NCBI RefSeq assembly: GCF_001866005.1
Contig: NZ_MLQR01000004.1
Location: 1 to 64,000, forward strand
Source: Anaerobacillus alkalilacustris
Lineage (GTDB): Bacteria; Bacillota; Bacilli; Bacillales; Anaerobacillaceae
DNA: 64,000 bases
Reading direction: 5' to 3'
Shown here: positions 1-64,000 of the stretch, one piece after another
Layout: each line of letters opens with the position of its first letter
Position numbering within the stretch: position 1 is the first letter of the stretch
Translations under genes and position numbers: made by a program
Notes under the pieces: model-generated
What the model was told of the DNA's origin: nothing
The model's database searches: none
What the model saw: the letters and a program-made list of their open reading frames with translations, nothing else

Positions 1-131
1 TTAAGTTCATTATATACAAAGGAAAAATCAATAAGTTCATTAATTTTTCGAAGCATGTTATCTTTGGGCACGATTATATCATATAGTGCCATATAAGGGC
101 TTAAACTCATTGCTTGTTGATTTGGAATCAT
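1..131 (-). CDS. IS1182-family transposase, N-terminal part, cut by window edge
   Basis: The minus-strand reading frame starts at an ATG at 131 preceded by an AAGTGGGTG ribosome binding site and stays open to base 1 (43 codons seen). The peptide contains LYDIIVPKDNMLRKINELID and then DFSFVYNEL, which I recognise as the N-terminus of IS1182/IS1380-like transposases common in Bacillaceae. The DDE catalytic core lies outside the window, so it cannot be judged whether the element is intact. It would move its own DNA and has no link with the neighbouring genes. Confidence 0.75.
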   Translation of the reverse strand, partial: MIPNQQAMSLSPYMALYDIIVPKDNMLRKINELIDFSFVYNEL

Positions 132-174
132 CGTTAACACCCACTTCTTATTTGTTAATAAAATAATTCGACAA

Positions 175-218
175 AAAAGCACCCTTTCCTTCATAAAATA
201 GAAGGAAAGGGTGCTTTT
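175..218 (-). terminator. Rho-independent terminator after the YjcZ-type gene
   Basis: A perfect 18-bp stem (175-192 with 201-218) encloses an 8-base loop. Read on the minus strand it is followed by a T-run, so it ends the YjcZ-type transcript and shields the transposase gene. Confidence 0.85.
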
Positions 219-279
219 GAGTTTGAAAGGGACTTTTTCAGTGCCCTCCATTATCGTCAGCTCTTTTTTCGTGATCGTA

Positions 280-393
280 TTAATAAGCTACATAAGCTGC
301 ACCAATAATTACTAATAGAATAAATAATACTAAGATTAACGCAAATCCTACCGCTGGTCCTGGTGCTGGTGCTGGTGGTATACAACCTGTCAT
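280..393 (-). CDS. YjcZ-family tiny sporulation transmembrane peptide
   Basis: This 37-codon gene starts at ATG 393 with an AAAGGATGA ribosome binding site and stops at 280-282. The peptide has a short Pro/Ala N-terminus (PPAPAPGP) and one hydrophobic segment, GFALILVLFILLVIIGAAY, the hallmark of the YjcZ family of sporulation peptides in Bacillaceae. Such peptides are small, often multicopy and poorly characterised; some have been found in spores. Its role here is inferred from the family only. It is monocistronic, with its own terminator at 175-218. Confidence 0.8.
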   Translation of the reverse strand: MTGCIPPAPAPGPAVGFALILVLFILLVIIGAAYVAY

Positions 394-575
394 GTTAAAT
401 CATCCTTTCAGTCTTTTTTTGATGAGGATCTTTTCCTCTCTTAATCACTCTATGTAAGAAATATAATTTTCGTACTGGGCTATTATGGAAATTTCCCATT
501 AAGTTGTAGGTCCGACGATATAAACAAGCTTATTAATGAATAAATTGTAAGGTTGTTCTACTGTAGCAAGAAACA

Positions 576-610
576 AAAAAACACAAAGAATGGTAATCCT
601 TTGTGTTTTT
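576..610 (-). terminator. prsA terminator
   Basis: An inverted repeat with arms AAAACACAAAG and CTTTGTGTTTT lies just after the prsA stop codon. On the minus strand it ends in a T-run. Confidence 0.8.
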
Positions 611-618
611 CAAAAGTT

Positions 619-1485
619 TTAATTGTTAAAAAGATGCTTAAATTGATTGTCTTTAATATTAATCTTTGCATTATTCATTAATTCTCTTTGAACTTCATCA
701 ATTGGTCTAGATTGTCTTCTTGCTAAAAGTTCTTCTAATTCTTCTTTTACATCCTCAAAGTCTTCTTCAAACGGTGTACGGTCAGTTACTTTAATAATGT
801 GATAGCCAAAGTCGGATTGAACAGGATCGCTAATCTCTCCAACTTCAAGTGAGAATGCAACATCTTCAAATTCTGGAACCATTCTACCACGTTCGAATGA
901 GCCTAATTGACCTCCTTCAGCTCCACTTCCTGGATCAATGGAGTGTTCTTGGGCAAGTTCGCTAAAGTCTTCACCATCGTTAAGCTTGTCTAGAATTTCT
1001 TCAGCAGTGTCCAGGTCAGAAACTAAGATGTGGCTAGCTTCTACTTCTTTTCCTGCTTCATACTCTTTAAGAACTTCCTCTTCTGTTACTTCTACATCTT
1101 GACTTGCAATTTTTTGAATCACTAAATGTTGTTTAACTAAAGTGATGAACTCGCTTTCATCACTGAAACCTTGAACTAGCAGAAAATTAGTAAAATCATC
1201 ATCGTCAGTAAGCACATATGCTTCTCTAACCTTATCAAGCTCATTGTTAACATCTTCTTCAGTAATGTTTAATTTCTCTGCTTCAGCTTCAAATAACTTC
1301 TCTTGTACTAACATGGTAAGTACTTGATCACCATGAGCCTCTTTTAATTGGGTAATAAATTCAGCTTCTGTAATCGCAATACCTTCAACTTCTGCGATAA
1401 CACGATCTTCATTAGTATTAGCGCCGGTACAAGCAGAAAGTGCGAGTAATCCAGTTAAAGCGAATGCTGTTATTAACTTTTTCAC
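619..1485 (-). CDS. prsA: PrsA foldase lipoprotein (parvulin peptidyl-prolyl isomerase)
   Basis: PrsA is an extracytoplasmic membrane-anchored foldase that assists folding of exported proteins after Sec translocation. The 288-residue product has a lipoprotein signal peptide with lipobox LSAC (Cys19), an N-terminal chaperone segment, a parvulin domain at about residues 142-237 ([23 protein letters not shown]) and a charged C-terminal helix. Length fits the family (about 290). A good extended -10 (TGCTATAGT on the minus strand, near 1531-1539) lies upstream. It is monocistronic with its own terminator. In B. subtilis prsA also lies beside yha genes and hpr, which supports the call. Confidence 0.95.
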
Positions 1486-1633
1486 GTTCTACAACTCCTC
1501 TATCATATTCTTCTAGTTGACACAATGATTACTATAGCATAAAAAAACCAATAAAAGAAAAAAGTAACTAAAAATTTTTATGACAATATTAGTTCATTGG
1601 CAAAACATTATGTAATAAAAAATCCTTTTCATT

Positions 1634-1813
1634 TTAAGTGAAGAGGATTTTAATATAAGATGAAGTTAATAGTATAGTAATTAGAACATTTATAGTACGG
1701 AAAACTTTAGGTTGCTTTTCTTCAGGGATTTCCTTCTGAAGGCATAATGAATTTGTCATAGAATTAATCATGAATAAGATAAATAAAGCAAAGGGAAAAT
1801 AAAATATTAGCAT
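1634..1813 (-). CDS. Small hypothetical membrane protein
   Basis: I chose ATG 1813 (59 residues, starting MLIFYFP) because a GGAGGT site sits 5 bases upstream; the ATG at 1825 overlaps that ribosome binding site. The peptide has a hydrophobic N-terminal helix (about residues 1-17), a polar middle with EIPEEKQPK, and a second hydrophobic stretch near the C-terminus (about residues 40-58). I do not recognise a family. It sits between prsA and the DUF3267-like gene, where B. subtilis has small yha genes, but I cannot show orthology. Confidence 0.5.
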   Translation of the reverse strand: MLIFYFPFALFILFMINSMTNSLCLQKEIPEEKQPKVFRTINVLITILLTSSYIKILFT

Positions 1814-1942
1814 AGTTACCTCCATGTCCGTAGGATACCACCTATTACTTTATCATTTAATTAGAAAAAAAGATAGTTTTTAGTTGGAAATAATACTAAC
1901 ACTAAATAATTAAAATATCCGAGTGATATGTTAGGATTTCTC

Positions 1943-2485
1943 CTAATTTCTGCTAGTTCTTAATATACGGTATCCACTTTTATAGATTTGAATATATGAA
2001 TCTTTAGGGGCTTTGACAATTTGAATTAATGGAATGATGTCATAAATACATAGCCCTATATTTACAGCTGCAATTAAGGAGATATAATGCAATAATTGTG
2101 GTGCTAGTAAAGAGCTGATTATCGCCAAAGTAGTAATCATTATAGTAGGAAAAAGTAGAACAATTATTGCTAGGTTCTTTGGTACAGGATTAGGAACTTT
2201 TCCAGCAACTATTGGTACACCTTTTAAAAATTTTAATATTAATTTTATTTTTTTATTAGTTATAAATAATGGTATATAATGAAATAAGGAATGAATTGGA
2301 ATAATAATATATATCGATACAATAAAAAATATAAAACCAAGATCATGTAAAGTTGTGTTAGAAATAAAGGTTCTAAAAATTAAGTAGTACAAAATAAAAA
2401 ATGAAAGAAATGCACTTGAAGAAAAGAAAACAATTTTACTTCTGCCATATTGTTCAATAACGTTCACGGATTTATAACAAAACAT
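1943..2485 (-). CDS. DUF3267-like membrane protein (degenerate zincin motif)
   Basis: The 180-residue protein has about four membrane segments (near residues 22-40, 49-68, 103-128 and 133-155). The pattern HSLFH near residue 65, then AAVNIGLCIYD and a polar tail resembling SGYRIL, fits the DUF3267 'putative zincin peptidase' family, which normally carries HExxH. Here the Glu is Ser, so peptidase activity is doubtful. ATG 2485 has TAGGAG about 10 bases upstream. Its position next to prsA and hpr suggests it corresponds to B. subtilis yhaJ, but this is by position and I am not sure. Confidence 0.55.
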   Translation of the reverse strand: MFCYKSVNVIEQYGRSKIVFFSSSAFLSFFILYYLIFRTFISNTTLHDLGFIFFIVSIYIIIPIHSLFHYIPLFITNKKIKLILKFLKGVPIVAGKVPNPVPKNLAIIVLLFPTIMITTLAIISSLLAPQLLHYISLIAAVNIGLCIYDIIPLIQIVKAPKDSYIQIYKSGYRILRTSRN

Positions 2486-2813
2486 AGTAAGAAAACTCCT
2501 AACATTTTAGACATACTTGATTAATTTACGCTTTTTTTATTAGGATTTCAATAGTTTATAGAAAAAATTATGAGTAATTTTTAGGATTATTTCTTTCCAA
2601 TACGTATTATGTTCAATGTATAATAAGTATGGATCTTTTTAATATGAGAATGTTGTATTCATTGGAATTAATTAATTTTATTATACGAATTTCATGCATT
2701 TAAGATACTATATGGTAGGTCCCATTTAGGTTTAGATTGATGCGGCTCAAAAAATGGGATTTGAAAATTCACATAATTACCAGTTTTTTTATTGTATAAG
2801 AGAGGGGGATTAG
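2486..2813. other. Intergenic region upstream of the diguanylate cyclase gene
   Basis: This divergent spacer holds no gene. A TATAAT at 2619-2624 with a weak -35 (TTCCAA at 2595-2600, spacer 18) could be the promoter of the downstream gene. An 8-bp inverted repeat (TCCCATTT at 2720-2727, AAATGGGA at 2752-2759) lies in the putative leader. Confidence 0.4.
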
Positions 2814-4451
2814 ATGGATCCGAATAAGCTAAAAGCTAGTAAAGAAATATACTTGATACAAACCCCGAAAAAAATAGAAGTATTAATGAATGAAGTTATT
2901 AACAGAAGTAATGCTAATAGAGAACTTTCCTCTGAGATGTTGGAACAACTTCAAGATCTAGAAGCTTCATCAAAAAAATTCAATATGAACGATGTCACCC
3001 ACATTGCTCAGACGTTATTAACTATGGTTAAAAGTGGATACTTACCACTTTATATGGAACGTGCATTTTTGCATTTATTAGATGAAATATTACTTATTAT
3101 ACATACTCCTACGCAAATTCAATATCGCTTGCCCAAAATAAAAGATGAACAAGTCTTACATTTAGTAAAAGAATATAATCATAAAGACCATCCAAAAACT
3201 TTATTAATCATTGAAGATGATTTGCTTTTTTTAAACAAAATTGCTCGCCTATTATCAGAAGCTGGATTTAATGTTTTAAAATCACATAGAGGTAATCTAG
3301 GACTTCAAATTATTGATGAAACATTACCAGATTGCATTCTATTTGGAGTAGATTTAGTCGATATTACAATAGAAGAGTTTATTGAAAAATTAAAGCGAAA
3401 AGTCAGTGATTTTTTTGTGCCGATCATTGCCATAGGTCATAAAAATCAAACTAAATTGATCGAAAGAATAAAATTCGAGACCGACGACTCAATCTTAAAA
3501 CCTTTTATCATGGATGATTTATTCTTAAAAGTAATGAGATTAACTGATAAAGCTTTACGTATGAAAAATCAAGTGAACATAGATGAGTTGACAGGAATTT
3601 ATTCAAGAAAATTTATGATGGAGCGACTCGAATATTACTTAAGTAATCATAAAGAAAAGCAATTTGTTCATTCTGTAGCAATATTTGACTTAGATTACTT
3701 TAAACACGTGAATGACAAGTATGGGCATTCGGTTGGTGATAAAGTATTAGTAGAATTTACAAAGTTTATTAGAGGAAAAATAAGGAATACCGATATCTTT
3801 GCTCGTTATGGTGGTGAAGAATTTATTTTATTAATGCCAAGAACTGAGGAGAAAAACGCTTGGAAAAAACTGAATTTATTACGAAAAGAGTACTCAAAAT
3901 TACATATTAAAGTCGGTGTTAAAGTTATTCAGCAGACATTTAGTGGTGGAATTGCATCCGCCCAGTCTAGTATAAATAATCCTGTTGAAATATTAAATTT
4001 GGCTGATATAGCACTGTACGCAGCTAAGAATAATGGACGTAATCGAGTGTTCATATATGAGCCAAAATTGAAGCTGAAGAAGCAACAATCGAAAATTTTA
4101 ATTGTTGATGACGATAGGTTTACACGGCAAATATTATTGGACGGTCTAAATGAGGAAGAGTGGTCCTTATTAGAAGCCACAAACGGTAGGGAAGCGCTTG
4201 AAATTGCTAAGCGTGAGCATCCAAAATTAATTTTACTTGATGGTTTGATGCCCGAAATGAATGGTTACGATGTTTTGGTTGAAATAAGAAAGAATATTAG
4301 GTTTAAACAAACAGCAATTATCATGTTAACAGCAAACCAATCTGAGGAAAATATTGCTAAAGCGTTAGATGCAGGGGCAGATGATTATATTACAAAGCCA
4401 TTTTCCTTAATAGAGCTAAAAGCAAGAATTAACCGTTTCTTAGTAAGATAA
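2814..4451 (+). CDS. REC-GGDEF-REC diguanylate cyclase response regulator
   Basis: This 545-residue cytoplasmic protein should make cyclic di-GMP from two GTP. It has an uncharacterised helical N-terminus (1-110), a first receiver domain (about 128-235), a GGDEF domain (about 250-415) and a second receiver domain (about 425-545). The cyclase signature GGEEF is at 333-337 with an RxxD inhibitory site (RNTD, 324-327) at the standard spacing. In the first receiver the phosphoacceptor Asp is Gly178, although Lys229 remains; the second receiver is intact (Asp432-434, Asp476, Lys528). So only the C-terminal receiver should be phosphorylated. No sensor kinase gene is adjacent. Start ATG 2814 follows a GAGAGGGGGA site. 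It interrupts the usual prsA-to-hpr gene set. Confidence 0.88.
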   Translation: MDPNKLKASKEIYLIQTPKKIEVLMNEVINRSNANRELSSEMLEQLQDLEASSKKFNMNDVTHIAQTLLTMVKSGYLPLYMERAFLHLLDEILLIIHTPTQIQYRLPKIKDEQVLHLVKEYNHKDHPKTLLIIEDDLLFLNKIARLLSEAGFNVLKSHRGNLGLQIIDETLPDCILFGVDLVDITIEEFIEKLKRKVSDFFVPIIAIGHKNQTKLIERIKFETDDSILKPFIMDDLFLKVMRLTDKALRMKNQVNIDELTGIYSRKFMMERLEYYLSNHKEKQFVHSVAIFDLDYFKHVNDKYGHSVGDKVLVEFTKFIRGKIRNTDIFARYGGEEFILLMPRTEEKNAWKKLNLLRKEYSKLHIKVGVKVIQQTFSGGIASAQSSINNPVEILNLADIALYAAKNNGRNRVFIYEPKLKLKKQQSKILIVDDDRFTRQILLDGLNEEEWSLLEATNGREALEIAKREHPKLILLDGLMPEMNGYDVLVEIRKNIRFKQTAIIMLTANQSEENIAKALDAGADDYITKPFSLIELKARINRFLVR

Positions 4452-4498
4452 ATTTGGACAACTCGATTAATAAACTGATATAAGGGGGAAGTCAGTTA

Positions 4499-4834
4499 AT
4501 GGAAACGAATGAAGAAAAAATTCTAAGATTGGAATTCTATCAAGAGCTACTTCTTTCAGTAACAAAAACTTCTTACCCTTTTTATTCTATGATTATAAAT
4601 AATAAGTTATCAAAAAAAGAAGTAGAAGAAATATTCTATCTTTGTAAACATTTGAATAATGAGTATGAAAAACAAAAAGAAGAGGGGTTTGTTACTTTCT
4701 TCCCTCTTCTTACACATTTTGTTGGTATGCTTAATTATAAACTAGACCCCTTTAAAACGTTAGAGGCTTTACATGATCAAGGTATTTATCGTGATTTAAC
4801 AAATGAATTAATAAAGGCTAGTAAACAAACTTAA
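4499..4834 (+). CDS. yhaI: YhaI family protein (DUF1878)
   Basis: This 111-residue protein, with an AAGGGGG ribosome binding site, is soluble and predicted mostly helical ([20 protein letters not shown], then KKEVEEIF). It matches my recollection of DUF1878/YhaI, a family of unknown function found next to hpr in Bacillus. It lies 47 bases after the diguanylate cyclase gene on the same strand and may be co-transcribed with it. It converges with hpr: the two stop codons overlap in the four bases TTAA at 4831-4834. Confidence 0.75.
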
Positions 4835-5409
4835 CTTGTTTCAGCTTTCACGTTAGAGGTGCTAATTAAACATCCGTTTTCTTCACTAAAGTCTTGCTCC
4901 ATTTTTTCTAATGTTTTTTCAAAAATAACCATAAAGTCGGGACCGTAAATATGTCTTACTATTGTCATGACCTCAGAGAACTCAGGGAATTTCCCGTAAA
5001 GTTCTTTAATTGGTAAGGCACCTTCATAAATCCCATATTCTCTAGGGTCGAATACTTCTAAAGTGTCTAGTAATAACTTTTCACCTTCGTCAGTTAAGCA
5101 TATATAAGTATTACGCTTATCATTTTGTTTCTTCGAAAAAGTTAAGAGTCCTCTTTCCTCAAGTTTTTTTGAGAAGTTAAATGCAGTTGAAACGTGCATT
5201 ACCCCAAATTTAGCAACATCAGAAATAGAAGCTCCCTCAAGTTGATAGGCAATTAATAAGATATGATGTTCATTAATATTCAAATCAAATGGTTTGATCC
5301 AATTTTGCCAATCTTTCTCTATAGATTTCCACAATGCTTTACTTAATTGAGCAACCTTATGAGCAAATATAATTGATTGTTTGATGGAGTATGGCGAATT
5401 CTTATCCAT
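4831..5409 (-). CDS. hpr: Hpr/ScoC MarR-type transition-state regulator
   Basis: Hpr (ScoC) is a winged-helix repressor of proteases, peptide transport and sporulation genes during the transition to stationary phase. The stretch [18 protein letters not shown] and the following [14 protein letters not shown] are almost identical to B. subtilis Hpr, as are [20 protein letters not shown] and NDKRNTY in the DNA-binding domain. I place the start at ATG 5409 (192 residues), preceded by GGAGGTT and matching the known N-terminus; the open frame extends 25 codons further upstream without support. The C-terminal tail is shorter than in B. subtilis. Confidence 0.95.
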
Positions 5410-5587
5410 ATAAAACCTCCGTTGTATTATAGGATTTAGAATGTTCATTACTTTTTTAGTAAAATGATATATACATAATATCACATAGTAGAATTTGAAA
5501 ACAACAAAAAATTTAAATTTATTTTATTTTCTGATAATTTTTAGCGCATTAAGACTTTAAAGTGTAACAATTTTAAAATAAAACTAA

Positions 5588-5630
5588 GGCTTCCTTCATG
5601 TAGTTTACTTTATGACAGGAAGCCATTATC
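5588..5630 (-). terminator. Probable yhaH terminator
   Basis: Arms GGCTTCCT (5588-5595) and AGGAAGCC (5617-5624) form an 8-bp stem with a 21-base loop. On the minus strand a T-rich stretch follows. The rest of 5410-5728 holds no gene and presumably carries the hpr promoter. Confidence 0.55.
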
Positions 5631-5728
5631 GTTATTAAAATTCAATTTAAATTGCACTTAGGACTACCTCTGGTTTGTTAGTTATTTTGTAATAAATCAG
5701 ATAGTTTAATGTAGATAAGTTATTCAAT

Positions 5729-6091
5729 TCATAAAAGAGGTTTTTTAATTTCTCTTTCAAGTTGATCTATAGTCTCGTGAAGTTCCTGAATACTTTTTTG
5801 GATATCTGTCATAGTGGGCTCAACATCTTTTTTCCATTCTTTAATCGAGTTTTGGACTTCATTTGAGACACTTTTTATAGTTGTTGAGCCTTCCTTTGCA
5901 ACTGTTTCAACTTGAGATTTAAGTTTTAACGTTTTTTCTTTGACACAGGAGAGTGAGTTAATAAGCTCATTTGCATTGGTAACAACTAATTTTTGTACTT
6001 CTGCACCTGATTTTGGTGTAGACAATAATGTAACTGCACCAGCAATAATACTTCCAGTTACGAAACCATAAAAAAGTGATTTTCCACTCAT
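5729..6091 (-). CDS. yhaH: YhaH/YtxH-domain protein
   Basis: I choose ATG 6091 (120 residues, MSGKSLFYGF) because AAAGGA lies 9 bases upstream; upstream ATGs are too close to it. The N-terminus SLFYGFVTGSIIAGAVTLLSTPKSGAEV is the YtxH signature: one glycine-rich membrane helix followed by 'TPKSG'. The rest is a long amphipathic coiled coil with many Lys, Glu and Val. Size and position between hpr and serC match B. subtilis yhaH. Function is unknown; YtxH proteins are usually stress-associated. Confidence 0.8.
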   Translation of the reverse strand: MSGKSLFYGFVTGSIIAGAVTLLSTPKSGAEVQKLVVTNANELINSLSCVKEKTLKLKSQVETVAKEGSTTIKSVSNEVQNSIKEWKKDVEPTMTDIQKSIQELHETIDQLEREIKKPLL

Positions 6092-6266
6092 TAGCACCAT
6101 TCCTTTCACCATAATTAGAGGCGTCCGTTTTTTTTATAGATTATCACATTTTAGAAAATGTTTGAATAAAATAATGATATTTCTATAATATTCCATTAAT
6201 ATTCCTTTGAAATCTGTAATATTATCTAAAAATAAACAAATTTCACAAAAAAGAGGAGGGGGTTAC

Positions 6267-6467
6267 ATGTATAGTTTTGTGTTTGCCTTAATCTCTTTAG
6301 CTATGGTTTTATTATACGGAATGCTTCACACGTTCTTATTCGTCAAAAAAATGAGACAAGAATTGGAAGATAAAAGAAAGTACTTACGATATGGAAGTAT
6401 TCTTGGTATTTTCGGATGCGTAAGCTTATGTTTAGGCATTATTCTATACTTTTACGGAGTTGGATAA
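6267..6467 (+). CDS. Small two-helix membrane protein, unknown family
   Basis: Start ATG 6267 has a strong GAGGAGGGGG site; the open frame begins 60 bases earlier without one. The 66-residue product has two hydrophobic helices (about 3-25 and 43-63) separated by a charged linker (KKMRQELEDKRKYLR). I do not recognise it. It occupies the slot that holds trpP (yhaG) in B. subtilis but is far too short to be that transporter. Its stop codon lies in the loop of the terminator at 6454-6482. Confidence 0.6.
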   Translation: MYSFVFALISLAMVLLYGMLHTFLFVKKMRQELEDKRKYLRYGSILGIFGCVSLCLGIILYFYGVG

Positions 6468-6482
6468 TCCAACTCCGTTTTA
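6454..6482. terminator. Bidirectional terminator between the small membrane gene and serC
   Basis: An 11-bp perfect stem (ACGGAGTTGGA with TCCAACTCCGT) has only TAA, the upstream gene's stop codon, in its loop. TTTT follows on the plus strand. It also lies just after serC on the minus strand. Confidence 0.75.
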
Positions 6483-6488
6483 ACTTTG

Positions 6489-7577
6489 TTATGCGTTTGA
6501 TTTTTGAAATTTAATCATAAAGTTACGTAATGCTTCACAAGCCTCAAATGGAACGGCATTATAAGTAGATGCTCTGCAACCACCTACTGAACGATGCCCA
6601 TTTAATCCTACAAATCCAGCATCTTTAGCCTCTTGTAAAAATTTCTTGCTTAATTCATCAGAAGATAAATTAAATGTAATGTTCATTAGTGAACGACTGT
6701 CATTTTGGGCATGCCCTTTATAAAATCCATTACTTTCATCGATAGCGTTATAAATAAGAGCTGCTTTATCTTCATTTAATTTTGCAATGGCTTCTACCCC
6801 ACCTTGATCAGTAACCCATTGTAGAACATTTCTTAACATATAAATTGCGAAAGTTGGTGGAGTGTTATATAAAGAGTTATTTTTTGAAAAAGTATCATAT
6901 CGTAATACTGATGGAACTTGATCATGACTTCTTTCAAGTAAGTCTTTACGGATAATAACAACAGTTATACCAGATGGACCAAGATTTTTTTGTGCACCAG
7001 CATAAATCATAGCAAAATTATTAATAGGTAATGGTTTACTTAAAATATCACTCGACATATCGGCAATTAACATATTGTCTTTAACGGTTGGGAATTCCTT
7101 CCATTGTGTTCCGAAGATCGTATTATTAGAAGTGATGTGTAAGTATCCATCCTCTGGCGCAACGTTAAGTTCGGATAATTTAGGGATACGGTCATAATTC
7201 GTTTCTTTAGCACTAGCTGCAATAGAAGTAGCTCGTCCTAGTATTTTTGCTTCTTTGATTGCTTTTTCTGACCACGATCCAGTTAAGACATAGTTTCCAA
7301 CTTGCCCCTCGGCTAAAAAGTTCATTGGGATCATCGAAAATTGTAAACTAGCACCACCTTGTATAAAAAGGACTTCGTAGTTATCAGGTATTTGTAAAAG
7401 CTGTTTCAATAAAGATTGAGCTTCATTATGAACAGCCTCATAATCTTTACTTCGATGACTAAGTTCCATTACAGACATTCCTGTATCTTGGAAGTTTACT
7501 AATTCCTCTTGGGCTTTTAATAAAACCTCTAATGGTAATGCAGATGGTCCAGCATTAAAATTGTATGCTCTTTTCAC
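6489..7577 (-). CDS. serC: Phosphoserine aminotransferase SerC
   Basis: SerC transfers an amino group from glutamate to 3-phosphohydroxypyruvate in serine synthesis and also serves pyridoxal phosphate synthesis in some bacteria. The 362-residue protein begins MKRAYNFNAGPSALP, the classic SerC N-terminus, and has the cofactor lysine in GAQKNLGPSG (Lys197). Length is typical. It is a class V PLP enzyme of the cytoplasm. In B. subtilis serC also lies between yhaH/trpP and hit. It appears monocistronic here. Confidence 0.97.
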   Translation of the reverse strand: MKRAYNFNAGPSALPLEVLLKAQEELVNFQDTGMSVMELSHRSKDYEAVHNEAQSLLKQLLQIPDNYEVLFIQGGASLQFSMIPMNFLAEGQVGNYVLTGSWSEKAIKEAKILGRATSIAASAKETNYDRIPKLSELNVAPEDGYLHITSNNTIFGTQWKEFPTVKDNMLIADMSSDILSKPLPINNFAMIYAGAQKNLGPSGITVVIIRKDLLERSHDQVPSVLRYDTFSKNNSLYNTPPTFAIYMLRNVLQWVTDQGGVEAIAKLNEDKAALIYNAIDESNGFYKGHAQNDSRSLMNITFNLSSDELSKKFLQEAKDAGFVGLNGHRSVGGCRASTYNAVPFEACEALRNFMIKFQKSNA

Positions 7578-7790
7578 TGTTTTCCACTCCTAACTTCTTT
7601 CATACATTTATACGTTAAATGATTAAAATAATAGTTTTATCCTACCATGTTAACTGTAGAATTTGCTATTATTTTTTTAAAAATTCACAAAATATTTTCA
7701 AGGAACAATTAAGGTAATTTTTACCTCTAATTATTGGGTAGTTAAAAACTTTTGATTTTCCTGCGTTTTTATGAAAAATTAATTTTTATA

Positions 7791-7893
7791 TTTTATGTAT
7801 TTCATCATTCATTATTCTCAGCACCTAAATATATATCTATTCGTAACTAGATATATATTTAGGTGCTCGCTTTTGGTAATTATGACAGTCACT
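7791..7893 (-). repeat. MITE-like palindromic element, copy E
   Basis: This is one of five related elements in the window. Read on the minus strand it has the outer end GTGACTGTCATAATTACC, a 19-bp perfect stem (7820-7838 with 7848-7866) carrying the sequence AGATATATATTTAGGTGCT, and the other conserved end GAGAATAATGAATGATGAAA. The hit stop codon TGA is part of its outer end. The rest of 7578-7790 holds no gene, only AT-rich DNA that must include the serC promoter. Confidence 0.7.
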
Positions 7894-8320
7894 TAATTGA
7901 TGAGGAAATTTCAGAAGCAATTTCTTGTAAGTCTTCTTTTTTATATTGGGAGCTATGATCATGCCATACAGCACCAAAACCATCACCTTTTCCATATCTA
8001 GGTATTAAATGTAAGTGATAATGAAATACTGTTTGGCCTGCGATTTCACCATTATTGTTTAATATGTTCAAACCAAGTGGTTTATAAGCTTCTTTAATAG
8101 CATTTGAGATCTTAGGTACAACACTAAATAATTCTTTAGCTGTTTCTGGCTTTAATTCAAAAATATTTTCTTGATGTAGCTTTGGAATTACGAGTGTATG
8201 ACCTTTTGATACTTGACTAATATCTAAAAATGCCAGAACGTGCTCATTTTCAAACACTTTTGCTGCTGGAATGTCTCCATTTACAATTTTGCAAAAAATA
8301 CAATTCTCATGCATAGACAT
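7889..8320 (-). CDS. hit: HIT-family nucleotide-binding protein Hit
   Basis: This histidine-triad hydrolase acts on nucleoside phosphoramidates or dinucleotides in the cytoplasm; the physiological substrate is unknown. The C-terminal half has the HxHxH triad in VFHYHLHLIPRY, and the N-terminus has ENCIFCKIVNGDIPAAKV like B. subtilis Hit. Of several in-frame Met codons I choose ATG 8320 (143 residues), 8 bases after AAAGGA; the extra 19 codons upstream have no support. Its stop codon lies in the palindromic element at 7791-7893. It is divergent from ecsA, as in B. subtilis. Confidence 0.93.
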   Translation of the reverse strand: MSMHENCIFCKIVNGDIPAAKVFENEHVLAFLDISQVSKGHTLVIPKLHQENIFELKPETAKELFSVVPKISNAIKEAYKPLGLNILNNNGEIAGQTVFHYHLHLIPRYGKGDGFGAVWHDHSSQYKKEDLQEIASEISSSIK

Positions 8321-8474
8321 TTGGTCCATCCTTTCAAATCTTTTTATTTTGTAGAAATTTTTAACAAATTTTATCATAAAAATGAATGAAATGCGACCAC
8401 TGTGAAAAGTTTCCCTTTATAAGATAATTTGTTACTATATTTATAGTAAATTTTTCTAATATAAGGAGAATGAG

Positions 8475-9212
8475 ATGAGTACATTGTTGGAACTAAATCA
8501 TGTATGTGGTGGCTATCATAAGGGCAAATCAGTTTTGCACGACCTCTCTTTTTCTGTTAATAAAGGTGAAATAGTTGGATTAATTGGGTTGAATGGTGCA
8601 GGTAAAAGTACAACGATAAAGCATATCTTAGGGTTAATGGAACTTCACAGTGGTGAAATAAAAATAAATGGAAGAAGCTTTCTAGATTCTCCAAATGAGT
8701 ATCGTCTTTCTTATTCTTATATACCTGAAACACCTATTTTATATGACGATCTAACATTACAAGAGCATTTAAATGTTACAGCTATGGCTTATGGATTATC
8801 ACAGGAAGAGTTAAAGGAAAGAAGTAGCCACCTTTTAAAAGAGTTCCGTATGGAAAAAATGTTAAATTGGTTTCCGGGCCACTTTTCAAAAGGAATGCGT
8901 CAAAAAGTAATGATTATGTGCGCTTTTTTATTATACCCGCCACTTTATATAATAGATGAACCTTTTATAGGATTAGATCCTATTGCTATAAAATCTTTAT
9001 TAAATCATCTTGTTCTAATGAAGGAGCAAGATGCTGGAATTTTGATGTCTACTCATATTCTTTCAACTGCTGAAAGGTATTGTGATCGCTTTATTATGTT
9101 ACATCACGGGAAAATCATAGTTGAGGGAACATTAGAGCAATTAAGGGAGAAAACAAGTATGCCAGGTGCAGCGTTAGACGATATTTATATTGAAATAACA
9201 AAGGAAGGCTAA
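8475..9212 (+). CDS. ecsA: ABC transporter ATPase EcsA
   Basis: EcsA is the ATPase of the Ecs transporter, which influences secretion, competence and intramembrane proteolysis by RasP in B. subtilis. The 245-residue protein has Walker A GLNGAGKST (38-46), a variant signature FSKGMRQK (137-144) replacing LSGGQ, Walker B LYIIDEP (157-163) and the switch His in MSTHIL. The start has AAGGAG. It is the first gene of the ecsABC operon, with ecsB one base after its stop codon. Confidence 0.95.
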   Translation: MSTLLELNHVCGGYHKGKSVLHDLSFSVNKGEIVGLIGLNGAGKSTTIKHILGLMELHSGEIKINGRSFLDSPNEYRLSYSYIPETPILYDDLTLQEHLNVTAMAYGLSQEELKERSSHLLKEFRMEKMLNWFPGHFSKGMRQKVMIMCAFLLYPPLYIIDEPFIGLDPIAIKSLLNHLVLMKEQDAGILMSTHILSTAERYCDRFIMLHHGKIIVEGTLEQLREKTSMPGAALDDIYIEITKEG

Positions 9213-9213
9213 T

Positions 9214-10428
9214 ATGAATACTATTGAAGAATTATGGAGTCAGCGTGCAAAAGATTATTGGAGTAGGGCAATAAGATATTTACGCCTAATTGGTAACAGT
9301 GGATTTTTGTTTACAATATATTTATCAATCATCGCTGGAAGTTATTATTATAGTGAATTGTTAAAGTGGCTTCCTGAGTGGTTTCCGGCTGCCCTATTTT
9401 TAGCTGCTATAACTGCGGTATTTGTAACCAAAAGTCCGCTACGAACATTTCTAAAATCAGCTGATGTTGTTTTTCTATCACCAATAGAAGGCAAATTACA
9501 AGCATATTTTCGTTTTTCTTTCTTTTACTCATTTATCGTACAAAGTTTTGTGATTACTTTCGTGATAGTGTTATTAACGCCGATGTACCGTCATTTTATT
9601 GTAGATGATGCAAGCTCACTGATATTTGTCATTGTAGTATTGCTTATTAGCAAAGGGTGGAATCTTATTGTTCAATGGGAAGAAGCTAGACTATTATTTT
9701 TAGGTATACGGCAGGCACATACACTTATGAGGTTTGTTGTTAATTTGACATTAACATATTTTCTTTTTTCAGGAGCATCAATTTATTTTATCGTTGCTTT
9801 AGTTATTATGAAAGGATTATTACTATTACTTTATTATCAACATTTAAAGCAGCAGCATAGTTTGAAATGGGAGGTTTTAATAGAAGTAGAAGAGAGAATG
9901 GTTATGTTTTTTTATCGTATCGCCAATATGTTTACCGATGTACCGAAGTTGAGTACAAAAGTAAAGCAAAGAAAATTTTGGAGCTCTATTCCAAATTTAT
10001 TAACGTTTAATCAAACATCAACCTTTCCATATTTATTTTTAAAATCTTTTATTAGGGCTAATGATTATTTTGGTATTTATATTCGACTAACCATCGTTGC
10101 AATCGTTTTTTTATTTTATGTTCAGATTGATTACGGACGAATATTTGTAGCTCTGCTTTTTCTTTATATGTCAGCATTACAGTTATCAACACTTATGAAA
10201 CATCATAATCTTAACTTGTGGATTGATTTATATCCGATAGATGTAGAAGTAAGGAAGAAAGCTTTTTCTTCAGTCGTCTTTTCTTTGCTTTTAATTAAAG
10301 TTAGTATTTTTACTTTGTTTACATTTTTAGCAACGAATCTAACAGAGGCCCTCTTTGTTTTGGTATTAGGGTTTGTATTTAGTTATCTATATTCGTATTT
10401 TTACATGAATAAGACAAGTCAAAGTTAG
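9214..10428 (+). CDS. ecsB: ABC transporter permease EcsB
   Basis: EcsB is the membrane subunit paired with EcsA. The 404-residue protein has roughly eight to ten hydrophobic segments arranged in two clusters (about 25-190 and 290-400) with a charged central loop containing NLLTFNQTSTFPYLFLKSFIRANDYFG. The start codon follows the ecsA stop codon by one base and uses AAAGGAAGG inside the ecsA end, so translation is probably coupled. Length matches B. subtilis EcsB (about 408). Confidence 0.93.
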   Translation: MNTIEELWSQRAKDYWSRAIRYLRLIGNSGFLFTIYLSIIAGSYYYSELLKWLPEWFPAALFLAAITAVFVTKSPLRTFLKSADVVFLSPIEGKLQAYFRFSFFYSFIVQSFVITFVIVLLTPMYRHFIVDDASSLIFVIVVLLISKGWNLIVQWEEARLLFLGIRQAHTLMRFVVNLTLTYFLFSGASIYFIVALVIMKGLLLLLYYQHLKQQHSLKWEVLIEVEERMVMFFYRIANMFTDVPKLSTKVKQRKFWSSIPNLLTFNQTSTFPYLFLKSFIRANDYFGIYIRLTIVAIVFLFYVQIDYGRIFVALLFLYMSALQLSTLMKHHNLNLWIDLYPIDVEVRKKAFSSVVFSLLLIKVSIFTLFTFLATNLTEALFVLVLGFVFSYLYSYFYMNKTSQS

Positions 10429-10460
10429 GATAAGTTTTATTGTTGGAGGTGAGTGGGGAG

Positions 10461-11195
10461 TTGGATGAGTTATATGAGGATAGAGCACGAATAGAGCTAA
10501 AGCGTTGGCAAAGGAAAGTGGAGAAAAAAAGCTCCCTAGCTAGCATTTATACTAGAAAGTTACAAACAAAAGTAAATAACCAAATACCTGAAAAAATTCA
10601 TTCGATCTTTACAATAAGTGTAAAAAATATGGTGCAAGCGACTTTAGTAGGTTCTGAGTACACTACGACAACTATTCCATTAGAAGGTGTTCCTTTACAA
10701 GAACGAGAGATAAAGTTAGAAGAGAAAGTGAAAGTATATAAGAAGACAGCGGCATTCGAAGGTGCTGGAACAGGTGCGGGCGGAATAATTCTAGGAATGG
10801 TCGATTTTCCTTTACTTTTATCGATAAAAATGAGATTTTTATTTGAAGCTGCAAGTATTTATGGTTTTGATGTAAAAGATTATCGAGAAAGATTATTTAT
10901 TCTTTATCTTTTTCAGCTTGCATATTCAAGTGACAATAAAAAAAGAGATGTCTTTGAAAAGATTAAGAGATGGGAACAAATAAAAGATGATTTACCCGAT
11001 AAAGAAACATACTTAGAGGAGATAAATTGGAAATCTTTCCAGCTTGAATATCGAGATCATATCGACTTGATAAAGCTATTACAACTAATACCAGGATTTG
11101 GTGCGATTGTAGGTGCTATTGCAAACTATCATTTTCTCGAAGTCTTAGGGGAAACAGCTAAGAATAGTTATCGGATGAGATTATTAGAGTCATAA
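10461..11195 (+). CDS. ecsC: EcsC family protein
   Basis: This is the third gene of the ecs operon and a member of the EcsC family (function unknown). The sequence IPEKIHSIFTISVKNMVQATLVGSEYTT and the glycine-rich AFEGAGTGAGGIILGMVDFPLLLSIKM are family hallmarks. No ATG lies near the N-terminus. A TTG at 10461 lies 10 bases after GGAGGT (10445-10450) and is my choice (244 residues); the in-frame TTG at 10440 or GTG at 10449 are alternatives. A composite repeat follows 11 bases after the stop codon. Confidence 0.85.
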   Translation: MDELYEDRARIELKRWQRKVEKKSSLASIYTRKLQTKVNNQIPEKIHSIFTISVKNMVQATLVGSEYTTTTIPLEGVPLQEREIKLEEKVKVYKKTAAFEGAGTGAGGIILGMVDFPLLLSIKMRFLFEAASIYGFDVKDYRERLFILYLFQLAYSSDNKKRDVFEKIKRWEQIKDDLPDKETYLEEINWKSFQLEYRDHIDLIKLLQLIPGFGAIVGAIANYHFLEVLGETAKNSYRMRLLES

Positions 11196-11206
11196 ACAAA
11201 GTAACC

Positions 11207-11628
11207 AAGAAAAGCGCAAGCGCCTTGGTCACGAGCAGCTGCTCCTGTGCCACTCCGTTCGCTTGTCGCAAAGCTGCTTCGTAGTAATCCGAGTAGTAGC
11301 TTCACTGGGGCGGCCTTTGACAGAAGCCGCTCTTTGGCTTCCTACGTGCTTTTAGCGTCTGTCTAGTATTGCCTCGTAGTAAGCTTCCTCGAAGCAGTGT
11401 TTTGTGCGACGAGTAACCGCAGGAGCAATTGTTTTCCGTGCGACGAGTAACCGCAGGAGCAATTGTTTTCCGTGCGACGAGTAACCGCAGGAGCAAAGCT
11501 GCATGAAGCTATTCAGAGACGTTATTCATGTAGTTATTGAAGTCAGTAGCTTGACTGAAGTGACCGAGCTCGTAGGCTGCTTGCGCTAGACAGTTTTTCA
11601 AGTTAGAAATTTATAAATTCTGATACTG
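11207..11628. repeat. Composite intergenic repeat, copy 1 (with 34-bp tandem array)
   Basis: The outer boundary begins AAGAAAAGCGCAAGCGCC and the other ends with the tail TTATAAATTCTGATACTGT; the same ends bracket the 85-bp minimal copy at 48012. Here the interior is expanded to about 420 bp and contains a 34-bp tandem array (11404-11496). It is visibly richer in GC than the genes around it. Open frames inside (for example 11302-11496, minus) are low-complexity and have no ribosome binding site. Confidence 0.8.
11404..11496. repeat. 34-bp direct tandem repeat, 2.7 copies
   Basis: The unit starts GTGCGACGAGTAACCGCAGG and is repeated exactly at 11404-11437 and 11438-11471; a third copy runs for 25 bases (11472-11496) before diverging. 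Confidence 0.9.
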
Positions 11629-11682
11629 TAAAAAAGAGCCAGCTAAAGTTAACGTTCCTTTAGTTGGCTCTTTTTACAGTTT
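11625..11682. terminator. Strong bidirectional terminator between ecs and ccdA
   Basis: Arms at 11625-11648 and 11658-11680 pair over about 23 bases and contain AGAGCCAGCTAAAG and CTTTAGTTGGCTCT. T-runs are present on both strands, so it can serve both converging operons. Confidence 0.8.
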
Positions 11683-11802
11683 AATGAATTTCATAATCCA
11701 TCATTATCGCCACTAAGATGCTATATCTAGTTACGTTGAAGCGTTCGTAACTAGATATAGATTTATGTAGGTCGGTTCTTGTAACTATGAAATTTACTCA
11801 GT
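11680..11802 (-). repeat. MITE-like palindromic element, copy C
   Basis: Outer ends TTTAATGAATTTCATAATCC and, on the other side, AACTATGAAATTTACTCAG form imperfect terminal inverted repeats. The centre is a stem-loop, CTATATCTAGTTACG with CGTAACTAGATATAG (11721-11760). Stem sequence is shared with copies D and E. No coding capacity. Confidence 0.75.
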
Positions 11803-11898
11803 TAAGAAAAATTTTTCGGTTATTTACTTTCGGTTTAATTAAGAAAGTGGTATGCGAGAAATTATAGTTTTTTCCAACGATAAATAATAAACTGTGTA

Positions 11899-12630
11899 TT
11901 AAAAGTTAAATGGAATATATTGAGCTAACCATCCAGAAATACGAGCAAATAACCCAGTATATAAAAGAATACCAAGAATAATCATAACAATACCACTAGT
12001 CTTTTGAATAATTGGTAAATACTTATTTATTCTTCTAATCTTATTTAGTGATCGTGAGTAAAGGAGAGCCACGAGCAGAAACGGAATACCAAGTCCGATA
12101 GAGTACACGAATAATAATAACATCCCTGATGCCATTGTTCCGCTTTGAGCAGCTAAAATAAGAATAGAAGATAGGACCAGTCCGATGCAAGGGGACCAGC
12201 CAGCACCAAATACAAACCCAAACCCAACGGAACCTAAAAAACTCATCGACTTCTTCGGTTTTGTTTGAAGTTTTTTTTCACTCATTAACATTTTTATAGA
12301 AAATAAACCAAGCATTTGTAAGCCTAAGACAACGATAACTATGCCACCAATTTTCTCGAGTAATTCCCGGTTTCTCATGAACAGTTGTCCGAAAGCGGTA
12401 CTTGAGGCACCTAATAGTAGAAAGATAATTGTGAATCCAATAATAAAGCCTAGACTTCTAGAAATAATTAACTTTCGGTCTGCATGAAGTTGATTATCAG
12501 AAATGGACGTTCCGGTTAGCTGAGCCAAATATGCAGGAACTAACGGGAAAATACAAGGTGATAAAAAAGAGACTATTCCAGCTAATAATGCTAGCCAAAT
12601 CGAAATAAAAGTAAATTCTGTAATGACCAA
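11899..12630 (-). CDS. ccdA: CcdA-type thiol-disulfide membrane transporter
   Basis: CcdA/DsbD-beta proteins carry electrons from cytoplasmic thioredoxin across the membrane for cytochrome c maturation and spore cortex synthesis. The 243-residue protein has six membrane segments and the two redox Cys-Pro/Pro-Cys motifs: SPCIFPLVPAY (Cys26) and WSPCIGLVL (Cys148). Length fits CcdA (about 235). The start is a TTG at 12630 with GAGGTG 6 bases upstream. It stands alone, convergent with the ecs operon. Which thiol partner it serves is not shown, so the symbol is by family. Confidence 0.85.
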   Translation of the reverse strand: MVITEFTFISIWLALLAGIVSFLSPCIFPLVPAYLAQLTGTSISDNQLHADRKLIISRSLGFIIGFTIIFLLLGASSTAFGQLFMRNRELLEKIGGIVIVVLGLQMLGLFSIKMLMSEKKLQTKPKKSMSFLGSVGFGFVFGAGWSPCIGLVLSSILILAAQSGTMASGMLLLFVYSIGLGIPFLLVALLYSRSLNKIRRINKYLPIIQKTSGIVMIILGILLYTGLFARISGWLAQYIPFNF

Positions 12631-12848
12631 TCAAAACACCTCTTATATTAATTATGGAGTACTAAAAACACCTTAAGGTACGAGTTTATCAAGTATATTT
12701 TATCATAGAATATAAAAGCAACTTGTAACTTTATGATACCTTTGTTCGTATAGAAAAGAAAGTCGTAAAATTGCACTATATGTCGAATGTGCGTTAATAT
12801 AAAATAATATATCTATGAAATCTATATGAGATAGAAAGGAGGTCTTTT

Positions 12849-15035
12849 ATGCGTAAAAGCCTTGTAATTGGTATTGCACTATTTTCGTTTATGTTTATTT
12901 TAAGTTTCTCTATCTATATTACTATTATCCTGTTAGGAAACTATGCTATCGATAATAAAAAACTTGTTATGGATGCTGCAACGACCTTAGTCAATGAAGA
13001 TGGGGAAATAATAACAAAACTTTTTGTTGAAAATCGTGAAATTGTACCAATTTCAACTGTGCCAAATCATGTACAAGAGGCCTTTGTAGCTGTTGAAGAT
13101 GCTAGATTTTACGATCATCGTGGTATTGATTTTCGTGCAATTGGTAGAGCTTTGTATCGAGACATTATTGCTCGAGCGAAAGTTGAAGGTGGAAGCACAA
13201 TTACACAGCAATTAGTAAAGAATACGTTTTTATCGAATGAAAAAACATTGATGAGAAAAACAAAAGAAGTAGTAATAGCAATTAATTTAGAGCGACGTTA
13301 TAGTAAACAGGAAATTCTAGAGATGTATTTAAATAGAATTTACTTCGGACACGGGGCTTATGGGATACAAGCTGCTGCAAACCTTTATTTTAATAAAGAT
13401 GTAAGTGAGCTTACGGTCGATGAAGGAGCGTTGTTAGCAAGTTTGCCTAAAGCCCCAAATACGTATTCTCCTTTTAATAATTTGGAATTAAGTAAACAAA
13501 GGAGAAACCTTACATTAAGTGTTATGGAACGAAGAGGTTATATATCCGCCGAAGATGCCGTTACTTTACAAAGACGTTCTATAAATGTAGATTTCAATAA
13601 AATTTCTGAAAATCCTGCTTATTTAACATACGTTGATATGGTATTAGAAGAGGCAGAATCGCTTTACCAATTATCAAATGCTGAGATCTTACGTGGGGGT
13701 TATACGATCGTTGTACCGATGGATACTCATCTTCAAAACAAGACTTATGATCTGTTTTTAGATGAAACATATTTCCCAAAGGATGGTCCTAATCAAAAGG
13801 TTGAAGCTGCCTTTGTACTTTTAGACAATGAAACAGGAGGAGTCACTGTAGCCCTAGGTGGTAGGGATTATGTAAGAAAAGGGATAAATCGAGTAAATGT
13901 TAAAAGACAGCCTGGTTCAACGATTAAGCCTCTAATTGTTTACAGTCCGGCTTTAGAGTCAGGGCTTTATGAGCCGTATTCGCTTCTGAAAGATGAATTA
14001 ATAGATTATGCTGGGTATCAACCACGAAATTATAGTAACTACTATGATGGTGAGATTACAATGTACGATGCTTTGGTTAGTTCAGCTAATGCGCCGGCTG
14101 TTTGGCTGTTAAATGAATTAACGATTGAAGAGGGAAAGGGTTATTTAAAGGAATTTGGTATCTCTATTGAAGAAAAAGGTTTGGCACTTGCTTTAGGAGG
14201 AATGTCTGAAGGGTTAACTCCACTTGAATTAGCGACTGCTTATCGTCCTTTTGCAAGTGAAGGTAACATGATAGAGCCTTATTTTATTTTAGAACTATAT
14301 GATCGTAATGGTGAAAAAATAGTAGACGTTAATAAGGTTGAACGCCAAGTGTTGTCTTCTCAAACGGCTTGGTATATGACTAGAATGTTGGAAGCAGTTG
14401 TAACAGATGGTACTGCACGTCTCGGTCATATCGATGTAGCTTTGGCTGGAAAAACAGGGACAACATCCTTCACAGGAGTAGAGGGAGCTGTTAGAGATGC
14501 GTGGTTTGTTGGTTTTACTCCGGAATTAGTAGGTTCATTATGGATGGGTTTTGATCGAACGGATCTTGACCACCATCTTACTGTAGGAAGTTCATATCCA
14601 ACAAAATTATTTAAAGAAATTGTTAATAAAGCAGAGGTTGAAAAGAACTCATTGACTTTTACAAAACCTGATCATGTAATTGAGTTAGAGTCGCCGGTTC
14701 GTCTCGTAGAGATTGATGATTTATACGCTTCTCTTTCTTTTAAAGGTCTAGGTTTAACTGTACATTTACAATGGTCAACGTCTAATGATGAAAGACTTCA
14801 TTACCATATTTATGAAGTTAATCGTACCGGGAAATTAATAAAGATCGGGCAAGTTGAAGGCAGTGGTGAGTATTTTGTTCGTGGAGTTAATTTATTTTCA
14901 TTAAATGATTATGTTGTAAAGGCGTATAATCCTCAAACAAATATGGAAGGTGTACCTTCGAATCAAGCGAAAGTAAGTTTTTCATTAGTAGGTTCCGAAG
15001 ACAACAATATTAAAGGGATAAATAATACTCCGTAG
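12849..15035 (+). CDS. pbpF: Class A penicillin-binding protein, PbpF-like
   Basis: This bifunctional enzyme polymerises glycan strands and cross-links peptides outside the membrane. The 728-residue protein has an N-terminal anchor (about 5-30), a glycosyltransferase domain with EDARFYDHRG (catalytic Glu83), EGGSTITQQ and YLNRIYFGHGAYG, and a transpeptidase domain with STIK (Ser357), SAN (412-414) and KTG (535-537). A C-terminal Fn3-like segment follows from about residue 635. B. subtilis pbpF lies just upstream of hemE, and size agrees (about 714), so I call PbpF; PbpG-type is the alternative. AAAGGAGGT precedes the ATG. PbpF in B. subtilis contributes to the spore cell wall. Confidence 0.9.
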   Translation: MRKSLVIGIALFSFMFILSFSIYITIILLGNYAIDNKKLVMDAATTLVNEDGEIITKLFVENREIVPISTVPNHVQEAFVAVEDARFYDHRGIDFRAIGRALYRDIIARAKVEGGSTITQQLVKNTFLSNEKTLMRKTKEVVIAINLERRYSKQEILEMYLNRIYFGHGAYGIQAAANLYFNKDVSELTVDEGALLASLPKAPNTYSPFNNLELSKQRRNLTLSVMERRGYISAEDAVTLQRRSINVDFNKISENPAYLTYVDMVLEEAESLYQLSNAEILRGGYTIVVPMDTHLQNKTYDLFLDETYFPKDGPNQKVEAAFVLLDNETGGVTVALGGRDYVRKGINRVNVKRQPGSTIKPLIVYSPALESGLYEPYSLLKDELIDYAGYQPRNYSNYYDGEITMYDALVSSANAPAVWLLNELTIEEGKGYLKEFGISIEEKGLALALGGMSEGLTPLELATAYRPFASEGNMIEPYFILELYDRNGEKIVDVNKVERQVLSSQTAWYMTRMLEAVVTDGTARLGHIDVALAGKTGTTSFTGVEGAVRDAWFVGFTPELVGSLWMGFDRTDLDHHLTVGSSYPTKLFKEIVNKAEVEKNSLTFTKPDHVIELESPVRLVEIDDLYASLSFKGLGLTVHLQWSTSNDERLHYHIYEVNRTGKLIKIGQVEGSGEYFVRGVNLFSLNDYVVKAYNPQTNMEGVPSNQAKVSFSLVGSEDNNIKGINNTP

Positions 15036-15060
15036 GTTTCGTTACCTGCGGAGTTTTGTT
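15027..15060 (+). terminator. pbpF terminator overlapping its stop codon
   Basis: Arms ACTCCGTAGGT (15027-15037) and ACCTGCGGAGT (15044-15054) pair with one G-U and are followed by TTTTGTT. The left arm includes the pbpF stop codon. Confidence 0.75.
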
Positions 15061-15137
15061 ATGTAGATTTCATATACATATTTTAGGAAGTAAGGTGAAA
15101 AATACTATTATGATAAAAGTAGTTCGAGGAGATTGAG

Positions 15138-15335
15138 ATGAACGATTTAATAGATCGAATTTTTGGCTTTTTACCTAATCGGGGGATTTTTTGGACAGCT
15201 GTTGCGCTATGTATTGTCATGTTTATTACACGGTCAGTAACAAACTGGTTAGTTGAAAAGGTTAAATTACCATGGATGGAAGAAAAGAATCAAAAGCAAA
15301 GAAAAGCTTTTCAAAATGGAAATGATACTAAGTAG
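15138..15335 (+). CDS. Small membrane protein of the germination operon (candidate D subunit)
   Basis: The 65-residue product starts at ATG 15138 after CGAGGAG. It has one clear membrane helix (about 17-35, IFWTAVALCIVMFI) and a charged C-terminal tail. It is 7 bases upstream of the GerB-type gene and is therefore co-transcribed with the receptor genes. Some ger operons in Bacillus carry a small 'D' gene of about 70-80 residues whose product modulates germination; those usually have two helices. Assignment to that class is inference from context; I see no sequence signature. Confidence 0.6.
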   Translation: MNDLIDRIFGFLPNRGIFWTAVALCIVMFITRSVTNWLVEKVKLPWMEEKNQKQRKAFQNGNDTK

Positions 15336-15342
15336 GTGAACT

Positions 15343-16464
15343 ATGGATCCAAATAGCTATCAAATTTCAAAAATAGAAATGTCAGTAACACTCATTTGTA
15401 TGATTATCGGAGTTGGTATCTTAACTTTACCACGTGTTTTAGCTTCGTCAATGGAAACACCAGATGGGTGGATTTCAGTAGGAATCGGCTCCTTGATGAC
15501 GATGGTTATCATTTTCTTCATAGTGAAACTTCATCGTCATTTCCCTGGTGAAACACTTTTTATGTTTGTAAGTAAGAGTTCGAAAGGAAAGTGGATAGGG
15601 AAGTTGCTAACAATCGCATTCTTTGTACACTTTTTGTCTTTGTTGTCTTATGAAGCTAGAATACTAACCATTGTTATTCGAATGTATTTACTAGCCGAAA
15701 CTCCTTCAGAAATTACTGCCGTTATTATTTTTTTAGCGACTACTTATGCAGTGACCAAAGGGCTTCAAGGTATCGTTCACTTAAATTTAATGTTCTTACC
15801 TATTGTATTAATCATGATCTTTATTATTCTTATGTTTAGTATGGGAGAGGGACAAGTCGATCACTTACTTCCTATAGCAGCAGAAGGCATTTCTCCCATC
15901 ATAACAGGAGTTTCCGATACTGTTTTTTCATTTTTAGGATTTGAAATATTATTTTTTTTCATAGCGTTTATGAAGCTAAAAGATATTATGGCTGCTCCTT
16001 TGAATGGGGGAATTACGGTAATAACGATTTTTTATGTCGCGGTTGTTGCCATTTCTTATAGTGTACTTTCAGTAGAGGGAACGAAAGTTATTGCTTTTCC
16101 ATTAGTTGCTTTAGCAAAAGAGTTAGAAGTTGTCCAAGGTATTATTGAACGTATGGAACCCCTTCTCATAACGGTTTGGATTATGACCATTTTCAATACA
16201 ATGACCATTTCTCATTTTCTTGCTACAAGATTAGTAAAGGAGGTATTAATAACGAAACCACGAAGCTCCACCATTGCGATAATTATCACTTTTTTTTCAT
16301 TTATCATTGCGTTTATCCCTAACTCCATTCAAGAGACATTTATATTTGGGGATTTACTTTCTTATTTTGCAATGTTTATTACGATTATTTCACTAATTAT
16401 TGGATATACGTTTGTTGTCGTTAAAAAGAAGAAACAAAAACAAGAGGGAAGCGAGGCGATGTGA
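15343..16464 (+). CDS. Spore germination permease, GerB family
   Basis: GerB-type proteins are the integral-membrane, probably ligand-recognising subunits of nutrient germination receptors in the spore inner membrane and belong to the amino acid-polyamine-organocation transporter superfamily. The 373-residue product has about ten membrane helices and the family start YQISKIEMSVTLICMIIGVGILTLPR. Length is typical (about 365). TAGGTG at the end of the preceding gene is its ribosome binding site. It is followed directly by the GerC gene. The nutrient recognised cannot be read from the sequence. Confidence 0.92.
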   Translation: MDPNSYQISKIEMSVTLICMIIGVGILTLPRVLASSMETPDGWISVGIGSLMTMVIIFFIVKLHRHFPGETLFMFVSKSSKGKWIGKLLTIAFFVHFLSLLSYEARILTIVIRMYLLAETPSEITAVIIFLATTYAVTKGLQGIVHLNLMFLPIVLIMIFIILMFSMGEGQVDHLLPIAAEGISPIITGVSDTVFSFLGFEILFFFIAFMKLKDIMAAPLNGGITVITIFYVAVVAISYSVLSVEGTKVIAFPLVALAKELEVVQGIIERMEPLLITVWIMTIFNTMTISHFLATRLVKEVLITKPRSSTIAIIITFFSFIIAFIPNSIQETFIFGDLLSYFAMFITIISLIIGYTFVVVKKKKQKQEGSEAM

Positions 16465-17658
16465 GTGCTCCGTAAGTTATTTTTTCTCTTCGCTGTTTTA
16501 TCACTGTTAACTTCTTGTTGGGATTCAACAGAAATAGAGGAGGTCGGGTTTGTAGCAGCAGTTGCTTTAGATCCTATAGAAAAAAAAGATTTAGAACTTT
16601 ATAAGGAACAGTTTCAAAAAGAAACAGGTATAACACCTGGTCACCTTTATAAAACAACGTACCAAGTATTTATTCCAAGTGCAGCTAATGGAGAAGGAGT
16701 AGCCACAGATGACGCTTTTTTTAATATTACTTCTGTTGGAAGAACGAATTTTAAAATTAATCGAAACATAGCAGCACGGAGAAGTCGTCGCCTTAATTAC
16801 GAGCATTTAAAAGTGATTATCATAAATGAAGAACTTACGAAATCAGGATCGATGATCGGCCACCTTATTGATTTTTACATTAGAGATCACGAGATGCGCA
16901 GAAACGCGTTGGTTTTTATTTCTAACGGAGCGGCAAACGGAAGCTTACAACACAAACTTCCTCTTGAACTTATGCCAACTACTTCTATTAAGATGGTTCA
17001 AGAGAATTATAAAGCTAATCATGCGATGCCACCTCCAAAAGAAATAGGTGATTTAGCAAAAGATATTATTAATGATCAAAGTTATATTCTCCCAAGAATA
17101 ACTCCCTTTGAGGGGATAGATTTTAAAGTTGCAGGAGCTGGTGTTTTTTTAGGACGAACAAATGAATTTGTTGGTTGGTTAGGGGAAATCGATTTATTGG
17201 CGTATAGCTTAGTAACGGGTGATGCATTTAATGCGATTTTAGAAGTTGATAAAGACGGGAAATTGTTTGTTTTTGAAATTGACACGATGGGGTCGGTCAT
17301 CAATTATCAACGTAAAAATGATCAAGATTATTTTCAAATAGACATTAAGGCTGAAGGATTTTTAGGTGAAAGTTGGCTAGGAGACATAGAACTCAGTGAA
17401 GATATGAATGAAAAGTTGGAAGTGGCGGTAGAAAAGGAAATTGAACATTTAGCCAAAAACATCATTGACAAACTGCAACACGAATTTCATGCAGATATTT
17501 TTGGTCTATATAAAAAGGTAAAGCAAAAAAATTATCGTTATTGGAAAGGGATTGAAGAGAATTGGGGTGGAGAAGGTGGATTGTTTTCAAAGGCAACCAT
17601 TGATGTTTCGGCCAAGGTGAAAATCAGACATTACATGACTGAAGAAAAAGTTTCGTAA
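16465..17658 (+). CDS. Ger(x)C spore germination lipoprotein
   Basis: The C subunit of a germination receptor is a lipoprotein on the outer face of the spore inner membrane. This 397-residue protein starts at GTG 16465, immediately after the GerB-gene stop codon, with GAGG 8 bases upstream. The signal peptide LRKLFFLFAVLSLLTSC has lipobox LTSC followed by WDSTEIEE, the hallmark of Ger(x)C proteins. C-terminal EIEHLAKNIIDKLQ and HADIFGLYKKVKQKNYRYW match the family's last domain. Confidence 0.92.
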   Translation: MLRKLFFLFAVLSLLTSCWDSTEIEEVGFVAAVALDPIEKKDLELYKEQFQKETGITPGHLYKTTYQVFIPSAANGEGVATDDAFFNITSVGRTNFKINRNIAARRSRRLNYEHLKVIIINEELTKSGSMIGHLIDFYIRDHEMRRNALVFISNGAANGSLQHKLPLELMPTTSIKMVQENYKANHAMPPPKEIGDLAKDIINDQSYILPRITPFEGIDFKVAGAGVFLGRTNEFVGWLGEIDLLAYSLVTGDAFNAILEVDKDGKLFVFEIDTMGSVINYQRKNDQDYFQIDIKAEGFLGESWLGDIELSEDMNEKLEVAVEKEIEHLAKNIIDKLQHEFHADIFGLYKKVKQKNYRYWKGIEENWGGEGGLFSKATIDVSAKVKIRHYMTEEKVS

Positions 17659-17668
17659 GGTGAGTGCG

Positions 17669-19195
17669 ATGCTAAAAAAATTATTTTCAAAGCTACATTC
17701 GACGGAAGTAAGGAAGGAAGCAGAATTCCAAATTGAATTTACTGGAAACATTGATAAAACAGTTGAGTCAATCAATAATATCGTCGGTGAAAGCGATGAT
17801 ATTATTCAAAGGGATTTTTTAATTGGTAAAAAAATTAGAGCAACACTCTTTTTTGTTGATGGATTATGTGATTCTGATAGTATAGAGGAAGATATTATTC
17901 GCCCGTTAATATACTTTACCGAGCCAGATCGATTTGATGAAAAAGATTTTTTATTCTATTTGCAAAATGAAGTCATCACTCTTTCTGAACTTAAATTTGA
18001 AAAATCGTTGGAAAAGGCGATGCTTCCGTTCCTTTCTGGTGAAACCATATTGGTTATTGATGGATTAAAGGAGTTAATTCTTTTTGAAACTCGCAAATTT
18101 AATGAAAGAGGTATTGCGGAGCCAGAAAGTGAAGTCGTTGTTCGTGGACCTAGAGATGGATTTGTTGAATCGTTACATACGAACATTCTACAAGTACGTA
18201 GACGAATTCGAGATCCGAACTTAACTGTTCAATTTGGTACATTAGGCAGAAGAGCTAAAAGCGATATTGCGGTCGTTTATATTAAAGGTGTCGCGAACGA
18301 AAAATTTATTGATGAAATCCGGTATAGAGTTTCATGTATAAATAATGATCATGTTACTGAAACAGGGACATTAGAACAACTTATTGAAGACAATGTATTA
18401 TCTGTTTTTCCGCAAATGTCTAGAACGGAACGCCCTGATAAAATAGTTGCAGCTTTAATGAATGGAAATGTTGTGATATTTCACGATGGCAGTCCATTTG
18501 CGTTAATGGCTCCAGTAATGTTTCATATGTTATTTCGCTCACCAGAAGATTACTATGATCGTTGGCAAATTGGTTCATTAATTCGGGTGCTGCGATATTT
18601 TGCCGCCCTAATCGCTATATTTCTTCCGGCTATATATATCGCAATGGTTTCCTTTCACCAAGGAATGCTTCCGACTACGTTAGCCGTTTCAATTGCTGCC
18701 TCTAGGGAAGGTGTACCATTTCCAGCATTAATTGAAGCGATATTTATGGAAGTAACAATTGAACTTCTACGTGAAGCGGGAGTTAGATTACCAAGAGCGG
18801 TAGGACAAACAATCGGAATTGTTGGTGGGCTTGTCATTGGAGATGCTGCAGTTCGGGCTGGGATTGTTAGTCCGGTTATGGTCATCGTTGTTGCACTTAC
18901 TGCCATAGCATCGTTTTCCATTCCTGCCTACAACATCAGCATTGCTTTTCGGGTAATCCGTTTTTTGATGATGCTAAGCGCAGCAGTGTTTGGTTTATAT
19001 GGTCTTGTCATGGTTTATATCTTCATAAATATTCACCTTGTTGGTTTAAGGAGTTTAGGTGCTTATTATACGGCACCATTTGCTCCCTACCACTTTGGAG
19101 ATTGGTTAGATTTACTTATTAGAGCACCTTTAAGTGTTTTAACTAAACGCTCTACAGAATTGAAGTCGCCAGATCAACAAAAGAAAGGTTTATAG
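17669..19195 (+). CDS. Spore germination protein, GerA family
   Basis: The A subunit of the germination receptor has a large cytosolic N-terminal domain and a C-terminal membrane domain. This protein (508 residues) contains the A-family hallmarks VRGPRDGFVESLHTNILQVR and RRRIRDPNL, then MAPVMFHMLFRSPEDYYDRW at the domain junction, and about five membrane segments (about 300-485). I choose ATG 17669, 6 bases after AAGGTG; a GTG at 17660 is also in frame. The gene order B-C-A differs from the canonical A-B-C. A composite repeat begins right at its stop codon. Confidence 0.93.
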   Translation: MLKKLFSKLHSTEVRKEAEFQIEFTGNIDKTVESINNIVGESDDIIQRDFLIGKKIRATLFFVDGLCDSDSIEEDIIRPLIYFTEPDRFDEKDFLFYLQNEVITLSELKFEKSLEKAMLPFLSGETILVIDGLKELILFETRKFNERGIAEPESEVVVRGPRDGFVESLHTNILQVRRRIRDPNLTVQFGTLGRRAKSDIAVVYIKGVANEKFIDEIRYRVSCINNDHVTETGTLEQLIEDNVLSVFPQMSRTERPDKIVAALMNGNVVIFHDGSPFALMAPVMFHMLFRSPEDYYDRWQIGSLIRVLRYFAALIAIFLPAIYIAMVSFHQGMLPTTLAVSIAASREGVPFPALIEAIFMEVTIELLREAGVRLPRAVGQTIGIVGGLVIGDAAVRAGIVSPVMVIVVALTAIASFSIPAYNISIAFRVIRFLMMLSAAVFGLYGLVMVYIFINIHLVGLRSLGAYYTAPFAPYHFGDWLDLLIRAPLSVLTKRSTELKSPDQQKKGL

Positions 19196-19681
19196 CGCTT
19201 GCTCTTGAGCAAACGGAGTGGCACAGGAGCAGCTGCTCGTGACCAAGGCGCTTGTGCTTTTCTAACAGTATCAGAATTTATAAATTTCTAACTTGGAAAC
19301 TGTCTAGCTTCAGCGCCTACGAGCTCGGTCACTTCAGTCAAGCTATTGACTTCAATAACTACATGAATAACGTCTCTGAATAGCTTCATGCAGCTTTGCT
19401 TCGAGGAAGCTTACTACGAAGCAATACTAGAAGACGCAGAAGCACGTAGGAAGCCAAAGAGCGGCTTCTGTCAAAGGCCTTCCAGTGCCGTTCGCTCGTG
19501 ACCAAGGCGCTTGTGCTTTTCTAACAGTATCAGAATTTATAAATTTCTAACTTGGAAACTGTCTAGCTTCAGCGCCTACGAGCTCGGTCACTTCAGTCCT
19601 TTTCGGAAGCCAAAGAGCGGCTTCTGTCAAAGGCCTTCCAGTGCCTTTCGCTCGTGACCAAGGCGCTTGTGCTTTTCTAAT
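19194..19681. repeat. Composite intergenic repeat, copy 2 (nested duplications)
   Basis: This 488-bp block carries the same motifs as the other copies in inverted order: GACCAAGGCGCTTGTGCTTTT, TATCAGAATTTATAAATTTC and ACTGTCTAGCTTCAGCGCC. It contains an exact 105-bp direct duplication (19235-19339 and 19494-19598) and a second overlapping duplication of about 75 bp (near 19451-19525 and 19607-19680). No gene is seen. Confidence 0.8.
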
Positions 19682-20019
19682 GAAATTTTATCAGTTTTAT
19701 GAACTTTATATTTTTAAAAAACGAAATGTTAAAAATATCACATATAAACCGATTGGCTATCGTTAAGATAGTAATTAGGTAAATCAAAGAACCTTGTTAG
19801 GAGGGCGAAAGCTACAAAAGTGTAAAGTTAAATAAAGTAATACTATTGAAAAAGTCGGAAAAAAAGATCGGTTTTATGACAAGTTGTTCGAAAATATATA
19901 CAGACTTCCTTAAGAAAGTATATAGTAAAAAGGTATATAAGAACTTTACAAAAGAAAATTTACTAAGTGTTGTGATTTACATAATAAAAGTAATACCTTA
20001 AAAGAAGGGTGAGGACGAA
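19682..20019. other. hemE upstream region
   Basis: No gene is seen in these 338 bases. The region must hold the hem operon promoter. AT-rich direct repeats such as AGTATATAG and GGTATATAAG occur at 19917-19940. I could not recognise a riboswitch or a certain operator. Confidence 0.4.
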
Positions 20020-21054
20020 ATGACAATAAATTTTAATGGGAATTTTTTAAAAGCATGTAAAGGGGAGAGTGTTTCGCATGTTCCTGTGTGGTATATGAGA
20101 CAAGCAGGGAGATCTCAGCCTGAGTACCGTGCGATTAAAGAAAAATATTCATTATTTGAAATTACACATCAACCTGAGCTCTGTGCCTATGTGACAAAGC
20201 TTCCTGTAGATCAATATAATAATGATGCTGCAATTCTTTATAAGGACATTATGACACCACTTCCTGCTATTGGGGTAGATGTAGAAATTAAACCTGGAAT
20301 TGGTCCTGTTATTGCCAACCCTGTTCGAACAATGGCTGATGTGGAGAAATTGGGAACTATTAACCCACAAGCAGATGTTGCTTATGTATTAGACACAATT
20401 AAATTGTTAAGAGAACAATTAACCGTTCCGTTAATTTCATTTGGCGGAGCGCCATTTACACTTGCAAGCTATATGATTGAAGGTGGACCTTCAAAAAACT
20501 ATAATAATACAAAGGCGTTTATGTATTCACAGCCTGAAAGCTGGTTTTTATTAATGGATAAACTAGCAGATATGACAATTACTTATTGTAAGGCACAAAT
20601 TCATGCTGGTTCACAAGCCATTCAAATTTTTGATTCATGGGTAGGAGCGTTAAATGTACAAGATTATCGAACATTTATTAAACCTACTATGCAAAAAATC
20701 TTTACAGCATTAAAAGAAGAGAATGTTCCACTTATTATGTTCGGTGTCGGTGCTAGTCACCTGGCAAATGAATGGCACGACCTTCCGTTAGATGTAGTTG
20801 GGCTAGATTGGAGATTATCAATTAAAGAAGCCGGTGAGCGTGGAATCAAAAAAACTGTTCAAGGTAATTTAGATCCGGCAATTTTACTTGCACCTTGGGA
20901 TGTAATTGAAACGAAAGCAAAAGAAATTCTAGATCAAGGAATGGCTCACGAAGGTGGCTTTATATTCAATCTTGGCCACGGTGTTTTTCCACAAGTGAAT
21001 CCTGATACATTACGTAAATTAACTGCTTTTGTTCATGAATATACAACTAAATAA
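20020..21054 (+). CDS. hemE: Uroporphyrinogen decarboxylase HemE
   Basis: HemE decarboxylates the four acetate side chains of uroporphyrinogen III to give coproporphyrinogen III in haem synthesis. The 344-residue cytoplasmic protein has the signature [15 protein letters not shown] near the N-terminus and FDSWVGAL, with the C-terminal [11 protein letters not shown]. Length is typical. GAAGGGTGAGG precedes the ATG. First gene of hemE-hemH-hemY, as in B. subtilis. Confidence 0.97.
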
Positions 21055-21100
21055 TCATTTTGTATCTATGGGTGTAGAATGAAAAGAAAGGTGCAATAAA

Positions 21101-22048
21101 ATGTCTAAGAAAAGGATAGGTTTACTAGTAATGGCTTATGGAACTCCTCGTAAGATTGAGGAAATTGAGCCTTATTATACACATATTAGACGTGGAAGAA
21201 AACCTTCGGAGGAGATGCTAGATGAGCTTATTGAACGCTATGAAGCAATAGGAGGTATTTCTCCGTTAGCCAAAATAACGGCTTCACAGGCTAAAGGGTT
21301 AGAAAAAAGGTTAAATGAATTAAATCAAGATGTTGAGTTTAAGCTTTATTTAGGATTAAAGCACATTGATCCATTTATTGAAGATGCTGTTGATCAGATG
21401 AAAAATGATGGAATTGAAGAGGCGGTAAGTATAGTATTAGCACCACATTACTCAACATTTAGTGTTAAGTCATATAATGGTCGAGCAAAAGAGCGATCAG
21501 AAGAGGTAGGCGGACCAAGAATTTATAGTATCGATAGTTGGTATAGCCACCCAAAGTTTATTCAATATTGGGCAGCTCAAATAAAAGAGATCTTTGTTAA
21601 TATGAATAATGAAGAAAAAGAAAAGGCTGTTGTTATTTTTTCGGCTCATAGTCTTCCGGAAAAAATCTTACAGCATGGTGATCCGTACGTGAAGCAACTA
21701 CAAGAAACAGGTGATTTAATTGCTCAAGCAGCTAGTATTAAACATTATACAATTGGATGGCAAAGTGAAGGGAATACACCTGATCTTTGGTTAGGACCAG
21801 ATGTTCAAGACTTAACGAGAGATTTATATCATCAAAATGGCTATACTTCAATAATTTATTGTCCAGTTGGCTTTGTTGCTGACCACTTAGAAGTTTTGTA
21901 TGACAATGATATTGAATGTAAAGTAGTAACAAATGAGCTAGGAATTCAATACTATCGTCCACCAATGCCAAATGATAGCATTAATTTTATTGATTGTTTA
22001 GCGGATGTTGTTATGAATAAGTTTTCAAAGAAAGAAAGTGAGCGCTAA
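21101..22048 (+). CDS. hemH: Ferrochelatase HemH/CpfC
   Basis: In Firmicutes this enzyme inserts iron into coproporphyrin III (the coproporphyrin-dependent haem pathway). The 315-residue sequence has the metal ligands at the same numbers as B. subtilis HemH: His183 in FSAHSLPEK and Glu264 in DHLEVLYD. The N-terminus is [11 protein letters not shown]. The stop codon overlaps the hemY start in TAATG, so the two are translationally coupled. Confidence 0.97.
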
Positions 22049-23454
22049 TGAGTAAAAAGAGAGTAGCAATTATCGGCGGTGGAATAACTGGATTAACAGC
22101 TGCGTACTACTTACAAAAAGAAATTTTAGCAAATAATTTAGATTGTGAATACCGCCTTTATGAGAAATCTACAAAGTTAGGTGGGAAAATCGCTACAGAT
22201 TATCGAAATGGCTTTGTTATTGAGATGGGCCCAGATTCCTTTCTTGCAAGAAAACAAAGTGCTTCTAGATTTGCAAAAGAAGTAGGATTAGAACAAGAAC
22301 TTGTTCATAATGGGACAGGAGGCTCATTTATACTAGTGAATGGTAAGCTTTATCCTATGCCAGGCGGGGCAATTATGGGTATTCCAACACAAATGGCCCC
22401 TTTTGCGACAACAAAATTATTTTCACCACTAGGAAAATTACGGGCAGCTGGAGATTTAATTTTACCAAAAGCGAGTGACCCTGATGTGGATATGTCATTA
22501 GGAAGCTTTTTTCGAAAGCGCCTAGGCAATGAAGTTGTCGATAATCTTATTGAACCACTACTTTCGGGAATTTACGCAGGTGATATCGACAAATTAAGCT
22601 TAATGGCTACATTTCCGCAATTTCACCAAGTGGAACAAAAACATCGTAGTCTTATTTTGGGAATGAAGAAAGCGACACCGCCAAAGCCTAAAAATGTTTC
22701 AAGAGAAAAGCCGAAAGGAATGTTTTTGTCCTTTAAACGGGGTTTACAATCATTTGTAGATGGAATTGAAAAGCATCTAGACGAAGATTCGATCGTTAAA
22801 GGTGTTGGGATTGTAAAAGTTGTAAAGAAAGGTGAGCAGTATGAGCTAACCTTCTCTAGTGGAGCAGTTGAATTATTTGACTATGTTGTAATGGCAACTC
22901 CGCATTATGTAACAGAACAGGCTTTTAAAGACTATTCTTTCTTGCAACCATTAGCTAGTATTCCATCTACATCTGTTGCAACAGTCGCTATGGCTTTTCC
23001 TAAAAATGCAATCAAACAAGATATTAATGGAACAGGCTTTGTAGTTGCAAAGAAAAGTGAGTATAATATAACTGCTTGTACATGGACACATAAAAAATGG
23101 CACCATTCTACCCCTGAAGGCTATGCGTTACTACGCTGTTATGTAGGAAGAGCTGGCAACGATTCAATTGTTGATTGGTCTGATGATAAAATAATAGATG
23201 CTGTATTAACGGATTTGAATAAAACAATGAAAATCGATGTGAAACCAGAATTTCATATTATTCACCGTTGGAAACATTCCATGACTCAATATGTTGTTGG
23301 ACATAAACAACTAATTGAAGAGGTAAAAGATCAATTGCAAAAGCAATTGCCAGGGGTCTATGTAGCCGGCGGTTCCTACGAAGGTATTGGTGTACCGGAT
23401 TGTATTGACCAAGGTGAAGCTGTTGTTCAGAAATTAAAGAAAAACCTCATATGA
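22048..23454 (+). CDS. hemY: Coproporphyrinogen III oxidase HemY/CgoX
   Basis: This oxygen-dependent flavoenzyme oxidises coproporphyrinogen III to coproporphyrin III in Gram-positive bacteria (older name protoporphyrinogen oxidase). The 468-residue protein has the FAD motif IIGGGITGLTAAYYL near the N-terminus, LGGKIATDYRNGFVIEMGPDSF, and the C-terminal GGSYEGIGVPDCIDQGE. Length fits (about 470). It overlaps hemH by one base. Its stop codon lies inside the left arm of a long terminator. Confidence 0.96.
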   Translation: MSKKRVAIIGGGITGLTAAYYLQKEILANNLDCEYRLYEKSTKLGGKIATDYRNGFVIEMGPDSFLARKQSASRFAKEVGLEQELVHNGTGGSFILVNGKLYPMPGGAIMGIPTQMAPFATTKLFSPLGKLRAAGDLILPKASDPDVDMSLGSFFRKRLGNEVVDNLIEPLLSGIYAGDIDKLSLMATFPQFHQVEQKHRSLILGMKKATPPKPKNVSREKPKGMFLSFKRGLQSFVDGIEKHLDEDSIVKGVGIVKVVKKGEQYELTFSSGAVELFDYVVMATPHYVTEQAFKDYSFLQPLASIPSTSVATVAMAFPKNAIKQDINGTGFVVAKKSEYNITACTWTHKKWHHSTPEGYALLRCYVGRAGNDSIVDWSDDKIIDAVLTDLNKTMKIDVKPEFHIIHRWKHSMTQYVVGHKQLIEEVKDQLQKQLPGVYVAGGSYEGIGVPDCIDQGEAVVQKLKKNLI

Positions 23455-23507
23455 AAAATGCCCTTTTAGTAATTAGTCTTTACTAAAAGGGTATTTTTCA
23501 TATGAGG
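23445..23507 (+). terminator. Long hairpin terminator of the hem operon
   Basis: The arms (23445-23471 and 23481-23507) pair over about 27 bases and include CCTCATATGAAAAATGCCC on the left side and GGGTATTTTTCATATGAGG on the right. The hemY stop codon lies in the left arm. Confidence 0.75.
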
Positions 23508-23760
23508 ATAAGTGTAATTTTCTAAAGCAAGAAAGGTGTTTAGTTTACGTGCATCCTCGCTCGAAGTCTATTTCCGTAGCAAGAAGCTAGGGAGGGGTTC
23601 ACATGTAATTGCGGTAAGTAACTTTTGTAGAATGAAAATGTTTAAGAAGTAAAAGAGTTATTTGTGAAATAGGTTTTACTTTATGTATAAATATTTTTCT
23701 AATTTTAAATACAGTAGTTAATAGGCGGTTTCTAAGAAGTGTTCTACTGTTTTATAGAAG
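23508..23760. other. Intergenic spacer between hemY and the ABC transporter genes
   Basis: These roughly 250 bases hold no open frame with a ribosome binding site worth reporting. A GGGAGGGG at about 23591-23598 is followed by ATG-TAA only. Confidence 0.5.
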
Positions 23761-23797
23761 AAAAACGATAGGATAAAATCATCCTATCGTTTTTTGT
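23761..23797. terminator. Terminator between converging hem operon and ABC transporter genes
   Basis: Arms AAAACGATAGGAT and ATCCTATCGTTTT enclose a six-base loop and have A/T-runs on both sides, so it works in both directions. Confidence 0.8.
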
Positions 23798-23820
23798 GAA
23801 TTTTTAAATATATATTAGAT

Positions 23821-24813
23821 TTAGTTATCTGCTAATATCTTATCAAGTCTTGATGTGTCTACGAAACCATCTAAGTTAGGCTCGTTATCAATAAAGTTTA
23901 ATTCATATGAAGCCGTAGCCCAAGCTTGAAGAGCATCTGAATGTGTTTCAGTTGTAACAACCATTCTAGTCCATGCATTCTCTAAAACTGACTCAGGAAG
24001 TCGTGTTTGCGATAGCTCATAAAGAGAATCGTTAATTGTAGCTAGTGTATCTTCAGTGTGTTCCTGTGTATATTCAACAGCGCGTTTATGGGCACGTAAA
24101 AATTGGTCAACAGCTTCTGGGTTTTCGTTTAAAAACTGAGGTGTTGTAACAACAACAACACTTGGAAGAGTTTCTCCTAAGAATACATCATTCCATTCGG
24201 TAATAACCTTTGCACCTAACTCTTCAACTAAATATGTTCCCCATGGCTCTGGAGCTGCAGCAGCATCAATTTCACCTTGCTCAAACATAATCATCATATT
24301 TGCTGGGTTTACACGTGGTTGATGATCGACAGTTCCACCGCGTCTAGTTGTTGTTAATCCAATATCTTGAAGCATAATTTCTAACTGTACATTATGTGTG
24401 CATCCGTTACCTGGTGTACAAAATGATTTTCCAGCGAAATCTTCTAACGTTTCTATTCCTGCATCTTCTCTAGCAACGATTAATGTTGCCCCATTAGCTG
24501 CAGCTCCTAAAACGACGATATCGCCTCCTGCTAAGAAATAGTTAATGGCTGGACCTGGACCAACATATCCAAGTTGAATAGACCCACTATCTAGTGCTTC
24601 GATAAAGTCATTTCCATTTGGAAAGTTTGTAAATGCCACATCTTTACCTTCTAATTCTTCTTCAAAAAAGCCTTTCTCTTTTCCGATAATCCCAGCTGCG
24701 TGATCTAGGTTTGGAAAATAACCAATACTTACAGAATTAGACTTATCTGATCCGCAAGCGGCCAAAATTGCAACAGCTAAAATAAACAGCGTTACTGATA
24801 AAAGTTTCTTCAT
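23821..24813 (-). CDS. ABC transporter substrate-binding lipoprotein (SsuA/TauA/NitT type)
   Basis: This 330-residue lipoprotein starts at ATG 24813, 6 bases after GGGGGA, with lipobox LAAC. It belongs to the periplasmic-binding family for sulfonates, taurine, nitrate or thiamine precursors: VSIGYFPNLDHAAGI, then LGYVGPGPAINYFLAGGDIVVLGAAANGATLI, and AAAPEPWGTYLVEELGAKV. A Cys-flanked SFCTPGNGCTHN loop is present. It is the last gene of a three-gene minus-strand operon. The ligand is probably an alkanesulfonate or related anion, but this is inference from the family. Confidence 0.8.
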   Translation of the reverse strand: MKKLLSVTLFILAVAILAACGSDKSNSVSIGYFPNLDHAAGIIGKEKGFFEEELEGKDVAFTNFPNGNDFIEALDSGSIQLGYVGPGPAINYFLAGGDIVVLGAAANGATLIVAREDAGIETLEDFAGKSFCTPGNGCTHNVQLEIMLQDIGLTTTRRGGTVDHQPRVNPANMMIMFEQGEIDAAAAPEPWGTYLVEELGAKVITEWNDVFLGETLPSVVVVTTPQFLNENPEAVDQFLRAHKRAVEYTQEHTEDTLATINDSLYELSQTRLPESVLENAWTRMVVTTETHSDALQAWATASYELNFIDNEPNLDGFVDTSRLDKILADN

Positions 24814-24877
24814 TATTATTCCCCCAAGATTCATGATATTTTAATATTTTATGAAACTTCTTTCATAAATTTTAATA

Positions 24878-25648
24878 TTACTTTGTTAAACCCCAACGTG
24901 TCATAACTTTTTTCTCCATCGGAGCGAAAATTAAATATTCTACAATTAAACCAATAACAGAAATAATTACCATAATTGCAATAACTAAATCCATATTAAA
25001 CATGTCTCTAGCATCTAATAGTGTTCGCCCTAAGCCACCACGACCTAAAAGTTCACCTGCCATTAATGCTCTCCAACCAAATGCCCAAGCTAAACGTGCA
25101 CCGGTTAAAGCTGCAGGAATAGAAGCTGGGATCATAACTTTCCAGACTAATTCAGAACCTTTATACCCCATTGTCCTAGCTGCTCTTATTAATATTGGTT
25201 GGACGTTTTTTATTCCCATTCGCATGTTCATTGTCATGGCCCATGTTCCACCAAGAACGATAATAAAGATGATTGGAGTGTTTCCTTGTGAACCAAACAG
25301 AATAAGGGCAATTGGAAGCCAAACGATACTAGGAATTGATTGTAAAGCAATAACTAAAGAACCGATTGTTTCATCTGCTAATTTTGATTGCCCTAATAAA
25401 ATACCTAGGGCAGAACCGATAATTATAGCTAATGTAAAACCGAGGCTTATCCGTTGTAAACTAGTAATAAGTGCACTACTTAAAATCCCAGATTCAAAAA
25501 ATCCTTTATATAATTGTTCGATCGCCCCGCTTGGTGAGGGGGAAAATCGAGTAGTACGAAATTCAAAATTTAAATTTAACCTATATATGCTCTCCCATAT
25601 TGCGATTAGAACTGTAAAGAAGACTAGCCTTTTTAGAGTTGTAGTCAT
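24878..25648 (-). CDS. ABC transporter permease (SsuC/TauC type)
   Basis: The 256-residue inner-membrane subunit has six helices and the EAA-type loop AARTMGYKGSELVWKVMIPASIPAALTGARLAWAFGWRALMAGEL, typical of the BinDPT permease family. Start ATG 25648 (or GTG 25651) has GGAGGAA upstream. The ATPase gene runs 68 bases into this gene, an unusually long overlap, although the N-terminal helix looks genuine. Confidence 0.85.
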   Translation of the reverse strand: MTTTLKRLVFFTVLIAIWESIYRLNLNFEFRTTRFSPSPSGAIEQLYKGFFESGILSSALITSLQRISLGFTLAIIIGSALGILLGQSKLADETIGSLVIALQSIPSIVWLPIALILFGSQGNTPIIFIIVLGGTWAMTMNMRMGIKNVQPILIRAARTMGYKGSELVWKVMIPASIPAALTGARLAWAFGWRALMAGELLGRGGLGRTLLDARDMFNMDLVIAIMVIISVIGLIVEYLIFAPMEKKVMTRWGLTK

Positions 25649-26426
25649 CACCCATTTCCTCCTTCATAACTTTCTCGATTTCACCAGCTAATAAATTCAT
25701 AATATCTTCTTCTAGCTTTATGAATTCTGGTGATGAAGGTTTTCGTGGTCTTGGAATATTTACTGGAAACTCACTAATAATCCCTCCTGGTCTCGTGCCC
25801 ATTAAAATGATGCGATCCGACAAAAGTACAGACTCACGAATGTTGTGTGTAACAAAGATAATTGTCTTACCGGTTTGTTCCCAAATGTATTGAACTTCTT
25901 TATGAAGCATAGAGCGAGTTTGCTCATCCAAAGCTCCAAATGGCTCATCCATTAATAAAATTTCTGGGTCCATCGCTAAGGCTCTTGCAATGGAAACGCG
26001 TTGTTTCATACCGCCAGATAATTCGTGTGGGTAAGATTTGACGAATTTACTTAAATGTACAAGTTTTAAATATTCTAGTGCTTTCTTTTCTGCTTGTTCC
26101 TTGTTCATTTTTTTCTTTAAACCAAACATTACATTTTCTAACACTGTTAACCATGGCATTAGTGCTGCTTCTTGGAATACAACACCACGATCAGGACCAG
26201 GTCCATTAACTGGTTTTGACCCAACTTGAACCATCCCTTTTGTTGATTTGTCAAGTCCTGCAATAATATTTAATAATGTTGACTTGCCGCATCCAGAAGG
26301 TCCAAGAAGTGAGAGAAACTCTCCTTTTTTAATTTTTAAGTTAATATTATTGAATACGGTAAACGAAGTCTTTTCTTCTTTATTAAAATACGTTTTTTCA
26401 ACGTCCTTAATGATTACATGATCCAT
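25581..26426 (-). CDS. ABC transporter ATPase (SsuB/TauB type)
   Basis: The 281-residue ATPase starts at ATG 26426 with GGAGGTTT upstream (the open frame begins 36 bases earlier). It has Walker A GPSGCGKST, signature LSGGMKQRVSIARAL, Walker B EILLMDEPFGALDEQTR and switch His in VTHNIRESVLLSDRI, the last being typical of the nitrate/sulfonate/taurine group. The C-terminal end (SLLYSSNRNMGEHI) is longer than usual and lies over the start of the permease gene. First gene of the operon. Confidence 0.88.
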   Translation of the reverse strand: MDHVIIKDVEKTYFNKEEKTSFTVFNNINLKIKKGEFLSLLGPSGCGKSTLLNIIAGLDKSTKGMVQVGSKPVNGPGPDRGVVFQEAALMPWLTVLENVMFGLKKKMNKEQAEKKALEYLKLVHLSKFVKSYPHELSGGMKQRVSIARALAMDPEILLMDEPFGALDEQTRSMLHKEVQYIWEQTGKTIIFVTHNIRESVLLSDRIILMGTRPGGIISEFPVNIPRPRKPSSPEFIKLEEDIMNLLAGEIEKVMKEEMGDDYNSKKASLLYSSNRNMGEHI

Positions 26427-26833
26427 AGTCAAACCTCCAAACCTATTAACATCATAAAACATATATTTTTAGTCGGAATTAAAGTACTCTTAGTATATGA
26501 TGTATATATGAAACTGTCAACGAAATGTATTGAAAAATATATATAAAGAAAATATAGTCAAAATGGTTACAATAATAAGGTAGTGTTGTTATTTGAAAAT
26601 ATTTATATTATAGGTAAATATCGGGTTTTTATATTAGTTGAAAGTAAGTAGCAATAAATAAATTATATCTTGAAAGTATGTGACATAAGGAAAATATTAC
26701 TGGTTTGTCTAGAATTAGATTGAGAAAGGGATTTTTTATGATAAACTATAGTGTAGGATTGAAATTGTCAGGATCATATTAAACAAGTTTTTAAGTTTTT
26801 TCATGATGCTTTGTTTATCAACAAAGCTTTTCT
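26427..26833. other. Promoter region of the ABC operon and orphan terminator
   Basis: No gene is seen. The part near 26427-26530 must hold the promoter for the minus-strand ABC operon; I could not recognise an S-box. On the plus strand a TTGAGA around 26729 and a TATAGT-like sequence around 26748 precede a small hairpin GCTTTGT/ACAAAGC with T-run (26808-26833). The hairpin could terminate a very short transcript or be a leftover of the rpmA-type genes that usually precede spo0B. Confidence 0.35.
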
Positions 26834-26943
26834 TGCATAATCAGAATTATAAATTTCTAACTTGGAAACTTTCTAGCGCTAGCAGACTACGTGCTCGGTC
26901 ACTTCAGTCCTTTCGCTCGTGACCAAGGCGCTTGCGCTTTTCT
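26834..26943. repeat. Composite intergenic repeat, copy 3
   Basis: It contains ATAATCAGAATTATAAATTTC, ACTTGGAAACTTTCTAGCGC, CGGTCACTTCAGTCC and ACCAAGGCGCTTGCGCTTTT in the same order as copies 2 and 7. It separates the ABC transporter genes from spo0B and sits at the apparent synteny break. Confidence 0.75.
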
Positions 26944-27067
26944 TGTTTTATTACATTCTTCAGTGGCAGTATGTGGTTGAAGTTCAGCTTATACATCAAC
27001 ACTTTATTTATTAACTTACAGTATGTTAAAGAATAAAGATTAAAAAATTGGGAAAAGGTGTTAAATA

Positions 27068-27613
27068 ATGAAAGAAGATTGGAACATCTTACAAATACTT
27101 CGGCATTCTCGTCATGATTGGCTCAATTTTGTGCAATTAATTAAAGGTAATCTTGCGCTAAAAAAATACGATCGAATTGAGGAAATTATTCAGGAAATCG
27201 TGAATCAAACTCAACAAGAAAGCAAACTCTCAAATTTACATATTCCTCAATTAGCAAGTGAATTATTAGTGTTTAATTGGAAAAGAAATAATCATTTTCA
27301 GCTAGAATTTGAGGTGTTAGGACCAACTAAGAACCTTGAAACATTTGAGGTAACGTTACTTCATTGGTTTCTTGATTTAGCAAATTTGCTAAATACTAGT
27401 TGTCAGCAATTTGCTGAAAATCATTTACTAATAACAATAGAAGTTTTTGATGAGGATGCACTTAGAATTAATTTTGATTTTCATGGAAATTTATTGGAAG
27501 TGAACTCAATAAAGAAATTTGTTGAAAATGAAAGTAGTCAGAATGAACAAATGGAATTAGTGGAATTTTATATAAATAATGAAGAGTTTTATCTAGTTCT
27601 AAAATTAATGTGA
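27068..27613 (+). CDS. spo0B: Sporulation phosphotransferase Spo0B
   Basis: Spo0B passes phosphate from Spo0F to Spo0A in the sporulation phosphorelay. The 181-residue protein has the active-site helix LRHSRHDWLNFVQLIKGNL; His16 aligns with the phosphorylated His of B. subtilis Spo0B (His30). The C-terminal half is a degenerate ATPase-like domain, as in the family. AAAAGGTG precedes the ATG. It lies just before obg, as in Bacillus, but the usual rplU-rpmA genes are not upstream. Confidence 0.9.
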   Translation: MKEDWNILQILRHSRHDWLNFVQLIKGNLALKKYDRIEEIIQEIVNQTQQESKLSNLHIPQLASELLVFNWKRNNHFQLEFEVLGPTKNLETFEVTLLHWFLDLANLLNTSCQQFAENHLLITIEVFDEDALRINFDFHGNLLEVNSIKKFVENESSQNEQMELVEFYINNEEFYLVLKLM

Positions 27614-27643
27614 AATGTTAGAAGAAAATTTTGAGGTGAAAAG

Positions 27644-28927
27644 ATGTTTGTAGATAAAGTTACAGTATTTGTTAAAGGTGGCGACGGAGGGAATGGTATG
27701 GTAGCCTTTCGTCGTGAAAAATATGTTCCTAATGGTGGTCCGGCTGGTGGTGACGGTGGAAATGGAGCAAATGTTGTATTTGAAGTTGAAGAAGGATTAA
27801 GAACATTAATGGACTTCCGTTATCAGCGGCACTTCAAGGCTGAACGTGGGGAGCATGGTAGACCTAAAAATCAGCATGGTAAAAATGCTGATGACATGGT
27901 AATCAAGGTTCCGCCTGGAACTACTGTTATAGATGAAGAAACGCAACAAACGATTGCTGATTTGGTTAAGCATGGACAAACTGCAATTATAGCAAAAGGT
28001 GGACGTGGTGGTAGAGGGAATAGTCGATTTGCGACACCTACTAATCCAGCTCCGGAAATTGCTGAAAATGGAGAACCAGGACAGGAGAGAAATGTAACAT
28101 TAGAATTAAAACTTCTCGCTGATGTAGGACTTGTGGGCTTTCCGAGTGTAGGTAAGTCAACGCTTCTTTCGGTTGTTTCGGCCGCAAAACCGAAAATTGC
28201 AGAATACCACTTTACAACAATTAAGCCGAATCTTGGGGTTGTTGATGTTGAAGATGGTCGTAGCTTTGTAATGGCCGATTTACCTGGTTTAATTGAAGGT
28301 GCCCATTTAGGGGTAGGTCTAGGGCACCAATTTTTAAGACATATTGAGCGTACAAAAGTTATTGTTCACGTTATTGATATGTCAGGAATAGAGGGGCGTG
28401 ACCCTTACGAAGATTACGTTAAAATCAATGATGAGTTAAAAGAATATAATCTTCGTTTAACTGAACGTCCACAAATTATTGTTGCTAATAAAATGGACAT
28501 GCCTGAAGCTGAAGACAACTTAGCAGCTTTTAAGGACAACTTAAATGATAAAGATATCTCTATTTTTCCTATATCAGCTATAACGAAAAAAGGATTACGT
28601 GAATTGCTATTGGCTATTGCTGATAAGGTAGATGTTACAGAAGAGTTTCCACTAACTGAGGAAGAAACAGAAAGTAGGGTTATCTACCGACATGAAAAGC
28701 AGGAAGAACCATTTAAAATTACAAGGGATGACGATGGAGCATATGTCCTCTCTGGAGATCAAATAGAAAAGCTATTTAAAATGACTGATTTTTCAAGGGA
28801 TGAGTCAGTACGCCGTTTTGCGCGCCAAATGAGAGGTATGGGAGTAGATACATCACTTCGAGAACGTGGTGCAAAGGATGGAGACATTGTCCGTATTTTG
28901 AAATTTGAGTTTGAGTTTGTTGAATAA
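27644..28927 (+). CDS. obg: GTPase ObgE/Obg
   Basis: Obg is an essential ribosome-associated GTPase linked to 50S assembly, the stress response and sporulation. The 427-residue protein has the glycine-rich Obg fold (1-158, many GGxGG motifs), a G domain with P-loop GFPSVGKST, switch [17 protein letters not shown] and NKMD, and a C-terminal OCT domain (about 345-427). Co-transcribed with spo0B, 30 bases downstream. A small terminator follows. Confidence 0.97.
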
Positions 28928-28935
28928 TGATAAAG

Positions 28936-28960
28936 AAGCTGCCTTTAGAGGTAGCTTTTT
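28936..28960 (+). terminator. obg terminator
   Basis: Arms AAGCTGCCT and AGGTAGCTT (one G-U pair) are followed by a T-run, 9 bases after the obg stop codon. Confidence 0.65.
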
Positions 28961-28967
28961 CATATAC

Positions 28968-29029
28968 AATTCAGCATAGCTTCAAAATTACTTCTCTGTG
29001 GGAAACTATTTTTGAAGCTATGCTGAATT
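28968..29029 (+). other. Long hairpin between obg and pheB
   Basis: A perfect 20-bp stem (28968-28987 with 29010-29029; AATTCAGCATAGCTTC on the left) encloses a 22-base loop. Only a weak T-run follows on the plus strand. It may be a second terminator or a leader structure for pheB-pheA. Confidence 0.5.
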
Positions 29030-29094
29030 TTAGTTGTCAAAATTATCTTGCAAATTTATAATGTAATAATAGGAATTTTAGGTGGTGGTTTTGT

Positions 29095-29544
29095 TTGGGA
29101 AACAAAAGTGATGAGTTTTATCTTGTGCGTGCTGATATATTGTCTGAAGCGATGCAAAAGACGTTAGAAGCAAAAGCTTTAATAGATAGTGGTAAAGTTA
29201 GAAATATAAATGAAGCTGTTCAGGCGGTTGATTTAAGTAGGAGTGCTTACTATAAATATAAAGACGGAATTTTTCCTTTTCACAAAATGGTGAAAGAAAA
29301 AATAATAACTCTTTCTATACATCTTGAGGATAGATCAGGTACTTTATCGAAACTTTTATCTGTTGTAGCAGATGCAGGTTCAAATGTGTTAACAATTAAC
29401 CAAACAATTCCTCTACAAGGACGTGCAACTATTACCTTAACAATTGAAACTGCACCAATGACTGTTGGGATAGATCATTTAGTGAAGAAAATTCAGCAAC
29501 TTGATGCAGTTGAAAAAGTAGAATTAATCGGATCAGGAGCATAG
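29095..29544 (+). CDS. pheB: ACT-domain regulatory protein PheB
   Basis: PheB is an ACT-domain protein of uncertain role encoded with pheA. The 149-residue product matches B. subtilis PheB along its length: [20 protein letters not shown], then [18 protein letters not shown], an ACT domain (about 70-145) with [27 protein letters not shown] and [10 protein letters not shown]. The start is a TTG at 29095 with GGTGGTGG upstream; no ATG is available. pheA follows after 17 bases. Confidence 0.93.
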
Positions 29545-29561
29545 ATCGAAAGGAGTTAACA

Positions 29562-30446
29562 ATGACTAAAATTGCTTATTTAGGTCCTAAAGGAACATTT
29601 ACTGAGATGGCTACTATATCAGTATTTCCGAGTGAGGAACGAATACCTTTCCGTACGATACCGGATTGTATGGATGCAGTATCGAAGAATATAGTAGATT
29701 TTGCCGTAGTTCCTATTGAAAATACAATCGAAGGATCAGTTAACTTAACATTAGATTATTTAATTCATAATCAAAAATTATTAATTAACGGTGAAATTAC
29801 AGTGCCAATTGAACAGCAACTATTAATTCATAGCAATAATACTAAAAATTGGACGGCAATTAAGAAAGTATATTCACACCCACATGCAATCGCACAATGT
29901 CATACATTCTTACGCTCTTTATTACCGGATGCGGAATTTGAATATATGAACTCTACGGGTTCTGCAGCAGATTATGTAGCAAAAAATCCTGATCAGCCTA
30001 TTGCTGCAATAGCGAATGAGCTAGCTGCCAAAGAATACAACTTAGTTGTTGCCGAAAAAAACATACACGATTATGAAAATAATCATACACGCTTTGTTAT
30101 ATTAAAAAATGAAAGTAGTAGTATGCCAGAATCTCCTTCATACTATATTGGGGATAAAACTACATTAATGGTTACTTTGCCTGCAGATTATCCAGGAGCC
30201 CTTCATCATGTACTGTCAGCGTTTGCCTGGAGGAAGTTAAACCTTTCGAAGATAGAATCTAGGCCTATGAAAACGGGGCTTGGCAATTATTTCTTTGTCA
30301 TTGATGTCGCTATGAAAATGGACGAAGTATTAATTCCAGGGGTTATTGCTGAACTAGAAGCCCTTAAGTGTCAAGTAACTCTATTGGGAAGTTATCCATG
30401 TTATTCATTATCAAAAAAAGTAGATGAAATCAGAGTAGAAACGTAA
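29562..30446 (+). CDS. pheA: Prephenate dehydratase PheA
   Basis: PheA converts prephenate to phenylpyruvate in phenylalanine synthesis. The 294-residue protein has IAYLGPKGTFTEMA at the start, PIENTIEGSV, STGSAADYVA, the catalytic NHTRFVIL motif and a C-terminal ACT domain (about 200-285) with ALHHVLSAFAWRKLNLSKIESRPMKTGLGNYFFVIDV, which senses phenylalanine. GAAAGGAG precedes the ATG. No chorismate mutase domain. Confidence 0.96.
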   Translation: MTKIAYLGPKGTFTEMATISVFPSEERIPFRTIPDCMDAVSKNIVDFAVVPIENTIEGSVNLTLDYLIHNQKLLINGEITVPIEQQLLIHSNNTKNWTAIKKVYSHPHAIAQCHTFLRSLLPDAEFEYMNSTGSAADYVAKNPDQPIAAIANELAAKEYNLVVAEKNIHDYENNHTRFVILKNESSSMPESPSYYIGDKTTLMVTLPADYPGALHHVLSAFAWRKLNLSKIESRPMKTGLGNYFFVIDVAMKMDEVLIPGVIAELEALKCQVTLLGSYPCYSLSKKVDEIRVET

Positions 30447-30490
30447 AAACACGAGAAAACGCTTTTCCTAGCGTTTTCTCGTGTTTTTTG
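30446..30490 (+). terminator. pheA terminator
   Basis: An 18-bp perfect stem (AAAACACGAGAAAACGCT with its complement at 30470-30487) has a T-run on its 3' side. Confidence 0.9.
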
Positions 30491-30496
30491 TAAAAT

Positions 30497-30665
30497 AAGA
30501 TTTATAAATTTCTGAGGTCAGAAAGCTGTAACTCCTTGCTGCACTGCTTCTGCGATTACTCTTCCACGAAACACTGTTTCGTCGAAGGTCACATCAGAGC
30601 CATGCTACAAGACGCAGAAGTACAATTACTTCTGTCTAGAGCTACCACGCTTGTACTTTTCTTAT
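30497..30665. repeat. Composite intergenic repeat, copy 4 (diverged)
   Basis: It shares TTTATAAATTTCTGA-type tail, CGCAGAAGTA-type interior and the ACGCTTGTACTTTTCTT end with the other copies but is more diverged. No gene is seen. Confidence 0.55.
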
Positions 30666-30679
30666 TTGGACGGCTCGTA

Positions 30680-31225
30680 CTAATTATCCTCTAACAAGTA
30701 ACCTGCTTGAGCTAAAGCAATACATATCTCATTAATTTCTTCTTGTGTTCTTGCCTCAATTGTATGAAGGTGAACACCTCCAGTAAGTTGTGATAAAAGT
30801 GAGGCATTAGTTGAATTAATCTTTGAAATGAATTCCTTTACGTCTTTACGATTTCGTATCATTAAGGAGGCTGTAATCTCACCGTAGACTTGATGTTCGA
30901 CAACAACGTCTTTAACTATTCCTCCGTGATCTACGATAATATTTAATTCATGAATTGCATCTTCCGGTGAATGCTTACAAGCGATTACCTTTGAGTGTAA
31001 ATCAACTTTTAATTGCTCTTTAATAAAAATATAGCCTTGTGAAGTAGCTAAGATAGGGTAATTTCTTGCTTTTAATATCGAAATGTCTTGAACAATAACC
31101 TGCCGACTGACATTTGTTTTCGTTGCTAAATCATTTCCAGTAATCGGTGAATCTGTTTCCATCAGCCATTGTAATAATAATTCTCTCCGTTCTTCCCCTA
31201 AGATTTTGTCTTGTTGTTGTTTCAT
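30680..31225 (-). CDS. niaR: NAD-biosynthesis repressor NiaR (3H domain)
   Basis: NiaR (YrxA) represses NAD synthesis genes when bound to niacin. The 181-residue protein has an N-terminal winged-helix (about 10-65; NVSRQVIVQDISILKARNYPI) and a C-terminal 3H domain whose metal-binding His residues lie in CKHSPEDAIHELNIIVDHGG and LTGGVHLHTIEA. It is 12 bases downstream of nifS on the minus strand and divergent from nadBCA, its expected target. Autoregulation is likely. Confidence 0.93.
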   Translation of the reverse strand: MKQQQDKILGEERRELLLQWLMETDSPITGNDLATKTNVSRQVIVQDISILKARNYPILATSQGYIFIKEQLKVDLHSKVIACKHSPEDAIHELNIIVDHGGIVKDVVVEHQVYGEITASLMIRNRKDVKEFISKINSTNASLLSQLTGGVHLHTIEARTQEEINEICIALAQAGYLLEDN

Positions 31226-31237
31226 CCAGTAGCCCCC

Positions 31238-32362
31238 TTATGGTAACGTAGTTTCTACTATACCTTTAATTGCTTTTGCAGTTTCTATAATGTGTGATTC
31301 TGTCGTATGTTTACCCATTGATATTCGAATGAGTTCCCTGGCGGCGTCTTTTTTGTATCCTAATTGAAGCATTGTTTTCGATGCATTTTGCCCTTCAACT
31401 TTACAAGCTGTCCCTGTGGATATAGCAATATTTTTCCTGTTTAGTTCTAACATTGTATATTGCCCTTCTATACCATGAATCCTTAAGGCTAAGTGGTGAC
31501 TTAAACGTTCATCTGGGTGCCCGATTAAACTATGGGTAACACAGTTATTTGATAATAATGTTAATAATTGTTGACTTAATTGCTTTAAACGTAATTGTTC
31601 AACCTCCATATTTTCACAAATCTCTATAGCTGCTTGAGCAAAGCTTGCGATAGCAGGCACATTTACTGTTCCTGCTCGAAATCCACTTTCATGGGATGTG
31701 TTTGGAATTACTGGCTTCCAAGATATCTTTGGAGAAATATAAACTGCCCCCACTCCTTTCGGTCCATAGATTTTATGACTTGATAATGAAATACTATCTA
31801 CGTTTAAGCTCGTAATATCTATAGGTATCTTACCAAAAGCTTGGACACAATCACTATGAAATAGAATATTTTCATCTTTTAAAAAAGCTCCAATTTGACT
31901 GATATTTTGGATTGTACCGATATCTGAATTAGCATAACAAATTGAAACAAGAACAGTATTATCTTTAATTGCTTGTTTCAATGTATCGAGGCTAACAACC
32001 CCATATTTGTCTACATTTAGGAAGGTGATTTCAAAGCCTTCTTCTTCTAATTGTGTAAAAGTATTTAATACCGAAAAATGTTCAGTACTTGTTGTGATAA
32101 TATGACCTTTTTTCCCTTTAACTAAAGATTTTATGGCTAGGTTATTAGAATCTGATCCACCACCTGTAAAATAGATCCCTTTTGCCTCTGTGTTGACACA
32201 ACTGGCAATTGCCTTTCTAGATTGTTCTAAAATACTTTTAGCTTTTGTGCCGACGTCGTGAAGGCTACTAGGATTTCCGTAGAATTCTTTTGATGCTTTT
32301 ATAAAAACTTCTAAAGCACTATCTGACATAGGAGTTGTTGCACAATAATCCAAATAAATCAT
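31238..32362 (-). CDS. nifS: NifS-like cysteine desulfurase of the NAD locus
   Basis: This PLP enzyme takes sulfur from cysteine and, by its position, probably matures the 4Fe-4S cluster of NadA, as proposed for B. subtilis NifS. The 374-residue protein has YLDYCATTP, TGGGSDSNNLAI, the cofactor Lys197 in SSHKIYGPKG and active-site Cys320 in STGTACKVEG. Start ATG 32362 has GAAGGTGA. Transcribed divergently from nadB with niaR behind it. Confidence 0.93.
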   Translation of the reverse strand: MIYLDYCATTPMSDSALEVFIKASKEFYGNPSSLHDVGTKAKSILEQSRKAIASCVNTEAKGIYFTGGGSDSNNLAIKSLVKGKKGHIITTSTEHFSVLNTFTQLEEEGFEITFLNVDKYGVVSLDTLKQAIKDNTVLVSICYANSDIGTIQNISQIGAFLKDENILFHSDCVQAFGKIPIDITSLNVDSISLSSHKIYGPKGVGAVYISPKISWKPVIPNTSHESGFRAGTVNVPAIASFAQAAIEICENMEVEQLRLKQLSQQLLTLLSNNCVTHSLIGHPDERLSHHLALRIHGIEGQYTMLELNRKNIAISTGTACKVEGQNASKTMLQLGYKKDAARELIRISMGKHTTESHIIETAKAIKGIVETTLP

Positions 32363-32506
32363 AATATGTCACCTTCTTTACTGGGTATTTAAATTAGTTA
32401 ATATTGTCAAATTTTATACAATAATTAGATAAACTACTTGAGGACTACTTGTAATAAGGTTTTCTCTCTATTAAAAGATAATATAACTTTTACTTACTAA
32501 AAAAAA

Positions 32507-32597
32507 GTCTTGTCACTAGTTTAAAATTATGTAAATATAGGTGTCAAGACAGTTGTAGACATTCATTAGAATATTTTTTTTTAGATAAGTGTCAAAC
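32507..32597. promoter_or_regulatory. Candidate NiaR operators between nifS and nadB
   Basis: GTCTTGTCACTA (32507-32518) and TAGGTGTCAAGAC (32538-32550) are an inverted pair, and a third similar half site, AAGTGTCAAAC, is at 32587-32597. They lie in the divergent promoter region of the genes NiaR is expected to repress. That the GTGTC-type half sites are NiaR-bound is inference. Confidence 0.5.
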
Positions 32598-32656
32598 TTC
32601 TATTCTGATAAGGTTTTATGTAACGAATATTATCTTCTAATTTTAGGAGGGTGAGT

Positions 32657-34270
32657 ATGAATGTAATGAAAACTGATGTTGTTATTATTGGCAGTGGTTT
32701 AGCCGGACTAATGACAGCGTATTACCTTTGTGAAAAATACAATGTGGCACTTGTCACAAAAACTAAATTGGCTAATAGTAACTCAAGCCTCGCACAAGGC
32801 GGTATCGCAGCGGCAGTAGCAAAGGAAGATCATTGGAAAAAACATTTTCAAGATACAGTTGTTGCTGGGGGTTATCATAATGAAAAAAAAGCAACTGAAC
32901 TCCTTGTAAAAAAAGGTACGACTCTCATAAAGAAGCTTGTAGAGATTGGTGTAAGTTTTGATAGAGATGAAAAAAATGAATTTTCACTAGGAATGGAAGG
33001 GGCTCATAGAGTAAGAAGAGTACTTCATGCGGGTGGAGATGCAACTGGTAAGGTAATGGTGGAGTCAGTTATTGCAAATGTCCTCCCGAAAATAAATGTT
33101 ATAGAAGATTCAACGGCATATGATTTACATGTAGAGAATGGAGGGTGCTGTGGAGTCTATATAAAAGATCAAAATGAAAATTTATGTTTCATAGAAGCTG
33201 ATCACGTAATTTTAGCAACCGGTGGGATCGGACAATTATATAAAGTTACATCTAACTGTAAAGAAGCAACAGGGGATGGAATAACTATGGCTTATCGAGC
33301 AGGTGCAGCGATAGCCGATATGGAATTTATTCAATTTCATCCGACGCTAATGATGGTTGATGGCGATTGTTTAGGTTTAATCTCAGAAGCTGTACGAGGT
33401 GAGGGAGCAAAGCTTGTAACTGAAGATGGCAACTATCTAATGCAAGGTAAGCACCAATTGGAAGATTTAGCCCCTCGTGATATTGTTGCTAGAGAAATTT
33501 TTAAAATGAGACAAAAAAGTGAAACGGTATATTTAGATATAAAAAACATAAGGAATTTTAAAGAACGTTTTCCATCAATTACTAACATGTGCAAACATAC
33601 AGGTGTACTAGAAAAGGGATTAATCTCAGTTGAACCAGGTGCTCATTTTATCATGGGTGGTATAAAGGTAAATGAAAATGGTGAAACAACAGTGAAAAAT
33701 TTATATGCTGTTGGTGAATGTGCAAATACTGGGGTTCATGGTGCAAATCGGTTAGCAAGTAATTCTTTGCTAGAGGCTGTTGTGTTTGCTGATCATCTCG
33801 CAAAGACAATTTTATTAGCAAGAAAACAACGGTCATACGATGTAAAGTTAAACGTAAAAGTACCTTCGTCAGTTCCTTTGAATTTACCTACGATTGAACA
33901 GATTCAAAATGTGATGGATCGTTATGTCGGAATTATTCGAAATGAAAGAGACTTAAAACGAGCAATTAAATGGTTCAAACAATTTAAAGATATTTATGAA
34001 GAACAAAATCATTTGCATTTATCTATTCATGAAAAAACAATCTGCAACATGCTAATTGTCGGATATTTAATTGCAAATGCAAGTCTTAAAAGAAATGAAA
34101 GCCGTGGTGGCCATTATCGATTAGATTTTCCTCAAACGAATGACGAGCGTTGGGTTGGTTTTAAAAATGTTAGTGTTAATGGTGTTTTATATCGTGAAAA
34201 GTTTCACGAATATAATGATCTTATTGAACAATCATTACCTAAGGTTAAAAAGGAGTTGTCCATTTCGTGA
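32657..34270 (+). CDS. nadB: L-aspartate oxidase NadB
   Basis: NadB oxidises aspartate to iminoaspartate, the first step of de novo NAD synthesis. The 537-residue flavoprotein has the FAD motif VVIIGSGLAGLMTAYYL, SSLAQGGIAAAV, HRVRRVLHAGGDATG, and active-site region EFIQFHPT. I choose ATG 32657, 6 bases after AGGAGG; a GTG at 32651 is in frame too. Its stop overlaps the nadC start (GTGA). Confidence 0.96.
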   Translation: MNVMKTDVVIIGSGLAGLMTAYYLCEKYNVALVTKTKLANSNSSLAQGGIAAAVAKEDHWKKHFQDTVVAGGYHNEKKATELLVKKGTTLIKKLVEIGVSFDRDEKNEFSLGMEGAHRVRRVLHAGGDATGKVMVESVIANVLPKINVIEDSTAYDLHVENGGCCGVYIKDQNENLCFIEADHVILATGGIGQLYKVTSNCKEATGDGITMAYRAGAAIADMEFIQFHPTLMMVDGDCLGLISEAVRGEGAKLVTEDGNYLMQGKHQLEDLAPRDIVAREIFKMRQKSETVYLDIKNIRNFKERFPSITNMCKHTGVLEKGLISVEPGAHFIMGGIKVNENGETTVKNLYAVGECANTGVHGANRLASNSLLEAVVFADHLAKTILLARKQRSYDVKLNVKVPSSVPLNLPTIEQIQNVMDRYVGIIRNERDLKRAIKWFKQFKDIYEEQNHLHLSIHEKTICNMLIVGYLIANASLKRNESRGGHYRLDFPQTNDERWVGFKNVSVNGVLYREKFHEYNDLIEQSLPKVKKELSIS

Positions 34271-35100
34271 ATAAATTAAAATTAAAGTCGTCTTTACAAG
34301 GTTTTTTCGAGGAAGACTTAGGACTTGGTGATTTAACTAGTGAATCAATTTTTTCAGAAAAAGATTATGGATATGGTGAATTTATTTGTAAAGATGATGG
34401 TGTTTTTTGTGGTGCAGAAGTTATTGAACAAGGTTTTAAACTACTAAATGACCGAATTTCAATCGATTTTACAATCAAAGATGGCAAAGAACTTAAAAAA
34501 GGTGAAAAAATCGCCTTGGTCGAAGGTCCTGTTTTAGACTTATTAATGGGAGAACGTGTAATACTTAATTTATTGCAACGAATGAGTGGTATTGCAACAA
34601 TAACGAAAAAAGCAGTTGGAAATCTACAAGGTAATCATACAAAAATATGTGATACTAGGAAAACAACACCAGGATTAAGAATGTTTGAAAAATATGCAGT
34701 TACATGTGGTGGTGGTTACAATCACCGATTTGGTTTATATGATGCTGTCATGATTAAAGATAATCATATTTCTGCTAGTGGTGGAATTGAAAATGCAGTA
34801 AAGAAAGTCCGAAAGAGGCTTGGCCATACAGTAAAAGTTGAAGTGGAAACAGAATCTGCTGAGGATGTTATTGCTGCTGTAAAAGCAGAAGCAGATATTA
34901 TTATGTTTGACAACCGAACTCCAGAGGAAATCTTTCAACTCTTGAAGCTTGTACCTAAAGGAATTGTGACGGAAGCTTCTGGTGGGATAACATTAGACAA
35001 TATCGGGAGTTACTCATTAACGAATGTAGATTATATTTCTTTAGGCTTTTTAACTCATTCAGTAAAAGCCTTAGATATTAGCTTTAATATAGAAGTTTAG
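34267..35100 (+). CDS. nadC: Quinolinate phosphoribosyltransferase NadC
   Basis: NadC joins quinolinate with PRPP to form nicotinate mononucleotide. The 277-residue protein has EDLGLGDLTSE, ERVILNLLQRMSGIAT, DTRKTTPGLR, GGGYNHRFGLYDAVMIKDNH and EASGGITLDNI, all family motifs. The GTG start overlaps the nadB stop by 3 bases, with AAAGGAG about 10 bases upstream, so translation is coupled. Confidence 0.96.
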   Translation: MNKLKLKSSLQGFFEEDLGLGDLTSESIFSEKDYGYGEFICKDDGVFCGAEVIEQGFKLLNDRISIDFTIKDGKELKKGEKIALVEGPVLDLLMGERVILNLLQRMSGIATITKKAVGNLQGNHTKICDTRKTTPGLRMFEKYAVTCGGGYNHRFGLYDAVMIKDNHISASGGIENAVKKVRKRLGHTVKVEVETESAEDVIAAVKAEADIIMFDNRTPEEIFQLLKLVPKGIVTEASGGITLDNIGSYSLTNVDYISLGFLTHSVKALDISFNIEV

Positions 35101-35143
35101 AATTATTTTTGTAATTTTGACATTATAAAAAGGGGATGGAGTC

Positions 35144-36247
35144 GTGAGTATTTTAGAAGTAATGAATGAAACAATTCAAATTCCAGATCATTATAAAAAT
35201 ATGAAAATAGAAGAAATGGAAGCTAGGATTAAAGAAATTAAAGCGAAATTTGGCACGCGTTTGTATATTCCAGGACATCATTATCAGAAGGATGAAGTTA
35301 TACAATTTGCCGATGACACTGGAGATTCATTAAAATTAGCACAACTTTCTGCCAACAATGCCCAAGCTGAATTTATTGTTTTTTGTGGAGTTCATTTCAT
35401 GGCGGAAACAGCAGATATCTTAACAAATGAAAATCAAAAAGTATTTTTACCGGATATGAGAGCAGGCTGTTCTATGGCTGATATGGCCAATATAGAACAG
35501 ACAGACCTAGCGTGGACAAAGCTCCAACAAATATTTGGTGATACTTTATTACCGCTAACATATGTAAACAGTACAGCAGAAATAAAAGCTTTTTGTGGGA
35601 GGAATGGTGGTGCTACTGTTACTTCTTCAAATGCAAAGAATATGGTAGAGTGGGCATTTACGAAAAAAGAAAGAATCTTCTTTTTGCCAGATCAACATTT
35701 GGGTAGAAATACAGCATTTGAATTAGGGATTTCGTTAGAAGATATGGCTATTTGGGATCCAGAACTTGAGGAGTTACAGTTTCAAGGAGATGTAAACAAC
35801 ATTAAAGTGGTTTTATGGAAAGGTTATTGTTCTGTTCACGAAAAATTTACCGTAGAAAACATTGAGGAAATGAGAAGTGAGTATAAAGATATAAATATAA
35901 TTGTTCACCCTGAATGTAGTCATGATGTGGTTCAATTAGCAGACTTTGCTGGTTCAACCAACTATATTATTGATAAACTTCAAGAAGCCGCTTCGGATAC
36001 TGTATGGGCTGTTGGTACCGAGATGAATTTAGTAAAAAGGCTGGGGCAAATTCATTCTGATAAGAAAGTTATGTCCCTGAATCCGAATATGTGTCCATGC
36101 CTTACGATGAATCGAATTGATTTGTCTCACTTATTATGGTCGTTGGAAAGTATCGAAATGGGGAAGCCTGTAAACCAAATCGTTGTTAATAAAGAAGTTG
36201 CTAAAGATGCAGTAAAAGCAGTTGATAGAATGCTCCATAGGTCCTAA
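35144..36247 (+). CDS. nadA: Quinolinate synthase NadA
   Basis: NadA condenses iminoaspartate with dihydroxyacetone phosphate to quinolinate using an oxygen-sensitive 4Fe-4S cluster. The 367-residue protein is of the longer Bacillus type; Cys109 (AGCSMAD), Cys229 (GYCSVH) and Cys319 (MCPCLTMN) correspond to the three cluster ligands of B. subtilis NadA (110, 230, 320). Start is a GTG after GGGGATGGAG. Last gene of nadBCA, followed by a terminator. Confidence 0.96.
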
Positions 36248-36273
36248 TAAATAAAAAAATTATTCACTTTTAT

Positions 36274-36318
36274 AAAATAAATGAGCATAGAGACAATCTC
36301 TATGCTCATTTATTTTTA
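36274..36318 (+). terminator. nadBCA operon terminator
   Basis: A 19-bp perfect stem containing AAATGAGCATAGAGA has a three-base loop and a T-rich 3' side. The rest of 36319-36499 has no gene; it should hold the safA sporulation promoter, which I could not assign. Confidence 0.85.
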
Positions 36319-36499
36319 TAAAAGGAAATAAAAAGCTCGGGTACAATTCTAGAACTGTAAAAAAAAGAAATGATATTCGTTTGGTTATATATAACTTTTT
36401 ATCTGCATAAATTGTGCTGAAGAGTATTTTTGAACGTAGGTATAAAACTAAAGTAAATAAATGCTTTTGCTGAGATTAGCTTAAGGAGGGAATGTAAAC

Positions 36500-37645
36500 G
36501 TGAAAATTCATATTGTTCAGCAAGGAGACACTTTGTGGAAATTAGCTAAGAAATACAATGTAGATTTTGAACAATTAAAAGCAGTTAATAATCACCTTAG
36601 CAATCCAGATGTAATTATGCCAGGAATGAAAATCAAAATCCCTACTGCTGGCGTTCCTGTAAAAAAACAAGTTCCTAAGAAAGAAGAACCGATAGCTATG
36701 AAAGAACAACCAAAACCAAAGGAGGTACCAGTACCAAAGAAAGAAGTAAAAGTACCACCACCTGCGCCTGTACCAGAAGTAGTGAAAAAGCCAGAGCCAG
36801 TAATTCAACAACCGATACACCCTCAACCAATTCAACAACCTATTACTCAAGAACAATATCTTCATAATATGAATATGAATTTTAATATTTATAAGCCGAT
36901 GGTACCTCCACCACCAAAAGTACCAGCACCACCAAAAATGGCAGAAAAGGAAATTCCGAAGGTGGAAAAGCCAAAACCGATGGTACCACCACCTGTACCA
37001 CCTAAAAAAGAAATTCCAAAATCAGCACCAATAAAAGAACCTGTAATAAAGGCGGAGCCACCGAAATATCCTACGCCGCAACAACATTGTTATCCAGTAA
37101 CTGGGATAATGCCTGGATGTTCTTATCAAGTACCACCAGTAGTTCAACAACACCAAGTATTTCCACATTACCCAATGATGCCGTTGCCAGCGCAATATGG
37201 ATATCCACAAGCACCAATGGGGGCACCAATGCCAGGAATGCAAATGCCAACAATGCCTACGTATCCACAGCCACATGGTAGCCCATATGGAGTTGGACCA
37301 ATACAGCAACAACCATGGAGCTATATGCCAGAAGATGTAGATTTGGATGAACAAGATATTGAAGATGGTTCTCCGACGGGAATGCCGACATTGCCTCCAT
37401 ATCCTGGCATGCAAATGCCGCCAATGCAAATGTCGAATTATTGGGGGCAACCAACAGTACATCCGCAATATGGAGATGTCACCATGTATCAACAACCTGT
37501 TTCACCAGTAAATGCACAAATGATGCCACAACCACAATGGGGTTATACGCCATACCCAATGTATCAACCTCATTCAGCACAATTTAATTCGCAATTTCAA
37601 CAACAAGTTCGCCCAGAAGGCGAGGATGATGAAAATAAAGATTAA
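36500..37645 (+). CDS. safA: Spore coat morphogenetic protein SafA (LysM)
   Basis: SafA organises the inner spore coat and localises at the cortex-coat interface. The 381-residue protein has an N-terminal LysM domain (1-49, KIHIVQQGDTLWKLAKKYNV), a Pro/Lys/Val-rich linker (about 50-190) and a Met/Pro/Gln/Tyr-rich C-terminal part, as in B. subtilis SafA (387). A GTG start at 36500 has AAGGAGGG upstream. Its position after nadA is as in B. subtilis. Large antisense frames under this gene are composition artefacts. Confidence 0.93.
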   Translation: MKIHIVQQGDTLWKLAKKYNVDFEQLKAVNNHLSNPDVIMPGMKIKIPTAGVPVKKQVPKKEEPIAMKEQPKPKEVPVPKKEVKVPPPAPVPEVVKKPEPVIQQPIHPQPIQQPITQEQYLHNMNMNFNIYKPMVPPPPKVPAPPKMAEKEIPKVEKPKPMVPPPVPPKKEIPKSAPIKEPVIKAEPPKYPTPQQHCYPVTGIMPGCSYQVPPVVQQHQVFPHYPMMPLPAQYGYPQAPMGAPMPGMQMPTMPTYPQPHGSPYGVGPIQQQPWSYMPEDVDLDEQDIEDGSPTGMPTLPPYPGMQMPPMQMSNYWGQPTVHPQYGDVTMYQQPVSPVNAQMMPQPQWGYTPYPMYQPHSAQFNSQFQQQVRPEGEDDENKD

Positions 37646-37652
37646 TATTTCA

Positions 37653-37684
37653 AAAGCTAGTCCTTTGGGCTAGCTTTGTTTTTA
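37653..37684 (+). terminator. safA terminator
   Basis: Arms AAAGCTAGTCC and GGGCTAGCTTT (one G-U) have a three-base loop and are followed by a T-rich run, 7 bases after the stop codon. Confidence 0.8.
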
Positions 37685-37701
37685 TACAAAAGTATAAAAT
37701 T

Positions 37702-37930
37702 TTGAAGTTGGAAAGGTGTCTAGCTTCAGTCAGCTTTGTTTCTGCGGTTACTCGTTGCACAAAACACTGCATTGAGGTAGCTTACTATGAAGCTGCTTGC
37801 TCTTGAGTCAACGGAATGGCACAGGCGCAGCTGCTCGTGACCAAGGCGCTTGCATAATCAGAATTTATAAATATCCAACTTTGAAACTGTCTAGCTCCAG
37901 GCGCCTCGATCACTTCACTTCGTCAATTGC
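37702..37930. repeat. Composite intergenic repeat, copy 5
   Basis: It includes GTGTCTAGCTTCAG, GCGGTTACTCGTTGCAC (reverse complement of the unit in the 34-bp array of copy 1), GCTCTTGAGTCAACGGA, GACCAAGGCGCTTGCATAATC and CAGAATTTATAAAT. A 66-codon frame at 37797-37997 is not a gene. Confidence 0.75.
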
Positions 37931-38094
37931 GGTCAACAAGAGAAATCGAAAGAAAAAAGTGAAATACAAGTACTGCCAAGTGTGTCTTTATATTTAGTGT
38001 ATTGTATTCAAAAATCCTCCCCAACTTCCTAGATATAACAGATTAAATTTATGATAAGAATGACAAATTAAATGTGAAAGGAGGAATTAAACCA

Positions 38095-39075
38095 ATGAAA
38101 AAAATTGCGATTACATTATCTGCAGCAACAATATTGATGGGGGCATTAGTTGGTTGTGGAGTTGGTCAAGATGGTGCGCGTGGACTAGGTGGCGCTGATC
38201 AACGTGGATTTGGTTACCATACAACTGAAGAACGTACTGGTTTTACAGGTCAACGTGCAGGTGAAGGTCCTATCACTGATATGTTTACACGTGATGATCG
38301 ACGAGGGGCAAAAGGTCTTGGGAGAGATGGCAGACATCCTACAACGGGTTTAGCTGGCGAAAGAGGAATGACTGGTCGCGCTAGGCTTGGTGGTGGTGAT
38401 ATGGGCTATGGAGGCGGCTTTGGAACAACTGGAGCTGGTCGTCATGGTGGAGGTTTTGGTGGCTATGGAACTGGCTATGGTACTGGAGTAGGTCAAGGCG
38501 CTGGTTTAGGTGTACGTGGTCATGGAACAGGGTTTGGTGGAGCTGGTACAGGTTATAGACCTGGAATGGGTCATGGGCCAGGCTTCGGTGGTGCTGGTGT
38601 TGTAGGTGACCGAGAAGGTTATGTAGATGATCGTGGAATTGTGCGTGGTCGTGGAACGACTGGTCGTCAAGGAATCGGTGGCTTAGGTCAAACTGGTAGA
38701 ACAGAAATGAGAGGTTTTGCGTATCCTCATGGATATGATGCAGCTACAGTACAAAGAATTAGTGCTAAAGTAGCTGATGTAGAAAATGTAAGGGATTCAC
38801 GAGTAATTGTTCATGAAAATAGAATTATTGTTGGTGTTGACGCTAATGGTCAAGATACAAAACGTATTGAAAAAGATGTTCGACAAAGTGTTAGTGACCT
38901 CGCTGATGATAAAGAAGTTTTTGTTGTAACTGATCGTGGACAATTTGACCAGGTACGTACAGCTGATGATAGACTTCGCGCTGGGGAACCCCTAGAAGAA
39001 GTAGGAGCAACTATTAATGAAATGTTCAGAGATTTTGGACGAGCAATTCAACGTCCGTTTGAACGTACTCGATAA
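38095..39075 (+). CDS. YhcN/YlaJ-family spore lipoprotein, CoxA-like, glycine-rich
   Basis: The start is ATG 38095 after AAAGGAGG (326 residues). The signal peptide ends in lipobox LVGC (Cys22). Residues about 24-205 are dominated by Gly with Arg, Thr, Phe and Tyr. The C-terminal domain (about 215-325) is the YhcN/YlaJ fold: GYDAATVQRISAKVADVENVRDSRVIVHENRIIVGVDA, then VFVVTDRGQFDQVR. B. subtilis has coxA (spore cortex protein, about 200 residues) directly after safA, so position and domain agree, but the Gly-rich insertion makes this protein much longer. Confidence 0.85.
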   Translation: MKKIAITLSAATILMGALVGCGVGQDGARGLGGADQRGFGYHTTEERTGFTGQRAGEGPITDMFTRDDRRGAKGLGRDGRHPTTGLAGERGMTGRARLGGGDMGYGGGFGTTGAGRHGGGFGGYGTGYGTGVGQGAGLGVRGHGTGFGGAGTGYRPGMGHGPGFGGAGVVGDREGYVDDRGIVRGRGTTGRQGIGGLGQTGRTEMRGFAYPHGYDAATVQRISAKVADVENVRDSRVIVHENRIIVGVDANGQDTKRIEKDVRQSVSDLADDKEVFVVTDRGQFDQVRTADDRLRAGEPLEEVGATINEMFRDFGRAIQRPFERTR

Positions 39076-39084
39076 AAAATAAAT

Positions 39085-39120
39085 AGACAAAGAGGCTAGA
39101 TGGCTAGCCTCTTTGTCATA
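39085..39120 (+). terminator. Terminator of the CoxA-like gene
   Basis: A 14-bp stem (GACAAAGAGGCTAG with CTAGCCTCTTTGTC) with a four-base loop lies 10 bases after the stop codon. Confidence 0.8.
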
Positions 39121-39278
39121 TCCTATGTGTATCTAGCCTTCAGTTCGAGAAGATCCAGCTGCTAAGCAAATATAAAGAAAGCCTCACTATTAGAAGCTAG
39201 ACATCTATATATAAAATTAAATGTTTTGAAACGTAAATTTTAGGTATGTATCTTGATTTGTGTAAAACTTAACTTTAT

Positions 39279-39398
39279 TTTAATGATTTCATAATTGTTA
39301 ATTTTCGCTCTCTTAAACTAATTGTTGTTGGAGGAAGACGGTTTTCCAACAATTTTAGACTTATGTAGCTTCATTTAGGTAATTATGAAATTCACCCC
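39279..39398 (-). repeat. MITE-like palindromic element, copy B
   Basis: Ends TTTAATGATTTCATAATTG and GGTAATTATGAAATTCACCC form imperfect terminal inverted repeats. The central stem-loop is TTGTTGGA-type (39322-39353), shared with copy A but not with C, D or E. Confidence 0.75.
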
Positions 39399-39429
39399 AT
39401 TTAAATACATAAAATAGAAAAAAAGGATA

Positions 39430-39486
39430 AAAGTCTTTATGATTGGCGATAATATAATCTAGCCAGTCATAAAGACTTTGTTACTT
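39430..39486. terminator. Terminator-like hairpin between two palindromic elements
   Basis: An 18-bp stem with one mismatch (AAAGTCTTTATGATTGGC with GCCAGTCATAAAGACTTT) lies between copies B and D. No gene is directly upstream on either strand, so what it terminates is unclear. Confidence 0.5.
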
Positions 39487-39511
39487 CTTAGAATTTGTTT
39501 GTTTTTTTAAA

Positions 39512-39634
39512 AGTGAAATTAAAATGACCAAAAGTGCTTGAATCTATATCTAGTTACAAACGTTTTAATGTAACTGGATTTAGTATCTTGGTGGCGAGAA
39601 TAATGAATGATGAATCATATTTTTTTCATTTAAT
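39512..39634 (+). repeat. MITE-like palindromic element, copy D
   Basis: The left end AGTGAAATTAAAATGACC is a diverged form of the family end. The centre, ATCTATATCTAGTTAC with GTAACTGGATTTAG, matches copy C, and the right end GGCGAGAATAATGAATGATG matches copy E. It lies just upstream of bofC. Confidence 0.7.
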
Positions 39635-39658
39635 TTTATTTATTATGGTGGTGTTATA

Positions 39659-40273
39659 ATGGGAACCAAGCGAGTCCATCTCTTGAAAAAGTACCCAAAA
39701 ACAATAGGTCTATTTATTGTTAGTTTTATTATTAGCAGTTTGATGATTGTTAATTTACCGTCAAATGTACGAATAGCTGAAACAGCAGTAGACATTCCTT
39801 TTATTCGAGAAGCAAGTGAAAGAGAAAAGAACATAGGTCCTACAATTGTTTATGAAGCATTAAATCCTAAATCAATTCGTGTAGTGTTAGAGAGGATTTA
39901 TTTGGATGGAGAAATTAGTGAAGAAATTGTAGATGAAACCATTTTATCAATGGAAGATTTTTGGGCAGAATATTCCGATTGGGAATTAGTAGATCAAGAT
40001 GAAACTCAAGTAGTGTTTATGCAAAGAATTGACGATATATCCCCTTTATTAAAAATAAATGGGTATTTTGGTATTACTGATAAAGGTACTTTGACTATTT
40101 ATGAAGGAAAACCCTCGGATGCAAAAATAATTCAATCGTTTTTCCAAATAAATACAAAAGAACTTAAAAGTCATCAACAAAAAGAGCTTCAAAAAGGCAT
40201 CCCAGTGTTATCGAGGGATCGATATAAAGAGGTCTTAAAAATGTACAAGAAATATGCAAAACAGGAAATGTAA
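39659..40273 (+). CDS. bofC: Sporulation checkpoint protein BofC
   Basis: BofC is a forespore-secreted protein that restrains the SpoIVB signal for pro-sigma-K processing. The 204-residue protein has an N-terminal membrane signal segment (about 13-32), then IRVVLERIYLDGEISEEIVDE and the C-terminal FMQRIDDISPLLKINGYFGITDKGTLTIYEG, which match BofC. Length is slightly more than in B. subtilis (about 170). The start is ATG 39659. It precedes ruvA, as in Bacillus. Confidence 0.88.
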   Translation: MGTKRVHLLKKYPKTIGLFIVSFIISSLMIVNLPSNVRIAETAVDIPFIREASEREKNIGPTIVYEALNPKSIRVVLERIYLDGEISEEIVDETILSMEDFWAEYSDWELVDQDETQVVFMQRIDDISPLLKINGYFGITDKGTLTIYEGKPSDAKIIQSFFQINTKELKSHQQKELQKGIPVLSRDRYKEVLKMYKKYAKQEM

Positions 40274-40277
40274 GTGA

Positions 40278-40348
40278 AAAGGCTGATTGAAAGGACTCTC
40301 TACTCTTTGTGGAATTAGAAGATCCCTTTAATCAGCCTGTTTTTTTGT
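40278..40348 (+). terminator. bofC terminator
   Basis: Arms AAGGCTGATTGAAAGG and CCCTTTAATCAGCCT form a roughly 15-bp stem with a long loop and a run of seven T. Confidence 0.75.
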
Positions 40349-40500
40349 ATAGGAGTGTATTTTATAATTGATCTGACTTAAAAGTCGTTTAATAGGATAG
40401 AAGGAAATGAGTTAATTGAAGTTCAACTTTATTAATGGTCCTTTTATTGGTAAAATGAAAAACAAATAGATGTTCGCTTTTTAAGAATGGAGAGGTATTA

Positions 40501-41112
40501 ATGATTGAATTTGTAAAAGGAAAAGTTAACTATATAGATTTGCAATATGTTGTTATCGATGTAAACGGAGTCGGTTATCAAGTATTTTGTGCCAATCCTT
40601 ATATTTATACAGGTGACATGAATACAGAAGTTATTGTTTATACATATCATTACGTTCGTGAAGATGCAAGTAAACTATTTGGATTTCGATCTAGGGATGA
40701 AAGAGCCCTATTCGAAAAATTATTGAATGTATCAGGGATTGGTCCGAAGGGAGCTTTAGCAATTTTAGCTTCTGGAGAGCCACAACAAGTAGTATCGGCT
40801 ATAGAGGATGAGAACGAACAGTTTTTAACGAAATTTCCAGGGGTAGGTAAGAAAACTGCAAGGCAGATGATCTTAGATCTAAAAGGAAAATTAACAGATT
40901 TTATGCCTAGTTTAATTGGACCAGTTTACAATCTGCCATTAGATCAAAGTACAAGTGAGATTTCATCAGAATTAGAAGATGCAATTGAGGCTTTAAAAGC
41001 ATTAGGATATGTTGAAAAAGAAATTAAAAAAATTACTCCGAAGTTAGCAAAAGAAGAGTTGTCAACTGATCAATACATAAAAAAGGCACTACAATACCTT
41101 TTAAAAATATAA
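40501..41112 (+). CDS. ruvA: Holliday junction helicase subunit RuvA
   Basis: RuvA binds four-way junctions and loads RuvB. The 203-residue protein has domain I ([28 protein letters not shown]), two helix-hairpin-helix motifs ([16 protein letters not shown] and [20 protein letters not shown]) and a C-terminal RuvB-binding domain (about 150-203; [16 protein letters not shown]). GGAGAGG precedes the ATG. Confidence 0.97.
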
Positions 41113-41122
41113 ATTTTAATTA

Positions 41123-41248
41123 ACTGAGTGAATTTCATAATTACCTAAATGGAGCTACATAAAACTAAATGTTGTTGGAAATGCTCTTCATCCAACAACA
41201 TTTAGTATTATAGTAGCGAAAATAAGCCAAATATTAAATTCATTAAAC
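41123..41248 (+). repeat. MITE-like palindromic element, copy A
   Basis: Ends GAGTGAATTTCATAATTACC and AATATTAAATTCATTAAAC are imperfect terminal inverted repeats. The central stem AACTAAATGTTGTTGGA pairs with TCCAACAACATTTAGTA. It lies between ruvA and ruvB and, as an RNA, would fold in the ruvAB transcript. Confidence 0.75.
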
Positions 41249-41276
41249 TTAAAATTTATCTCGAGGAGGTTAGAAA

Positions 41277-42275
41277 ATGGATGAGAGAATGATTTCTGCG
41301 GAAGTTCAAGAAGAAGAAGAAACGATAGAAAATCAACTACGACCTCAGCTACTATCACAATATATTGGTCAAAAAAAAGTAAAAAATAATTTAAAGGTAT
41401 TTATAGAAGCGGCTAAAATAAGAAACGAAGCATTAGACCATGTTTTATTATATGGACCACCTGGACTAGGGAAAACAACATTAGCGACAATTATCGCTCA
41501 TGAAATGAACGTTTCAATAAAAACTACATCAGGTCCTGCAATCGAGAGGCCAGGTGATTTAGCTGCTATTTTAACTTCTCTTGAACCAGGTGACGTTTTG
41601 TTTATTGATGAAATTCACCGACTAAATCGAGTGGTCGAAGAAGTTCTTTATCCAGCTATGGAGGATTTTTGTTTAGATATTGTTATAGGAAAAGGACCAA
41701 CAGCTAGATCAGTGCGTCTTGATTTGCCCCCCTTTACATTAATTGGTGCAACGACCAGGGCTGGTCTATTGTCATCTCCGTTAAGAGATCGGTTTGGAGT
41801 GTTGTCAAGACTAGACTATTATACAACTGAAGACTTAAAAAAAATTGTTTCAAGAACTGCAGAAATTTATCAGATGGATATTGGAGAAACTGCAAGTGAG
41901 GAGCTAGCTAGACGCGCAAGAGGAACTCCAAGGATTGCCAACCGTTTATTGAGAAGGGTGCGTGATTTTGCTCAAGTGCAAGGGTTTAGTAAAATTGACT
42001 TCGATTTGGCAATAGATGCTTTAGAAAGACTACAAGTTGACCGTCTAGGATTAGATCATATTGATCATAAACTTTTAAAAGGGATTATTGAGAAATTTCG
42101 TGGTGGTCCTGTGGGACTTGATACAATTTCAGCTACGATAGGAGAAGAGGCGCATACAATTGAAGATGTGTACGAACCGTATTTATTACAAATTGGGTTT
42201 TTGCAACGTACTCCTAGAGGGAGAGTAGTAACTCATAAAGTTTATGAGCACTTTCAAATGGAGGTTCCGGATTAA
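41277..42275 (+). CDS. ruvB: Holliday junction helicase motor RuvB
   Basis: RuvB is the AAA+ motor of branch migration. The 332-residue protein has Walker [12 protein letters not shown], Walker [11 protein letters not shown], sensor 1 LIGATTRAG, the arginine finger region LRDRFG and a C-terminal winged helix ([11 protein letters not shown]). AGGAGG precedes the ATG. The DUF2905 gene begins at the base following its stop codon. Confidence 0.98.
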
Positions 42276-42494
42276 ATGCCCAATATACCTAAATTACTTA
42301 TTATTGTCGGTATTGTATTAATTTTTATTGGTCTTTTATGGTTAGTAGGTGAGAGGTTTTTACCTATAGGGAAATTACCTGGGGATATATTCTTTAAAAA
42401 AGGGAATACAACATTTTATTTCCCAATTGTTACATCTATTGTTTTAAGTGTTGTTATTTCGTTAATCCTATATTTTATTGGTAGGTTTCGTTAA
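42276..42494 (+). CDS. DUF2905 small membrane protein
   Basis: The 72-residue protein has two membrane helices (about 6-24 and 48-70) with the DUF2905 core GKLPGDIFFKKGNTTFYFPI between them. Family function is unknown; it is widely found next to ruvB or queA in Firmicutes. The start abuts the ruvB stop, and the upstream AAATGGAGG inside ruvB can serve as ribosome binding site. Confidence 0.88.
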   Translation: MPNIPKLLIIVGIVLIFIGLLWLVGERFLPIGKLPGDIFFKKGNTTFYFPIVTSIVLSVVISLILYFIGRFR

Positions 42495-42574
42495 AAATTT
42501 AACTTGTCAACTATCTATTTTTTTATGTATGCTTAAAGCTGTTAATTTTGAATTAGAAAAGGTGAATATTGAAT

Positions 42575-44757
<2,183 letters not shown>

Positions 44758-44852
44758 AACTTTTGAAAAAAAAGTAATAATAAGGTAGTATAAATATTGA
44801 TGCTGAAATATTTAAAAATAAAAATAAAAATTTAGAAAGGAGGGAAATAAAC

Positions 44853-45116
44853 ATGGAATTTATGACAGCGATTTTACCTTTATTATTTATGTTCGCGATT
44901 TTTTATTTCCTTTTAATTCGTCCGCAGCAAAAGCGTCAAAAGAAAGTTCAACAAATGCATGCTGACCTTAAAAAGGGAGATAAAATCGTTACAATCGGCG
45001 GCCTACATGGGACGATTGATGCTATTGATGAAGACAGAGTTATTTTGTTAGTAAATGATAACAAAAAATTAACATATGACCGTAGTGCTGTACGTGACGT
45101 TGTTAATCCAGACTAA
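44853..45116 (+). CDS. yajC: Preprotein translocase accessory subunit YajC
   Basis: YajC associates with SecDF in the membrane. The 87-residue protein has one N-terminal helix (about 4-22), the motif FYFLLIRPQQKRQKK and the soluble GDKIVTIGGLHGTIDAID. AAGGAGGG precedes the ATG. A terminator lies about 20 bases downstream. Confidence 0.95.
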   Translation: MEFMTAILPLLFMFAIFYFLLIRPQQKRQKKVQQMHADLKKGDKIVTIGGLHGTIDAIDEDRVILLVNDNKKLTYDRSAVRDVVNPD

Positions 45117-45137
45117 GTGTACATAGCAAACCTGAAT

Positions 45138-45166
45138 AAGGGACTTCCATAGGAAGTCCCTTTAAG
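45138..45166. terminator. Terminator between yajC and yrzE
   Basis: Arms AAGGGACTTCC and GGAAGTCCCTT form an 11-bp stem with a three-base loop; it serves yajC and possibly the converging yrzE gene. Confidence 0.8.
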
Positions 45167-45188
45167 TTTGAAAAGAAAAAAGTGAAAA

Positions 45189-45575
45189 TTAAACCATTCT
45201 AGAATTTCTTACAACATTAACTCCTAATACGCCACCGATAATAGCAGTTAAAATAAAACCTCCATGAAATAAATATTGCTCTGTCGAAAACGTATTGTTG
45301 TACCCTAAAAACTGTACTAAAAATACTAGTAAAGAATAAAGAAGACCTGTTCCTAAGCCGACCATCCATCCTTTTTGTTTAGATTTACCACCAGAAACAA
45401 AGCCGCCTACCAATAAAGCTACAAATGTAAGAAGCATAATGATCCAACTAAATGATGACTCTGTTAGTGATGTAAATCTAAGCAGTAAAGAAATAATGAA
45501 GCTTACAGAAAGGATTATGACTAATATAGTAATTAGTCCATAAACCATTGAAGTGAAAATTCCTCGATTCTCCAA
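45189..45575 (-). CDS. YrzE-type membrane protein (TIGR04086/DUF3792)
   Basis: The 128-residue protein has four membrane helices (about 8-32, 42-62, 68-90 and 103-123). The pattern GGFVSGGKSKQKGWMVGLGTGLLYSLLVFL fits the TIGR04086 family, which contains YrzE of B. subtilis from the same neighbourhood. Function unknown. Confidence 0.8.
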   Translation of the reverse strand: MENRGIFTSMVYGLITILVIILSVSFIISLLLRFTSLTESSFSWIIMLLTFVALLVGGFVSGGKSKQKGWMVGLGTGLLYSLLVFLVQFLGYNNTFSTEQYLFHGGFILTAIIGGVLGVNVVRNSRMV

Positions 45576-45820
45576 ATTATATTACTCCTTTCCAATAATT
45601 CAGTTTTTCTGCTTACTAAAGCTTATTCAGCCTTGTACCAAAATAGAATTAAATTAGAAAATAGAACTTTTGAAAGTGAAAGATGCGTTGTGGATTGTGG
45701 ATACACAATGGAGTGAATTTTATTAAGTATAATTGAATTTTGAGGAATAGAATTCAAAATTCTAATTGAGACAAACCCTTCATACAATGTAGAAATGGGT
45801 TGTTATGAAAGGGGATTAGA

Positions 45821-47110
45821 ATGGAATTAACCACCGCCTTTATTATTTTTATCGTTAGTTATGTCTTAATTATTTCTGAGAAATTAAATCGGGCTTTAGT
45901 TGCGTGTATTGGTGGTGTCCTCATGTTGTTTTTCGGGGTTTTAGACTTAGATGCTGCCTTTATTAACCATATTGATTGGCATACAATAACGCTTTTACTA
46001 TCGATGATGATCTTAGTTTCCATAACTAGTCAGAGTGGATTTTTTGAATATATTGCTATTACTGTTGCTAAAAAAGTAAAAGGAAAACCAATTCCTTTAT
46101 TAGTAGTCATATCTTTGTTGACTGGTGTGGGCTCTGCTTTTTTGAACAATGTTACAACTGTTTTATTAATTGTTCCAATTGTTTTAACATTAACAAAGTT
46201 ATTAAATATAACGGCAATTCCTTATTTGTTAATGACAATTTTAGCTTCAAACATAGGTGGTACCGCTACTTTAATAGGTGATCCACCAAATTTAATGATT
46301 GGTCAAGCAGTTGAGCATTTGAACTTTAATGATTTCTTGATACATCTTGGGCCTGTAGTAATTATTATTTTTGCTGTAGTAATTTATGGAATGGTTCGTT
46401 TTTATGGAGATAAACTTCACGTTACAAATGAAAATCAGGTTAAATTAATGGGTGTGACAGCTAGTCGATACTTGAAAAATAAACCTTTGCTGTTTAAGTC
46501 TGTAACTGTTCTTGTAGTAACTACATTAGGGTTTATTATTCAACCATTATTAAAAGTTGAACTAACTAGTGTAGCGATGGCAGGGGCTTTGTTGTTGTTA
46601 CTCCTTACTTATGAGGAACAAAAGGTGGAAGAAGTATTTAAATCAGTTGAGTGGGTAACAATATTTTTCTTTGTCGGACTGTTTATGTTAGTCGGTGGAC
46701 TAAAAGAAGTCGGGATTATTGATGAAATAGCTAAGTCAATCATCTATTATACTGAGGGGGATTTACCTAAAACATCAATACTTATTTTATGGTCATCAGG
46801 AATACTATCAGGGTTTGTTGACAATATTCCTTTTGTAGCAGCTATGATTCCTGTTATTTTAGAATTTCAAAATTATGGTATGACAAATTTGGATCCGCTA
46901 TGGTGGGCACTGGCATTGGGGGCCTGCTTAGGTGGAAATGCTACATTAATCGGTGCAACTTCTAATGTTATTGTAGCTGGTTTAGCCGTTAGAGCTAATC
47001 AATCCTTTAGCTATATGGAGTTTCTTAAAGTTGGGGCCCCAGTTGCTCTTGTCTCTTTCATTATTTCTACTATCTATATTTATTTTAGATATTTAATTTA
47101 CTTTTATTAA
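45821..47110 (+). CDS. ArsB/NhaD-family ion permease
   Basis: The 429-residue membrane protein has about 11-12 helices and the family motifs FLNNVTTVLLIVPI, GGTATLIGDPPNLMIG in the first half and VDNIPFVAAMIPVI and GGNATLIGATSNVIVAG in the second half, forming the two-fold inverted repeat of the ion transporter superfamily. The substrate (sodium/proton exchange, arsenite or an organic anion) cannot be told; arsR or arsC are not nearby. AAAGGGGA precedes the ATG. Confidence 0.85.
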   Translation: MELTTAFIIFIVSYVLIISEKLNRALVACIGGVLMLFFGVLDLDAAFINHIDWHTITLLLSMMILVSITSQSGFFEYIAITVAKKVKGKPIPLLVVISLLTGVGSAFLNNVTTVLLIVPIVLTLTKLLNITAIPYLLMTILASNIGGTATLIGDPPNLMIGQAVEHLNFNDFLIHLGPVVIIIFAVVIYGMVRFYGDKLHVTNENQVKLMGVTASRYLKNKPLLFKSVTVLVVTTLGFIIQPLLKVELTSVAMAGALLLLLLTYEEQKVEEVFKSVEWVTIFFFVGLFMLVGGLKEVGIIDEIAKSIIYYTEGDLPKTSILILWSSGILSGFVDNIPFVAAMIPVILEFQNYGMTNLDPLWWALALGACLGGNATLIGATSNVIVAGLAVRANQSFSYMEFLKVGAPVALVSFIISTIYIYFRYLIYFY

Positions 47111-47140
47111 TTATTTCCTCCAATAGTTAATATTGATTTT

Positions 47141-47178
47141 TGGCTTGTAGCTATGCTCTTGAATGGTTACAAGCCAAG
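47141..47178. other. Inverted repeat after the ArsB/NhaD gene
   Basis: GGCTTGTA and TACAAGCC pair around an 18-base loop; there is no T-run, so a terminator role is doubtful. Confidence 0.3.
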
Positions 47179-47338
47179 CCTCAGAACTGCCCTCACGTTA
47201 CTACTCTTTGTTATATTGCGTTCAAATTTCCATATTCTCATTCCGATTTTTTTTGCTAAATATGGTCAAACTAAGATAAATTAGTTTGTAAATCATTAAA
47301 GTTTGGTCGTTAAGCTATGTAAGGGAGGCGATCAAAAG

Positions 47339-48010
47339 TTGGACTATTCGACCATAATCTTGAGAACGTTATTAATTTACTTTATCATCTTAGTTGTATT
47401 ACGTTTTATGGGTAAAAGGGAAATTGGTCAACTTTCAGTTCTAGATTTCGTTGTTTCAATAATGATTGCAGAATTGGCAGTAATCTCTATAGAAAATATA
47501 CGGACCCCAATGATGAACACTATTGTCCCGATTTTAGTACTATGTGTTATTCAAATTACTTTAGCTTGGGTATCTTTAAAAAGTGAAAACTTGAGAAAAA
47601 TGATTGATGGAAAACCTTCAGTTTTGATTAATAAAGGGAAAATAGATGAAGATGAAATGAGAAAGCAACGTTATAATTTTGATGATTTGATGATACAACT
47701 TAGACAAAGTAACATACGAAATGTTTCTGATGTTGAATTTGCAATTTTAGAACCATCAGGAAAACTTTCGGTATTAGAGAAGACAGAAAAAGAAAAACAA
47801 TACCCTAGTTATGAAGAAAAAGTGAATTTACCACTTCCACTTATTTTAGACGGAAAAGTTCAAAGTGAACACCTTGAGAGAATCAATAAAACACCACTTT
47901 GGTTAAGGCAAGAGTTAAGAAAGCTTGGGTATAGAGATATAAAGAAGATTTCATTTTGTTCATTAAATGACAATCAAACATTTTTTGTAGATTTAAAAGA
48001 TGAAAAATAG
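47339..48010 (+). CDS. DUF421 membrane protein (YetF/YrbG type)
   Basis: The protein (223 residues from TTG 47339, 8 bases after GGGAGG) has three N-terminal helices and the DUF421 hallmarks LRFMGKREIGQLSVLDFVVSIMIAELAV, GKPSVLINKGKIDEDEM, and LRQSNIRNVSDVEFAILEPSGKLSV. The family occurs in several copies in Bacillus; YetF of B. subtilis influences spore or lipid phenotypes, but the role here is unknown. The open frame reaches TTG 47303 without a ribosome binding site. Confidence 0.88.
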   Translation: MDYSTIILRTLLIYFIILVVLRFMGKREIGQLSVLDFVVSIMIAELAVISIENIRTPMMNTIVPILVLCVIQITLAWVSLKSENLRKMIDGKPSVLINKGKIDEDEMRKQRYNFDDLMIQLRQSNIRNVSDVEFAILEPSGKLSVLEKTEKEKQYPSYEEKVNLPLPLILDGKVQSEHLERINKTPLWLRQELRKLGYRDIKKISFCSLNDNQTFFVDLKDEK

Positions 48011-48011
48011 T

Positions 48012-48096
48012 CAAGAAAAGCGCAAGCGCCTTGGTCACGAGCGATAGGCGCTGAAGCTAGACAGTTTCCAAGTTAGAAATTTATAAATTCTGATTA
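48012..48096. repeat. Composite intergenic repeat, copy 6 (minimal form)
   Basis: This 85-bp copy shows the basic unit: CAAGAAAAGCGCAAGCGCC, TTGGTCACGAGC, ATAGGCGCTGAAGCTAGAC, AGTTTCCAAGTTAGAAATTT, ATAAATTCTGAT. It begins one base after the stop codon of the DUF421 gene. Confidence 0.85.
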
Positions 48097-48106
48097 TGTT
48101 GAAAAA

Positions 48107-48146
48107 TTAAAAGCATCGGATTAAATAAGTAATCCGATGCTTTTAA
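48107..48146. terminator. Terminator at the 3' end of spoVB
   Basis: A 17-bp stem containing AAAAGCATCGGATTA and its complement has T-runs on both strands. Confidence 0.85.
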
Positions 48147-48163
48147 AATTGAGTCCAGCTTCA

Positions 48164-49738
48164 TTAATTTTTACTAATAATAAATTTAGACAACCAACTT
48201 CCGATAAAAGGGACACGTCGCATTTCTTCTTTTTTTATAAGTCCAAAGAGCATTAACAACAATATATAAATAATACTAACGATGCCGATTGAAAGTAATG
48301 TTTTCCATAGAAGGTCAACTTCTAAGAAGGAATGTTTATACAAAGTTATTGCTAGTAGTCCACTAATAGTAATACAGGTAATTGCTTTTAAAAATTCTCT
48401 TACATGTAATGTATAAGAAATAGTCTTCACTAATGTTGCGAAATGTAGTAAAGTGACAAGCATAAATCCTGCTACAATAGCTAAAGCTGCTCCCATAATT
48501 CCTAACTCTGGCCTTGAAGCTAAAACAAAAACAGCTACAATTTTCACAACATTACCAATTAAACTGTTCATCATTGCTGCTTTAGCTAAATTTAATGCCT
48601 GTAGAGCAGCTTGTAGTGGTCCTTGGAAGTATAAAAAGATGCTAAAAGGAGCCATTATTTTTATATAACTTGCCACTGTAGGAGCGTTATACATTAAATC
48701 CATGATAGGGACCGCATAGACGTAAAGAATTACACATGAAATTCCACCAGAAACCATAGCTAAACGAAGTGCTTGAGACAATCTATGATGGATTAATTTA
48801 TAATGTCTTTGTGCTGCTGCTTCACTAATTGCAGGTACTAGTGACACGGACAAAGAGTATGTAATGAATGTTGGTAAAAATAACAATGGAATAGCAAAAC
48901 CTGCTAATTCCCCATACTGCTTTGTAGCAATGACTGTTGTTATACCAGCAATAGCTAAACTTTGAGATACAACAATTGGCTCAAAAAAATATGAGACAGA
49001 ACCAATTAATCTACTACCTGTTGTCGGAAGTGCGATGGTCATAAGTTCATTAAATGTACTTTTTCCTTGTTTTAAGTAACCAAAAAAGTTACTACGAACC
49101 TTAACTCTTTTTGCGTTTTTAAACATAAAGATCATATAAAGTAACGAAGCAAGTTCTCCAATTACTACAGAGATCATCGCTCCTGCAGCTGCATATTCAA
49201 CTCCATAGGGTAAAAATGCACTTGTCAGTACAGCAACAAGTGTAATTCTGACAATTTGTTCAATGACTTGTGAATACGCGGAAGGTTTCATGTTCTGTCT
49301 TCCTTGAAAATAACCTCGTAGTACTGAAGAAAGTGCAACAATAGGTACGATTGGTGAAATAGCTACTAATGGATAAAATGCCCTTGTATCTGTAAGGAAA
49401 TATTTTGATATAATTGGAGCAAGGCCGATCATTCCAAACGTAAAAAATATACTTAAAACACCTGTAGTGGCAAGGGAGACAACTAAAATTTGTTTAATTT
49501 TAGAACGATCATTTCTAGCTTCAGCTTCAGCTACAAACTTTGATATCGCTACTGGTAACCCTATCTGCGTAAGAGTAATAACTAGTAATAAGGTTGGTAC
49601 AGCCATTGAGTATAAACCTACACCTTCAGCCCCCATTATTCTAGCTACTACAATTTTATTAACAAATCCTAGGATTTTAGTTATAAGACCGCCTATAATT
49701 AATATAAATGCGCCTTGTAAGAAGCTTTGTCTAGTCAC
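48164..49738 (-). CDS. spoVB: Stage V sporulation protein B, MOP-family flippase
   Basis: SpoVB is a polytopic protein needed for cortex peptidoglycan synthesis, probably a lipid II-type flippase. The 524-residue protein has about 14 helices; the N-terminus QGAFILIIGGLITKILGFVNKIVVARIMGAEGVGLY is typical, as are VLRGYFQGRQNMKPSAYSQVIEQIVRI and ATKQYGELAGFAIPL. Start is a GTG with AGGGGAA upstream. Other SpoVB/YtgP/MurJ-like paralogues exist; the position near yrzE and yrbG-like genes supports SpoVB. Confidence 0.9.
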   Translation of the reverse strand: MTRQSFLQGAFILIIGGLITKILGFVNKIVVARIMGAEGVGLYSMAVPTLLLVITLTQIGLPVAISKFVAEAEARNDRSKIKQILVVSLATTGVLSIFFTFGMIGLAPIISKYFLTDTRAFYPLVAISPIVPIVALSSVLRGYFQGRQNMKPSAYSQVIEQIVRITLVAVLTSAFLPYGVEYAAAGAMISVVIGELASLLYMIFMFKNAKRVKVRSNFFGYLKQGKSTFNELMTIALPTTGSRLIGSVSYFFEPIVVSQSLAIAGITTVIATKQYGELAGFAIPLLFLPTFITYSLSVSLVPAISEAAAQRHYKLIHHRLSQALRLAMVSGGISCVILYVYAVPIMDLMYNAPTVASYIKIMAPFSIFLYFQGPLQAALQALNLAKAAMMNSLIGNVVKIVAVFVLASRPELGIMGAALAIVAGFMLVTLLHFATLVKTISYTLHVREFLKAITCITISGLLAITLYKHSFLEVDLLWKTLLSIGIVSIIYILLLMLFGLIKKEEMRRVPFIGSWLSKFIISKN

Positions 49739-49908
49739 ATAAGTTCCCCTACCTTTTAAAAAATGATGGATATTTTCCGTAATTATTTATATGCTTAGTA
49801 GGGGGCCAAGCATGACAAGTTCTGTTAAATTAAAATGTAGAATACTAAATCGAGAGGTTTTTGTTAATACCCTATAAATAATACTATTACATAAAGGAGA
49901 GTAATTAC

Positions 49909-50394
49909 GTGAAAGAGAGTTTTCAAAATTTTTTAGTAGAGAATTTAAGTTTTTTACCTACAGAATTAATTGTTGTCATTATTTCAGCTATGCCGATCTT
50001 AGAATTAAGAGGGGGAATCCCTTTAGCTTTTCTAGCGGGATTATCTTTTGGCGAAGCGTTATTTTATGGTATTTTAGGTAACCTATTACCAGTTATACCA
50101 ATCTTAATTTTATTTCGACCATTAAGTACTTTCTTAATGCGTTTTCCATTGTACAAACGTTTTTTTGATTGGTTATATAATAGGACGATGAAAAAAAGTG
50201 AAAACGTTGAAAAATTTGGTGCGCTTGGTTTGATATTGTTTACTGCTGTACCTTTGCCAACGACGGGTGCATGGAGTGCTTGTTTAGCGGCAATACTTTT
50301 CTTCATTCCTTTCCGTGCAGCCTTTATTGCAATTTCGTCTGGCGTTGTTATTGCAGGAATTGTTGTTAGCTTGTTTGTTTATTCAGTCTTTTAA
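49909..50394 (+). CDS. COG2426 small membrane transporter-like protein
   Basis: The 161-residue protein has about four to five helices and the family pattern SAMPILELRGGIPLAFLAGLSF, GNLLPVIPILILFRP and LFTAVPLPTTGAWSACLAAIL (PF06695, annotated as putative small multidrug export protein). Real substrate is unknown. Start is GTG 49909 with AAAGGAGA. Divergent from spoVB. Confidence 0.8.
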   Translation: MKESFQNFLVENLSFLPTELIVVIISAMPILELRGGIPLAFLAGLSFGEALFYGILGNLLPVIPILILFRPLSTFLMRFPLYKRFFDWLYNRTMKKSENVEKFGALGLILFTAVPLPTTGAWSACLAAILFFIPFRAAFIAISSGVVIAGIVVSLFVYSVF

Positions 50395-50476
50395 TTTAAG
50401 TGTAAGGTTTAAATCCATTGTATTTACCAGCTTAGAAAGAATGGTTGTGTCTGAAAACGAAGAGGAGGAGTTATAA

Positions 50477-50767
50477 ATGGGAGATAGTCAACAATTTGAG
50501 ATTTGGAAGAAGGATATAATGCCAGTACTAACAAGTAAAGTTGAAGAATTTCATATGTTGGGTTACGACAGGGCAACACAAGAAGATGTATGGGAATGTG
50601 TGTTGGCGAAATTAAAAAAAGAAAAAGAATATGTCCGAATTCATCATTTAGTACGTATAATTCTAACTCTTAAAATAACAGACTATATGACTTTTCTTAC
50701 TGTAGGCGCCTACAAAGGTCCAAATTGGTTTGATGGAGAAACTGAATTTACATTTGGAGATAAATAA
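50477..50767 (+). CDS. comN: Post-transcriptional regulator ComN
   Basis: ComN (YrzD) regulates comE mRNA in B. subtilis and localises with DivIVA. The 96-residue protein has the family core EDVWECVLAKLKKEKEYVRIHHLVRIILTLKITDYMTFLTVGAYKGPNWF. GAGGAGGAG precedes the ATG. It lies just upstream of secD, as in B. subtilis (secDF). Confidence 0.88.
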   Translation: MGDSQQFEIWKKDIMPVLTSKVEEFHMLGYDRATQEDVWECVLAKLKKEKEYVRIHHLVRIILTLKITDYMTFLTVGAYKGPNWFDGETEFTFGDK

Positions 50768-50796
50768 TAATAGAGTATAGAGTATTGGTCATGAAA

Positions 50797-50826
50797 TTGA
50801 CATAGCAAACTTGACATCGCTATAAT
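50797..50826 (+). promoter_or_regulatory. Sigma-A-type promoter for secD-secF
   Basis: TTGACA (50797-50802) and TATAAT (50821-50826) are both perfect consensus with an 18-base spacer; a second TTGACA lies inside the spacer. The leader to secD is about 165 bases. Confidence 0.8.
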
Positions 50827-50998
50827 TGTACTATTGGAAGTAATTGGACAAGCAATTTCGGAAAAAATTTTTGAGGTTTATTTCAATCTAAAGGTCGGAT
50901 AAGCTAAACTACCAATTAGTGGGTGTAGTAGAAAAAAGATTAATTATTGTTTAGCTTTATAATACATAGAGAAGGATAACAAGGAGGCATTCTTAATA

Positions 50999-52294
50999 AT
51001 GGTAAAAAAAGGTCATATTGCAGCTTTTTTTCTCATAGTAGCATTACTTTTTGGGCTTGTTGCGACTAGCGTAATGGGCATTGCTAGAGAAATTAAGTTA
51101 GGATTAGACCTTCAAGGTGGATTTGAAGTTTTATATGAAGTTCATCCTGCTCATGAAGGTGACGTAATAGATGATGATGTCTTAAAGAGTACCGTGACAG
51201 CTCTAAATCAACGGATTAACGTAATTGGTGTTTCAGAACCAAATGTTGCATTAGAGGGTGAGAATCGAATTCGAGTTCAGCTCGCTGGAGTAGAAGATCA
51301 GCAAACAGCGCGAGAGTTGTTGTCAACTGAAGCGCAACTATCTTTTCGTGATGTAAATGATAATTTGATGTTAGATGGAGCAGACCTAAAAGAAGGTGGA
51401 GCTAGTGTAACTTTTAGTCAAGCTAATCAGCCTTGGGTAGCGGTTACTCTAAAAGATGCAGCTAAATTTGGTGAAGTTACAAGTGACCCAGCTGTTTTAG
51501 GTAGCCAACTAGTTATATGGCTTGATTTTCAAGAAGGCGATTCATTTATGGAAGAAATGATAAAGCCAGAACATGAAAGAAAGTTCATCTCTGCTCCAAC
51601 CGTTAGAAGTGTGTTAAATACGACGAACGTAGTTATTGAGGGTACTTTTACTTTAGAAGAAGCTCAATTTTTAGCAGATGTCCTTAATGCTGGGTCATTA
51701 CCTGTTCAATTAGAGGAGGTTTACTCTAACTCTGTGGGTGCGGCTCTTGGTGAAAAAGCAATGGAAAGAACGATCTACGCGGGCTTTATCGGTGTTGCGT
51801 TAATTTTTCTGTACATGATCTTTTACTATCGTTTTATGGGAGTAATTGCAGTGTTAACCCTTTCATTTTATGTTTACTTAGTATTGCTTATCTTTAATTG
51901 GATGAATGCTGTTTTGACATTACCAGGGATTGCAGCGTTAATATTAGGGGTTGGAATGGCGGTTGATGCAAACATTATTACCTATGAAAGAATAAAGGAC
52001 GAGTTAAGGTCAGGGAAAACAACACTTTCTGCGTTTAAAGCCGGTAGCCGTCGCTCATTATCTACAATATTAGATGCAAATATTACTACGATATTAGCCG
52101 CGTCTGTACTATTTTATTTTGGAACGATGGCTGTACAAGGTTTTGCAGTAATGTTAATAGTTAGTATTTTGACTAGCTTTATAACGGCTGTATATGGTTC
52201 TCGTCTGCTTCTAGGTTTATGGGTAAACAGTAGAATCTTAAATAATAAACCACGACTTTTTGGTGTAAAGGAGAGTGAAATTAGTGAACTTTAA
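50999..52294 (+). CDS. secD: Protein translocase subunit SecD
   Basis: SecD with SecF uses the proton gradient to complete export through SecYEG. The 431-residue protein has an N-terminal helix, a large extracytoplasmic domain (about 30-250) with KLGLDLQGGFEVLYEV at its start, and five C-terminal helices with GVGMAVDANIITYERIKDELR, containing the functional Asp. B. subtilis has a single fused SecDF; here secD ends 11 bases into secF. AAGGAGG precedes the ATG. Confidence 0.95.
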   Translation: MVKKGHIAAFFLIVALLFGLVATSVMGIAREIKLGLDLQGGFEVLYEVHPAHEGDVIDDDVLKSTVTALNQRINVIGVSEPNVALEGENRIRVQLAGVEDQQTARELLSTEAQLSFRDVNDNLMLDGADLKEGGASVTFSQANQPWVAVTLKDAAKFGEVTSDPAVLGSQLVIWLDFQEGDSFMEEMIKPEHERKFISAPTVRSVLNTTNVVIEGTFTLEEAQFLADVLNAGSLPVQLEEVYSNSVGAALGEKAMERTIYAGFIGVALIFLYMIFYYRFMGVIAVLTLSFYVYLVLLIFNWMNAVLTLPGIAALILGVGMAVDANIITYERIKDELRSGKTTLSAFKAGSRRSLSTILDANITTILAASVLFYFGTMAVQGFAVMLIVSILTSFITAVYGSRLLLGLWVNSRILNNKPRLFGVKESEISEL

Positions 52295-53207
52295 TCAGAA
52301 TGAAACAAAAATAGATTTTGTAAAGCATCGTAAAAAGTTCTTCATTTTTTCCTCTCTACTTATACTGACAGGGATAATTCTTCTTTCAACTATAGGGTTA
52401 AACCTTGGAATTGATTTTGAAAGTGGTACAAAGATAGAGTTACTAGCTAATAAGTCTTTAACAGCTGATCTTGTAACTGAGAAGTTTGCTGATATTGATT
52501 TAGTTCCTGATAATATTTTGTTAGCCGGAGACCGAAATGAAATGGCTTATGCTACATTTATAGGTGTCTTATCTCAAGAAGAAATAGTAGCTGTACAAAG
52601 GCATTTTAATGAAACCCTTGGTGCAGATCCTAATATTAGTACAGTTACACCAACTATCGGTAGAGAATTGGCTAGAAACGCATTCTTTTCTGTTATTTTT
52701 GCTTCAATCGGGATCATCATTTATGTTTCGATTCGTTTTGAGTTGTTATACGGTGTAGCAGCGATTGTTGCATTATTACATGATGCTTTTTTCATTATTA
52801 CTGTTTTCTCAATTGTGCAAATGGAAGTAAATTTACCTTTCATTGCTGCGGTTTTAACCATTGTTGGGTATTCAATAAACGATACGATTGTTACGTTCGA
52901 TCGGATTAGGGAAAACTTAAGCTATGAGAAAAAAGTAAAAGGTTTTGATGATTTAGCACGTGTCGTAAATAAGAGTTTAGTACAAACATTAGCACGGTCG
53001 ATTAACACTGTTTTGACAGTTGTGTTTGCGGCAACAGCCTTACTCTTATTTGGTGGAGAAGCAATACGTACGTTTGCTTTTGCTTTATTAGTAGGTTTAG
53101 TTGCTGGAACATATTCTTCGCTATTTATTGCAGCGCAGCTTTGGCTTGTTTGGAAAAGTAAAAGTTTACAAAAAAAGCGCTTTAAAACAGCGGAGAATGA
53201 AGCATAA
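52284..53207 (+). CDS. secF: Protein translocase subunit SecF
   Basis: SecF is the partner of SecD. The protein (307 residues from GTG 52284, 9 bases after AAGGAGA) has helix 1 (about 15-35), the signature TIGLNLGIDFESGTKIEL, and five C-terminal helices with VGYSINDTIVTFDRIREN. An earlier GTG at 52275 is too close to the ribosome binding site. The genes overlap by 11 bases in different frames, so SecD and SecF are separate chains. Confidence 0.95.
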   Translation: MNFNQNETKIDFVKHRKKFFIFSSLLILTGIILLSTIGLNLGIDFESGTKIELLANKSLTADLVTEKFADIDLVPDNILLAGDRNEMAYATFIGVLSQEEIVAVQRHFNETLGADPNISTVTPTIGRELARNAFFSVIFASIGIIIYVSIRFELLYGVAAIVALLHDAFFIITVFSIVQMEVNLPFIAAVLTIVGYSINDTIVTFDRIRENLSYEKKVKGFDDLARVVNKSLVQTLARSINTVLTVVFAATALLLFGGEAIRTFAFALLVGLVAGTYSSLFIAAQLWLVWKSKSLQKKRFKTAENEA

Positions 53208-53218
53208 TAGTATTAGCA

Positions 53219-53252
53219 TAAACCGTGGTTAAACAACCACGGTTTATTTTTC
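53219..53252 (+). terminator. secDF terminator
   Basis: Arms TAAACCGTGGTT and AACCACGGTTTA enclose a four-base loop and are followed by TTTTTCC. Confidence 0.9.
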
Positions 53253-53330
53253 CTCATTAGCTGTTAATAAATAGGTTTAATAATGAGGTAGAAAGGTTAT
53301 TAAATTAATAATTAAAAATTAGGTGATTAT

Positions 53331-54239
53331 ATGGTTGAGGAAAGAGATGTACGTTTTAAACAAGTTCAGTTTGCAGCTTGGGTGGGTATCATTGGAAATA
53401 TTGTTTTAGCTATTATTAAAGGAGTTGTAGGTTGGCTTGCGGGAAGTCGTGCACTTGTGGCTGATGCAGTCCATTCAGCCTCTGATGTAGTTGGTTCTGT
53501 AGCAGTGTTAATTGGTGTTAGGGCAGCGAAACTCCCACCAGATAAAGATCATCCGTACGGTCATGGCAAAGCAGAATCCATAGCAGCTATCATAGTTGCA
53601 GTAATACTCTTTATTGTTGGTGTCGAGATTGCTCTCTCAGCAATTCAATCTTTTAACGAACCCATTCAAGTTCCTGGAATTATTGCAATTTACGCTGTTA
53701 TCTTTTCAATAATTGTTAAAGAATTGATGTTTCGTTATAAATATCGTTTAGGGAAAAAGTACCGTAGTGAAGCACTAGTGACAGATGCTTGGCATCATCG
53801 TTCTGATGTGTTTTCTTCTTTTGCTGCCTTATTAGGTATTGGGGCGTCCATTGTTGGTGGATATATCGGAATACCTTGGCTAGTATATGCTGACCCGTTA
53901 GCAGGATTTTTGGTTTCAATTCTTATTGTAAAAATGGCTTGGAGTTTAGGGAAACAGTCTATTCATAATTCAATGGACCATGTACTTCATGAGGAGGATA
54001 CTGTAGAAATGCGTAAGACTGCAAGTGATGTGGAAGGTGTATTAAGTGTTGATGAGTTTTTAGCAAGAGAACACGGTCATTATGTTATCGTTGATATTAA
54101 AATTGCAGTTAACCCTAATATTACAGTTGAAGAAGGCCATACCATTGGCAAAAGAGTAAAGCAAGAATTAGTAAAGTTAGACCATGTCCAAGATGTTCGA
54201 GTTCATATAAATCCATATTCCAATGAAGTTGAAAAATGA
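53331..54239 (+). CDS. Cation diffusion facilitator (CDF) transporter
   Basis: CDF proteins export divalent metals by proton exchange. The 302-residue protein has six helices, the metal-site motifs SRALVADAVHSASDVVGS and LVTDAWHHRSDVFSS, the HPYGHGKAE loop and a C-terminal cytoplasmic metallochaperone-like domain (about 205-300; AREHGHYVIVDIKIAVNPNITVEEGH). The metal (Fe, Mn or Zn) is not certain. AGGTGATT precedes the ATG. Confidence 0.9.
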   Translation: MVEERDVRFKQVQFAAWVGIIGNIVLAIIKGVVGWLAGSRALVADAVHSASDVVGSVAVLIGVRAAKLPPDKDHPYGHGKAESIAAIIVAVILFIVGVEIALSAIQSFNEPIQVPGIIAIYAVIFSIIVKELMFRYKYRLGKKYRSEALVTDAWHHRSDVFSSFAALLGIGASIVGGYIGIPWLVYADPLAGFLVSILIVKMAWSLGKQSIHNSMDHVLHEEDTVEMRKTASDVEGVLSVDEFLAREHGHYVIVDIKIAVNPNITVEEGHTIGKRVKQELVKLDHVQDVRVHINPYSNEVEK

Positions 54240-54298
54240 TAAATTCGGTAAATAGCGCAGAATAGTTTGAAACTATAAATGGAGAAGAGGTGCTTATA

Positions 54299-54622
54299 AT
54301 GAAAGGGCAATGGGGATTAATTGTTGGTTTTATTGTAGCATTACTAATTGCTATTTTTTCAGTTATTAACATGACTCCTGTTACCGTTAACTATGTGTTA
54401 GGTACAGCTCAGTGGCCGCTTGTTATTGTAATTATAAGCTCGGTATTAATGGGGGGGATTTTAGTTGGTGGTGTAGGCTTATATGGTGTCTATAAACTGA
54501 AAAATCAGCTAAGAAAAATTCAGGTTGAAAATGAAGCTTTACGAAAAAAAGTCGAGGAAGTTAAGAAACAGAAACCAATAAATAAGAAAGAAATTCCTAT
54601 TAAGCCAGAAAAAAGTCAATAA
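54299..54622 (+). CDS. LapA-domain membrane protein (YrvD-like)
   Basis: I choose ATG 54299 (107 residues) after GAGAAGAGG. The protein has two helices (about 4-24 and 40-65), the LapA-domain (DUF1049) pattern WGLIVGFIVALLIAIFSVINMTPVTVNYVLGTAQWPLVIVI, a coiled coil (about 67-92) and a basic tail. B. subtilis has yrvD of the same type just before recJ. Function unknown. Confidence 0.82.
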   Translation: MKGQWGLIVGFIVALLIAIFSVINMTPVTVNYVLGTAQWPLVIVIISSVLMGGILVGGVGLYGVYKLKNQLRKIQVENEALRKKVEEVKKQKPINKKEIPIKPEKSQ

Positions 54623-54644
54623 TCAATTTATATATTCTCAATTG

Positions 54645-54689
54645 CCACACCCTCTAACCTCTTGTATACTTAATAGGTTAGGGGTGTGG
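54645..54689 (+). promoter_or_regulatory. Hairpin that overlaps the recJ ribosome binding site
   Basis: Left arm CCACACCCTCTAACCT and right arm AGGTTAGGGGTGTGG pair except for one extra base. The right arm contains the only plausible recJ Shine-Dalgarno (AGGGGTGTGG), 7-8 bases before the ATG at 54697. The hairpin lacks a T-run, so it looks translational rather than a terminator. Confidence 0.6.
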
Positions 54690-54696
54690 TACGAAT

Positions 54697-57045
54697 ATGT
54701 TAAAATCAAAAAAAAGATGGAGATTAGAAGGAAAAGACCAGTCCTTGGCACAACAATTCGTGGCTGAGTTAAAGGTTTCACCACTTGTAGCAAATTTATT
54801 AATTAATAGAGGAATTACTACTGTAGAAGCGGCTAATAATTTTTTATATATAGAAAAAACACAGTTTCATGACCCTTTTTTAATGAAAGGAATGAGACAA
54901 GCAGTTGAACGAATTCAAACTGCTATTCATCAGGGAGAGAAAATTTTAATATTCGGAGATTACGATGCTGATGGAGTTAGTAGTACAGCCGTCATGATAC
55001 ATGCACTGAAACAATTAGGAGCTAACGTTGATTTTTATATTCCTAATCGATTTACAGAAGGATATGGACCAAATGAGCCTGCGTTAAGGAAAGCAAAAGA
55101 GGCCGGATTCTCATTAGTTGTAACTGTAGATACAGGTATATCAGCTGTTCATGAAGCGAGTGTAGCAAAAGAAATCGGGTTAGATTTTGTTATTACAGAT
55201 CACCATGAACCACCACCAGTTCTTCCGGATGCTTATACAATTGTCAATCCAAAACAAGAGGATTGCTTTTATCCATTTAAAGGGCTAGCTGGAGTAGGAG
55301 TTGCATTTAAATTAGCTCAAGCTCTACTAGACGATGTACCCGAGCATTTGTTAGATATTGCTGTTATTGGTACAATTGCAGATTTAGTACCGTTAGTAGA
55401 TGAAAATCGTCTTATTGCCAAAAAGGGTATTAAAGCATTAGAAAAAACAAAACGCCCAGGGTTACGAGCACTAAAAAGGATTACCGGTATCGAGGATATT
55501 GAATTAAGTTCTGATCATGTGGGCTTTGGGATTGGTCCGAGAATTAATGCTGCTGGAAGACTAGATTCGGCTATCCCTGCTCTAGAACTACTAATCTGTG
55601 AGGAAATGTCTGATGCAGACCGTTTAGCAACTGAAATAGACGGGCTTAATAAAGAAAGACAGAGTATTGTTAATGAAATAACAGAAGAAGCTATTACTAT
55701 CGTTGAAAATTTATATGCTTCAATTGAAGATAACAAAGTACTGGTTGTGGCAAAAGAAGGTTGGAATGCTGGTGTTATTGGTATTGTAGCATCTAGATTA
55801 GTTGAACGATATTATCGCCCTACAATTGTTTTGAGTATTGATAAAGAAAAAGGTTTAGCTAAAGGTTCTGCTAGAAGTATAGAAGGCTTTGACATGTTTA
55901 AAAATTTGTCCGAAAGTCGTGATATTTTACCTCATTTTGGTGGACACCCAATGGCTGCCGGCTTAACTATGAATTTAGAAAACTTAGATGAATTGAGAAG
56001 TAGGCTAAATTATCAAGCTATAGAAGTTTTAACAGATGAAGACTTTATTCCAATTACAAAGGTTGAGTTGGAAGTTTCTATAAACCAAATATCACTTCCG
56101 GTAATTGAAGAGATAGGTTTACTTGCTCCATTTGGTGTAAGTAATCCAACTCCTAAAGTTTTAATTGATAATGTTCATTTATCACAAATGAGGCGTATCG
56201 GAAGCGAAGAAAATCATTTGAAAATGTTATTAGATCATGATGGACATACTTTAGATTGTATAGGTTTTCACTTTGGCTATTTGCATGATGAAATATCAAT
56301 GTCGTCTAAAGTGTCTGTAGTTGGTACGCTGCAAGTAAATGAGTGGAACGGAAATTCCAAACCTCAATTGATGTTAGAGGATGTAGCAGTTAATGAATGG
56401 CAACTATTTGATTTAAGGGGAAACAAAAACATTAGAAAATTAGCAGCCCAATTACCAAAGGAAAAAGTTGTTTATATTTACTTTGATGAAATTTCGTTAG
56501 CGAGTGTAGATATTGAACAAAGCAACAACCTCGTATACATTCCTTATGGAACTGCTTGTACGGATGTTGATCTATTTGGGCGATATGTGTTCTTTTTAGA
56601 TCTACCAATTGAAAAAAAGCAAATCGAAGATGTGATTGCAAATAGTAAGAAACCAGAAAGAATATATACAGTATTTCACCACAATGAAAACCATTTTTTC
56701 TCAACTTTACCTACAAGAGAGCATTTCAAGTGGTTTTATGCTTTTTTAACAAAACAACAAACATTTGATTTACAAAAACACGGGTTTCAGCTAGCTAAAC
56801 ATAAAGGATGGTCAAAAGATACGATAGATTTTATGGTACAGGTGTTTTTTGATCTAGAATTTGTTACAATAAACAATGGAATTATTTCACTTTCGACAAA
56901 AATCGAGAAAAAAGACTTAAATCAGTCAAGAACATACAAAAGAAAACAAGAGCAAGCAAGACTAGAAAATGAGCTTTATTATTCATCCTATAATGAATTA
57001 AAGCAATGGTTTGAACAGCTTATATCTTTTCAACCGGTCAGGTAA
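54697..57045 (+). CDS. recJ: Single-strand-specific exonuclease RecJ
   Basis: RecJ is a 5'-3' exonuclease in recombination and repair. The 782-residue protein has the DHH-family motifs [34 protein letters not shown] and LIPLVDENR-type region [12 protein letters not shown], the DHHA1 motif [10 protein letters not shown] and an OB-like domain (about 455-565), plus the C-terminal domain of Bacillus RecJ. Length matches B. subtilis (786). The start matches the family N-terminus MLxSKxRW. Start site may be occluded by the upstream hairpin. Confidence 0.95.
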
Positions 57046-57080
57046 TCTTGCTTCTACTAACCTTAGGAGGAACGTGTAAG

Positions 57081-57596
57081 ATGGATTTTAAAGAGTTTAT
57101 AACAATTGTCCCCGATTATCCAAAGGAAGGTATTCGATTTAAGGATATTACTACATTAATGGATAACGGAGAAGTTTACAAAAAAGCTATTGATGAAATG
57201 GCACAGTTTGCTAAAGACAAAAATATTGACCTTGTTGTAGGACCAGAAGCAAGAGGATTTGTAGTAGGATGCCCAATCGCCTATTCATTAGGAGTTGGTT
57301 TTGCTCCAGTTCGTAAAGCAGGTAAACTTCCAAGAGAAGTTATTAAAGTTGAATACGGATTAGAATATGGAAAAGATACTTTAACCATGCATAAAGATGC
57401 AATTAAACCTGGCCAACGAGTTTTAATTGCAGATGATTTACTAGCAACAGGAGGTACGATTGAAGCTACTATTAAGATGGTAGAAGAACTTGGGGGTATC
57501 GTTGCTGGAATTGCATTTATGATTGAATTAAATTACTTAGATGGTCGTCAAAAACTAGGCAAGTATGAGATTTTCTCATTGACACAGTATTCCTAA
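57081..57596 (+). CDS. apt: Adenine phosphoribosyltransferase Apt
   Basis: Apt salvages adenine to AMP with PRPP. The 171-residue protein starts at ATG 57081 after AGGAGGAAC, matching the B. subtilis N-terminus [17 protein letters not shown]; the open frame runs 33 bases further upstream. The PRPP-binding loop is [18 protein letters not shown], and [12 protein letters not shown] is conserved. It sits between recJ and relA, as in many Firmicutes. Confidence 0.97.
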
Positions 57597-57605
57597 GGTT
57601 TATGA

Positions 57606-57642
57606 CAAAGAGAGTGCTCCGAGATGGGCGCTCTTTGTTTTA
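57606..57642 (+). terminator. apt terminator
   Basis: CAAAGAG and CTCTTTG with inner GC pairs (GTGCTCC with GGGCG) form an imperfect stem followed by TTTT. Confidence 0.7.
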
Positions 57643-57768
57643 GATGGTGAAAATTAGCGATAATTCAGGTTTTTTTAAATAAATTGTATTATCTACATTA
57701 AAAACCTTTACATCAAGACAAAATATAAAGATAATAGAAAGAAATAAATTAATGGCTGTAAGGTGATG

Positions 57769-59955
57769 GTGATTCCATTGATCGAACAAGTAATAGAAAA
57801 AGCAAGTTCATATCTACCTACAAAAGATGTGCAATTTTTAGAAAAAGCATATGAGTTTGCATTAAAAGCACATGGCGAACAGTATCGTAAATCAGGTGAA
57901 CCGTATATTCTTCATCCTATTCAAGTTGCAGAAATATTAATTGATTTGGAAATGGACCCTGACACAATCGCAGCTGCTTTTTTGCATGATGTAGTTGAGG
58001 ATACTGATGTGAGCTTAGAACAGTTAAAAAGTGAATTTAATGATCAAGTAGCAATGTTGGTAGACGGAGTCACAAAGTTAGGAAAGATTAGATATAAATC
58101 ACACGAAGAACAACAAGCTGAAAACCATCGGAAGATGTTTGTGGCAATGGCAAAGGACCTTCGCGTTATTTTAATTAAACTAGCTGATAGACTCCACAAC
58201 ATGAGGACTTTAAAACATTTACCGGCGGAAAAACAACGGAGAATAGCAAATGAAACATTAGAAATTTTTGCTCCATTAGCTCATCGTTTGGGTATTTCAA
58301 CAATTAAGTGGGAGCTAGAAGATACTGCACTACGTTATCTGAATCCACAGCAATACTATCGTATCGTAAACTTAATGAAGAAAAAACGAGCTGAGCGAGA
58401 AGAATATATTGATGATGTAATCGGAAAAATCAGAGAGCGATTAAAAGAAGTCGGTGTAAACGCAGACATTCACGGTCGAGCTAAGCATATTTATAGTATT
58501 TATCGAAAGATGGCATTGCAAAATAAGCAATTTAATGAAATATATGATTTATTAGCCGTTAGAATAATTGTTGAAAATATTAAAGATTGTTATGCAGTTT
58601 TAGGAGTTATTCATACATGTTGGAAACCGATGCCTGGACGTTTTAAAGATTATATTGCTATGCCTAAAGCAAATATGTATCAATCGTTACACACAACGGT
58701 TATTGGTCCTAAAGGCGACCCTATGGAGGTGCAAATTCGGTCAGAAGAAATGCACAAAATAGCTGAATTTGGGGTTGCTGCTCATTGGGCATATAAAGAA
58801 GGAAAGACAGTCAATAATGCTCAAACATTAGAAAAGAAAATGTCTTGGTTTAGAGAAATATTAGAATGGCAAAATGACGCTCATGACGCCCAGGAATTTA
58901 TGGAATCTTTAAAGATTGACTTATTTTCTGATACAGTGTTTGTGTTTACACCAAAAGGTGATGTGATTGAACTTCCGGCAGGATCAGTCCCATTAGATTT
59001 TGCATATCGAATTCACACTGAGATTGGTAATCGATGTATAGGTGCTAAAGTTAATGGGAAGATGGTTACATTAGATCATCGTTTAAATACAGGTGATATT
59101 GTTGAAGTTTTAACTTCAAAACATTCATACGGTCCAAGTCAAGATTGGATTAAGATTAGTCAAAGTTCTCATGCAAAAAATAAAATTAGACAATGGTTTA
59201 AGAAAGAACGAAGAGATGAGAATGTAGCAAAAGGTAGAGATCTTGTTGAAAAAGAAATCAAGAAGCATTCTATCGAGCCTAAAGAAGTTCTTACTACAGA
59301 TAATATTGAAGTCGTTGCAAATAAGTTTAACTTTCAAGGTGAAGAAGATATGTATGCAGCTGTCGGCTATGGGGGTATTACTGCATCACAAATTGCTACA
59401 AGATTAACAGAAAAAATACGAAAGAAACGTGGACAAGAATTAGAAGAGCATGCACTAACCGAAAAGGTTTCTGATATTAAAAAATATACGCCTACGAAAA
59501 AAACGAGTATAGGTGTACGGGTAAAAGGAATTGATAACTTATTAATTAGGTTATCTAAGTGCTGTAACCCTGTACCTGGAGATGATATTATCGGTTTTAT
59601 TACAAAGGGGCGCGGAGTATCTATTCATCGTGCCGATTGTACTAACGTTCAGACAGATGATGCAAAAACACGACTTCTCCCTGTAGAATGGGAAGGTAAT
59701 AACCAAGAAACGAAAAATTATAATGTTGATATAGAAATCTCGGGATACGATCGTCGTGGATTACTAAATGAGGTCTTACAAGCCGTGACAGAAACACGGA
59801 CCAATATGAATGCTGTATCAGGAAAATCAGATAAAAATAAAATGGCTACTATTTTAATGACGATTTCTATTCACAATGTTGATCATTTACAAAAAGTAGT
59901 TGATCGAATAAAGCGAATTAGAGATATTTATTCGGTTAGAAGAATTATGCACTAA
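57769..59955 (+). CDS. relA: (p)ppGpp synthetase/hydrolase RelA (Rel)
   Basis: Bifunctional Rel makes and degrades (p)ppGpp in the stringent response at the ribosome. The product (728 residues) has the HD hydrolase domain (AAFLHDVVEDTDV), synthetase domain (RPKHIYSIYRKM-type HGRAKHIYSIYRKM, PNMYQSLHTTV-like region), TGS domain (about 395-455), zinc-finger Cys region LSKCCNPVPGD and a C-terminal ACT domain (about 655-728). AAGGTGAT lies immediately upstream; GTG 57769 has the best spacing, with ATG 57766 and TTG 57778 as alternatives. Confidence 0.95.
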   Translation: MIPLIEQVIEKASSYLPTKDVQFLEKAYEFALKAHGEQYRKSGEPYILHPIQVAEILIDLEMDPDTIAAAFLHDVVEDTDVSLEQLKSEFNDQVAMLVDGVTKLGKIRYKSHEEQQAENHRKMFVAMAKDLRVILIKLADRLHNMRTLKHLPAEKQRRIANETLEIFAPLAHRLGISTIKWELEDTALRYLNPQQYYRIVNLMKKKRAEREEYIDDVIGKIRERLKEVGVNADIHGRAKHIYSIYRKMALQNKQFNEIYDLLAVRIIVENIKDCYAVLGVIHTCWKPMPGRFKDYIAMPKANMYQSLHTTVIGPKGDPMEVQIRSEEMHKIAEFGVAAHWAYKEGKTVNNAQTLEKKMSWFREILEWQNDAHDAQEFMESLKIDLFSDTVFVFTPKGDVIELPAGSVPLDFAYRIHTEIGNRCIGAKVNGKMVTLDHRLNTGDIVEVLTSKHSYGPSQDWIKISQSSHAKNKIRQWFKKERRDENVAKGRDLVEKEIKKHSIEPKEVLTTDNIEVVANKFNFQGEEDMYAAVGYGGITASQIATRLTEKIRKKRGQELEEHALTEKVSDIKKYTPTKKTSIGVRVKGIDNLLIRLSKCCNPVPGDDIIGFITKGRGVSIHRADCTNVQTDDAKTRLLPVEWEGNNQETKNYNVDIEISGYDRRGLLNEVLQAVTETRTNMNAVSGKSDKNKMATILMTISIHNVDHLQKVVDRIKRIRDIYSVRRIMH

Positions 59956-59968
59956 AGGAGTTTAGGTT

Positions 59969-60409
59969 GTGAGAGTAGTTGTACAAAGAACGAAAGAAGC
60001 TAGTGTGACGGTAAATGAAGAAGTGGTTGGTAAGATTGATTATGGTTTCATGCTATTAGTCGGAATAACTCATGAAGATACAGAAGATGATGTTGCTTTT
60101 CTAGCAGATAAAATTGTTCATTTAAGAGTGTTTGAAGACAAAGATGAAAAAATGAATTTATCAATACTAGATGTCAAAGGACAAATTTTATCAGTATCGC
60201 AATTTACTTTGTATGGTGATTGTCGCAAAGGTAGACGTCCAAATTTTATGAGTGCAGCTAAACCAGATTACGCCAAGCATCTTTATGATCTTTTTAACGA
60301 AAAGCTTCGCGAAAAAGGAGTGACAGTTGAAACTGGTATATTCGGTGAGATGATGGATGTTCAACTTTTGAATCATGGACCTGTCACGTTAATTGTAGAA
60401 AGTAAGTAG
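59969..60409 (+). CDS. dtd: D-aminoacyl-tRNA deacylase Dtd
   Basis: Dtd removes D-amino acids from mischarged tRNA. The 146-residue protein starts at a GTG with AAAGGAG upstream and has [26 protein letters not shown] and the C-terminal GPVTLIVES with the cross-subunit Gly-Pro motif. It lies 13 bases after relA, so is probably co-transcribed. Confidence 0.96.
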
Positions 60410-60421
60410 GATACGAAGAGC

Positions 60422-60466
60422 TAAAACGTATGGGTTTTCAATACGAAAATCACATACGTTTTTTGT
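60422..60466 (+). terminator. relA-dtd terminator
   Basis: AAAACGTATG and CATACGTTTT form a 10-bp stem with a 20-base, partly self-complementary loop and a T-run. Confidence 0.75.
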
Positions 60467-60468
60467 GT

Positions 60469-60624
60469 ATCAGAATTTATAAATTTCTAACTTGGAAACT
60501 GTCTAGCGCAAGTAGCCTACGAACTCGATCACTTCAGACCTTCTCTTTCGGTCAAAAACCCGACCGCTACGTGCAGGTCTTCCAGTGTTTGTCGCCGATG
60601 GCGGGCGCCTTGCGCTTTTTTCTT
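60469..60624. repeat. Composite intergenic repeat, copy 7
   Basis: It carries TCAGAATTTATAAATTTC, ACTTGGAAACTGTCTAGCGC, GATCACTTCAGACC and GCGGGCGCCTTGCGCTTTT in the order of copies 2 and 3. It occupies the place where B. subtilis has the amidase gene yrvJ. An open frame at 60430-60732 follows the repeat and is not a gene. Confidence 0.75.
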
Positions 60625-60745
60625 GTGCTCAATTCTTTTTATCTGCAAAAAAACAAAGAGTTTTTAGCAGTCCTTTATAAAGTTAGGTTTTTTATTTGGA
60701 AAAGTGGACAAGATAAAGGGAAAAGAGTTTGAAAGGAAGTCGATT

Positions 60746-60922
60746 ATGAGAGCAGGAAGTAAACAAGAAAGTGTAGGAAATGGGCACCATCAACTTATTG
60801 GAGTTGACTTTCACGACTTTATTCAGAAAGAGCAACAATTTACTAATTATGAATTAGCAGAAGAGTATGGAATTTCACTGAGGAATGTTAAAGAACTTAA
60901 AAGGAAGTTGTCTAGGAATTAA
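60746..60922 (+). CDS. Small helix-turn-helix-like protein upstream of hisS
   Basis: The 58-residue product starts at ATG 60746 with AAAGGAAG upstream (the open frame begins 42 bases earlier). The C-terminal part, FTNYELAEEYGISLRNVKELKRKLSRN, resembles a sigma-region-4-like helix-turn-helix. Small proteins of this kind are found next to hisS in some Bacillus species (compare YrzK). Function is unknown. Confidence 0.65.
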   Translation: MRAGSKQESVGNGHHQLIGVDFHDFIQKEQQFTNYELAEEYGISLRNVKELKRKLSRN

Positions 60923-60942
60923 AAAAATTGTCGTTTATAGTA

Positions 60943-60971
60943 TTGACAACAGTTCGGTTCCTACGTATGAT
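60943..60971 (+). promoter_or_regulatory. Sigma-A promoter of hisS-aspS
   Basis: TTGACA (60943-60948) and TATGAT (60966-60971) are separated by 17 bases, just upstream of the T-box leader. Confidence 0.85.
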
Positions 60972-60974
60972 AGA

Positions 60975-61252
60975 GTACAATGATTGGTAAATAATCTACA
61001 ACCATTGAGGGAGCAAAGTAATTAAGGTTTTCATGGTAAGAGAGGAAATGTCGTGGCTGTAAACATTTCTCCATGTGCTTAATGAATGAACACTCCTTAG
61101 GTTTTTCCTTGAATCTTGGTAGGGGAAAACGTCAACAGGCGTTAACTGTTTAAAGTGGGACCTTTATTAATATATAAAAGTCCAATTAGGGTGGCACCAC
61201 GGGATTTAACTCTCGTCCCTGGTATGTATATATCAGGGACGAGAGTTTTTTT
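60975..61252 (+). promoter_or_regulatory. T-box leader (histidine) with terminator
   Basis: The leader contains the T-box sequence AGGGTGGCACCACGGG (61188-61203) followed by a terminator (61210-61221 with 61234-61245, then seven T). Stem I has a candidate specifier codon CAC (61091-61093) in GAACACTCC, matching histidine and the first downstream gene. Uncharged tRNA-His should favour the antiterminator and turn on hisS-aspS. Confidence 0.92.
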
Positions 61253-61313
61253 GTATGTACATAATATTAGTCAAAGTTTTTATAGACATATTTAGATTTA
61301 AGGAGGAACATAA

Positions 61314-62585
61314 ATGAATTTCAAAATACCACGAGGAACCCAAGACATATTGCCCGGGAAAGTAGAACTTTGGCAAATTGTCGAAAGTAAAGCTCGAGAT
61401 ATTTGTCGTCGTTATAATTATAGAGAAATTCGCACACCGATTTTTGAACAGACAGAATTATTTATGCGAGGTGTCGGTGACACGACAGATATTGTACAAA
61501 AGGAAATGTATACCTTTGAAGATCGTGGTGGAAGGAGCATTACACTTCGTCCGGAGGGGACAGCTTCAACTGTTCGATCTTTTGTAGAAAATAAGCTTTT
61601 TGGTGAACCTAGTCAGCCAACAAAGTTATTTTATATTGGACCGATGTTTCGTTATGAGCGACCACAATCAGGAAGAATGCGACAATTTGTTCAATTTGGT
61701 GTTGAGGCATTAGGAAGTGCAGACCCAACCATTGATGCTGAAGTTATTGCATTAGCGATGGAATTTTACAGAGAGCTAGGTTTAAAAAATCTTAAATTAG
61801 TTATTAACAGCTTAGGTGACGCTGAAAGTAGAAATGCCCATCGACTTGCATTAATTAATCATTTTCAACCAAGAATCCATGAGTTTTGTAGCGATTGTCA
61901 GGCAAGATTAGAAAAGAATCCACTTCGTATTTTGGATTGTAAAAAAGATCGTGATCATGAGTTAATGGGGAACGCACCTGCAATATTAGATTATTTAAAT
62001 GAAGATTCAAAAATATATTTTGCAATTGTGCAAAAAGTCCTAAGTGATATGAAAATAGAATTTGTAATAGACCCTAATTTAGTAAGGGGACTTGATTACT
62101 ATAACAATACAGCATTTGAAATTATGGTAGATGGAGAAGGCTTCGGGTCAATTACTACGTTATGTGGTGGCGGACGGTATAATGGTCTAGTACAAGAAAT
62201 TGGTGGACCAGAGACGCCAGGTATTGGATTTGCTTTAAGTATTGAGCGTCTTCTCATGGCCTTAGAAGTTCAGCAAGTATCGTTACCATTAAACAAACAC
62301 CTTGATTGCTATGTTATTGCAATGGGCGATGAGGCCAAACTTGTTGCTTCTAACATTAGCTTTAAAATTCGACAAGCTGGATTTTCATGTGACCAAGATT
62401 TTCTTAATAAGAAAATGAAGGCGCAAATGAAAGCAGCTGACCGCTTTAAAGCAAAGTATGTTGTAATCATTGGTGAAAGTGAAATAGAGAAGAATACAAT
62501 TGTTATTAAGGAAATGGAAACAGGGGATCAACAAGAAATTCCTGTAGATAAATTAATTAACTTTTTAGGCGAAAAGCTGAAATAA
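61314..62585 (+). CDS. hisS: Histidyl-tRNA synthetase HisS
   Basis: HisS charges tRNA-His. The 423-residue class II synthetase has motif region [17 protein letters not shown]-like [20 protein letters not shown], the histidine-specific [15 protein letters not shown] and [14 protein letters not shown], and a C-terminal anticodon-binding domain (about 325-423). AAGGAGGA precedes the ATG. Under T-box control and followed after 16 bases by aspS. Confidence 0.97.
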
Positions 62586-62601
62586 TAAGGAGGCAATACT
62601 T

Positions 62602-64000
62602 GTGATTGGAAGAACGCATAATTGTGGAGAGGTATTAGAAAAAACGATTGGTGAGAAAGTTCGTTTAAAAGGATGGGTACAAACTCGTCGTGATTTAGGA
62701 CAAGTGATTTTTATTGATTTAAGAGATCGTTCAGGTATTGTACAAATTGTATTTCAACCTGAAGTTTCTGCAGAAGCTTTAGCGATTGCAGATAAAGTAC
62801 GTACAGAATATGTTTTGGATGTGGAAGGTACAGTAATCGCTCGTGAGGAAGCTACAATTAACCCGAAAATGAGTACAGGTACAGTTGAAGTTCTTGTAGA
62901 AAAAATTGAAGTTTTAAATAGAGCGAAGACGTTACCATTTCAAATTGAGGATGAGACAAATGTATCTGAAGACATTCGTCTTAAATACCGTTACTTAGAT
63001 TTACGTCGTCCTGAAATGCAAGAAACATTTAAATTAAGACATAATACTACAAAATTAATTCGTGACTATTTAGATGAGAAGGCATTTTTAGAAATTGAAA
63101 CACCGATGCTAACAAAAAGTACTCCAGAAGGCGCACGTGACTATTTAGTACCTAGTCGTGTACATCATGGAGAATTCTATGCATTACCACAGTCACCGCA
63201 AATTTTTAAACAGTTGTTAATGGTTTCAGGTTTTGAGCGCTATTATCAAATTGTACGCTGTTTCCGTGATGAAGATTTACGTGCAGACCGTCAGCCTGAA
63301 TTTACACAAGTAGATATTGAGACTTCGTTTATGGATAAAGAAGACTTGATTTCCATGATGGAAGAAATGATGATTAAAGTGATGAAAGAATTTAAAGGAA
63401 TCGACATATCTTCTCCATTCCAACGTTTAACTTACGAAGACGCAATGAACCGTTATGGGTCAGACAAGCCAGATACTCGTTTTGGTTTGGAACTTGTAGA
63501 ATTATCGGATATTGTTAAAAATTGTGGTTTAAAAGTATTTACAAATGCTATCGAAAATGGTGGTATTGTAAAAGGGTTAAATGTAAAAGGTGGAGCAACG
63601 AAGTTATCCCGTAAGGAAATTGATGATTTAGCAAAATTTGTTGCTATCTACGGTGCAAAAGGTCTCGCTTGGTTAAAAGTTGAAGAAGACGGTTTAAAAG
63701 GTCCTATTGCAAAATTTTTCACAGAAGAAGAAATTGAAGCAATGAGTAGGGCATTTAATGCTGAAGTTGGTGACTTACTATTTTTCGGAGCAGATAAAAA
63801 GAAAGTTGTTTTTGATAGCTTAGGAGCTCTTCGTTTGAAATTCGGAAAAGACCTAGGACTAATTGACAAGAACAAATTTAATTTCTTATGGGTGACAGAG
63901 TTCCCACTGCTATCTTATGATGAAGATGAGAAGCGTTATGTTGCTGAACACCATCCGTTTACAAGGCCTGTAAAAGAGGACGTAGAGTTATTAACAACTG
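62602..64000 (+). CDS. aspS: Aspartyl-tRNA synthetase AspS (3' end outside window)
   Basis: The frame starts at GTG 62602 with AAGGAGG 9 bases upstream and stays open to the window end (466 codons seen; family about 590). The N-terminal OB-fold has [26 protein letters not shown], followed by the class II motifs [44 protein letters not shown] and [18 protein letters not shown]. The bacterial insertion domain is also present. Co-transcribed with hisS under the same T-box. Confidence 0.96.

Follow-up and report, generated by a model that had tools for sequence, protein, structure and literature searches.

The germinant receptor operon described here encodes, ahead of its B, C and A subunits, a 65-amino-acid protein (d) that is likely to be a fourth receptor subunit – a single membrane helix, lying beside the A subunit with its C-terminus facing the spore core, that would serve to stabilise the A-B-C complex or to tune it. 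Because d is conserved, travels with one branch of receptors and is fused to the channel subunit in some bacteria, receptors of this branch are probably made up of four parts, not three. The operon was found in a window of 64,000 nucleotides, the whole stretch of DNA analysed (Anaerobacillus alkalilacustris, contig NZ_MLQR01000004.1, positions 1 to 64,000).

The germinant receptor operon and its surroundings

The following features were identified in and around the operon:

12849–15035, + strand, pbpF-like class A penicillin-binding protein of the PBP1A type, left neighbour (TIGR02074, 589.9 bits)
15027–15058, + strand, inverted repeat ACTCCGTAGG / CCTGCGGAGT, candidate pbpF terminator (read from sequence)
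15101–15107, + strand, AATACTA, candidate –10 element of a sigma-G-like promoter active in the forespore (upstream sequences and alignment)
15126–15131, + strand, GAGGAG, ribosome-binding sequence of d (read from sequence)
15138–15335, + strand, small gene d, 65 aa (ORF call; single helix; homologues in the genus)
15343–16464, + strand, gerB, spore permease or B subunit, 373 aa (PF03845, 241.5 bits; TIGR00912, 192.5 bits)
16465–17658, + strand, gerC, C subunit, 397 aa (PF05504, PF25198; TIGR02887, 258.7 bits)
17660–19195, + strand, gerA, A subunit, 511 aa (PF03323, 603.8 bits)
19196–19690, no strand assigned, copy of a composite repeat, outside the operon (at least 61 matches in its own genome, counting this copy, from the 40 candidates scored out of 334)
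20020–21054, + strand, hemE, right neighbour (TIGR01464, 414.7 bits)

GerA, Spore_permease and GerAC domains are encoded together, as in a GerA-type germinant receptor operon (Pfam, NCBIfam), and the Pfam matches Spore_permease (B), Spore_GerAC (C) and GerA (A), in that order, establish the gene order small-B-C-A. The initial annotation had described four genes in this order at 15138–19195, flanked by pbpF and hemE, and the ORFs, Pfam and NCBIfam bear this out. The spacer of only 7 bases (15336–15342) between the stop of d and the ATG of gerB, also pointed out there, is confirmed. It had further remarked that the order is B-C-A rather than A-B-C, but ger gene orders differ among loci of this genome, so the order is not odd in itself. 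The gerA profile match starts at 17669, and the ATG there may be the true start of the gene.

The gerB ribosome site, AGGTG, overlaps the stop of d. The consensus for a sigma-G-like –10 element is CATACTA; at the candidate promoter of d, the block GGTGAAAAATACTA is common to five of the six Anaerobacillus upstream regions in the alignment, and no convincing –35 was seen. The candidate terminator would set pbpF apart from the ger operon. An Rfam scan of 9000–24000 gave no match at gathering score.

A composite repeat flanking the operon had been taken as a sign of insertion between pbpF and hemE, which we take to be adjacent in B. subtilis. The repeat is indeed present at 19196–19690, with further pieces at 11208–11635, beyond pbpF, but it is scattered genome-wide, and it was not found in the gerA-hemE gaps of eight of eight relatives; repeat-driven insertion was rejected on these grounds. 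Nor is a recent event supported, as the pbpF-ger-hemE arrangement occurs in six Anaerobacillus genomes (the window included) and in families f45 (one genome) and f26 (two genomes), which the tree places on deep branches, separate from each other, within the d-B-C-A group.

Distribution of d and its link to one branch of GerA

Computation established the gene d, its conservation and its link to one receptor branch. Homologues are found at the same place in six of seven Anaerobacillus genomes, its own included. In 13 of the 14 homologue loci fetched, d directly precedes gerB; the other (L037) is a false match inside a transporter. The same position was seen in all six named loci, four of which are genomes already counted.

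Distant one-helix relatives occur across the order (profile-profile probability 96.3, E 1.5e-9, hhalign). The locus table for these relatives holds 30 loci and then 20 further rows that were chosen, with others included only where they were fetched through GerA. A ger gene was present in 30 of the 30 loci returned and an intact small ORF in 29 of them. One further match, L120, was false and lay outside ger genes. Six orphan gerB loci resembling the gerB of the window (L059–L064) had no gerA, gerC or d within the 12 kb fetched.

The association was also recovered from GerA alone. In a search of 194 genomes, d was present at 41 of the 42 GerA rows scoring at least 710 bits, in 37 as a separate gene and in four as the N-terminus of GerA itself; the 42nd, a degenerate copy (G003), has no d. 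At all nine lower-scoring loci examined (<710 bits) d is absent. A quick tree puts two of these, L147 and L148, in the d branch on a long stem; neither has a recognisable d, so d can be absent. The gene thus marks one branch of GerA receptors, in which it is old and nearly always kept. Homologues of the small protein in other ger operons were found among fetched, relative-derived and GerA-derived loci.

A conserved protein with one helix

The protein has one hydrophobic stretch, in keeping with its first description as a single-helix protein; an AlphaFold2 model has helices at residues 2–10 and 12–64 (mean pLDDT 72.7). Among 67 distinct d proteins, hydropathy predicts one helix in 60, none in six and two in one, and K and R predominate C-terminal to the helix in 40 and N-terminal to it in five, with ties in the rest. 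A GFLP motif lies close to the N-terminus and KLPWMEExN past the helix (alignments A1, A2). The features that define the d family here – an LP motif, one helix followed by a K/R-bearing end, and a gene beside, or joined to, that of a d-branch GerA – are present (A2, A5, hhalign, trees).

Of six pairs tried, four gave dN/dS of 0.11–0.18, all between relatives, and two were saturated, including the pair with the window gene; this codon pattern shows purifying selection on the family at the protein level. Homologues in six of seven genomes of the genus, selection on codons and a fixed place directly before gerB mark d as a real conserved one-helix protein, more than a chance ORF. The association with ger genes and this selection uphold its candidacy as a D-like fourth subunit.

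Family libraries overlook these proteins. The 65-aa protein alone gave sub-threshold noise only against Pfam, NCBIfam and PHROGs, and scanning the 28 rows of A2 and A5 against Pfam and NCBIfam yielded three stray hits, each to a single member; no two of the d members scanned shared a family match. A PDB search with A5 returned one match, a designed protein over 16 positions, which was disregarded.

Gene position and fusions to GerA

The position of d follows phylogeny (trees): the operons are d-B-C-A, A-B-C-d, d-A-B-C or fused. The fused reading frames were likewise established by computation. Ten GerA ORFs bear a d-like helix as their own N-terminus, eight of them recognised by profile and the other two by hydropathy, and N-terminal hydropathy reaches 1.4 in all ten, versus one of 71 other GerA proteins. 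Of the eight profile-detected fusions, six have AGGAGG ahead of a GTG start. In the L080 fusion no clear ribosome site precedes the GTG, the site of L116 lies very near the start, and weak candidates for an internal start exist in L115, L116 and L118. For L143 and L144 the fusion is judged from hydropathy and position; the profile matched L143 at E 0.033 and did not match L144. The fusions suggest that d sits beside A with its C-terminus towards the spore core.

Proposed role and alternatives

We infer that d is translated in spores, and infer likewise its topology, its contact with A and its effect on germination. The single helix would span the spore inner membrane with the N-terminus outside and the C-terminus, with the KLPWMEExN part, facing the core. 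The N-terminal domain of GerA is placed in the spore core by the account in PMC13170314, and since the fused helix comes just before this domain its C-terminus should be inside; the K/R bias of d agrees with that orientation. A subunit of this kind is in keeping with GerUD, which remains functional when trimmed to one helix (PMC4661057), and with the small GerID, placed in the GerI complex by AlphaFold 3 (PMC13170314). The helix may pack beside A, the channel former, and by stabilising or tuning the complex could alter the ease with which the channel opens on nutrient binding. In the course of evolution the gene would have moved among places before B, after C and before A, or become joined to the N-terminus of A. 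On a broader reading, to which we incline slightly, this whole branch of GerA receptors would be four-part by construction, nearly all complete receptors having an extra helix before or beside A, supplied by a mini-gene whose place in the operon has shifted several times or by GerA itself; the helix would then form a working part of the channel subunit, and the two-helix D proteins found elsewhere would be an independent answer to that need.

The most serious alternative, though an unlikely one, is that d acts as a chaperone, helping the receptor to assemble or fold in the forespore membrane, and is not a lasting subunit. Such a role was suggested for GerUD on the ground that it functions with one helix, or with a swapped or reversed one (PMC4661057). 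The tolerance of even a reversed sequence, reported in the same source, favours a loose, chaperone-like role over exact packing. Against this for d stand the ten GerA ORFs that carry the helix as their N-terminus, and the conserved GFLP and LP motifs, for which a generic helix would have no use.

That d simply belongs to the known two-helix D family (GerUD, GerKD), having lost one helix, is improbable. The size class and operon association are the same, and one GerUD helix is enough for function (PMC4661057), but hhalign of d against two-helix D-like proteins gave probabilities of 0.7 and 1.0 of 100 in a small comparison set (three proteins, GerUD and GerKD not among them). The genes for these three lie between C and B (A-C-D-B), at loci whose GerA rows fall outside the d branch by tree, and the prevalence of one helix in d proteins also speaks against a lost one. 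A translated leader, coupling translation to gerB and with an irrelevant product, would fit the 7-base gap and the overlapping ribosome site; it is very hard to reconcile with selection on the codons at the protein level and with relatives placed after gerC or fused to GerA, positions in which no leader could act.

With d as a lasting subunit, three-chain models of d-branch receptors probably miss one chain. The mode of action of D subunits is described as unknown in PMC4661057; the natural fusion of the helix to the channel subunit points to the likely partner and orientation, both of which can then be tested.

Comparison with known small subunits

The small protein had been proposed as a new kind of receptor modulator. 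D-type modulators have been published (PMC4661057), so that modulation by a small subunit is not itself new; what holds of the proposal is the one helix instead of two and the lack of detectable relation to the three two-helix proteins compared. Like d, GerUD and GerKD are small membrane proteins with a gene inside or beside a ger operon, and they modulate their own receptor according to the same source; by analogy, d would act on its own receptor as they do on theirs. Unlike d, they consist of two helices joined by a loop that faces outward.

Another small protein of this kind is GerX(x) of Clostridium botulinum Group III, a 74-residue single-helix protein whose gene precedes gerXB in a ger cluster (PMC5083711). 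It shares with d the one helix and the place ahead of the B gene, and the account of it in that paper reports no homology outside Group III.

A search with a GerIA fragment gave no matches at E<=1e-70 in 199 genomes, a set with no positive control and thus uninformative on GerI. GerID of B. cereus is a small subunit encoded, as d is, in a ger operon, and AlphaFold 3 places it in the GerI complex or protomer (PMC13170314); GerID could belong to the d family.

The ger operon and its location

ORF calling in the window gave an operon of four genes in the order d, gerB, gerC, gerA, and Pfam and NCBIfam back the three receptor genes as well as the flanking hemE and a PBP1A-type protein.

15138–19195, + strand, d-gerB-gerC-gerA operon
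15138–15335, + strand, d, encoding a 65-aa protein with a single helix

The small single-helix gene 7 bases before gerB, the B-C-A order and the pbpF/hemE flanks, all described in the initial annotation, agree with these results. The d gene has its own ribosome site, GAGGAG, and the gerB site (AGGTG) overlaps the d stop codon. Two features suggest a promoter for the operon itself, separate from pbpF: an inverted repeat, read by eye 3’ of pbpF, and the block GGTGAAAAATACTA upstream of d, conserved in 5 of the 6 Anaerobacillus upstream regions. This candidate is possibly of the sigma-G type, judged by the sigma-G consensus; no good -35 was seen in the sequence before d. The genome has ten GerA matches.

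The initial annotation also held that a composite repeat flanks the operon and points to its insertion between pbpF and hemE. The repeat is present, with pieces in six places in the window:

11208–11635, composite repeat piece
19196–19690, composite repeat piece, between gerA and hemE
26826–26943, composite repeat piece
37795–37926, composite repeat piece
48014–48105, composite repeat piece
60467–60545, composite repeat piece

Recent insertion through the repeat is not supported – the repeat is genome-wide (at least 61 matches to 19196–19690, on both strands), a check of eight relatives found none between gerA and hemE, and the pbpF-ger-hemE arrangement occurs in families f45 and f26 as well as in Anaerobacillus. 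These two families fall on separate deep branches of the d-B-C-A group. One genome each of f6 and f42 was checked, and in both the ger operon is elsewhere and other genes lie between hemE and pbpF-like genes. By parsimony, the operon has long been at the pbpF-hemE site and moved away once. No Rfam match was found over 9000–24000.

The d family

Homologues of d were found in six of the seven Anaerobacillus genomes, this one included; the seventh is 62% complete. Codon differences per site were 0.45, 0.27 and 0.59 at positions 1, 2 and 3 (66 pairs, 12 genes), and dN/dS was 0.11, 0.16, 0.18 and 0.15 in four pairs, all between relatives. Two further pairs, one including the window gene, were saturated. 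The conserved layout is GFLP, one helix, and KLP[WY]MEExN.

A search of 397 genomes of the order gave 15 close matches at E≤1e-3, one of which (L037) is false and sits within a transporter. The initial annotation had proposed looking for homologues of the 65-residue protein in other ger operons, and they are there: 13 of 14 fetched loci (window excluded, L037 included) have gerB directly downstream of d in a B-C-A operon, and all six loci from a scan of named genomes are d-B-C-A or d-B-B-C-A. These six are from two Alkalihalobacterium, Alkalihalobacillus sp. BA299, two Halalkalibacter and A. arseniciselenatis; four were already among the homologue loci, and the two Halalkalibacter are additional. 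Two Alkalihalobacterium-type loci of family f6, L029:3771–6510 and L030:4160–6672, have d followed by two different tandem gerB genes. At L041:6531–10581 (genome G005), gerB and gerA are each split in two frames and d is intact, reflecting either a decaying receptor or sequencing errors.

Inspection of regions beside related GerA and GerB genes extended the family. One-helix proteins of 40–57 aa are encoded just 3’ of gerC in A-B-C operons, mostly with a DPPWK-like end, and just 5’ of gerA in Priestia-type operons. Profile comparison joined these short relatives to d (probability 96.3, E 1.5e-9). With them as the query, matches at E≤0.01 came from 93 of the 397 genomes, and most of the weakest fell in unrelated long frames or in short fragments. 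A ger gene was present at each of the 30 loci returned, and 29 had an intact small ORF adjoining gerA or gerC; in the thirtieth (L096) the match carries a stop and no small ORF was called. Among 20 further hand-picked rows, 19 were ger-linked (11 separate d, 7 fusions, 1 startless d frame) and one, L120, was a false match. The startless frame, L130:4942–5060, is conserved in protein and lacks ATG, GTG or TTG, with ATC in the start position and GGAGGG ahead.

Association with one class of GerA

A GerA profile built from d-bearing operons was searched in 194 genomes, with up to seven candidates scored per genome. Among these candidates, 42 rows scored at least 710 bits. After a gap came a single partial gene at 668, from G005, where d is intact and both gerB and gerA are broken; a further 35 rows scored between 661 and 618. 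Context for all 42 top rows showed 37 with a separate d, four fused (L113, L114, L143, L144) and one, the degenerate copy G003:C1:2490716, without d. The degenerate G003 copy, L067:5904–7743, is that genome's second receptor of this class, at a different location from the first, and has neither d nor a recognised gerB. No d was found in the nine of 35 lower rows sampled (the top eight and own-genome locus L044), two of which, L151 and L152, carry a small two-helix gene between gerC and gerB.

In a 61-row GerA tree (midpoint root), a single branch (support 99/99) set off 48 rows that included every d-bearing one; the only unlabelled row among them was L130. The d-B-C-A order formed one branch (13 rows, 100/100) and A-B-C-d another (11 rows, 98/92), and fusions required two changes. 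An 81-row tree by a quicker method gave a d branch of 62 rows (SH-aLRT 99), with three rows labelled none: L130, L147 and L148. In the last two, which lie on a long stem, no d could be seen ahead of gerA or behind gerC; they are among the nine lower rows and fall inside the d branch, so GerA score and tree are not in full agreement. Some rows were found through d, so sampling for the tree was not free of bias, and the GerA-only test is the cleaner evidence.

In eight loci (L113–L119 and L080, a Cytobacillus solani plasmid), a d-like helix forms the first ~40 residues of the GerA ORF. The first start codon is GTG in all eight, preceded by AGGAGG at normal spacing in six; L116 has GAGGAGG very near the start, and no clear ribosome site was seen before the GTG of L080. 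Weak internal start candidates are also present in L115, L116 and L118. For L143 and L144 the same arrangement is indicated by hydropathy and position alone. Within the first 70 residues, 10/10 fused GerA, two of them labelled partly through hydropathy itself, reached a 19-residue hydropathy of 1.4, versus 1/71 others.

Possible role and comparison with known subunits

Current models describe germinant receptors as channels gated by nutrients, in which A-B-C units surround a ring of A (PMC11841064, PMC13170314), and the N-terminal domain of A lies in the spore core (PMC13170314). A helix fused just before this domain would point its C-terminus towards the core. K/R charge in d agrees, with more on the C side in 40 of 67 and more on the N side in 5; separate d would therefore sit beside A in the same direction as the fused helix. 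As to function, d most likely stabilises or tunes A, the channel subunit; the main rival is that d acts as a chaperone. The two-helix GerUD lowers apparent Km about three- to four-fold (glucose 7.5 to 1.7, proline 5.4 to 1.7), and either helix by itself is enough (PMC4661057). AlphaFold 3 puts GerID in the GerI protomer (PMC13170314).

The open-access literature searched, together with the papers cited here, gave no account of the d family, nor of d fused to GerA; one key 2013 paper outside that scope may list some members. Other small genes were seen beside receptors. Those between gerC and gerB at L151:6378–6626, L152:6418–6648 and L082:7634–7867 (A-C-D-B) encode two helices and resemble published D subunits, and their GerA rows are outside the d branch. 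Single-helix mini-proteins of 39–41 aa, alike by eye and bearing a PW motif close to their start, adjoin a different GerA pair at L043:8394–8513 (own genome, contig C36) and L078:9018–9143 (Priestia megaterium plasmid). They may represent a third type of small subunit in these receptors. The published D subunits are established two-helix proteins (PMC4661057), whereas d has one helix. A published single-helix precedent is GerX(x) of C. botulinum Group III, described as having no homologues outside that group (PMC5083711).
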